This document shows, in pieces, positions 1-30,346 of a DNA stretch of 30,346 nt (the first letter of the stretch is position 1; each line of letters starts with the position of its first letter). Source of the stretch: a virus. A program made the position numbers and the translations under genes. The DNA lies in the IMG/VR virus record IMGVR_UViG_3300049595_000077, positions 1 to 30,346 of that record; one strand, given 5' to 3'. The notes below the pieces were generated by a model that had not been told where the DNA came from, ran no database searches, and worked only from the letters and a program-made list of their open reading frames with translations.

Positions 1-1
1 C

Positions 2-70
2 ATCTATTGCAAAAACGGTATGTTTGTAGGTGTTGGCGGTTCTGTAACAGCAACGGTGTTTTATGGCTAA
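2..70 (+). CDS. 3' end of an upstream phage gene (partial)
   Basis: An open frame enters from the left edge and stops at TAA 68-70; only 22 residues are visible, ending VGVGGSVTATVFYG. The stop lies inside the start of the next gene (ATG at 63), an 8-base overlap typical of tightly coupled phage genes. The alternating beta-type residues and C-terminal aromatic-Gly end would suit a capsid-associated or decoration protein, but too little is present to name a family. The N-terminus lies outside the window. Confidence 0.6.
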   Translation: MYCKNGMFVGVGGSVTATVFYG

Positions 71-308
71 ATCTCCAGCATGGCAACGCAAAGAGGGCAA
101 ATCCGAGAAGGGCGGCTTGAACGCCAAAGGCCGAGCCTCCGCCAAAAAGCAAGGTATGAATTTGAAACCTCCCCAGCCGGAAGGCGGCTCTCGCAAAGAC
201 TCTTTCTGTGCGAGGATGGGCGGGATGAAAAAGAAGCTAACAAGTGCAAAGACAGCAAACGATCCAAATTCACGGATCAACAAAGCTCTTAGAGCATGGA
301 ATTGCTAA
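63..308 (+). CDS. Small basic DUF6321-like phage protein
   Basis: An 81-residue, strongly basic protein. It opens with KSPAWQRKEGK and GGLNAKGR, carries a central SFCARMGGM and ends RINKALRAWNC. From memory this pattern matches the DUF6321 family of small phage proteins, whose function is unknown; the assignment was not searched. The ATG at 63 overlaps the preceding stop, and no strong Shine-Dalgarno is seen, so translation is probably coupled. It heads a run of basic Gly/Lys-rich genes between the presumed capsid genes and the connectors. The C-terminal residue is cysteine, a trait shared with two nearby proteins. A minor virion or DNA-binding component is possible, but nothing in the sequence proves it. 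Confidence 0.88.
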   Translation: MAKSPAWQRKEGKSEKGGLNAKGRASAKKQGMNLKPPQPEGGSRKDSFCARMGGMKKKLTSAKTANDPNSRINKALRAWNC

Positions 309-309
309 C

Positions 310-558
310 ATGGAACTGATGGTCTGGAACGTAATACTCTCCTTTGCATCAGCACTGCTGCTGTTTTGGGTAAAGGTGTCCCACGATGAAGTAAAACGCC
401 TAAGTATTCTTTTGAGCAAAACTCGTGAAGAAAACGCAGAAAAGTTTGTAACCAAATCAGATGTTCATAATGACATTAACCGAGTGCTGGCCAGATTGGA
501 TCGTCTTGAAAGCAAGATAGACGACTTTATGAAGGAGCATCGCAGTGCCCTCAGTTAG
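310..558 (+). CDS. Small membrane protein with one TM segment and coiled coil
   Basis: 82 residues. Residues about 5-22 form a hydrophobic helix (WNVILSFASALLLFWV), followed by a charged, heptad-like helical region to the C-terminus (DINRVLARLDRLESKIDDFM). I chose ATG 310, one base after the previous stop at 308; an upstream in-frame ATG at 244 would add a 22-residue extension lying wholly inside the preceding gene and unlike a membrane protein N-terminus. The design of a short N-terminal anchor plus soluble coiled coil resembles the gene at 11087 in the lysis block and is compatible with a holin-like, antiholin-like or inner-membrane spanin-like role. No family could be assigned with certainty. 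Confidence 0.8.
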   Translation: MELMVWNVILSFASALLLFWVKVSHDEVKRLSILLSKTREENAEKFVTKSDVHNDINRVLARLDRLESKIDDFMKEHRSALS

Positions 559-1009
559 TAAGAAGCAACACAATTTCATGGCAGCGGTGGCTAACAACCC
601 ATCGTTTGCTAAGAAAGCAGGCGTCCCACAGTCTGTGGGTAAAGAGTTTAATCAGGCCGACAAAGGTCGTAAATTTTCTAAAGGTGGCGATATGAAAAAG
701 ATGAATATGGGTGGATACGCAGACGGTGGCATGACCATGGTCAAAAAAGGCGACAAGATGGTTCCTGACTTTGCTGCTGACGGCAAGGGCAAGATGGCCA
801 AAGGCGGCATGGCTAAAGGCAAAATGCCAGCAGCTTTGGCTAAGCATGCAGGCATGCCAGCTTCCAAGGCTCACAAAGGTCTGAAGGCTGGCGGTATGGC
901 TGCATCCAAAATGGGTTCGGTTAAAACTTCTTCTAGCCGTGATGGTATTGCTACTAAAGGCAAAACCAAAGGCACAATGATTACCATGAAAAATGGCGGG
1001 AAGTGCTAA
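545..1009 (+). CDS. Basic Gly/Lys/Met-rich phage protein, GTG start
   Basis: A 154-residue basic protein starting at GTG 545, overlapping the end of the previous gene. The first 35 residues (SKKQHNFMAAVANNPSFAKK, then GVPQSVGKEF) look like a compact helical head that recalls DUF3008-type small proteins. The rest is low complexity: KGGxMKK, GGYADGG, many AKGGMAKGKMP-like segments. Near the C-terminus is DGIATKGKTKG, a motif that recurs in the genes at 1013 and 4445, and the last residue is Cys. An internal or DNA-associated virion protein is a reasonable guess from composition; no enzymatic motif is present. The long antisense reading frame over this gene is a compositional shadow. Confidence 0.85.
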   Translation: MPSVSKKQHNFMAAVANNPSFAKKAGVPQSVGKEFNQADKGRKFSKGGDMKKMNMGGYADGGMTMVKKGDKMVPDFAADGKGKMAKGGMAKGKMPAALAKHAGMPASKAHKGLKAGGMAASKMGSVKTSSSRDGIATKGKTKGTMITMKNGGKC

Positions 1010-1012
1010 GCC

Positions 1013-1285
1013 ATGAAAAAATACGCTGAAGGTGGTATCTATACCGCTGAAATGGGTAAACCTCCTACTGACCCAGAAGGCGTACCCGCTGTAAAAAAGA
1101 CCGCGCCTAAGCCTGCGCCTAAGAAAACTGCGCCTCCAAAAGACACAGTGTTCCGCGAAGGTATGCCAGTTCCACAAGACAAGGATGGCGCATCTGTGAG
1201 TAAAACTAAGAAGATGGCCAGTGGTGGCGTTACCCGTGCAGACGGTATTGCTCAGCGTGGTAAGACACGCGGAAAGATGTGCTGA
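1013..1285 (+). CDS. Small basic phage protein with DGIAQRGKTRG motif
   Basis: 90 residues, beginning MKKYAEGG and containing a Pro/Ala/Lys segment (residues about 28-43) reminiscent of a flexible linker. The C-terminal part reads SGGVTRADGIAQRGKTRGKMC: the same DGIAxxGKTxG signature as in the genes at 545 and 4445, again ending in Cys. It starts three bases after the preceding stop and ends one base before the next ATG, so it belongs to the same coupled array. No catalytic motif is visible. The shared tail suggests either paralogy within the cassette or a common docking or sorting peptide; function unknown. Confidence 0.85.
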   Translation: MKKYAEGGIYTAEMGKPPTDPEGVPAVKKTAPKPAPKKTAPPKDTVFREGMPVPQDKDGASVSKTKKMASGGVTRADGIAQRGKTRGKMC

Positions 1286-1286
1286 T

Positions 1287-1463
1287 ATGGCAACCGCAAA
1301 ACCCGCAGGCAGTGTAGTTAAGTCTTTAAAAAAGGCTGGGTTTTACGGTGCAAGTGAACCCAAACGACTGGCTATCATTAACAAAGTTACAACCAAACCC
1401 CAGCGGATAAAGATGGTTGATAAATTGTTTTTAGCCAAAAAAGCTAAAGGTAAAACAAAATGA
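1287..1463 (+). CDS. Small basic helical phage protein, unknown function
   Basis: 58 residues from ATG 1287, one base after the previous TGA. A longer in-frame start at 1221 exists, but its extra residues lie within the upstream gene in another frame and are not credible. The protein reads MATAKPAGSVVKSLKKAGFY, then a helical segment with KRLAIINKVTTKPQRIKMVDKLF and a Lys-rich end. I recall similar small proteins in environmental phage contigs but know no named family. Its TGA overlaps the next start (ATGA at 1460), which indicates translational coupling. High charge suggests nucleic-acid or scaffold contact; this is inference. Confidence 0.82.
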   Translation: MATAKPAGSVVKSLKKAGFYGASEPKRLAIINKVTTKPQRIKMVDKLFLAKKAKGKTK

Positions 1464-1735
1464 TGCCAAGCCGTGGTATGGGAGCCATATCCCCAAGCAA
1501 AATGCCCGGTGCAAAGAAAAAAGCACGTCGGGACGATACTGACTTTACTCAGTATAAAGAGGGCGGCAAAGTTAATGCTGCTGGCAATTACACCAAACCC
1601 GGCCTTCGTAAGAGAATTGTGTCTCAGGTAAAGTCCGCAGCAACCCACGGTACAGGCGCAGGCCAATGGTCAGCCCGTAAAGCACAACTTGTTGCTAAGA
1701 AGTACAAAGAAGCTGGCGGGGGGTACAAAGATTGA
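1460..1735 (+). CDS. Small basic protein with GQWSARKAQ...AGGGY motif (DUF5872-like)
   Basis: 91 residues. The N-terminal third is Met/Lys/Arg-rich and contains QYKEGGKVNAAG; the C-terminal half carries GLRKRIVSQVKS, then GAGQWSARKAQLVAKKYKEA followed by GGGYKD. That last motif is familiar to me from a small family of viral and bacterial proteins that I believe is DUF5872; the family name is uncertain but the motif is distinctive. ATG 1460 overlaps the preceding stop by four bases. The gene sits in the array of basic proteins before the connector genes. Function is unknown; a compact nucleic-acid-binding fold is plausible from the Arg/Lys/Trp content. Confidence 0.85.
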   Translation: MMPSRGMGAISPSKMPGAKKKARRDDTDFTQYKEGGKVNAAGNYTKPGLRKRIVSQVKSAATHGTGAGQWSARKAQLVAKKYKEAGGGYKD

Positions 1736-1965
1736 AAGCCCCTCAAAAATCGCTCAAAGATTGGGGTGACCAGAAATGGCGCACTAAGTCTGGTAAACCG
1801 TCAAGTAAGACGGGAGAGCGGTATTTGCCCGAAGCGGCTATTAAATCTTTAAGCCCAGCAGAATACGCAGCTACAACCAAAGCCAAACGTGCTGGTAAAG
1901 CATCTGGTAAACAATTTGTAGCGCAACCTAAAACTATTGCAAAGAAAACAGCGGGGTTCAGATAA
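1732..1965 (+). CDS. Small basic phage protein, TTG start
   Basis: 77 residues. No ATG occurs in this frame before the body of the protein, and the only start that keeps the conserved-looking N-terminus is TTG 1732, which overlaps the previous TGA (TTGA). The protein reads KAPQKSLKDWGDQKWRTKSG, then KPSSKTGERYLPEAAIKSLS and ends with an AGKASGKQF...KKTAGFR basic tail. I recall close relatives in many uncultured phages; the family is uncharacterised. The WGDQKWRTKSGKPS stretch with conserved Trp, Lys and Arg suggests a defined fold rather than low-complexity sequence. The TAATG junction with the next gene at 1965 again implies coupling. Confidence 0.82.
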   Translation: MKAPQKSLKDWGDQKWRTKSGKPSSKTGERYLPEAAIKSLSPAEYAATTKAKRAGKASGKQFVAQPKTIAKKTAGFR

Positions 1966-3116
1966 TGGCATCTCTATACGAACAACTAATGGCTTCCAAA
2001 GGCGCTCCAAAGGCAGCCGGGGCTTCTAATTCCACACAACTTCGTAAAGCTCCTATGAGCTTGCGTTCTGCCATGCGTAAGTACGCAGAAGGCGGTGATG
2101 TTAACGGTCAGGGCTTTGATGATGGGCGGGATATGTCCCGTTCTGTAATGCAAGGGGCCCCCATGCAAGGTGGCAATCTAGGTGCTGGTTTGGCGCAAGC
2201 GGTTCAAGGGATTCAAGGCGGCAGGCTGCAAGGTAATGACTTTACGCAGGCTTTGATGGACATTGCTAAACAAGCTCAAACACAAAATCAGCAAGATATT
2301 GTTGAGCCTAGATTTCCAGAAAGAGTGCGCCCCCCAGAGCGTCCAGAAGAGCCGCGTTATGAAGAGCCACGTTATGAGGAGCCACGCCGTCCAGAAGAGC
2401 CGCGTTATGAGGAGCCACGCCGTCCAGAAGAGCCACGTCCAGACCCCCGTTCCCCAGAGATTTATCCACAGGACTACGCTGGCCCAAGGACTACAGGTTC
2501 AACACAAACTCAAGAAATAGGGCCACGCACTTCTTACCGCATAAACGATGATGGTTCAAGAACTGAAATTGGCTACGACGGTCAGCCTATTGCTAACTAC
2601 ACGCCAGAGCAATTGGCTATGCATTACGCCACGATGGGTATTGGCCAGCCCGAGTATCGTTATGTTTGGAATGGCCAAGGATACGATAAATTGCCAAATG
2701 GCCCACAAATTGGCTATGACCCCGGCACAACTACTGCGCCCTATCCAGAAGAGCCAACTACTGCGCCAATGCCAATGTTTCCTGACACAGCGCCTTACCC
2801 AGACACAGCTCCAATGCCAATGTTTCCTGACACAGCGCCAATGCCTGTAGATTACTACAACCCATCACCCCCTATGGACTTTACACAAGATCCGGGGTTT
2901 ACTCCAATGCCAACGCCCATAGGAGTAGCAAAATCCTTAGAAAGAGGTGGTGATATTGGAAAGCTATTGCAAGACTTAACTTCACGTTCAGGTGGTCAAC
3001 AAAGTGAGGGCTTAGCCGCATTGATTGCAAAAGCACTTGCTGGTGGGGGCGGAGGCGGTTCGTTAGAAGAACAACGCAGATTGATGAGTCTTCTTGAAAT
3101 GTTAAAGGGCAGATAA
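1965..3116 (+). CDS. Pro/Gly-rich repeat-containing virion-associated protein
   Basis: 383 residues, largely disordered in appearance. The N-terminus (MASLYEQLMASKG) is followed by AMRKYAEGGDVNG, a form of the YAEGG motif seen in several genes here. A central tract repeats RPEEPRYEEPR (2340-2447), and another repeats APMPMFPDT (2763-2846). A Tyr-rich stretch between them contains YRYVWNGQGYDKLP. The end (IAKALAGGGGGG followed by SLEEQRRLMSLLEMLKGR) is a glycine hinge plus short amphipathic helix, a plausible docking peptide. No enzyme motif is visible. It is placed immediately upstream of, and overlapping, the connector gene. A head-internal, scaffold-like or tail-associated role is possible but not shown. 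Confidence 0.82.
   Translation: MASLYEQLMASKGAPKAAGASNSTQLRKAPMSLRSAMRKYAEGGDVNGQGFDDGRDMSRSVMQGAPMQGGNLGAGLAQAVQGIQGGRLQGNDFTQALMDIAKQAQTQNQQDIVEPRFPERVRPPERPEEPRYEEPRYEEPRRPEEPRYEEPRRPEEPRPDPRSPEIYPQDYAGPRTTGSTQTQEIGPRTSYRINDDGSRTEIGYDGQPIANYTPEQLAMHYATMGIGQPEYRYVWNGQGYDKLPNGPQIGYDPGTTTAPYPEEPTTAPMPMFPDTAPYPDTAPMPMFPDTAPMPVDYYNPSPPMDFTQDPGFTPMPTPIGVAKSLERGGDIGKLLQDLTSRSGGQQSEGLAALIAKALAGGGGGGSLEEQRRLMSLLEMLKGR
2340..2447 (+). repeat. 33-bp in-frame repeats encoding RPEEPRYEEPR
   Basis: About three copies, with one partial duplication, of a unit beginning cgtccagaagagccgcgtta. The unit is a multiple of three and encodes a Pro/Glu/Arg/Tyr peptide, so copy-number change would not break the frame. 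Probably a flexible spacer. Confidence 0.8.
2763..2846 (+). repeat. 27-bp in-frame repeats encoding APMPMFPDT
   Basis: Two almost identical copies, at 2763-2789 and 2808-2834, separated by an 18-base shorter version (APYPDT) and followed by a truncated third copy. Met/Pro-rich linker within the protein at 1965. Confidence 0.7.
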
Positions 3117-4051
3117 TGACTACTACCGGCTCAACCCTCTTCAACATGGAGTTTACCGAGATCGCTGAAGAAGCGTGGGAGAGGGCTGGCCGTGAGATGC
3201 GTACTGGTTATGACTTGCGCACAGCGCGTCGTTCTATGAACTTAATGACCATTGAGTGGCAGTCCAAAGGCATCAACATGTGGACAATGGAACAGGGGAT
3301 CATTAACTTGACCCCCGGTTTAGCTACGTATGCGCTGCCAAAAGATACTATTGACCTTCTAGAACATGTAATCCGTACGGGATCTAACACTGCTTCTACG
3401 CAAGCCGATTTAACCGTTTCACGCATTAGCGTCTCAACTTATGCAACTATTCCAAACAAGCTTAGCCAAGCTCGCCCAATTCAAGTCTGGATTCAAAGAC
3501 TTTCTGGCGAAACTAATCCAACCAATTCAGTCTTGGTGGGCGCGGTTACGTCAACGGACACCACAATAACGCTTAACACCATAGTGGGTTTGGCGGGTTC
3601 TGGTTTTATCCGCATTGATTCAGAAGATATTTACTACACATACGTATCAGGGAATACCCTAGGTGGTGTGTACCGTGGTCAAAACAACACAACTGCCGCA
3701 TCCCATACTGATGGCTCAGCTATTTTTGTACCCCAGCTTCCTGCTGTAACAGTTTGGCCTACGCCTGATAACAGCACGCCGTATCAGTTTGTGTACTGGA
3801 GACTTCGCCGAGTGCAAGATGCTGGCGCTGGTGTTGAAACCGCTGACATGAACTTTCGCTTTTTACCGTGCCTTGTAGCTGGTTTGGCGTATCACATTGC
3901 AATCAAAGTACCTGAATTGATGCCCCGCATCCAGATGCTTAAACAGATTTACGATGAGACCTTTGAGATTGCCGCTGGTGAAGACCGAGAGAAAGCTCCG
4001 CTTCGCCTTGTTCCTAGGCCAATGTTTATTGGAAGTGGCGGGGGTTACTAA
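3116..4051 (+). CDS. Head-tail connector / head-completion protein, P22 gp4-like
   Basis: 311 residues. The N-terminal helical part (FTEIAEEAWERAGREMR, then ARRSMNLMTIEWQSKGINMW) resembles the helix bundle of P22 gp4-type tail accessory factors, which bind beneath the portal and close the packaged head. This is a pattern-level match, not a searched one. After TPGLATYALPKDTIDLLEHV comes a beta-rich insertion at about residues 132-207, rich in Thr/Val/Gly, which looks like an added domain exposed on the neck. The C-terminal helical part (RFLPCLVAGLAYHIAIKVPEL) returns to the core fold. ATG 3116 overlaps the previous stop. Neighbouring zinc-ribbon and SU10-type adaptor genes support a connector role. 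Confidence 0.87.
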   Translation: MTTTGSTLFNMEFTEIAEEAWERAGREMRTGYDLRTARRSMNLMTIEWQSKGINMWTMEQGIINLTPGLATYALPKDTIDLLEHVIRTGSNTASTQADLTVSRISVSTYATIPNKLSQARPIQVWIQRLSGETNPTNSVLVGAVTSTDTTITLNTIVGLAGSGFIRIDSEDIYYTYVSGNTLGGVYRGQNNTTAASHTDGSAIFVPQLPAVTVWPTPDNSTPYQFVYWRLRRVQDAGAGVETADMNFRFLPCLVAGLAYHIAIKVPELMPRIQMLKQIYDETFEIAAGEDREKAPLRLVPRPMFIGSGGGY

Positions 4052-4434
4052 TGGGTAATCGGTACGCATCCGGCAAGATAGCGATTGCTGAATGTGATCG
4101 CTGTGGTCAGCAATTTAGGTTAAAACAACTTAAGACTGAAATCATTAAACAGCGTAAGTATGAATTGTTGGTTTGCCCTGAGTGCTGGGATCCAGATCAG
4201 CCACAGTTAATGTTAGGTACGTTTCCAGTAGATGACCCACAAGCTTTGCGTAACCCGCGTAGGGATACAACGTATGTAACTTCTGGTGTTAACTCGGCTG
4301 GTAACTTGTCAGGCGGTTCACGAGACATTCAGTGGGGCTGGGCTCCAGTTGGTGGGTCTAGATTTTTTGATAATGAATTGACACCAAACTACTTGGTGGC
4401 AACGACATTTGTTGGTACAGTAACGGTTAGTTAA
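4051..4434 (+). CDS. Zinc-ribbon phage structural protein
   Basis: 127 residues. Two CxxC knuckles, C15-x2-C18 (ECDRCG) and C42-x2-C45 (VCPECW), separated by 23 residues, form a classical zinc ribbon. The second half contains GTFPVDDPQALRNPR and DIQWGWAPVGGSRFF, which I remember as conserved in environmental podophage proteins next to the connector genes. Start ATG 4051 overlaps the upstream TAA, preceded by a G-rich stretch that may serve as ribosome-binding site. Likely a small virion or assembly component held together by zinc, although a DNA-contact role during packaging cannot be excluded. The protein ends in a beta-type VGTVTVS. Confidence 0.87.
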   Translation: MGNRYASGKIAIAECDRCGQQFRLKQLKTEIIKQRKYELLVCPECWDPDQPQLMLGTFPVDDPQALRNPRRDTTYVTSGVNSAGNLSGGSRDIQWGWAPVGGSRFFDNELTPNYLVATTFVGTVTVS

Positions 4435-4444
4435 GGAGATTAAA

Positions 4445-4633
4445 ATGGCATTTAGAAAATCAGCCGACGGTATTGCTAAAAAAGGTAAAACCGAAGGTAA
4501 AAATTTAGGTGATAGCGGCCCTACTGCTGGCATGATGCACGGCGGTAAAGGCAAAGGTAAGGGTAAAACCAATGCCGATATGAAGACTATGGGTCGTAAC
4601 TTGGCAAAAATTGCTAATCAGAAACGAGGCTAA
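4445..4633 (+). CDS. Small Gly/Lys-rich protein with DGIAKKGKTEG motif
   Basis: 62 residues, starting at ATG 4445 with a good Shine-Dalgarno (aaggag) about six bases upstream. It begins MAFRKSADGIAKKGKTEGKN, carrying near its N-terminus the same signature found near the C-termini of the proteins at 545 and 1013. The centre is GGKGKGKGKTN and the end is a basic helix (MKTMGRNLAKIANQKRG). Position between connector genes and high basic charge suggest a minor virion component or DNA-associated peptide. No family is recognised. Confidence 0.83.
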   Translation: MAFRKSADGIAKKGKTEGKNLGDSGPTAGMMHGGKGKGKGKTNADMKTMGRNLAKIANQKRG

Positions 4634-4635
4634 TC

Positions 4636-4899
4636 ATGGCTACATACAGCAAAAAATTGATGGGTAAAGAAGTTGGCGATGCCAAAGTCTATGCTAAACC
4701 ACACACAATGTCTGGCAAAGCTGTCAGTGCTTCTACTAACCCCGGCTCTGGCCCTGACCACAGTGATGCAAATACAGTCAATATGTCTGTAGGCAACATC
4801 TCTCGCCGTCCACAGCCAGCCGCTAAAACTTCGGGTATCAAAATGCGTGGCGCAGGTGCAGCGACTAAAGGTGTAATGTCAAGAGGCCCAATGGCATGA
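4636..4899 (+). CDS. Small basic phage protein ending RGAGAATKGVMSRGPMA
   Basis: 87 residues starting three bases after the previous stop. It has a Lys-rich N-terminus (MATYSKKLMGKEVGDAKVYA), a Ser/Asn/Gly-rich middle and a C-terminal KMRGAGAATKGVMSRGPMA, a motif I recall as recurring in environmental phage contigs beside adaptor genes. The ATGA overlap with the SU10-type adaptor gene (4896) suggests coupled translation and perhaps a shared assembly step. No enzymatic or membrane motif is visible. Function unknown. Confidence 0.83.
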   Translation: MATYSKKLMGKEVGDAKVYAKPHTMSGKAVSASTNPGSGPDHSDANTVNMSVGNISRRPQPAAKTSGIKMRGAGAATKGVMSRGPMA

Positions 4900-5735
4900 A
4901 TTACACCGAGCTTGTCACGCAGGTAAGCGATTACTGCGAGAACTCTTTCCCAACTGACAATATGAATGTGTTCATTCGTCAGGCGGAGCAGCGCATCTAT
5001 AACACCGCGCAGCCAGCTAATTTGCGAAAGAACGTGACGGGCATATTAACCACTGGTAATAAGTATCTTCAGTGCCCAACAGATTTCTTATCTGTTTACA
5101 GCCTTGCCGTATACCCGTATAACACGACAACTGCCACAGGAACATCTGGGCAGAAAACAATTGTGGTTGCTAGTACGACAGGTATTGCAGTAGGTCAGCA
5201 GGCAACCGGCACAGGAATTGGCACTAACGCACAGGTTAGAAGTATTGTGGGGACTACGGTCACCTTAACAGTCGCAAACAACGGTACGGTATCAGGCTCT
5301 ATTGCCTTCCAAGGTGATTACTTATATCTTTTAAACAAAGACGTTAACTTTATCCGTGAAGCTTACCCTTTGTCTGCATTTGCATCTGAGCCTAAACACT
5401 ACGCCATCTTTGGCCCCCGGTCAGACAATGTAAATGAGTTGACGTTTATTGTTGGCCCTACACCAAGTGCTGCATACAACGCAGAGCTTCATTACAACTA
5501 CTACCCTGAGTCTATTGTCACTGCCGAAACCACTTGGCTAGGCGATAACTTTGATTCTGTTTTGTTGTATGGAACTATATGCGAAGCCTATACCTACATG
5601 AAGGGTGAGGCTGACATGGTGGCTCTTGCTCAACAACGTTACGTACAAGCTATTGCTCTGTATAAAAACTTGTCGGATGGCAAACAACGTGCTGATGCTT
5701 ATCGTGATGGTCAAATTAGGGTGGCTGTTTCATGA
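4896..5735 (+). CDS. Adaptor (portal-proximal) protein, SU10-type
   Basis: 279 residues. N-terminal MNYTELVTQVSDYCENSF followed by FIRQAEQRIYNTAQPANLRKN matches my memory of the SU10-type adaptor family, the dodecameric ring beneath the portal in podoviruses. A Thr/Gly/Val-rich beta segment at about residues 77-138 interrupts the core (between VYPYN and GDYLYLLNKDV) and looks like an added domain. The C-terminal portion has HYNYYPESI and a helical stretch (TICEAYTYMKGEADMVALAQ) typical of these proteins. It overlaps both neighbours by four bases. A second connector (3116) lies upstream; the two probably form successive rings of the neck. Confidence 0.87.
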   Translation: MNYTELVTQVSDYCENSFPTDNMNVFIRQAEQRIYNTAQPANLRKNVTGILTTGNKYLQCPTDFLSVYSLAVYPYNTTTATGTSGQKTIVVASTTGIAVGQQATGTGIGTNAQVRSIVGTTVTLTVANNGTVSGSIAFQGDYLYLLNKDVNFIREAYPLSAFASEPKHYAIFGPRSDNVNELTFIVGPTPSAAYNAELHYNYYPESIVTAETTWLGDNFDSVLLYGTICEAYTYMKGEADMVALAQQRYVQAIALYKNLSDGKQRADAYRDGQIRVAVS

Positions 5736-6148
5736 GCAGTATTCTCCAAACCCAGACCACTAGTTTCAAAACGGAGCTATACACAGGCGTTCACAACCTG
5801 TCTTCAAATACGTTAAAGATAGCCCTGTATACGGCTAATGCCAATTTAAACGAAGCCACTACTGCTTACACGACAAGTGGTGAAGTGACTGGTACGGGTT
5901 ATGTGGCTGGTGGCGTAACGCTAACGGGCGTAACCATTAGCTCGTCTGGTTACACGGCGTATGTAGATTTTGCCGATGTGGTGTTTAACGCTTCAGTAAC
6001 GGCTCGTTGTGCTTTGATCTACAACGTTACCCAAGGTAATAAATCCATTGCTGTGTTGGACTTTGGGTCTGACAAGACTTCTACTAATTTCACTATTACA
6101 ATGCCTGCAAACACAGCAACAGCAGCATTGATTCGTTCTTCTAACTAA
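5732..6148 (+). CDS. Beta-rich small virion protein (probable tail/decoration)
   Basis: 138 residues. The pattern FKTELYTGVHNLSSNTLKIA, LYTANANLNE, TGTGYVAGG, then ARCALIYNVTQGNKSIAVLD and ending ALIRSSN is familiar from many tailed-phage contigs, where it is usually annotated as hypothetical or tail-associated. Alternating hydrophobic and Thr/Ser residues predict an all-beta fold, without membrane segments or catalytic residues. It overlaps the adaptor gene at its start and is followed by a clear aaggag ribosome-binding site for the next gene. Placement between the neck and the fibre genes favours a surface or tail-fibre-base role; direct evidence is lacking. Confidence 0.83.
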   Translation: MSSILQTQTTSFKTELYTGVHNLSSNTLKIALYTANANLNEATTAYTTSGEVTGTGYVAGGVTLTGVTISSSGYTAYVDFADVVFNASVTARCALIYNVTQGNKSIAVLDFGSDKTSTNFTITMPANTATAALIRSSN

Positions 6149-6157
6149 GGAGTCATC

Positions 6158-6736
6158 ATGACTATTGAAAAAACCAAAGCCACTGACGTTGTTTCTAGTG
6201 GTCTGACTTGTAACACCAAAGCCGGTGAGGACGCAAAGGCGACCGGTTTATTTGAAATCAAATGCCATGACAAAGATGGTAACTTGAAGTGGACTGCTGA
6301 GTCTAAGAACTTGGTGGTTAACGCGGGTCTGGCATACATGGCGGGCAGTGCTTTGACCTCAGTAACCCAGATCACCACTTGGTATCTTGGCTTGTACGGC
6401 GCTGGCGCTTCTAATACACCTGCGGCGGGCGACACAATGGCTTCCCATGCTGGTTGGACAGAAGTTACGGCATACAGCAACGGAACCCGTGTGACTGCTA
6501 CTTTTGTAACAGCTACAACCGCTAATCCATCCGTGGTAACTAATACAGCTTCACCAGCCGTGTTTAACATTAACGGCACGGCAACAGTTGGCGGTGCGTT
6601 TTTGACGAGCAACGATACTAAAGGTGGCACAACAGGAACATTGTTCTCTGCCGCTGACTTTGGCTCACCCGGTGACCGTTCTGTGGTGAACAGCGATACT
6701 TTATCTGTGACTTACACATTCAGCTTGGCGGCTTAA
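6158..6736 (+). CDS. Beta-rich virion protein (probable fibre/appendage component)
   Basis: 192 residues with a strong Shine-Dalgarno (aaggag) upstream of ATG 6158. After a polar N-terminus it reads GLFEIKCHDKDGNLKWTAES and KNLVVNAGLAYMAG, then WYLGLYGAG and DTMASHAGWTEVTAY. I recall this set of motifs in uncharacterised phage proteins adjacent to fibre genes. The C-terminal half is Thr/Ala/Val-rich beta structure ending in TLSVTYTFSLAA. No enzyme signature is seen. It is probably a structural appendage protein expressed with the fibres; whether it contacts receptor, tail or capsid cannot be told from sequence. Confidence 0.82.
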   Translation: MTIEKTKATDVVSSGLTCNTKAGEDAKATGLFEIKCHDKDGNLKWTAESKNLVVNAGLAYMAGSALTSVTQITTWYLGLYGAGASNTPAAGDTMASHAGWTEVTAYSNGTRVTATFVTATTANPSVVTNTASPAVFNINGTATVGGAFLTSNDTKGGTTGTLFSAADFGSPGDRSVVNSDTLSVTYTFSLAA

Positions 6737-6737
6737 T

Positions 6738-7778
6738 ATGGCTGGGTGGGGTGACGGCTTATGGGGCGAACAAGGGTGGGGTGGTTTTACCGCCTTCACT
6801 AGCTCCGTAGACGAAACCTCTACAGGCACGGACGCGGTTACATCGGCACTCAGTGTTGATGCCTCAGTTGTTGAAACGGGTACGGGCACAGATGCAATAA
6901 CAGCGTTGCCAACGTATTTTCCGGCAGTAACGGAAACGGCAACGGGAACAGATGCTGCTGAAGGGGGGCCGTTGTATGCTACAACGGTAACAGAGGCAAG
7001 CACAGTAACAGATGCGGTTTCTTCGGTCATAGCTGTAGTCGCGGTAATTACTGAGACTGCTACGGGTACAGATGCAACAGTAGGTGGCGAAGTATACGAT
7101 GCGGTAATAGCGGGCACGGGTTGGGGCGAGAGCGCTTGGGGGTACAACTCTTGGGGTGGGGTTGGTGAGCTAGCTCTTGCTTCAGACGTTGTAACGTCTA
7201 CGCTGGGGATTAGTGTAGCGGTAACAGAAACGGCAACGGGAACAGATGTTGTAACAGCGGGTATAGCGTTTGCGGCACAGGTTACTGAGACAAGTACGGG
7301 TAGCGATGCAATAACGGCGTCACCAACGTACTTCTCAACCATAGCGGAGACGGCAACGGCGGCGGATGCGGTATCGAGTGTTCCTGTGTACGCGGCTACA
7401 GTTGCGGAGACAGCAACCGGAACAGATAACATAGCTGGAAGTCTTGTATATTTTGGTGATGTGCAGGAAACAGCGACAGGCACAGACGCAGTAACGGCGG
7501 TAGTTGTAGTTAATGCGGCAATTACAGAAACCGCTACGGGGTCAGATGCAGTCACAGCAACGGCAAGTTTTGGTTCCTCGGTAACGGAGACAGCAGTAAG
7601 CGCGGATACATTGGCGGCAGCGGCGGCGTTTGTTGCCTCTATTGCAGAATTGGCAACGGGCATAGATTCAATCACAGCACGACCTTTCTGGGAAATAATA
7701 GATGACACGCAGAACGCAAACTGGCAAAATATTGGTAACACGCAAACGGCGGGGTGGACTGCTGTTGCAACAACTTAG
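6738..7778 (+). CDS. Tail-fibre-like protein with 14 repeats of 20 residues
   Basis: 346 residues. The N-terminus is Trp/Gly-rich (AGWGDGLWGEQGWGGF; W4, W9, W14). Then come units of exactly 20 residues with core ETATGTDAV; the repeat Glu falls at residues 26, 46, 66, 86, 106 and again at 144, 164 and every 20 up to 304. An 18-residue Trp/Gly module (W129, W134, W139) is inserted between the fifth and sixth units. The short C-terminal end has FWEIIDDTQNANWQNI. Regular Thr/Ala/Val repeats suggest a beta-helical or beta-fold fibre shaft. No enzyme motif. Neighbouring fibre genes support an appendage role; receptor binding is unproven. Confidence 0.85.
   Translation: MAGWGDGLWGEQGWGGFTAFTSSVDETSTGTDAVTSALSVDASVVETGTGTDAITALPTYFPAVTETATGTDAAEGGPLYATTVTEASTVTDAVSSVIAVVAVITETATGTDATVGGEVYDAVIAGTGWGESAWGYNSWGGVGELALASDVVTSTLGISVAVTETATGTDVVTAGIAFAAQVTETSTGSDAITASPTYFSTIAETATAADAVSSVPVYAATVAETATGTDNIAGSLVYFGDVQETATGTDAVTAVVVVNAAITETATGSDAVTATASFGSSVTETAVSADTLAAAAAFVASIAELATGIDSITARPFWEIIDDTQNANWQNIGNTQTAGWTAVATT
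6807..7670 (+). repeat. 60-bp in-frame repeats encoding a 20-residue ETATGTDAV unit
   Basis: Fourteen diverged units; synonymous and non-synonymous changes show they are old or under diversifying selection. The period is kept at 60 bases apart from one 54-base insertion encoding the Trp/Gly module near 7108-7161. The shadow open frame on the other strand follows from this periodicity. Confidence 0.85.
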
Positions 7779-7787
7779 GAGCATTAA

Positions 7788-9020
7788 ATGACTACAGGCG
7801 CAACGGGACAACTAGGACTTGCCTTACCGGTACAGGGTGAACTTTCTGGTACATGGGGCAATACGGTTAACAACGGTATTACCGAATACACCAACATTGC
7901 TATTGCAGCCACACTGACGCTAACAAATGATGGCGCGGTAACTCTTGCAAACACTACAGGGGACGCTTCAGCTTCTAACATCGTATCTACCTTGACAGGT
8001 GCGGGTACGGTAACAGCGCAGTTTGCCATCGTCAGAGTTACGGGCACGCTAACAGTGGCCAAAGTAGTAACGGCTCCAAGTTACAGTAAAACGTACACAG
8101 TGGTGAACGCCGCCACTGGCGGTATTGTGACGTTTAAAGCAGCGGGGCAAGCCGGTGTTTCTATCGCTGTGGGTGAGTCAGCTTATGTGTACTTTAACGG
8201 CACTGACTATGTGAAGCTGGCTTCTACTGTAGATAGCGGAGTAACTTCATTTACTGCTGGCACAACAGGGCTTACCCCTTCTACAGCCACAACTGGCGCA
8301 GTTACTTTGGCTGGCACGTTGGCTCCAGCAAATGGCGGTACAGGTGTAGCAAATAATGCGGCAATGACAGTAACGGGTTCAGGAAACTTTGCATACACAA
8401 GAACACTAACAGGCGCAACCAACGTCACTTTTCCCACAACGGGTACATTGGCAACTTTGGCGGGTACAGAGACTTTCACCAACAAGACTCTGACAACGCC
8501 AATAATCTCAAGTATCAGCAACACGGGTACATTGACGCTACCAACAAGCACCGACACATTAGTGGGTAGGGCAACAACTGATACGCTGACCAACAAAACG
8601 CTGACAAGCCCAACGCTGACAACCCCAGCACTGGGTACTCCCGCAAGTGGTGTATTAAGTTCTTGCACGGTTGATGGCACAAACAGCGTTGGATTTTTAA
8701 ACATCCCACAAAACAGTCAATCGGCAGCTTACACATTGGTTTTAGCCGATGCTGGTAAACACATTTTTCACCCAGTTGGTGACAATAACGCTAGAACATT
8801 TACTATTCCCGCAAACTCAAGCGTTGCGTTCCCAATTGGAACTGCCATCACATTCATCAACATGGCTGTGGCAAACGTCACGATTGCCATCACAACAGAC
8901 ACATTGGTTTTATCTTCCGCAGGTACAACAGGTTCACGAACCTTGGCTACAAACGGATCAGCAACCTGCATTAAGATTACCTCAACATCTTGGCTTATTT
9001 CAGGGAGTGGTTTAACATGA
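7788..9020 (+). CDS. Tail fibre protein with TNKTLT repeats
   Basis: 410 residues, preceded by a good ribosome-binding site (taggag). The N-terminus contains LPVQGELSGTWGNTVNNGIT, a signature I associate with tail-fibre proteins of environmental phages and probably the tail-attachment end. The middle is Thr/Gly/Ala-rich beta sequence with two modules of the TFTNKTLTTP / TLTNKTLTSP type, common in phage fibre shafts. The C-terminal part (FTIPANSSVAFPIGTAITFI ... SWLISGSGLT) looks like a compact beta tip. No lyase or hydrolase motif is seen. It overlaps the next gene's start by four bases, so fibre and tip-like protein are co-translated. Confidence 0.88.
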   Translation: MTTGATGQLGLALPVQGELSGTWGNTVNNGITEYTNIAIAATLTLTNDGAVTLANTTGDASASNIVSTLTGAGTVTAQFAIVRVTGTLTVAKVVTAPSYSKTYTVVNAATGGIVTFKAAGQAGVSIAVGESAYVYFNGTDYVKLASTVDSGVTSFTAGTTGLTPSTATTGAVTLAGTLAPANGGTGVANNAAMTVTGSGNFAYTRTLTGATNVTFPTTGTLATLAGTETFTNKTLTTPIISSISNTGTLTLPTSTDTLVGRATTDTLTNKTLTSPTLTTPALGTPASGVLSSCTVDGTNSVGFLNIPQNSQSAAYTLVLADAGKHIFHPVGDNNARTFTIPANSSVAFPIGTAITFINMAVANVTIAITTDTLVLSSAGTTGSRTLATNGSATCIKITSTSWLISGSGLT

Positions 9021-9820
9021 GTGGTGCACTACAAGCTGTTTTTACAAACCTTAGATCATTTATTGTTCCCGCAGCAGCGGGTCAAGAAGCATTTACAACT
9101 GCGGGTACTTATACATGGGTTGCACCTGCGGGTGTAACTTCAGTTTCTGTTGTTTGTGTTGGCGGTGGTGGCGGTATGGGTAATTTATATGTTGATCCCA
9201 CAGATTTTTATTACGGTGGTGGTGGTGGAGCATTAGCGTATGCAAATAGTATCACTGTAACCCCCGGATCAAGTTATACCGTAGTGGTTGGCGCAAGGGG
9301 TGTATCAACTGGAATTTCCGCTGGTACAAATGGTGGTGACAGTACCTTTAACGGAACTACTTGTGGCGCACAAGGTGGGCGAGGAGGCACTACTTCTGCG
9401 GTTGGAGCTGGTGGTACTGTATTAAATGGTACAGGCGGCTCTGGTGGGGCAGGCGGTGGTGGTGGTGCAACCTCATATGCCAATGCTGGAGCTGGAGGTG
9501 CTGGTGGTTATTCTGGCGCTGGTGGTATTGGAAAATCTACTGGTGGAACTGGGGGCGCTGGCGCTGGTGGTAATGGTGCTTCTGGCGGCGGTGTTGGCAT
9601 ACTTGGAGAAGGAACAAGCGGAGCCTATGGAGCCGTGGGAGTTGGTACTGGTGGCAGTGGCGGTACAAATGGAGATAGCCCTCAATCTGGCGTTGGTCAA
9701 GGTGGTCTATATGGCGGCGGTGGTCTTAATAATGGCAGAAACGGTGCGGTTCGCATTATTTGGGCTGGCACTAGTGGAATAACTAGAGCGTTTCCGTCAA
9801 CAAATACAGGGGATTTGTAA
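9017..9820 (+). CDS. Polyglycine-rich fibre tip / adhesin-like protein
   Basis: 267 residues from ATG 9017, which overlaps the previous stop; a longer start at 8990 would sit inside the fibre gene. Residues about 22-50 include EAFTTAGTYTWVAPAGVTSV, a beta lead-in typical of glycine-rich phage proteins. From about residue 53 to 245 the sequence is dominated by Gly with Ala, Ser and Thr (GGGGG, GGAGGGGGATSY, GGTGGAGAGG). The end has RNGAVRIIWAG. Similar composition occurs in polyglycine-helix adhesins of T4-like phages such as the gp38 of S16; that is an architectural analogy, not demonstrated homology. Likely host recognition or fibre tip. Confidence 0.84.
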   Translation: MSGALQAVFTNLRSFIVPAAAGQEAFTTAGTYTWVAPAGVTSVSVVCVGGGGGMGNLYVDPTDFYYGGGGGALAYANSITVTPGSSYTVVVGARGVSTGISAGTNGGDSTFNGTTCGAQGGRGGTTSAVGAGGTVLNGTGGSGGAGGGGGATSYANAGAGGAGGYSGAGGIGKSTGGTGGAGAGGNGASGGGVGILGEGTSGAYGAVGVGTGGSGGTNGDSPQSGVGQGGLYGGGGLNNGRNGAVRIIWAGTSGITRAFPSTNTGDL

Positions 9821-10122
9821 TGGATTTATTTATTCGTATTGTTGACAATCAACCTTTTGAACATCCAATTTTAAGTAGTAATTTTTGTCAAGCATTTCCT
9901 CACATTGATACAAACAATTTGCCATCTGAATTTGTTCGTTTTCAACGGATTCAACCGCCTGTTCTTGGTGACTACGAAGTGTACGAAGGTTTAAGCTATG
10001 CTTTAGTAGATGGAATATGCAAAGATATTCATCATGTTCGCCAAATGACGCAAGAAGAAAAAAGTATACAAGATGGTTTACTTGCGCTATTAGCTTTAAA
10101 AAACAATAGGGGTTTCACATGA
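9820..10122 (+). CDS. Probable tail-fibre assembly-type protein
   Basis: 100 residues, ATG overlapping the previous TAA by one base. It reads MDLFIRIVDNQPFEHPIL, NFCQAFPHIDTNNLPSEF, GDYEVYEGLSYALVDG and VRQMTQEEKSIQDG, ending with a short helix. This fits the small acidic proteins that follow fibre genes and are often annotated as fibre-assembly or hypothetical. The FPHIDTNNLP segment recurs in that group as I remember it. The immediate location after the fibre and tip-like genes supports a chaperone or capping role, but no experimental family function is known to me. Confidence 0.82.
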   Translation: MDLFIRIVDNQPFEHPILSSNFCQAFPHIDTNNLPSEFVRFQRIQPPVLGDYEVYEGLSYALVDGICKDIHHVRQMTQEEKSIQDGLLALLALKNNRGFT

Positions 10123-10196
10123 ACGATCTAGCATTAAGAGATATTCTTTCTCAATCAGGTTTCCCGTGGACTATCACATGGCCTGATGCTCCCTAA
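10119..10196 (+). CDS. 25-residue micro-ORF, unknown
   Basis: ATG 10119 overlaps the previous TGA (ATGA) and the frame ends at TAA 10194-10196. The peptide, MNDLALRDILSQSGFPWT followed by ITWPDAP, is amphipathic at first and then Trp/Pro-rich. Without it there would be a gap between 10122 and 10199; the coupled overlap and the next start two bases after its stop fit the pattern of real genes here. No signal peptide or membrane helix. Function unknown, and coding status is less certain than for its neighbours. Confidence 0.5.
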   Translation: MNDLALRDILSQSGFPWTITWPDAP

Positions 10197-10198
10197 TC

Positions 10199-10294
10199 AT
10201 GTGGGACTGGGCTGAAGCACTTATTGCGGCGGCCTGTATAGTGGCCTTCGTTATCTTTGGCACGTACATGATTGCATGGAGTTGGGCGTGGTAA
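10199..10294 (+). CDS. 31-residue single-TM peptide
   Basis: ATG 10199 to TAA 10292-10294 encodes MWDWAEALIAAACIVAFVIF plus GTYMIAWSWAW: essentially one hydrophobic helix with Trp residues at both membrane interfaces. It starts two bases after the micro-ORF and ends directly against the next ATG (10295). I recall very similar short peptides in phage lysis regions. It may act as a small holin, holin modulator or pinholin-like peptide, or in superinfection exclusion; the sequence alone cannot decide. The size and context make a chance ORF unlikely. Confidence 0.68.
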   Translation: MWDWAEALIAAACIVAFVIFGTYMIAWSWAW

Positions 10295-10450
10295 ATGCGC
10301 TGGCTATTGATGCTCTTTTTGGTGTTTCTACCGGGAGCATCTAGTCAAGATAGGAAGACTGAGTACCGCTGTGTGCGGTGGGCGTGGACGGGTGATGTTT
10401 ATAACCGCAAAGTTGTTTGCCTACAGTGGGAAAAGGTTGTACGGAAATGA
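10295..10450 (+). CDS. 51-residue exported protein with two cysteines
   Basis: Begins MRWLLMLFLVFLPGASSQDR: a short positively charged start, hydrophobic core and likely signal-peptidase site after Ala15 or Ser17. The mature part, about 35 residues, contains YRCVRWAWTGDVYNRK and VVCLQWEK, with two Cys (C26, C42) that could form a disulphide in the periplasm. There is no lipobox cysteine at the cleavage region, which argues against a classical outer-membrane spanin lipoprotein. TGA overlaps the next ATG (ATGATG at 10447). Probably a lysis-linked or envelope-modifying periplasmic protein; unknown family. Confidence 0.72.
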   Translation: MRWLLMLFLVFLPGASSQDRKTEYRCVRWAWTGDVYNRKVVCLQWEKVVRK

Positions 10451-10944
10451 TGTTAGATCCGGTCACGGCTCTTGAAGGTTTACAAAGCGCCATAGGATTA
10501 GTCCGTAAAGCTGCGAAGGTGGCTAACGATCTTGGTGGACTAGCGCCCATGTTGGGCAAGCTCTTTGATGCTAAGAGCCAAGCCACCAAAGCGATGGTTG
10601 AAGCCAAGCGGTCTGGCAATAAGTCTAACTTTGCTTTGGCAATGCAGATCGAAAATGCCTTGATGCAAACGGCTAAACTGGAGTCGGAGCTTCAACTGCT
10701 TTATATACAGACTGGCAACATAGACGTTTGGAACAAGATCAAGGCTAGAGCCGCTGAGATGGACAGGGATGATGCAATAGAAGCCCGTAAAGCCAAGGAT
10801 GAAGAGAAGAAGCGCAAAGAGGCCGAGGCTGAACAAATGCAGTGGGCGGCTGCTATTGTTATTATTGTGATGTTTATTGGTGCTGTTGGTTGGGGTATTA
10901 ATGAAGTTTCTGATCTGTGTGCTAGATCAAGGTGTGGGCGGTGA
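10447..10944 (+). CDS. Tail-anchored membrane protein with long helical domain
   Basis: 165 residues from ATG 10447; the second ATG at 10450 is an alternative. An earlier in-frame start at 10417 would extend into the previous gene. Residues 1-45 look helical with Gly (LDPVTALEGLQSAIGLVRKA), residues 55-130 are charged and coiled-coil-like (DRDDAIEARKAKDEEKKRKE), and residues 133-152 form one transmembrane helix (WAAAIVIIVMFIGAVGWG) with a short Cys-containing tail. This tail-anchored topology in a lysis region recalls small accessory lysis proteins seen next to phage holins. It could also be an ejected or scaffold membrane protein. Confidence 0.83.
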   Translation: MMLDPVTALEGLQSAIGLVRKAAKVANDLGGLAPMLGKLFDAKSQATKAMVEAKRSGNKSNFALAMQIENALMQTAKLESELQLLYIQTGNIDVWNKIKARAAEMDRDDAIEARKAKDEEKKRKEAEAEQMQWAAAIVIIVMFIGAVGWGINEVSDLCARSRCGR

Positions 10945-11090
10945 ATGAGTACCAGAAGCAATTTGACCTCTTCCTTAAAGTCTTTGTGCGGTTGTGCATT
11001 GCTTGGTGGGTGCTTGGACTGCTCCGCTTCCTGCCAGATGAGTTGGCCTCAAAAATTGTCAATAAACTTCTTGGAATGATTGGACTATGA
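10941..11090 (+). CDS. 49-residue membrane-associated peptide, GTG start
   Basis: GTG 10941 overlaps the previous TGA (GTGA), and the frame runs to TGA 11088-11090, itself overlapping the next ATG (ATGA). The product, MNEYQKQFDLFLKVFVRLCI then AWWVLGLLRFLPDELASKIV and a short helix, has one hydrophobic segment (about residues 11-31) with a Trp pair and a charged amphipathic end. The perfect double overlap strongly supports translation. The role is probably in the membrane, with lysis timing as the leading guess from neighbours. Confidence 0.68.
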   Translation: MNEYQKQFDLFLKVFVRLCIAWWVLGLLRFLPDELASKIVNKLLGMIGL

Positions 11091-11395
11091 GCGAACCAAA
11101 CGAAAAACATGCTTTGATTGAAAAGGTGGCGTTTGCTATCCTGCCAATTCTGTTCACTTGTGTGGTGTATCTAATGAACTCACTATCGCACTTGTCGCAT
11201 GAAGTGACTGTGTTAAACAACAAGATTAGTTTGGTTGTTACTTCAGACAACAAACAAGCTACCAATACGGGAGCAGAACTAGCCCGTGAGAAGCTACGTC
11301 AGGATTTGGAAAAAGAAATCCAAAAGAACCGTGATGACATCATGCACAACCGACAAGACATTGCCGTTATCTACGAAAAACTGGGGAAAAAATAA
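11087..11395 (+). CDS. Small TM plus coiled-coil protein, lysis region
   Basis: 102 residues. An N-terminal cytoplasmic stretch (MSEPNEKHALIEK) precedes a membrane helix at about residues 14-31 (VAFAILPILFTCVVYLMN). The remainder is a helical, charged coiled coil (LSHEVTVLNNKIS; ELAREKLRQDLEKEIQKNRD; IAVIYEKLGKK). The layout is the same as the protein at 310, and both may belong to one loose class of membrane-anchored coiled-coil proteins. It sits immediately before the holin and shares a one-base overlap with it, which favours a role as antiholin or inner-membrane spanin-like subunit. No outer-membrane spanin partner with a lipobox is seen. Confidence 0.82.
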   Translation: MSEPNEKHALIEKVAFAILPILFTCVVYLMNSLSHLSHEVTVLNNKISLVVTSDNKQATNTGAELAREKLRQDLEKEIQKNRDDIMHNRQDIAVIYEKLGKK

Positions 11396-11898
11396 TGCTT
11401 TCACTATTCTCAACACTTGGCGGTTTGCTCATATCAGGCTTGCCCAAACTCCTAGACTTCTTCCAAAACAAGGCAGACCAGAAGCATGAGTTGGCTCTTG
11501 CCCGTGTGCAAGTAGAACTACAGCTACAGATGATGGCGCAGGGCTTTGCCGCTCAAGAGCGCATGGAAGAGATACGCACCGACCAGATTGCTATGGAAAC
11601 AGACGCGCAGATGACTGTTGCCGCCTATGACCACGACAAGAAGGTTATGGAAAATGCCAGCACTTGGGTGGTGAACTTTGTTGGAACCGTTCGTCCAATG
11701 GTCACTTACATCTTTGTGCTGGAGCTATGTGCAATAAACGCATGGATTGCCTACTACGTTTACAGCCGCCCCAGCTTAATCATGAGCATAGAAGACCTGA
11801 TCCGCCTGTCTGACATCATCTTCTCCACTGACGAGATGGCAATGCTTGGAGGCATCATAGGTTTCTGGTTTGGCTCACGTAGCTGGAGCAAGAAATGA
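11395..11898 (+). CDS. Holin of the GTA three-TM type
   Basis: 167 residues. N-terminal hydrophobic helix (residues 2-20, LSLFSTLGGLLISGLPKLL), a long charged helical middle (residues 25-85, with ALARVQVELQLQMMAQ), then two hydrophobic helices at about 100-123 (RPMVTYIFVLELCAINAWIA) and 148-161, ending FWFGSRSWSKK. The final WFGSR with basic tail, the three-helix pattern and the immediately following lysozyme match the GTA_holin_3TM family as I know it. It would form inner-membrane holes that let the endolysin reach the wall. It overlaps the lysozyme gene by four bases. Confidence 0.86.
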   Translation: MLSLFSTLGGLLISGLPKLLDFFQNKADQKHELALARVQVELQLQMMAQGFAAQERMEEIRTDQIAMETDAQMTVAAYDHDKKVMENASTWVVNFVGTVRPMVTYIFVLELCAINAWIAYYVYSRPSLIMSIEDLIRLSDIIFSTDEMAMLGGIIGFWFGSRSWSKK

Positions 11899-12401
11899 AA
11901 CTAGGCGAAGCTGGCGCTAAGTTGATGCACCAGTGGGAGGGGTACAGGACTAAGCCGTACCTCTGCCCAGCCCATATTTGGACAATTGGTTATGGTCATG
12001 TGCTGTACCAAGACCAAATTCGTTTGCCTGTAGTCAGGGTGGAGGGTAAAGACACCCCCATGATCCGCAAAGAGATGCCACTGAAACCGGAGGACAACCG
12101 TGTCTGGACTAAAGAAAAGATCGAGAAACTATTCCAAGATGATGTCAGACCTACTGAACTTGGTGTTCTACGACTTGCTCCCGCTTTATCTGGTCGTCAA
12201 GGGGCTTTCGATGCGTGCGTCAGCTTTGCCTTCAACGCCGGAGTGGGGGCTTTTCAGCGCTCTTCTATTCGGATGAAAATAAACCGTGGTGATTGGGAAG
12301 GCGCAGCCGATGCGCTCTTGCTGTATTGCATGGCTGGTGGCAAAATACTCGCAGGGCTAAAAAAGCGCAGGGACGCTGAAAAAGCACTGTTTCTATCTTA
12401 G
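11895..12401 (+). CDS. GH24 lysozyme (endolysin) with E-C-T catalytic triad
   Basis: 168 residues, typical length for phage GH24 lysozymes, which cleave the MurNAc-GlcNAc bond of peptidoglycan. The active-site block reads WEGYRTKPYLCPAHIWTIGY plus GH: E15 is the catalytic acid, C24 lies nine residues later and T30 six after that, the same spacing as the E42-C51-T57 triad of phage P1 Lyz. ALSGRQGAFDACVSFAFNAG and GDWEGAADALLLYCMAGG match the family's second lobe. There is no signal or SAR sequence, so export should depend on the holin encoded just upstream. An insertion at about residues 38-66 is longer than in minimal relatives. Confidence 0.95.
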   Translation: MKLGEAGAKLMHQWEGYRTKPYLCPAHIWTIGYGHVLYQDQIRLPVVRVEGKDTPMIRKEMPLKPEDNRVWTKEKIEKLFQDDVRPTELGVLRLAPALSGRQGAFDACVSFAFNAGVGAFQRSSIRMKINRGDWEGAADALLLYCMAGGKILAGLKKRRDAEKALFLS

Positions 12402-12409
12402 GACTGCCG

Positions 12410-14296
12410 ATGCCTTTAAAAAAACTATTACTGAAGCCGGGTGTAAACAAAGAAAACACCAGATATACCAATGAGAACGGTTGGTATGTATCCGATAAGA
12501 TGCGGTTTCGGCAAGGTACGCCTGAGAAAATTGGCGGTTGGGTACGTATTTCTGGTGCTATATTCCAAGGCGTTTGTCGTTCTTTGTGGAACTGGATTAC
12601 CCTCGGTGGGTTAAACCTTGTAGGTGTTGGAACTAATTTAAAGTTTTACATTGAACAAGGTGGTATTTATAACGACATCACCCCTATTCGCGCAACCAGC
12701 ACAATTAACACTAATCCTTTTGTAGCTACAAATGGGTCGGCAGTTATCACTGTTACAGATACAGGTCACGGTGGCATAACGGGCGATTTTGTTACTTTCA
12801 GCGGTGCTGTTGGGCTTGGCGGCAATATCACGGCTGATGTATTAAATGCTGAATATCAAATTACTTTTGTTAGCGTTAACTCGTACACGATTACAGTTAC
12901 AGCTACGGCAAATGCCACAGATGTTTCAGGATCTCCCGGTGGTGGAGCTTCGGTGGCGGCGGCGTATCAAATTAATACCGGCCCAGCTATTGCAGTTCCT
13001 TTGGTTGGTTGGGGTGCTGGCTTTTGGGGTTCTGGTGTTTGGGGTACTGGCGGAACATCTATAAGTACCATTCGCCTATGGAGTCAAAGTAACTTTGGAG
13101 AAGACTTAATCTTCAACCCCCGTGGGGGTGCTTTGTATTATTGGGATGCAGGAACTGGTGTAACGTCACGGGGTGTGTTGGTATCTAGCATTATGGGAGC
13201 AGACGCAGATACACCTTCTGTGGTTTTGTCTGTATTTGTGTCTGACGCAAGCCGTTTTGTGTTTGCGTTTGGTTGCGATGACTACAGTTCATCTACGCTA
13301 AACCCCATGTTAATTCGCTGGTCTGACCAAGAGAGCATTCTTGTTTGGACCCCTGCCATCACAAACCAAGCGGGTAGCTTACAGTTGTCGCACGGTTCTG
13401 AGATTGTCACCGCCATCCAAGCTCGTCAAGAGATTGTGGTGTTTACAGATTCAGCCATATATTCACTTCAATACGTTGGGCCACCCGTGGTTTGGTCTTC
13501 TCAACTACTTGGCGATAACGTTTCAATTATTGGCCCTAACGCAGTATGTTTGGCCTCTGGCGTAGTGTATTGGATGGGCGTAGACAAATTCTACAAATAC
13601 GATGGCCGTGTGCAGACTTTGCGTTGTGACCTTAAGCAATATATTTTCCAAGACATTAATACTGCTCAAGCCGCACAGGTGTTTGCGGGGACAAACGAAG
13701 GTTTTAACGAAGCTTGGTGGTTCTACTGCTCTGCCAATAGCAATGAGATTGACCTTTATGTAACGTATAACTACTTGGAAGATGTATGGGCATACGGCAC
13801 ATTAGGCCGTACAGCTTGGTTGGATTCTGGTTTGCGTGATTTTCCGTTAGCGGCAACTTATTCCTATAACCTTGTTAACCATGAGCAAGGTAACGATGAC
13901 AATCAAACAGGAACTCCTGCGGCTATCAATGCTGTTATTGGTTCTGCTGAGTTTGACATTGATGACGGCGATCACTTTGGGTTTGTCTGGAGAATGCTTC
14001 CAGACATTACATTCCGTGGATCAAATGCCGCTTCGCCACAAGTCACAATGACGCTAATTCCTATGCAAAACTCAGGTTCTGGGTATAACGATCCTATTTC
14101 TTTAGGTGGTAATTCTACGGCCACTGTAATCCGAACATCTACTTCCGTGATTGAACAGTTTACCGGTCAAGTCTATGTTAGGGTGCGAGGCCGTCAGATG
14201 ATTATTCAAGTTGAATCTAACCAGCTTGGGTGCGCTTGGCAGTTGGGTTCACCCCGTATCGACATCAAACAAGACGGCAGAAGGGGTAACTCATGA
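12410..14296 (+). CDS. Tail nozzle / packaged-DNA stabilisation protein, P22 gp10-like
   Basis: 628 residues. N-terminal MPLKKLLLKPGVNKENTRYT and WYVSDKMRFRQGTPEKIGGW, then VCRSLWNWITL and LVGVGTNLKFYIEQGG, are marks I associate with the P22 gp10-type stabilisation or podovirus nozzle proteins, which form the lower tail tube and gate DNA exit. A Thr/Val/Gly beta insertion occupies about residues 97-190 and is followed by a Trp/Gly module (W201, W206, W211). The rest contains beta-propeller-like repeats (FTDSAIYSLQYVG; GVVYWMGVDKFYKYDG). The gene follows the lysozyme by eight bases, so lysis genes are embedded among structural ones. Confidence 0.88.
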   Translation: MPLKKLLLKPGVNKENTRYTNENGWYVSDKMRFRQGTPEKIGGWVRISGAIFQGVCRSLWNWITLGGLNLVGVGTNLKFYIEQGGIYNDITPIRATSTINTNPFVATNGSAVITVTDTGHGGITGDFVTFSGAVGLGGNITADVLNAEYQITFVSVNSYTITVTATANATDVSGSPGGGASVAAAYQINTGPAIAVPLVGWGAGFWGSGVWGTGGTSISTIRLWSQSNFGEDLIFNPRGGALYYWDAGTGVTSRGVLVSSIMGADADTPSVVLSVFVSDASRFVFAFGCDDYSSSTLNPMLIRWSDQESILVWTPAITNQAGSLQLSHGSEIVTAIQARQEIVVFTDSAIYSLQYVGPPVVWSSQLLGDNVSIIGPNAVCLASGVVYWMGVDKFYKYDGRVQTLRCDLKQYIFQDINTAQAAQVFAGTNEGFNEAWWFYCSANSNEIDLYVTYNYLEDVWAYGTLGRTAWLDSGLRDFPLAATYSYNLVNHEQGNDDNQTGTPAAINAVIGSAEFDIDDGDHFGFVWRMLPDITFRGSNAASPQVTMTLIPMQNSGSGYNDPISLGGNSTATVIRTSTSVIEQFTGQVYVRVRGRQMIIQVESNQLGCAWQLGSPRIDIKQDGRRGNS

Positions 14297-14562
14297 GTTT
14301 TATGCAAGAATCTCCGCCGCGTTTACCGGCTCCACCGCCAGAATATGAAGCAGCCTATATGGGTCAGATGTTGAACGTGTTGAATTTGTTCTTTCAACGT
14401 TTAAACGCTATTCAACCAATCAACATTGCGCGGTTAAACATTAACTTAACAACGCTTCCAACAGAAGCAGATTTACCCAACTTAAGATTGGGTGATGTCT
14501 ATCGAGACACACAAGACGGTGTTCAAGATACCAGCCAGATGCTGCGAATAAAAACATCTTAA
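14293..14562 (+). CDS. Small virion-associated protein after the nozzle gene
   Basis: 89 residues, overlapping the nozzle gene by four bases. A Pro-rich start (PPRLPAPPPEYEAAYMGQML) leads to a helix (NVLNLFFQRLNAIQPINIAR) and then LTTLPTEADLPNLRLGDVYR with a polar end. I recall this LPTEADLxxLRxGDVYRD pattern from small proteins in environmental podophages, where the role is unknown. The Pro-rich segment and coupled start suggest assembly on, or stabilisation of, the nozzle. It contains no membrane or enzyme motif. Confidence 0.83.
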   Translation: MSFMQESPPRLPAPPPEYEAAYMGQMLNVLNLFFQRLNAIQPINIARLNINLTTLPTEADLPNLRLGDVYRDTQDGVQDTSQMLRIKTS

Positions 14563-14571
14563 TAAGTTTAT

Positions 14572-17500
14572 ATGGCATTACCAACAAATTTTTCTAATGC
14601 TTATGAAGACGTGTATGACGTTTTTGGTGGGCGGGATGCTACCAACGACTTAGTTATGCAATTTAAAGGTATGGGGTTATCTGATAGTGATATTGTTGGC
14701 ATCTTTGCCCCGTATCGACCAGCCACCGTTCAAGCCCCCGCCGCTCAACCTCCCGCCGCTCAACCTCCCGCCGCTCAACCTCCCGCCGCTCAACCTCCCG
14801 CCGCTCAACCTCCCGCCGCTGTTGAAACTCCCGCCGTTCAAACTCCCGCCGCTGTTGAAATTCCCGCCGCAAAAACTACTGACATAGTAGACGACTACAT
14901 TGCGTCTATTCCTGAATCTACTATGACGGTAGAAGATTTGTACACAACCATTCTTGGCCGTCCATCAGATGCAGGTGGTAAGGCATTCTGGGAAAACGCA
15001 TTTGGGCCTACTGTAGATGAGTCGGAAAAAGCTGACTTTTTGCAAGCAGCTAAAGCAGAACTCGCCACTAAAACTAAAGAAGAACAAACAGCGTTGGCTC
15101 CTAATCTTGTAGGTACAACACAAACAACTGCGGACACAACCCAAGTTGCAGCAGTTGAGCCTGAAATAGTTTTAACTCCTGAACAAATAAAAGAAATAGA
15201 AGAAGGATTAAAAGATATAGATTTTCTTGGACTTAAGCCAGCGAACCAAGGTTTGGGTGGCCCGCTTTTTACAATTGCTCCACCAGAAGTGCAAAATGCG
15301 GTTGATTTAAAGAACGGTACATATCTAACTACTACTGGCACAATCGTTAATGCGTCAGGTAACGTGCTTGCGGATACCGGGTCTGCTGCCACTACCACAT
15401 TGACCCAACAGATTCTTGGGCAAGGACTAACCGACAAATGGCAGGGTCAAGGGCATGGATCAGCTCAAGCTAATGCTGCTGACATGGCTAAGATTTTGAC
15501 CGGTATTGGCATTACAGACATTAAACAGTTTGGTGAGGTTCCTCTTTTAGCGCCCGTTGAAGAAATTGGTAAAACGTATAACGGAAACCAAGTTGTCAAA
15601 ATTGACCTTGGCGATGGCGAAATTAGAAATGCGGTATATCAAAGCACTGGTCAATTTGACAGTGATGGCAACGGAATCGGTCAATACGTGCCAATACCTA
15701 AAGACGCAAAAATTGAAACGCTTTACGGGGTATCTAATGGTGAAAGCTACGATGCCGTTGACACATCAAAAGTAAAAATAGTAGACGGCAAACCTGTAGT
15801 TGATACAGGGCAAAAAACATTTGGTAACAAAGAAACAGGCCAAGCTGTCCCTAATACATACAGTGAACGTCAAACAGGAAATGCGTTTGGCGGCACGTTT
15901 GCAGGTAAAGGTAACACAGGTTATCGAGTTCAATTTGCCCCTGATGGAACGCCAATCTTTTACACCACTGGTGCATCGTCTAATGATTTAGCAAATCTTA
16001 TGGCAGACCTTGGCCCAATCGGTCAAATTGGTTTGGCTATTGCTACGGGTGGTTTGTCTATACCTCAACAGATTGCGGCTAATTTAGCTGTAAACGTTTT
16101 AAGCGGTAAAGACCTTGGTGATTCAATTAAAAGCGCTGCAATTAGTTTTGCTGGCGCTCAAATCCCTGGTATGGATTTCATGTCAGATGGCGCTTCGTTT
16201 ATTAAAGACCTTGGGCTGTCAACAGAACTTACAAACACGCTAACTAACTCTTTCCAAAACGCTGCGGTTTCTGCTGGCACTGCGCTGCTTAGTGGCCAAG
16301 ATGTTGGCGAAGCCATGACTAGAGGTTTTGTTACCGGTGGTGTTAACGGTGCTGTTAATTCGCTCTTAGGTAATATTGAAGGGTTTGGCGACCTAACCGC
16401 TAACCAAAAGAAGATGGTTACCAATGCCGTAACAGGCGTGATTTCAGGTAAACCACTGGATCAGATTGTTATCAATACCGCTATCTCTGCGGCCAATTCA
16501 GCTATTGCCGACGCTAAAGGCACAACTGGAAGCCTAGATACAAACACAGAAGATACGCTAACTAAAGCTGGGTTAGTAGACGGCAATGCTGCAACAGATG
16601 CCGACACTATTACCTCACTCCTTGCCAATAAAGATGTTGTTTCGTCTATTGGTAGCGATGCAGTTACAACCCCGGACACATTAAACCTCGGCGGTGCGGA
16701 TGCGCTTGCAAAAACTCTTACAGACGCTAGTACGCTTATTGATACTGAGTTTGGTGACCTAAAAGGCGCACAAGATAGAAACGCCGCAAACGACCAACTG
16801 CGGGATACGATTAAAACTAGCAGTAGCTTTAATGATGCGTATGCACTGGCACGTAAAGAACTTGGCGCAAATAAAACATTTGATTGGTTAAACCCCAAGA
16901 CAGGTAAAGTAGAAAGCTTTAGCACCGCTACAAAAGAAGAGCGTCCAGATCTAAACATTACCGCAGGAGATAAAGCACTTGATGCCTTAAACGCATCTAA
17001 CTTATCTACAGTAACTGACGCATCCAGTACAGTTGCAGCACAGGGTGATACTGCGGCAAGAAGAGCTGCGGCAGACAAACTATCTGGTTTGGATAATCAA
17101 TCTTCTGCGGAAATTAGGCGTTTAACAGCATTAAATAATTCTTTAGTACTAGGTAACGCCCCTAACCAATCGACGGCGGAAACCGCAAGACTCGCTGCGC
17201 AGAACAGAACTGCCAAGTTGTCGGCTGAAGAATCCGACAGTGCTATTACATCGGTATTTAAAAATGTTACCGGCACGGTATCCGGGGCTTTGGGTGAACA
17301 AGCATCTGCTCTTGAAGGGACGCTTAAGGCTAGCGGGGCTATTGGCAAAAACAGCTTACTTGCGGGCATGGCAAATGGTTTGACTTCCTATGGAGCAAAT
17401 AACGTTAGTACCAAAGCGCAAGATCAAGAACAAGGGTTTATAACTGAGATTGCTAAAGCTGGTAATACTGGAAATTTCTGGCCAGATGCTGGCGCTAAAT

Positions 17501-20412
17501 TAAAAGCACTGCCTTCTGCAATTATTAACAACCCAATTGGTTTTGGCTACACCGTAGTTAAAGAAGGTATCCAAGAAGTTATTCCAATTTTAACTGGTGC
17601 AAGTGCGGCTAAGTGGGGCGGCAAACTAATTGGCTTTGCTGCTAACTCTATTGTTAACGGAATCGAAGCTGGTGGCGCAGGGTATAACGGCACGGTAGCT
17701 AAAGCCGAAAAAGCCGGTATGAGTGAAGAAGCCGCGCATGCCGCTGGCCAAAAAGCATTTGTTGCTACCGCTACCGTAGCTGCGGTGCTTGGCCCTATTG
17801 TTGATGCTCCGTTTATTAAGCGGGCTGCGGGTGACGTAGTTCAAAAGACAACTCTTGGTACAGTAGGTAAATCAGCGGCTAAAGAGATGCCGCTAGAATA
17901 TGTAGAAGAAGGCGGGGCTCAAGGTTTTGAAGACTACTTTGCTACCGGCAAGGTTAACGTAAACAACATTTTGACTGGCGCAACTGCGGGTATGGCGGTT
18001 GCTGGACACACTGTAGCCTCTATCCAATTAGGTGAGATGGCGCTTAGCAAAGTAGAACAAGCGGCTTCTTCTGAAATACTTAACTCTGTTGCTGGCGATA
18101 AAGCGGGCGACTTACAGACTCAAGTTGCAAGCACTCTTGCCAATACCAAAAACTTGTCAGACGCCGGTACGCAGATTGCAGCTACGATGCAAGACGCAGG
18201 CATGAACCCTGCCCAAGCTCAGTCGGTTGCTAATACTGTTGTGGCCGAGGCGGTTGTTCATAACCTTACCAAAAATGGCAGCGAAGATACTAAGTTTAGC
18301 GTTGATAATTTAAATGCGCCTGTTGGTTTTGACACAGACGGCAACGCGGTCACAGTTGGTGACGTGCTTGGTTCTAGCGTAACAGGTAAAGGTACGGACT
18401 TTAAAGTCCAACCAGACGTAGTTATTGGAACTGCAAGTGATGGTAAACCCTTAACAATCGGTGATTTGACTGGGTTGCAGGCTAAAGAAACCGCTATTAC
18501 TACAGACGCAAAAGCAACTGCGGCTGCGGTGGATGCCAAATCAGATGTTGTTACTACCTTAGAAACTGCGGGGCTGTCTGAGACTAAGACCGAAGGTGAG
18601 GCTAAAGACGATGTTGTTACTACTTTAGAAACTGCGGGACTAACTGATACTAAAGATGGTACTCTTGAAAGCGTAATTTCAGATACAACCGCAGCAGATG
18701 CTAAAACTAAAGCTGATGCAGATGCCCAAGCCGTTACAGATGCTAAAACTAAAGCTGATGCAGATGCCCAAGCCGTTACAGATGCTAAAACTAAAGCTGA
18801 TGCAGATGCCCAAGCCGTTACAGATGCTAAAACTAAAGCTGATGCAGATGCCCAAGCCGTTGCAGATGCTAAAACTAAAGCCGATGCAGATGCTAAGGCT
18901 GCCGCAGATGCCCAAGCTAAGATAGACGCAGATGTTAAGGCTGCCGCAGACGCTCAAGCTAAGATAGACGCAGATATTAAAGCTGCTGCGGATGCTAAAA
19001 CTAAAGCCGATGCAGATGCCCAAGCTGCTGCGGATGCTAAAACTAAAGCCGATGCAGATGCCCAAGCTGCTGCGGATGCTAAAACTAAAGCCGATGCAGA
19101 TGCCCAAGCTGCTGTGGATGCTAAAACTAAAGCCGATGCAGATGCCCAAGCTGCTACGGATGCTAAAACTAAAGCCGATGCAGATGCCCAAGCTGCTGTG
19201 GATGCTAAAACTAAAGCCGATGCAGATGCTGCTGCTGCAAAAACAAAGGCCGATGCTAAAGCCGCCGCAGATGCCCAAGCTAAAGCCGATGCAGATGCTA
19301 AGGCTGCCGCAAATGCCCAAGCTAAAGCCGATGCAGATGCTAAGGCTGCCGCAGATGCTAAAACTAAAGCCGATGCAGATGCTAAGGCCGCAGCGGACGC
19401 TCAAGCTAAGATAGACGCAGAAGTTAAAGCCGCCGCAGATGCCCAAGCCAAAGCCGATGCAGATGTTAAAGCTGCTACGGATGCCCAAACTAAAGCCGAT
19501 GCAGATACTAAGGCCGCAGCGGACGCCCAAGCTAAGATAGACGCAGAAGTTAAAGCCGCCGCAGATGCCCAAGCTAAGATAGACGCAGAAGTTAAAGCCG
19601 CCGCAGATGCCCAAGCTAAGATAGACGCAGAAGTTAAAGCCGCCGCAGATGCCCAAGCTAAGATAGACGCAGAAGTTAAAACTGAGCCTGACGTAATTTC
19701 TGAGTTAGAGACTGCGGGATTAACTGAAACTAAGCCCGACATAATTTCTGAACTAAAGACTGAGCCTGAAGTTAAGGAAGAAATTAAAACTGAGCCTGAA
19801 GTTAAGGAAGAAGTTAAGACTGAGCCTGAAGTTAAGGAAGAAGTTAAGACTGAGCCTGAAGTAAAGAAAGAAGTTAAGACTGAGCCTGAAGTAAAGACCG
19901 AAACTAAGGTAACTACCGACCTGCCCAATATTAAAGACGCAGAAAAAGTTATTGACGACCTAGATGATGACGTAATTGATAAAGTTACAACTCTGCTAGA
20001 CGACCCAATTATTGATAAAATTATCAGTGACCCAACCAAACAGCCGCCACCTAAGCCGCCTAAGAATCCAAAGGATCCAAGCAAGCAAACGGGTCTAACT
20101 TGGCCTCAAGCTACCGCACTTGCGGGTTCTTTTGGCGTACCTCAATTGGCCAACGTGTTCTACTACGGCAAAGAATTTGGGGCTAAGAAGCAGAAGGTCG
20201 GCAAGTCGGGCAAGTTAGACCAAGAAGAATACAAGGCGCTGAGCGTCACCAAAGCCGGTGCTGAAGGTGAAAAGATTGAGGAAGAAGCACTTGCCCAGAA
20301 GGGCAAAACCGACGAAAATGACATTGAAGAATTGCTTAAAAAGATTGAAGGGTCAAGTGACAACGCTGCGACCCCTGAAGAAATTGAACAAATCGTAAGG
20401 CAAGGAGCCTAA
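14572..20412 (+). CDS. Giant ejection/internal virion protein with DUF4214-like and TolA-like coiled-coil regions
   Basis: 1946 residues. In order: short N-terminal region; PAAQP repeats (residues 54-100); a DUF4214-like segment at about 117-170 (VEDLYTTILGRPSDAGGKAF); a long mixed region with hydrophobic, Gly/Ala-rich stretches at about 478-512 and 984-1155 that could insert in membranes; three DVVTTLETAGL-type motifs; an Ala/Lys/Asp-rich coiled coil of about 328 residues (1376-1703) from 14-residue repeats; KTEPEVKEEV repeats (1729-1778); a Pro/Lys linker; and an acidic helical C-terminus. Size, membrane-prone segments and placement with four similar genes suggest a head-internal protein ejected into the envelope. 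No lytic transglycosylase motif was found. Function is inferred from architecture. Confidence 0.86.
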   Translation: MALPTNFSNAYEDVYDVFGGRDATNDLVMQFKGMGLSDSDIVGIFAPYRPATVQAPAAQPPAAQPPAAQPPAAQPPAAQPPAAVETPAVQTPAAVEIPAAKTTDIVDDYIASIPESTMTVEDLYTTILGRPSDAGGKAFWENAFGPTVDESEKADFLQAAKAELATKTKEEQTALAPNLVGTTQTTADTTQVAAVEPEIVLTPEQIKEIEEGLKDIDFLGLKPANQGLGGPLFTIAPPEVQNAVDLKNGTYLTTTGTIVNASGNVLADTGSAATTTLTQQILGQGLTDKWQGQGHGSAQANAADMAKILTGIGITDIKQFGEVPLLAPVEEIGKTYNGNQVVKIDLGDGEIRNAVYQSTGQFDSDGNGIGQYVPIPKDAKIETLYGVSNGESYDAVDTSKVKIVDGKPVVDTGQKTFGNKETGQAVPNTYSERQTGNAFGGTFAGKGNTGYRVQFAPDGTPIFYTTGASSNDLANLMADLGPIGQIGLAIATGGLSIPQQIAANLAVNVLSGKDLGDSIKSAAISFAGAQIPGMDFMSDGASFIKDLGLSTELTNTLTNSFQNAAVSAGTALLSGQDVGEAMTRGFVTGGVNGAVNSLLGNIEGFGDLTANQKKMVTNAVTGVISGKPLDQIVINTAISAANSAIADAKGTTGSLDTNTEDTLTKAGLVDGNAATDADTITSLLANKDVVSSIGSDAVTTPDTLNLGGADALAKTLTDASTLIDTEFGDLKGAQDRNAANDQLRDTIKTSSSFNDAYALARKELGANKTFDWLNPKTGKVESFSTATKEERPDLNITAGDKALDALNASNLSTVTDASSTVAAQGDTAARRAAADKLSGLDNQSSAEIRRLTALNNSLVLGNAPNQSTAETARLAAQNRTAKLSAEESDSAITSVFKNVTGTVSGALGEQASALEGTLKASGAIGKNSLLAGMANGLTSYGANNVSTKAQDQEQGFITEIAKAGNTGNFWPDAGAKLKALPSAIINNPIGFGYTVVKEGIQEVIPILTGASAAKWGGKLIGFAANSIVNGIEAGGAGYNGTVAKAEKAGMSEEAAHAAGQKAFVATATVAAVLGPIVDAPFIKRAAGDVVQKTTLGTVGKSAAKEMPLEYVEEGGAQGFEDYFATGKVNVNNILTGATAGMAVAGHTVASIQLGEMALSKVEQAASSEILNSVAGDKAGDLQTQVASTLANTKNLSDAGTQIAATMQDAGMNPAQAQSVANTVVAEAVVHNLTKNGSEDTKFSVDNLNAPVGFDTDGNAVTVGDVLGSSVTGKGTDFKVQPDVVIGTASDGKPLTIGDLTGLQAKETAITTDAKATAAAVDAKSDVVTTLETAGLSETKTEGEAKDDVVTTLETAGLTDTKDGTLESVISDTTAADAKTKADADAQAVTDAKTKADADAQAVTDAKTKADADAQAVTDAKTKADADAQAVADAKTKADADAKAAADAQAKIDADVKAAADAQAKIDADIKAAADAKTKADADAQAAADAKTKADADAQAAADAKTKADADAQAAVDAKTKADADAQAATDAKTKADADAQAAVDAKTKADADAAAAKTKADAKAAADAQAKADADAKAAANAQAKADADAKAAADAKTKADADAKAAADAQAKIDAEVKAAADAQAKADADVKAATDAQTKADADTKAAADAQAKIDAEVKAAADAQAKIDAEVKAAADAQAKIDAEVKAAADAQAKIDAEVKTEPDVISELETAGLTETKPDIISELKTEPEVKEEIKTEPEVKEEVKTEPEVKEEVKTEPEVKKEVKTEPEVKTETKVTTDLPNIKDAEKVIDDLDDDVIDKVTTLLDDPIIDKIISDPTKQPPPKPPKNPKDPSKQTGLTWPQATALAGSFGVPQLANVFYYGKEFGAKKQKVGKSGKLDQEEYKALSVTKAGAEGEKIEEEALAQKGKTDENDIEELLKKIEGSSDNAATPEEIEQIVRQGA
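14731..14871 (+). repeat. 15-bp tandem repeats encoding PAAQP
   Basis: Five perfect copies of caacctcccgccgct run from 14746 to 14820, with one diverged copy before and three variant copies after. In-frame, Pro/Ala-rich, and probably a rigid extended linker between the N-terminal segment and the DUF4214-like domain. Confidence 0.9.
18697..19680 (+). repeat. 42-bp tandem array encoding a 14-residue Ala/Lys/Asp coiled-coil unit
   Basis: Twelve units of 42 bases fill 18697-19200, an irregular 69-base stretch follows, then nine more full units and a partial one reach 19680. The first three units are identical over 42 bases and the fourth differs by one base, so expansion looks recent. The encoded unit (DAKTKADADAQAVT and variants such as DAQAKIDAEVKAAA) is two heptads long. 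In-frame throughout. Confidence 0.93.
19756..19905 (+). repeat. 30-bp tandem repeats encoding KTEPEVKEEV
   Basis: Five consecutive in-frame 30-base units with few substitutions. The charged Lys/Glu/Pro peptide should be an extended, flexible segment just after the coiled coil. Confidence 0.9.
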
Positions 20413-20413
20413 T

Positions 20414-21289
20414 ATGGGTGATGAAATTGACTGGAGTGTAGGTGAAACTGGATACGACTCTGGTTCCCAAGGAGAGCTAGATAACTACCTTCAAAGCGGT
20501 GGCTATTATGCAAATGACGCGGTTGCCGACGACGGCACTACCGCCGGTATTAACGCTCAAATTGCAAATCAAAGCAGTCTATTTAGTAGCTCAGATCTCG
20601 CCAAACTGTTTAAAGATTCGCCTCTTTTACAAACCTTGGGTGCTGCTGGCTTAGGCAACTTAGCCGACAAGATTTTTGATGTACAAAAAGGCCCCGGTGG
20701 TTACAGAGGTGGTATCCCCACTTTAACTGCGTATCGTCAACAATTGCCTATCCCAACTTCAATGATGAATGCAGCGGGCACTCCAATGTTAGATGCAAAG
20801 GGTATACCAATCCCCCGCCGACCCGGTTCTGGTGGCGTTACGTATTTCAGCCCAATGCAGTATCTTAAGCCCGGCCAAACCCCTACTCAAACTCCAGCAA
20901 CCCCTGCGTCTACGGGCATTGCAACAGTACCTGCGTCTACGGCTCCCGCTGAATCTGTTGCTGCGCCTACAGAAGACATGTCCTATCAAAACTTTGCTCG
21001 TGGTGGTATTGCCAATTTAGGTGGTTACTCCGATGGTGGCCGCCTGCTCCGTGGCCCCGGTGATGGTGTGTCTGACAGCATCCCAGCTACTATTGGTAAA
21101 AGACAACCCGCTCGGTTAGCCGACGGTGAATTTGTTATTCCAGCACGTATTGTTTCTGAACTGGGCAATGGCTCAACAGAAGCTGGTGCGCGTAAACTAT
21201 ACGCAATGATGGACAGAATTAAGAAGGCTCGTGGCAAGGCCAAAAACATTGCTGCCGATACCAAATCAGACAAGCATTTACCCGCTTAA
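20414..21289 (+). CDS. Virion protein with C-terminal GPGDGVSDSIPA / LADGEFVIPA domain
   Basis: 291 residues with a strong ribosome-binding site (aaggag). The N-terminal half is polar and Gly-rich with GIPTLTAYRQQLPIPTSM; the middle is a Pro/Ala/Thr linker. The C-terminal domain (about residues 189-275) reads NFARGGIANLGGYSDGGRLL, RGPGDGVSDSIPATIG, ARLADGEFVIPARIVSELGN and GSTEAGARKLYAMMDRIKKA. I remember this domain as widespread in structural or injected proteins of environmental podophages, with unknown function. It lies between the two giant genes and may help organise the ejection proteins. No enzymatic residues can be assigned. Confidence 0.85.
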   Translation: MGDEIDWSVGETGYDSGSQGELDNYLQSGGYYANDAVADDGTTAGINAQIANQSSLFSSSDLAKLFKDSPLLQTLGAAGLGNLADKIFDVQKGPGGYRGGIPTLTAYRQQLPIPTSMMNAAGTPMLDAKGIPIPRRPGSGGVTYFSPMQYLKPGQTPTQTPATPASTGIATVPASTAPAESVAAPTEDMSYQNFARGGIANLGGYSDGGRLLRGPGDGVSDSIPATIGKRQPARLADGEFVIPARIVSELGNGSTEAGARKLYAMMDRIKKARGKAKNIAADTKSDKHLPA

Positions 21290-21298
21290 GGAACGACT

Positions 21299-22234
21299 AT
21301 GGCTACCCCCTTAACAAATACAGGAGGCACAGCGGCCTCGGCATTGCCCGCTGCTGGTGGTACTTCAGAACAAACTCTGTCTAGTTACATAGGCCCGTAT
21401 GTAACAAACATGCTTGGCCAAGCTCAAGCTATTGCCAACTCACCTTATCAAACCTATCAAGGCCCAATGACGGCTGGTGAGTCTGGCCTGCAAAGCAACG
21501 TGTTTAAAGGTTTGGGTAATCTCGCGTTTCCTACTCAATTAGGTCAAAGCTTTAGTTCTACTAGCGCATATCAACCGCCAACTATGGGTACTAATGCTTA
21601 TACCCCCGGCGCTATTGGTACAGGTACAGGTGCGGGTGCAGGTATTGCTGGATTAAACACTGGAACTACTGGCGCAACAGGTGCTGGTACTCCGGGTATT
21701 GCTTCTCAGTACATGAACCCGTACTTGCAGTCCGTGCTTAACCCACAGTTGGAAGAACTACGCAGGCAGTCACAGATTAATATGCAGCCCGGCTTAGCTA
21801 AGATGACTCAAGCTGGTGGTTATGGCGGCGGTCGTCAAGCCATTATGGAATCTGAAGCTAACCGCAATTTGTTGCAAGAGCAGAACAAAGCAATCGGCCA
21901 AGGGTACGCAAGTGCGTACGACAAGGGTATGGGTCAATTTAATACTGAGATGGGTCAAGCTAAAGATCTTACCAATATGATGGCCAATGCGGGTCAAGCA
22001 CAACGTGGTATTGAGCAAGAAGGTATCACTGCCGACTACAATGAGTTCTTAGCTCAGCGCGACTACCCAATGAAGCAAACACAATACTTGCAGTCTATGT
22101 TGCAAGGTCTGCCTATCTCTACTGTAACTAATAGCCCATTAGGTAAATCCGGTATGGGTCAGCTAGCCGAGATTACTGGTAGTTTGCCTAGCGTTGAGCA
22201 GACGCTTAAAGATCTTGGTTTGATTCCTAAATAA
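21299..22234 (+). CDS. Probable internal/ejection virion protein
   Basis: 311 residues, with a ribosome-binding site (taagga) before ATG 21299. After a Thr/Gly/Ala-rich N-terminus, residues 137-190 read SQYMNPYLQSVLNPQLEELR, RQSQINMQPGLAKMTQAG and GGRQAIMESEANRN, followed by helical sequence with YASAYDKGMGQFNTEM and a QRGIEQEGITADYNEFLAQR stretch. I recall this MNPYLQ...LNPQ...GGxRQAI pattern from uncharacterised phage virion proteins. The long helices and glycine hinges would fit an internal core protein comparable in role to podovirus core proteins; homology to any characterised one is not claimed. Confidence 0.85.
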   Translation: MATPLTNTGGTAASALPAAGGTSEQTLSSYIGPYVTNMLGQAQAIANSPYQTYQGPMTAGESGLQSNVFKGLGNLAFPTQLGQSFSSTSAYQPPTMGTNAYTPGAIGTGTGAGAGIAGLNTGTTGATGAGTPGIASQYMNPYLQSVLNPQLEELRRQSQINMQPGLAKMTQAGGYGGGRQAIMESEANRNLLQEQNKAIGQGYASAYDKGMGQFNTEMGQAKDLTNMMANAGQAQRGIEQEGITADYNEFLAQRDYPMKQTQYLQSMLQGLPISTVTNSPLGKSGMGQLAEITGSLPSVEQTLKDLGLIPK

Positions 22235-22245
22235 AAGGTGGCAGC

Positions 22246-23934
22246 ATGAACTTAATGGAAGTACAAAGCAGGCTAAATAAGCTGCCCCCTTTACCCGAGT
22301 CAATCCAGTATTTGACGTCAGCGGCTCAAGGTGGTAACCCCCAAGTGCCTCCGTTTATGGCGCTTGCTCGTATTAGCGAAATCAATAAAGAGATACAGTC
22401 GACGCAACAAGCGCAACCCCCTGCTGAACCTTTAAACGAAAGCCTACCTAAGCAAGCCCTGCAAAGTATGGGTATTGGTGCATTGCAGCAAGGACAACAG
22501 CAACAAGGTATGCAGCAAATGGCTCAGCAAGCTGGAGCCGCGCAACGAGCAGTGCCTCCCGGTATTCCTCAACCAGTGCGTCAACAACAGCCTCAACCAC
22601 AACAGCCAATGCCCCAACAAGCACCTCAAGGTGCGCAACCCGTTCGTATGGCGGCGGGTGGTGGTTTGATGGGTGTTCCTGTTGACCCGCGCATGTTTGA
22701 GTACGGCTCAGGCGGCATTGTTGCTTTCAGTGGTGCAGACGGCGATCAAGAAGTTGAAGAAGATGATGAAGATAGCGTGGAGTCAGGCACTCTTAGTAAT
22801 GCCGCTGAGTATGACGCGGCAGCAGAACTTCGCCGACTCCAACCTCAGTTTGAAGCGCGTATGAAAGCGGGTGCACGTCCTGTTCGTTCAACCGCAAAAA
22901 TTGAAGAAGAATTAACTGCAAGAAAAGATTACGGCGTTGATGAAGGCCCAGTTGGTAAAGGCTATTTAGAAGGTCTCGCCTCATTAAAAGAAGCTAAATT
23001 AGCGGATCGCGCGCAACGACAAGCAAACCTCGATAAAAGCAAAGAATTTATAACGCCTAGAGCTCTGCTTGATTACAGCGATGCAACTCGTGGTCAAACA
23101 GGTATGGGTGGAATTGGTGCATTAGCTCGCAGCCGCATGAACGCTACTGAAAAATTCATGGGCGAAGAAACTAACTTGCGCCAAGAAGGTATTAAAGTAG
23201 ATGAGCTTCTTAACGAAGCGCAGTACAAAGTTCAAGCTTTGCGTCAAGCTCAGAAAAGTGGTGACATTAAAGCAGAACAAAAACTTGATTCTGATTTGGC
23301 TAAGATTGCTAAAGACTTGGACGTGGCTAAGAGCAACCTTGTTGGTAAAGCTCTTTCCGGTAACCTTGGTGTTATTAAGAGCCAAATTATGGCCGACGCT
23401 CAAATTCAATCTGCAAAAGAAAGAGCCAAAAATAAAGGCGCTGGTGGTGCAAAGAAACCCACTGACTTGGGTACATCTTACGAGATTGAATTAGCTGCTT
23501 TGATTGCTGAAGGCGAACCTGACGACGCAAATACACGCAAGCGGGCTATGAATATAGCTCAAGATCGTTTAAGCAAATCAGCTAGTACAAATCGTGTAGA
23601 AGTTAGCAAAGTTGAAAAAGCCAATCAAGAATTCCTTGAAAGATACTACACCCCAGAATATTCAGACCTGCGCAAGATGCGCAAAAAGAACCCAACTGAA
23701 TATGCGGCGGGTATTGCTAAACTTAAAAACCAAATTAAAAATGAGTTTGGAATAGCGCCAACTGTAATGTCTGGAGGTAATGCGCCAGCCCCTGCCGACT
23801 CTCCAGCCCCTGCTGCCGCTCCAGCCGTTTCAAGCACGCCGCCTGTAAGTAAGTTAAAAGAAGGTGTTGCAACAAAGTTTGGAAACGGGCAAACTTGGAC
23901 TCTTAAGAACGGTCAACCAGTACAAGTGAAATAA
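22246..23934 (+). CDS. Gln-rich, helical virion/ejection protein
   Basis: 562 residues with an aggtgg ribosome-binding site. Residues 1-50 contain NKLPPLPESIQYLTSAAQGG; residues 55-130 are Gln/Pro-rich; residues 134-162 carry RMAAGGGLMG and GSGGIVAFSGAD, glycine motifs related to those in other proteins here; residues 168-180 are strongly acidic (EVEEDDEDSVES). The rest is helical and charged, with NTRKRAMNIAQDRLSKSAST, and the end (GVATKFGNGQTWTLKNGQPV) is a compact beta-type tail that I recall from other phage core proteins. It is probably part of the internal ejection set; there is no catalytic motif. Confidence 0.85.
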   Translation: MNLMEVQSRLNKLPPLPESIQYLTSAAQGGNPQVPPFMALARISEINKEIQSTQQAQPPAEPLNESLPKQALQSMGIGALQQGQQQQGMQQMAQQAGAAQRAVPPGIPQPVRQQQPQPQQPMPQQAPQGAQPVRMAAGGGLMGVPVDPRMFEYGSGGIVAFSGADGDQEVEEDDEDSVESGTLSNAAEYDAAAELRRLQPQFEARMKAGARPVRSTAKIEEELTARKDYGVDEGPVGKGYLEGLASLKEAKLADRAQRQANLDKSKEFITPRALLDYSDATRGQTGMGGIGALARSRMNATEKFMGEETNLRQEGIKVDELLNEAQYKVQALRQAQKSGDIKAEQKLDSDLAKIAKDLDVAKSNLVGKALSGNLGVIKSQIMADAQIQSAKERAKNKGAGGAKKPTDLGTSYEIELAALIAEGEPDDANTRKRAMNIAQDRLSKSASTNRVEVSKVEKANQEFLERYYTPEYSDLRKMRKKNPTEYAAGIAKLKNQIKNEFGIAPTVMSGGNAPAPADSPAPAAAPAVSSTPPVSKLKEGVATKFGNGQTWTLKNGQPVQVK

Positions 23935-23935
23935 T

Positions 23936-26900
23936 ATGGCAAAAGACGAATGGTCGGTTGTTTCCGAAACTCCAGTCGGTGCAGCCGATAGTTCTGGCTG
24001 GGAAGTTGCGTCTGAAACTCCTATTGCCGCTGCCCCTGCCGTTGCCCCTACGCAACAAATGACGCCCCAGCAGATGGAGCGTTTTGTAAAACCTGCGCAA
24101 CCAGTACAGCAAACGCCAGCGGCTCAGCCTTTCTTGCCCCCACCCGTGCCTAAAGCGGAGCCTGACAGAAGTTTTTCTCCTCTTGAAGAAGCTAAAAAAG
24201 GCGCAGTTGGCGCGGCTACTGTTGGCATCCCAAGCTCGGTTGAGCAGTTTAAATTAGCCGGTAGTGCTGAAGTTCTTGGTAACACCATCCAACGCTTAGA
24301 GTTGCTGGACAAGATTGATAAAGGGGAAATTAAATCTCCTAACGAGTTACCTCGTGACCCACAAGCACGTATGTATTTTGCCTCTAACCCAGAGGTGCGT
24401 GGCCGACTGCGTCAAGCAATTAATAATGACCTAACCAAAGATCAAACATTTGTAAACACCTCTCTTGGTTTACTTGAGCAATACAAGCGTGAAGGTAAGA
24501 AATACGAAGGCCGCCAAGAGAAAGTGCTAGAGAGCGAAAGCGCCGCAGACTTTGGTAATTGGCTGTCTAAAAACATTGGCTCGGGCGCTGTCTACGCTAT
24601 ACCTTCTATCATTGCCGCTATTACCGCAAAACAACCGGGTCTGCTAACTGTCGGCACGGGTATGGGTTATACCGAGGCGGTTAACAATCGTCTAGATGCA
24701 CTGGCCAAGGAACTGCAAACCCTACCGCCTGAGCAAAGAGCCGCTCGTGTAGCTCAAAGGCTACAAGAAACTAACGATGTAAACACAGCCATTGCTGTAG
24801 CTTCTGGTGCACTAGATACAGTGCTTGGCCCTGCCGCTTCTATTGCTAAGCAAGGCATTAAGAGCTCAATCCAAGGCATGGGCCGTAGGGGTGCGGCCAA
24901 AGAAGCTATTAAAGAACTGCCTAAACAAGCTGGGCAAGAGTTTGTAGCTGGTAGCGCTCAAGAAGCCGCGCAAATTGCGGGTAAAGTTAATGTTGGCGAG
25001 CGCGATAAGTTTGCCACAATGGAGACCGCCAAAGATGTTTTGGAATCTGGACTCGCCGAAGCCGCTGGTTCTCTTGGCCCAACCGCTGGTATGGGCGCAC
25101 TGCGTGTAGCTGCAACACCAAAAGCTGAAGCACCTGTTACGGAAAAAGTTGAACCTACTTTAGACCCATGGACGGTAGAAGAAGAAACCCCCCTAGCTCC
25201 TGTTAATAAGCGCCAAGCACTCAAAGATGCTTTAGCTAAACGCATGAAGCCTGCGGTAGAAGAACAACCTGCGGCAGAGGTACAACCTGCGCCCCCTACG
25301 GTGGTATCGGAAGCTGCTCCTACTGAAGTAACTCCAGAAGTACAACCTGCGCCCTCCCCAGAGCTTGAAGCACTTGTAGCAAAATACAAGAAGCGGGGCT
25401 ACATGCCCGAAGACGCCGCTACACTAGCGCGTAACGAGATTGAGGAAGCAAATGCGCCTATTGAAGAGGGAGCAAAAGATGTTACAGAACCTATCAGTAA
25501 AGCAGGTGGAGAGAGCCCTGCGCTACCTGCACAATCAGCCGACAACGTTCCCGCCACCACAGGAGTTGGAGAAGCTAAACGAGATGGAGTGGTTCCTGTT
25601 AGAGCGGATGTTGCAAAGCCTGTTGAAAGAGAAAGAGCTAAGCCCGTTGCAGTAACAGACGCAGATATAACGGACACTGTAAAGTATTATGAAAAACGAA
25701 ATGAATTTCTTAAACAGCTTGATGAAGCAAGCGAAGAAAGCTCGGCTCTATTAGACAAACTAATTGATTTAGATAGTGTTCGCGCAGCAGACGTTTTAGA
25801 CGACAATGGCAAACCGTTAGTTCTTGATGAAAACGGTAACTATGATTCAGACAAAAAATACGAAGCTGTAAAAACTTTAGAAGCCAAGCGTAATGAGGCT
25901 TCAGCTAAATTTGATGCTGCTATTCAACAACTTGATGAACTTGATGCCGCTAGAGAAGTAGCAAAGAAAACCCTTGTAGAAACTAAAGGAGCCGACGTTG
26001 GCACTAAGACCCCTAAAACCGTCCAAACAAAAGAAGAAGGACAAAAAGCACCAGCAGCCGGAGCAGTAACCGGCAAGCAACGTGGTCGGCCAAAGGCTGA
26101 CATTACTGAAGAGAAGCGTGCGGAGAAAGAAAAAGCTCGTACCGAAGGCCGTGCTGAGTACATGAAGGGCGAGCGTGCTCTACCTAAACTTCAGACCCAA
26201 CTGGAAGAAGCCGCTACCCCTGTTGACGAGACTAAGTTTGCCGACGACTTAGATTTAACAGTTGCCCAAGACGAGAAGCGTGCGCTTAAGCGAGACACCA
26301 TCAATGCAATGATGGACTTGGAAACTAAGCACCGTGGTACTGCTCTGGGTAAACGGGTCAAAGCCGCACTTGCTGATCGCACAAAGATTTCTCAAAGAGA
26401 CTATGACGATGTGCAGGCTGGGCGCAAGTACAAATCTCAAGAGCGCGTAAACAAAAGCTCTGCAAGTAACGAAGAAGTCGAAGCCGCAGACGAAGGGTTT
26501 AAGAAAGCTAAGAACGCCGCGCAAGCTGTGGGTCAAGTCATTAAGACGGGAACTGGCATGCAAAAGTTCTTGGCCAAGCGCCTTCGTGGACTGGTCAATG
26601 GTGTTAAGTTTGTTGTAGTTGAAGAGACCGACCCCCTACCAGAACAACTGTCCCGCCATCAAGAGGCTTGGGGCAATGACAACTCCCGTGCTCGTGGTGT
26701 GTATTTTGAGAACACAGCTACCGGTGAAAAGATTATCTACGTGCGCGGTTCTAGCGCGGGTGACTTCCAAGGTATCAATAACACCACAGTACTGCATGAG
26801 TTACTGCATGCTGCAACGCAACAAAAACTTGAGCTAGCTCTTCTTGCGGTTCAACGTGGGTTCTCAGGTGACGCTAAGTTAACTCGTGCGTACAACAAAC

Positions 26901-29900
26901 TCCTTGACGTGATGAACAACGCAAAGGATGAGTACAACCGACTGTCTAACTTGGGCGAACTGCCCACGGATATTTACTATCTGAAGACTGTGTCTGGTGT
27001 GTTTAGCAACCCGCACGAGTTTGTTTCTTACGGCATGACCGACCCCTATTTTCAAAAGTTCCTGATGGGCGCTTATGGCTTTGAGGAAGACACAGGTCTG
27101 TTCAACCAATTTGTAGACGCAATCCGTGAACTGCTTGGCATGGGGCTTGACTCCATCAATGCTCTGTCTGACTTAATTCTTGTTACGGATGAAATCTTGA
27201 CGGCTAAGCTGACGCCGACAATGAAGATGATTGTTAAGGCTGACAAAGCCAACGCAGTCCGTGAAGGTCGTGGCGAGAAAGTTTCTGCGTCTAAAGCTAA
27301 AGCTAAGGCCAACGCCAACGCTAAAAAGATTACCGCTGCTGAGAAAAAAATCCTGCGCAGCAAAGAAGCGCAAGATGTAGTCGACGGCATTGACACAATG
27401 GTTAAGCTACGCGACCCGCAGATTTTCTTGGACACTCTTGCGTCTATGTGGTACGGGCTAAACGTAACAAAACTAAAAGCGTTGATGCCTTCTATTCAAA
27501 CCAACATATTGGCTGAGTGGGGCACTAATCTTGGCATTAAACACATGGACAAAACATGGCGTGCAATGGAAGATATGAGTGCTATGCGCATGAAGATGCT
27601 TGGTGGTGCTTCAGATGTAGTAAACAAATGGCTTAATGTACAACCCGGTTTGTACGGCAAACTTATTAAAGGCAAGAAGAATGAACTTGCTGAATTATCT
27701 GCTGTGATGCACTACGCCACGGACAAGAGCATTGACCCTGCTACAAACAAGAAAGACGCTACACTTAACAAGATGTGGGATGGCCTGAGCGATACAGCCA
27801 AAGAAATCTACGTTGATGTGCGCGACTACTATAAATCTAACTTTGACTTGTACCGCTTGTTGCTCAATGCCCGCATAGATGCAATGAAGATCCCCGGTGA
27901 TGCCGCTGACCCTGATACACCCAAGGGCAAGCTAATGGCTGAGATTAAGAAGATGTACGAGACGGCTAAGGGTCTATCTCCATACTTCCCATTGATGCGT
28001 TACGGTGACTACTGGTTGCGTGTTGGCTCTGGCAAAAAGAAAGAGTTCTACATGTTTGAGAGCGTAGCCGACCGTGAATTGTTTATGCGTCAGCGTGTTC
28101 GTGACTTACAAAAAGAAGGTGACACCCGCAGTCTGTCTGAGATGAAGGCCGATGAGGATATTGAAACCGGCAACGACTTAAAAGGTTTGCGCGATAAAAG
28201 TACGACTAACGACACTGCGCCTTTACTAAAACAAATCTTTGAGTTGATTGGTGACGGCATGAGTGAAGTCGATGCCGAGGCGCTTAAGGATCAAATCTAT
28301 CAGTTGTACTTGACTACGATGCCGGAGCAGAGTTTCCGTCGTCAGTTTATCCATCGTAAAGGCACTGCTGGTTTCTCGGGTGACGCACTGCGCAACTTTA
28401 TTACGTCTTCCACCAATATGGCCAACCAACTTTCGCGGTTAAAGTACGGCCCAGTAATGCTTCGTGAAGTTGATGCTGCCAAAGAAAGTCTCAAGGGCAA
28501 CCCTGATAAAGATAAATTGGAGATGCTGGTCAACGAGTTAGGTGAGCGTGTTCAGTTGGATGTTTACCCACCTGCGGTAGATTCTTTTGCGCAAGGTGCG
28601 GCTAACGTTGCTAACAAAACAGCGTTCCTGTACTTTATGACTTCTGTGAAGACTGCTGTTGTTCAGTTTTCTTCGTTGCCTATTTTTGGCGCACCTGTCC
28701 TTATGTCTCGCCACAGTCCCGCCGGTGTAGTTGCTGAGATGGGCAAAATGATGTTGGTCTTCAACGACGTCGGCGTTATTGATAAAGATGGAAAACTCAG
28801 TCAAGTGTCCTTGGCAAACTCCCGTCGCGTTAAGATGAATGAGGAAGAGCAACGGGCTATTGAAGCAATGACAGACCGTGGTGTCAGTGAGATCACGATG
28901 GCCTATGATTTGATGGATCGCCGCAAGACTCCGTCAACTAAATACTCTGGTGCGTGGAAGACTGCAACTAACATGATGGGTGGCTTGTTCCACCACGTTG
29001 AGCGTTTGAACCGTGAAGTCATGTTTATGACCTCGTTCCGTTTGAGCCGTAAGCCCGGGCCAAATCAACTATCTTTTGATGACGCGGTCGAACAAGCGGT
29101 TAAGGATACTTACGATGCTCTTGGTAACTTCTCTGAGCAAAACCGTCCACGCATGATGCGCGGCCCAGCCGGTCGTACGCTATTGCAATTTAAGACTTTC
29201 CCTCTTTTCGTAACTACATACCTAACCCGTAATGGCTATCGTGCTATGGCTGGTATGGATGCGGCGGCTAAGAAAGAAGCGGCTACTCAATTGTTTGGCA
29301 CTTTGTTTATGTCTGGCTTGTTAGCTGGCTACGTTGGTGTCCCGGGTATCAGTGCGGCTATGGGTGCTATCCAAGGCATTATCAATTCAATGCGCGATGA
29401 AGATGATGAAGACCCGTTAGAAGAGCGCGACCTTGAGTTCTGGTTCCGCAGTGTGTTTATTCCTGAGTTCTTTGGTGAAGCTCAGATTGGTGGAAACAAA
29501 ATCAGTGACATCATTGACTCCGGTTTGATTGACACTATCTCGGGCTACAACATGTCTAATAGCTTGTCGATGAATAACATGTGGTTCCCAGACTTAAAAG
29601 AGCAACGCACTCTTGAAGACACAGTGCGGGAATACGCATTGTCGTTGGCAGGGCCGTTTGCTAGTTTGACATTAAATCAAATACCTTCAGCTATCCGGCT
29701 ACTGCAAGAGGGTAAAACCATGCAAGGCTTGGAAAGACTTCTCCCCGCCGCTTTGCGTCAGCCGTTGACTGCGGTTCGGTATAGCGAAGAAGGTGCTACA
29801 ACAAGTACAGGCGCGGTTATTAGAGAGCCTGAAGAGTTTACAAAGGCGCAACTACTTGCTCAAGCAGCCGGTGCACGGACTACAGGTTTGGCCTCTGCGC

Positions 29901-30220
29901 AAGAAGCTAACTTCAAAGCCAACGCACTTAAAGCTAAAGTGATAATTGAAAAAGGCAAGCTCGTTAATCGTGTTGACCTAGAAGCTACACGAGGCGATGA
30001 CGAAGCCTTTGATGACGCACTGGAAAAACTAATCGCGTTTGGTGCGCGTAACCCACAAGCTAGGATTGATGGTGCAGATTTGAGCAAGTTAGTTCAAGCG
30101 CGTATATCTAAGCGTGCTAAGGCCGATCGTGGGTTTGATGTGGACAAGAAGTTCTACCCATACTTGGAACAGTTGCTTGAATCCTCTCGTGAGAAGCTCG
30201 AAAGAGAAGCGGCGAAATAA
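23936..30220 (+). CDS. Giant polyvalent-type ejected protein with HELLH zincin signature and LPD38/PLxRFG-like C-terminus
   Basis: 2094 residues. In order: Pro/Ala N-terminus with duplicated W(S/E)VxSETP; a membrane-prone module at about 206-395 (IPSIIAAITAKQPGLLTVGT); Pro/Glu-rich linker; GYMPEDAATLARNEIEEAN near 489; coiled-coil stretches; AT-hook-like KQRGRPK at 714-720; a metalloprotease-like domain with H954-E-L-L-H958 and a candidate third ligand E1028 in NPHEFVSYG; a long helical region; and a C-terminal region (about 1560-1950) with QFKTFPLFVTTYLTRNGYRA, LFMSGLLAGYVGVPG and SGYNMSNSLSMNNMWFPD that recalls LPD38/PLxRFG polyvalent phage proteins. Such proteins are thought to be delivered into the host with DNA. 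Protease activity is inferred from the motif only. Confidence 0.88.
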   Translation: MAKDEWSVVSETPVGAADSSGWEVASETPIAAAPAVAPTQQMTPQQMERFVKPAQPVQQTPAAQPFLPPPVPKAEPDRSFSPLEEAKKGAVGAATVGIPSSVEQFKLAGSAEVLGNTIQRLELLDKIDKGEIKSPNELPRDPQARMYFASNPEVRGRLRQAINNDLTKDQTFVNTSLGLLEQYKREGKKYEGRQEKVLESESAADFGNWLSKNIGSGAVYAIPSIIAAITAKQPGLLTVGTGMGYTEAVNNRLDALAKELQTLPPEQRAARVAQRLQETNDVNTAIAVASGALDTVLGPAASIAKQGIKSSIQGMGRRGAAKEAIKELPKQAGQEFVAGSAQEAAQIAGKVNVGERDKFATMETAKDVLESGLAEAAGSLGPTAGMGALRVAATPKAEAPVTEKVEPTLDPWTVEEETPLAPVNKRQALKDALAKRMKPAVEEQPAAEVQPAPPTVVSEAAPTEVTPEVQPAPSPELEALVAKYKKRGYMPEDAATLARNEIEEANAPIEEGAKDVTEPISKAGGESPALPAQSADNVPATTGVGEAKRDGVVPVRADVAKPVERERAKPVAVTDADITDTVKYYEKRNEFLKQLDEASEESSALLDKLIDLDSVRAADVLDDNGKPLVLDENGNYDSDKKYEAVKTLEAKRNEASAKFDAAIQQLDELDAAREVAKKTLVETKGADVGTKTPKTVQTKEEGQKAPAAGAVTGKQRGRPKADITEEKRAEKEKARTEGRAEYMKGERALPKLQTQLEEAATPVDETKFADDLDLTVAQDEKRALKRDTINAMMDLETKHRGTALGKRVKAALADRTKISQRDYDDVQAGRKYKSQERVNKSSASNEEVEAADEGFKKAKNAAQAVGQVIKTGTGMQKFLAKRLRGLVNGVKFVVVEETDPLPEQLSRHQEAWGNDNSRARGVYFENTATGEKIIYVRGSSAGDFQGINNTTVLHELLHAATQQKLELALLAVQRGFSGDAKLTRAYNKLLDVMNNAKDEYNRLSNLGELPTDIYYLKTVSGVFSNPHEFVSYGMTDPYFQKFLMGAYGFEEDTGLFNQFVDAIRELLGMGLDSINALSDLILVTDEILTAKLTPTMKMIVKADKANAVREGRGEKVSASKAKAKANANAKKITAAEKKILRSKEAQDVVDGIDTMVKLRDPQIFLDTLASMWYGLNVTKLKALMPSIQTNILAEWGTNLGIKHMDKTWRAMEDMSAMRMKMLGGASDVVNKWLNVQPGLYGKLIKGKKNELAELSAVMHYATDKSIDPATNKKDATLNKMWDGLSDTAKEIYVDVRDYYKSNFDLYRLLLNARIDAMKIPGDAADPDTPKGKLMAEIKKMYETAKGLSPYFPLMRYGDYWLRVGSGKKKEFYMFESVADRELFMRQRVRDLQKEGDTRSLSEMKADEDIETGNDLKGLRDKSTTNDTAPLLKQIFELIGDGMSEVDAEALKDQIYQLYLTTMPEQSFRRQFIHRKGTAGFSGDALRNFITSSTNMANQLSRLKYGPVMLREVDAAKESLKGNPDKDKLEMLVNELGERVQLDVYPPAVDSFAQGAANVANKTAFLYFMTSVKTAVVQFSSLPIFGAPVLMSRHSPAGVVAEMGKMMLVFNDVGVIDKDGKLSQVSLANSRRVKMNEEEQRAIEAMTDRGVSEITMAYDLMDRRKTPSTKYSGAWKTATNMMGGLFHHVERLNREVMFMTSFRLSRKPGPNQLSFDDAVEQAVKDTYDALGNFSEQNRPRMMRGPAGRTLLQFKTFPLFVTTYLTRNGYRAMAGMDAAAKKEAATQLFGTLFMSGLLAGYVGVPGISAAMGAIQGIINSMRDEDDEDPLEERDLEFWFRSVFIPEFFGEAQIGGNKISDIIDSGLIDTISGYNMSNSLSMNNMWFPDLKEQRTLEDTVREYALSLAGPFASLTLNQIPSAIRLLQEGKTMQGLERLLPAALRQPLTAVRYSEEGATTSTGAVIREPEEFTKAQLLAQAAGARTTGLASAQEANFKANALKAKVIIEKGKLVNRVDLEATRGDDEAFDDALEKLIAFGARNPQARIDGADLSKLVQARISKRAKADRGFDVDKKFYPYLEQLLESSREKLEREAAK

Positions 30221-30224
30221 AAAA

Positions 30225-30247
30225 ACCCCCGGGGATTAGCCGGGGGT
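30225..30247 (-). terminator. Hairpin terminator, canonical for leftward transcription
   Basis: A perfect 8-bp stem (ACCCCCGG / CCGGGGGT) with a 7-base loop, five bases after the stop of the last gene. On the plus strand the hairpin is preceded by a run of A and followed by TAAAAGG, so it lacks the usual U-tract. Read on the minus strand it is followed by seven T, which makes it an intrinsic terminator for leftward transcripts. It may still slow rightward transcripts or protect their 3' ends. Confidence 0.75.
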
Positions 30248-30272
30248 AAAAGGAGGGCAACCAAAATAAACC

Positions 30273-30311
30273 GTCGGCAACTGCTTCCCGACAACTTAAG
30301 TTTAGCCTAAA
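30273..30311. other. Cluster of short inverted repeats in the non-coding tail
   Basis: GTCGG (30273-30277) pairs with CCGAC (30288-30292) around a 10-base loop. Next to it AACTTAAGTT (30293-30302) is a perfect 10-base palindrome, overlapping TTTAG-c-CTAAA (30301-30311). No plus-strand gene is evident between 30221 and 30346. These could be operator-like or RNA-processing elements, or chance. Confidence 0.35.
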
Positions 30312-30346
30312 GCCTCCACACTCGCAAACCTTTTATGCCGTCTTCT

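Follow-up and report, generated by a model that had tools for sequence, protein, structure and literature searches.

An alanine-rich repeat array of a large phage protein as a candidate exchangeable spacer

Background

Long low-complexity stretches of phage proteins are easily passed over as noise or over-read as mimicry. One such stretch is found in an uncultured freshwater phage (IMG/VR record IMGVR_UViG_3300049595_000077), whose 30,346 nucleotides constitute the window analyzed here. It is an array of Ala/Lys/Asp-rich repeats, which a first-pass annotation interpreted as a TolA-like coiled coil of a putative ejected protein that might span the periplasm as a rod or sheath, or mimic TolA. 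What does such an array do, and how far can its TolA-like composition inform us? The protein that carries it, hereinafter BIG, belongs to a family that offers many natural replicates, with the spacer exchanged and the tail conserved. With it one can ask which property of a spacer has to be preserved, whether sequence, helicity, number of residues or reach. In the portions of the literature covered by our searches we found no description of this family or of its spacers.

Results and discussion

Architecture of the protein bearing the array

The array (18697..19680; this and all other features below are on the plus strand) encodes residues 1376-1703 of BIG, a large modular ORF of 1946 residues (14572..20412) with syntenic homologs in IMG/VR contigs; the coordinates and frame of the first-pass annotation are thus exact. 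It consists of 23.4 units of 14 amino acids (42 nt), with the composition A146 D64 K51 T20 Q20 V13 I8 E5 N1. TRF recovers the period of 42 nt at 18694-19229 (12.8 copies, score 701) and 19001-19661 (15.7 copies). Identity at a lag of 14 residues is 0.844, whereas 2000 shuffles average 0.269 and never exceed 0.334, and the earlier description of more than twenty tandem 14-residue units therefore holds, far above chance. Its description of the unit as two heptads fails: identity at a lag of 7 residues is 0.078, and the repeat is a 14-mer whose halves differ. A hydrophobic period near 3.5 residues shows up weakly, peaking at 8.65 between 3.4 and 3.8 where the null has its 95% level at 5.88, and hence a coiled coil or Alacoil with regular a/d heptads is not established. 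A phase slip near residue 1556 divides the array in two.

The array makes up most of a C-terminal low-complexity spacer (the C-slot), the low complexity covering residues 1368-1785. It is followed by a second tandem array, KTEPEVKEEV, of 30-nt units (19756..19896) with a low-confidence model. Near its N-terminus BIG has another low-complexity spacer with PPAAQ repeats (the N-slot; residues 43-101, 14698..14874). Between the two slots lie the conserved core 1 (residues 270-695, 15379..16656) and core 2 (residues 861-1320, 17152..18531), which is less widely conserved and contains one hydrophobic segment (1064-1082). The chain ends in a conserved tail with an ANVFYYGKEFG motif (residues 1838-1946, 20083..20409).

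No Pfam or PHROG family matches BIG at E 0.001; DUF4214, an impression gained by eye, is absent from the Pfam search. At the same threshold PDB yields nothing by sequence with the core profile (best E 0.29) and nothing by fold with the core model. This model is poor (mean pLDDT 48.7), including core 2, with residues 270-430 of core 1 mostly at 73-85; in VIA-align its best hit (Z 6.1) involves short helical pieces, and the PhiM1 ejectosome chain 8vb2_E (Z 3.8, rmsd 4.1 over 76 residues) ties with unrelated entries. The array itself retrieves 12 PDB matches by sequence, all of them to stretches that are repetitive or biased, among them Spt20-like, circumsporozoite and eL29. A phage collection contains a single match to residues 1-1373, record MW202710 over 6%, and none to residues 1704-1946; the body of the relative L077 and the N-terminus of L028 are likewise without match there, and a hit of residues 2-49 of L028 to a head fiber (phrog_14753, E 4.2e-4) is too short to be accepted. 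Among bacterial genomes, 358 stretches fit our search pattern, none of them a relative.

The array is predicted to form a broken helix

AlphaFold2 models the array as two helices, residues 1365-1547 (18664..19212) and 1560-1703 (19249..19680), with a break at residues 1548-1559 (19213..19248) that coincides with the slip in repeat phase. The pLDDT, taken by blocks of ten residues, is mostly 80-92, and charged pairs at i,i+4 are of opposite sign in 83 cases and of like sign in one. This model and the charge pairing favor a predicted helix over disorder, as the first-pass annotation had proposed. Its figure of about 49 nm is arithmetically sound (328 x 0.15 nm) for a continuous helix; the model, however, has two segments of about 27 and 22 nm on either side of the break, and the array is thus not predicted to be a single 49-nm rod.

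Comparison with TolA

The predicted helix, the Ala/Lys/Asp composition and the i,i+4 salt bridges are all reminiscent of TolA domain II, and together with the ejection-like neighbors described below they are what favors an ejected TolA-like rod or sheath across the periplasm, or a TolA mimic. The TolA model TIGR02794 does register the array when it is searched alone, but weakly (36.5 bits, cut-off 59.45), and a second TolA model gives 18.4 bits against a cut-off of 213; with the whole protein no TolA model appears up to E 1. The TolA-like composition is thus present but unspecific: four models of staphylococcal SD-repeat adhesins score higher on the array (69.9-76.2 bits). BIG also shows no N-terminal transmembrane helix with an SxHxLxS motif, its sole hydrophobic 19-mer over threshold being residues 1064-1082, and its first 110 residues contain no His. 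In place of TolA domain III, residues 1704-1946 match no Pfam family up to E 1 by sequence profile. We accordingly reject membership of BIG in the TolA family, and regard the long, low-complexity, Ala-rich predicted helix as a property shared with TolA domain II and not a sign of ancestry. Given also the break in the predicted helix and the relatives considered next, a periplasm-spanning rod or TolA mimic appears very improbable, and TolA-like composition by itself is weak evidence for such mimicry.

Wholesale exchange of spacers among relatives

In all 42 distinct proteins bearing the conserved tail (each with a natural stop, BIG included; nine are truncated on the 5' side) a stretch of low complexity, 35 residues or longer, lies within 200 residues of the C-terminus. 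A C-terminal spacer is absent from 15 of 64 distinct proteins, and all 15 are without the tail. By composition 31 of the 42 spacers are Pro-rich, six Asp/Thr/Lys/Glu-rich, four Ala-rich and one of another kind. Close relatives such as L008 (core 1 94% and core 2 90% identical) and L065/L011 (core 1 77%, core 2 92%, tail 87%) have an unrelated spacer at the same place (3-mer Jaccard 0.08). Spacer sequence has therefore been replaced wholesale between relatives while the C-terminal tail was conserved. Since spacers are not Ala-rich in 38 of 42 tail-bearing proteins, and are unrelated in close relatives, a TolA mimic or trans-envelope helical rod is not supported; the first-pass annotation had itself named related phages missing the segment without an infection defect as evidence against its reading, and at the level of sequence relatives missing it exist. 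The array looks instead like a replaceable tether.

To this account, that the array is a spacer of a modular phage protein which keeps the C-terminal tail away from the body, we give rather more credence than doubt. The spacer would hold the conserved tail of about 109 residues at a distance from the protein body; the tail probably docks on another part of the virion, and the probable site of action of the body, once ejected, is the host envelope. In the lineage of BIG the spacer would be an Ala-rich helix with one predicted break, and in relatives a Pro-rich or otherwise not Ala-rich chain.

The same turnover in close relatives would also be expected if repeats merely expanded and were replaced by neutral slippage, unselected in every respect, in a linker where any hydrophilic sequence will do. 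Adjacent units of the array are nearly identical, in particular the first four (18697..18864), and otherwise identical genes differ by one unit: the contigs L004 and L005 are identical to the window throughout the gene and the 8 kb upstream of it, save for one 42-nt unit missing at this place, a difference that could reflect an assembly error. Two observations speak against neutrality, namely that all 42 tail-bearing proteins have a spacer and that synonymous change between units is in excess, with 184 of 404 and 178 of 299 codon differences synonymous where fractions of 0.24 and 0.23 are expected from random single-base changes. With the length relationships described below these lead us to consider purely neutral slippage unlikely.

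Gene neighborhood and probable location of BIG

The BIG gene is flanked by a tail 'stabilization' gene on one side and by genes resembling those of ejection proteins on the other. Upstream are g628 (12410..14296, 628 aa), related to proteins of named phages annotated as 'stabilization protein' or tail protein, and the small syntenic ORF g89 (14293..14562, 89 aa); we take the relatives of g628 to be of the P22 gp10 type. Downstream are the syntenic ORF g291 (20414..21289, 291 aa), the ejection-protein-like g311 (21299..22234, 311 aa; phrog_4287, E 9.9e-05), the syntenic ORF g562 (22246..23934, 562 aa) and a PLxRFG/DarB-like protein of 2094 residues (23936..30220). Across 41 loci picked by hand these genes are present in 35 (g628), 27 (g89), 37 (g291), 37 (g311), 31 (g562) and 12 (PLxRFG) cases, with no violation of their order. 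A P22 portal model finds no match in eight related contigs, all of them fragments. Core 2 looked by eye as if it might be homologous to the N-terminal part of the PLxRFG neighbor; profile comparison does not support this (probability 0.6%), nor does it support relationships of the cores or tail to g291, g311, g562 or the rest of the 2094-residue protein (best probability 2.3%, some of the alignments being thin).

This gene order makes it plausible that BIG is an ejected protein, and it is most likely packaged and ejected along with its neighbors. The neighborhood, downstream of tail genes, is that of the ejection (pilot) proteins of podoviruses (P22 gp7/gp20/gp16, T7 gp14/15/16), but BIG matches no family of Pfam or PHROG at 0.001. 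Podovirus ejection proteins, too, vary in size and swap domains, according to a review (PMC8954989) whose main text does not use the term 'low complexity'.

The main alternative is that BIG is at the virion surface, as a fiber or tail spike attached to the virion by its conserved tail, with the spacer for a stalk and a body equipped with exchangeable modules for the host surface. Several relatives have modules suited to this: a GDSL hydrolase in L018 (PF13472, E 2.7e-13) and in one of 21 members of group A6, RTX repeats in L074 and L044, DUF4214 in one of 33 and two of 21 members, CBM_14 in two of 21, and further Cys-rich models in one member each. Pro/Thr-rich linkers, moreover, are common in extracellular proteins. 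However, the GDSL, RTX and Cys-rich modules fit an ejected protein as well as a surface protein, as one acting in the periplasm could bear them. The downstream neighbors are ejection-like, and a weak BFVD match by fold (E 3.4e-4, with TM-scores of just 0.09 and 0.11) leads to a phage protein with an LT_GEWL domain. At the position of BIG, phage DSL-LC04 from Dishui Lake (OR003939) has a protein annotated 'tail tape measure protein', likewise with a tandem repeat, a Gly/Ala-rich hydrophobic stretch recognized by eye and a C-terminal module related to that of g291. It differs in its size (759 aa), its repeat, the inclusion of the g291-like part in the same chain, and two extra ORFs that separate its gene from the stabilization gene, and it is not matched by the core 1 profile. 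We therefore hold a surface stalk to be quite unlikely, and retain ejection with its neighbors as the more likely fate of BIG.

Residue number and reach of the spacers

In two separate slots the Ala-rich (helical) spacers have about 1.5-2.5 times the residues of other spacers. In the C-slot the four helical spacers are longer than 30 others (one-sided p 0.0002-0.005 over eight settings). This test of a rule noticed beforehand is post hoc, and it excludes eight of the 42 tail-bearing proteins, whose spacers are cut at the 5' side. The estimated contours of the two classes, based on textbook rises of 0.15, 0.31 and 0.36 nm rather than measurements, do not differ (p 0.41-1.0 over the eight settings), and the estimates scatter widely (52-164 nm at standard entropy, 33-238 nm over all settings). 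In the N-slot, where many stretches were already listed before the test was conceived, 14 helical and 21 other spacers have medians of 130 and 56 residues (p 0.0019) and of 20 and 17 nm of estimated contour (p 0.65). Of the 61 N-terminal regions in all, a further 19 lack a spacer and seven fall in neither class. Three N-slot members that count as helical by composition (L016, L117 and L119; 30-47 aa) may in fact be non-helical, being rich in Ser/Thr/Asp; they act against the rule. No such effect appears in a small control (8 versus 43, p 0.97), which takes low-complexity stretches, mostly not linkers, from the other ORFs of these contigs. Tree-controlled tests offer two and five independent pairs on well-supported branches, numbers that cannot reach 0.05.

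The extra residues of the helical spacers bring the classes to a similar estimated reach in nm. That residue number follows the predicted rise in both slots, and not in control ORFs, runs counter to neutral slippage and suggests that selection holds reach in nm and not sequence, residue count or helicity. We tentatively propose, while doubting it more than we believe it, that this virion-associated family keeps the reach of its two spacers (an estimated ~20 nm in the N-slot and ~80-90 nm in the C-slot) through their wholesale exchange, residue number roughly doubling in a helical spacer because the rise per residue demands it. The spacers would then act as a molecular ruler in nm, convergent with domain II of TolA and TonB, and their reach would supply a length scale for the protein's step during entry.

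A comparable compensation has been described for the linkers of adenovirus E1A as conformational buffering, in which joint changes of length and composition keep tethering (as described in PMC13014269); in the BIG family the change, as judged from sequence, would span helical, Pro-rich and other chains, in phages. TolA and TonB likewise have a low-complexity spacer, domain II, before a conserved C-terminal part, either an Ala-helix or Pro-rich and over a wide range of lengths. The spacer interchange in the BIG family resembles theirs in mechanics, not in ancestry, and BIG differs in its phage gene context. Median lengths are 192 residues for TolA domain II and 113 for that of TonB (PMC12204202), and the repeat copy number of E. 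coli tolA varies from 8 to 16 among 234 isolates (PMC3477136).

Predicted structure of the array

The window, a virus record of 30346 bases, encodes a 1946-residue protein (14572-20412, + strand; hereafter BIG) in which an Ala/Lys/Asp-rich array (nt 18697-19680) occupies exactly residues 1376-1703. TRF recovers a 42-nt period across this stretch, and identity at a lag of 14 residues is 0.844, against a mean of 0.269 and a maximum of 0.334 in 2000 shuffles; the first-pass annotation was right in its observation of a tandem 14-residue repeat. The array consists of two blocks mutually out of phase, with a slip near residue 1556. AlphaFold2 was given one relative (L004) across the array and 26 that covered just the tail. 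It predicts two helices, residues 1365-1547 and residues 1560-1703, in which most blocks have a pLDDT of 80-92; its confidence is low (28-49 by blocks) over the adjoining KTEPEV repeat (19756-19896) and the conserved C-terminal tail (residues 1838-1946). Sequences rich in Ala may lead AlphaFold2 to predict more helix than there is. A helix is also favored by the charges spaced four residues apart, since 83 such pairs are opposite and one like, and the array is likely to be helical as modeled. The predicted helix is thus retained from the earlier proposal, whereas its continuity is not, given the break between residues 1547 and 1560; nor was a regular coiled-coil pattern found in the array, with a lag-7 identity of 0.078 and a weak signal near 3.5 residues. 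Long open frames antisense to or overlapping the array (18679-19656, - strand; 18992-19414, + strand, other frame) are probably not genes; they are expected if the 42-nt unit lacks a stop in those frames.

A spacer slot with interchangeable contents

On balance, and with slightly better than even confidence, we read the array as a replaceable tether. In IMG/VR scans the whole protein detected 47 loci, the tail 54, and core 1 (residues 270-695) the best 80 of 114, with many contigs recurring. Together these loci contain at least 177 ORFs with a match to the profile of core 1 or of the tail, and the 129 with a natural stop represent 64 distinct proteins. A low-complexity stretch lies within 200 residues of the C-terminus in 49 of these and is absent from 15; the tail occurs in none of the 15, and all 42 tail-bearing proteins possess the stretch. 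The spacer preceding the tail (the C-slot) is Pro-rich in 31 of the 42, D/T/K/E-rich in six, Ala-rich in four and of another kind in one. Among ORFs truncated by contig ends, 16 of 48 break off inside low complexity. Ala-rich and Pro-rich stretches also interchange in a second spacer near the N-terminus (the N-slot, 14698-14874 in the window). Four tail-less members (L031, L139, L124, L130) have Cys-rich repeats of the CxxGxxxNxxGxCVP type instead of, or beside, low complexity; such repeats may account for the Pfam CBM_14, cEGF and TIL matches among the 21 members of one alignment.

Close relatives without the Ala array, a possibility raised at the outset, do exist. L008 is 94% identical to the window in core 1 and 90% in core 2 (residues 861-1320), and L065/L011 are 77%, 92% and 87% identical in core 1, core 2 and tail; the spacers of both have little 3-mer overlap with the array (Jaccard 0.08). 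The main rival reading, neutral slippage of the repeat, we regard as improbable. The identical gene is found in five contigs, and L004 and L005 differ by one 42-nt unit, the gene and 8 kb upstream being otherwise the same; L005 has one different base downstream, and L007 breaks off within the array. The one-unit difference could conceivably be an assembly error, although L004 and L005, which come from two data sets, concur. Synonymous differences between units number 184 of 404 among the first 13 units and 178 of 299 among the last 10, where random single-base substitutions would give fractions of 0.24 and 0.23, these pairwise counts being mutually dependent; for transitions only, arithmetic gives an expectation of about one third, so the excess is smaller but still present. 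The arrays of the window and L022 may share ancestry, because they align at the DNA level (68% across 955 nt).

Residue number and estimated reach

Returning to the tether, we compared spacer lengths, taking the entire stretch of low complexity (in the window protein 418 residues, comprising both the array and the KTEPEV repeat) in 34 proteins, after dropping eight of the 42 with spacers cut at the 5' side. The four helical C-slot spacers have 418, 441, 464 and 594 residues (standard entropy) and are longer than 26-29 of the remaining 30 (median 252-298; one-sided p 0.0002-0.005 over eight settings); this test is post hoc, because the length of the Ala-rich spacers had been noticed beforehand. 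Estimated contour lengths do not differ between these classes (p 0.41-1.0). In the N-slot, tested separately afterwards, 14 helical spacers have a median of 130 residues versus 56 in 21 Pro-rich ones (p 0.0019; 0.00001 to 0.013 across four settings, with varying class sizes), and contour medians of 20 and 17 nm do not differ (p 0.65). As a control, in 334 other ORFs on the same contigs Ala-rich stretches are no longer than Pro-rich ones (medians 32.5 residues, n=8, and 41 residues, n=43; p 0.97), these stretches being few and mostly not linkers.

On the tail tree helical spacers require four changes, at least two of them forced by well-supported branches. Three have a non-helical nearest neighbor with about half the residues (L026 441, L033 183; L096 594, L042 307; L010 418, L068 211), with support of 84-90 for the pairs, short of the 95 that the tool stars. 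The core 1 tree offers five independent N-slot pairs on well-supported branches; on average two or three of the five, depending on the length cut, run in the expected direction, almost none in the opposite one, and the rest are equal. Both trees have too few pairs for either test to reach 0.05. A rule whereby helical spacers hold more residues for a similar estimated reach is suggestive, not established. The nearest stated principle, in the part of the source available, is the conformational buffering described in E1A linkers (PMC13014269).

Comparison with TolA

As a yardstick we took the tolA region of E. coli K-12. Its domain II, with approximate bounds, shares with the array its Ala richness and a preponderance of opposite charges four residues apart (35 opposite, one like). 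This likeness is one of composition. On the array TIGR02794, the TolA model, reaches 36.5 bits, below its cut-off of 59.45, and four staphylococcal SD-repeat adhesin models reach 69.9-76.2 bits there. Searches up to E 1 with the whole protein returned no TolA model, and neither an N-terminal hydrophobic helix in BIG nor a Pfam domain in residues 1704-1946 was found. The proposed mimicry of TolA is unlikely. The phage slot does behave like domain II of TolA and TonB, to which a relation was looked for and not found. According to the accessible portions of the sources, TolA domain II ranges from helical to Pro-rich and that of TonB is mostly Pro-rich, with medians of 192 and 113 residues, and TolAII withstands deletions as long as it can still span (PMC12204202); repeat number in E. 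coli tolA is variable, with RecA-dependent contraction (PMC3477136).

Gene neighborhood and associated modules

We infer the location of BIG in the virion from its neighbors. Downstream lie genes for proteins of 291, 311, 562 and 2094 residues, in that order. The 311-residue protein matches phrog_4287 (DNA ejection protein; E 9.9e-05), and its profile detects proteins of MinM2, DSL-LC04, HTVC023P and CRP-901 as well as 'internal virion protein D' of ct7L0027. The 2094-residue protein matches one DarB-like PHROG, three unnamed PHROGs and the NCBIfam PLxRFG model (390 bits versus 100). The upstream 628-residue protein, presumably of the P22 gp10 type, has matches in 149 phage records, several labeled stabilization protein or putative tail protein. 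Across 41 loci, hand-picked for mutual unlikeness and cut at differing points, the neighbors are always on the same strand and their order is never violated; the 628-, 89- (also upstream), 291-, 311- and 562-residue proteins occur in 35, 27, 37, 37 and 31 loci and the PLxRFG gene in 12, going undetected even in some long loci.

In the matching region of DSL-LC04, two ORFs past the stabilization gene, is a 759-residue 'tail tape measure protein' (L179:15138-17417, - strand) that carries a tandem repeat and has a C-terminus like the 291-residue protein, whose profile matches it (E 1.2e-14). The available part of PMC10611076 gives Pseudomonas as the predicted host of DSL-LC04 and lists tape measure proteins among the predicted structural proteins of Dishui Lake phages. 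By eye, four core 1 proteins (L119:5281-11397, L152:439-6024, L162:5335-11031, L147:4948-10308) end in the same module. Both observations hint that BIG and the 291-residue protein work as partners.

Other members carry additional domains: a GDSL hydrolase in L018:7665-12074 (residues 227-366, E 2.7e-13) placed after the N-slot spacer and before core 1, RTX repeats in L074 and L044, and matches to DUF4214, CBM_14, EGF-like and similar Cys-rich models. Such modules would suit a protein that acts on the host envelope, be it from the surface of the virion or, once ejected, within the periplasm. A BFVD fold search with a poor core model gave three phage proteins at E <=0.001. One of them has an LT_GEWL domain (E 3.4e-4, with TM-scores that are low), and we treat this as a lead only.

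A 508-residue core 1 protein of MW202710 (ctnlZ23; L104:3849-5375) differs in gene position, directly following the 'head to tail connecting protein' and preceding scaffolding. Among the syntenic genes upstream in the window, a 346-residue ORF (6738-7778, + strand) encodes repeated ETATGTDAVTA-like units. Rows of small Lys/Gly-rich ORFs (545-1965 and 4445-4899, + strand) include several with MAxGG- or AxGG-like motifs, which recur in the 291-residue protein and in other C-termini of the relatives.
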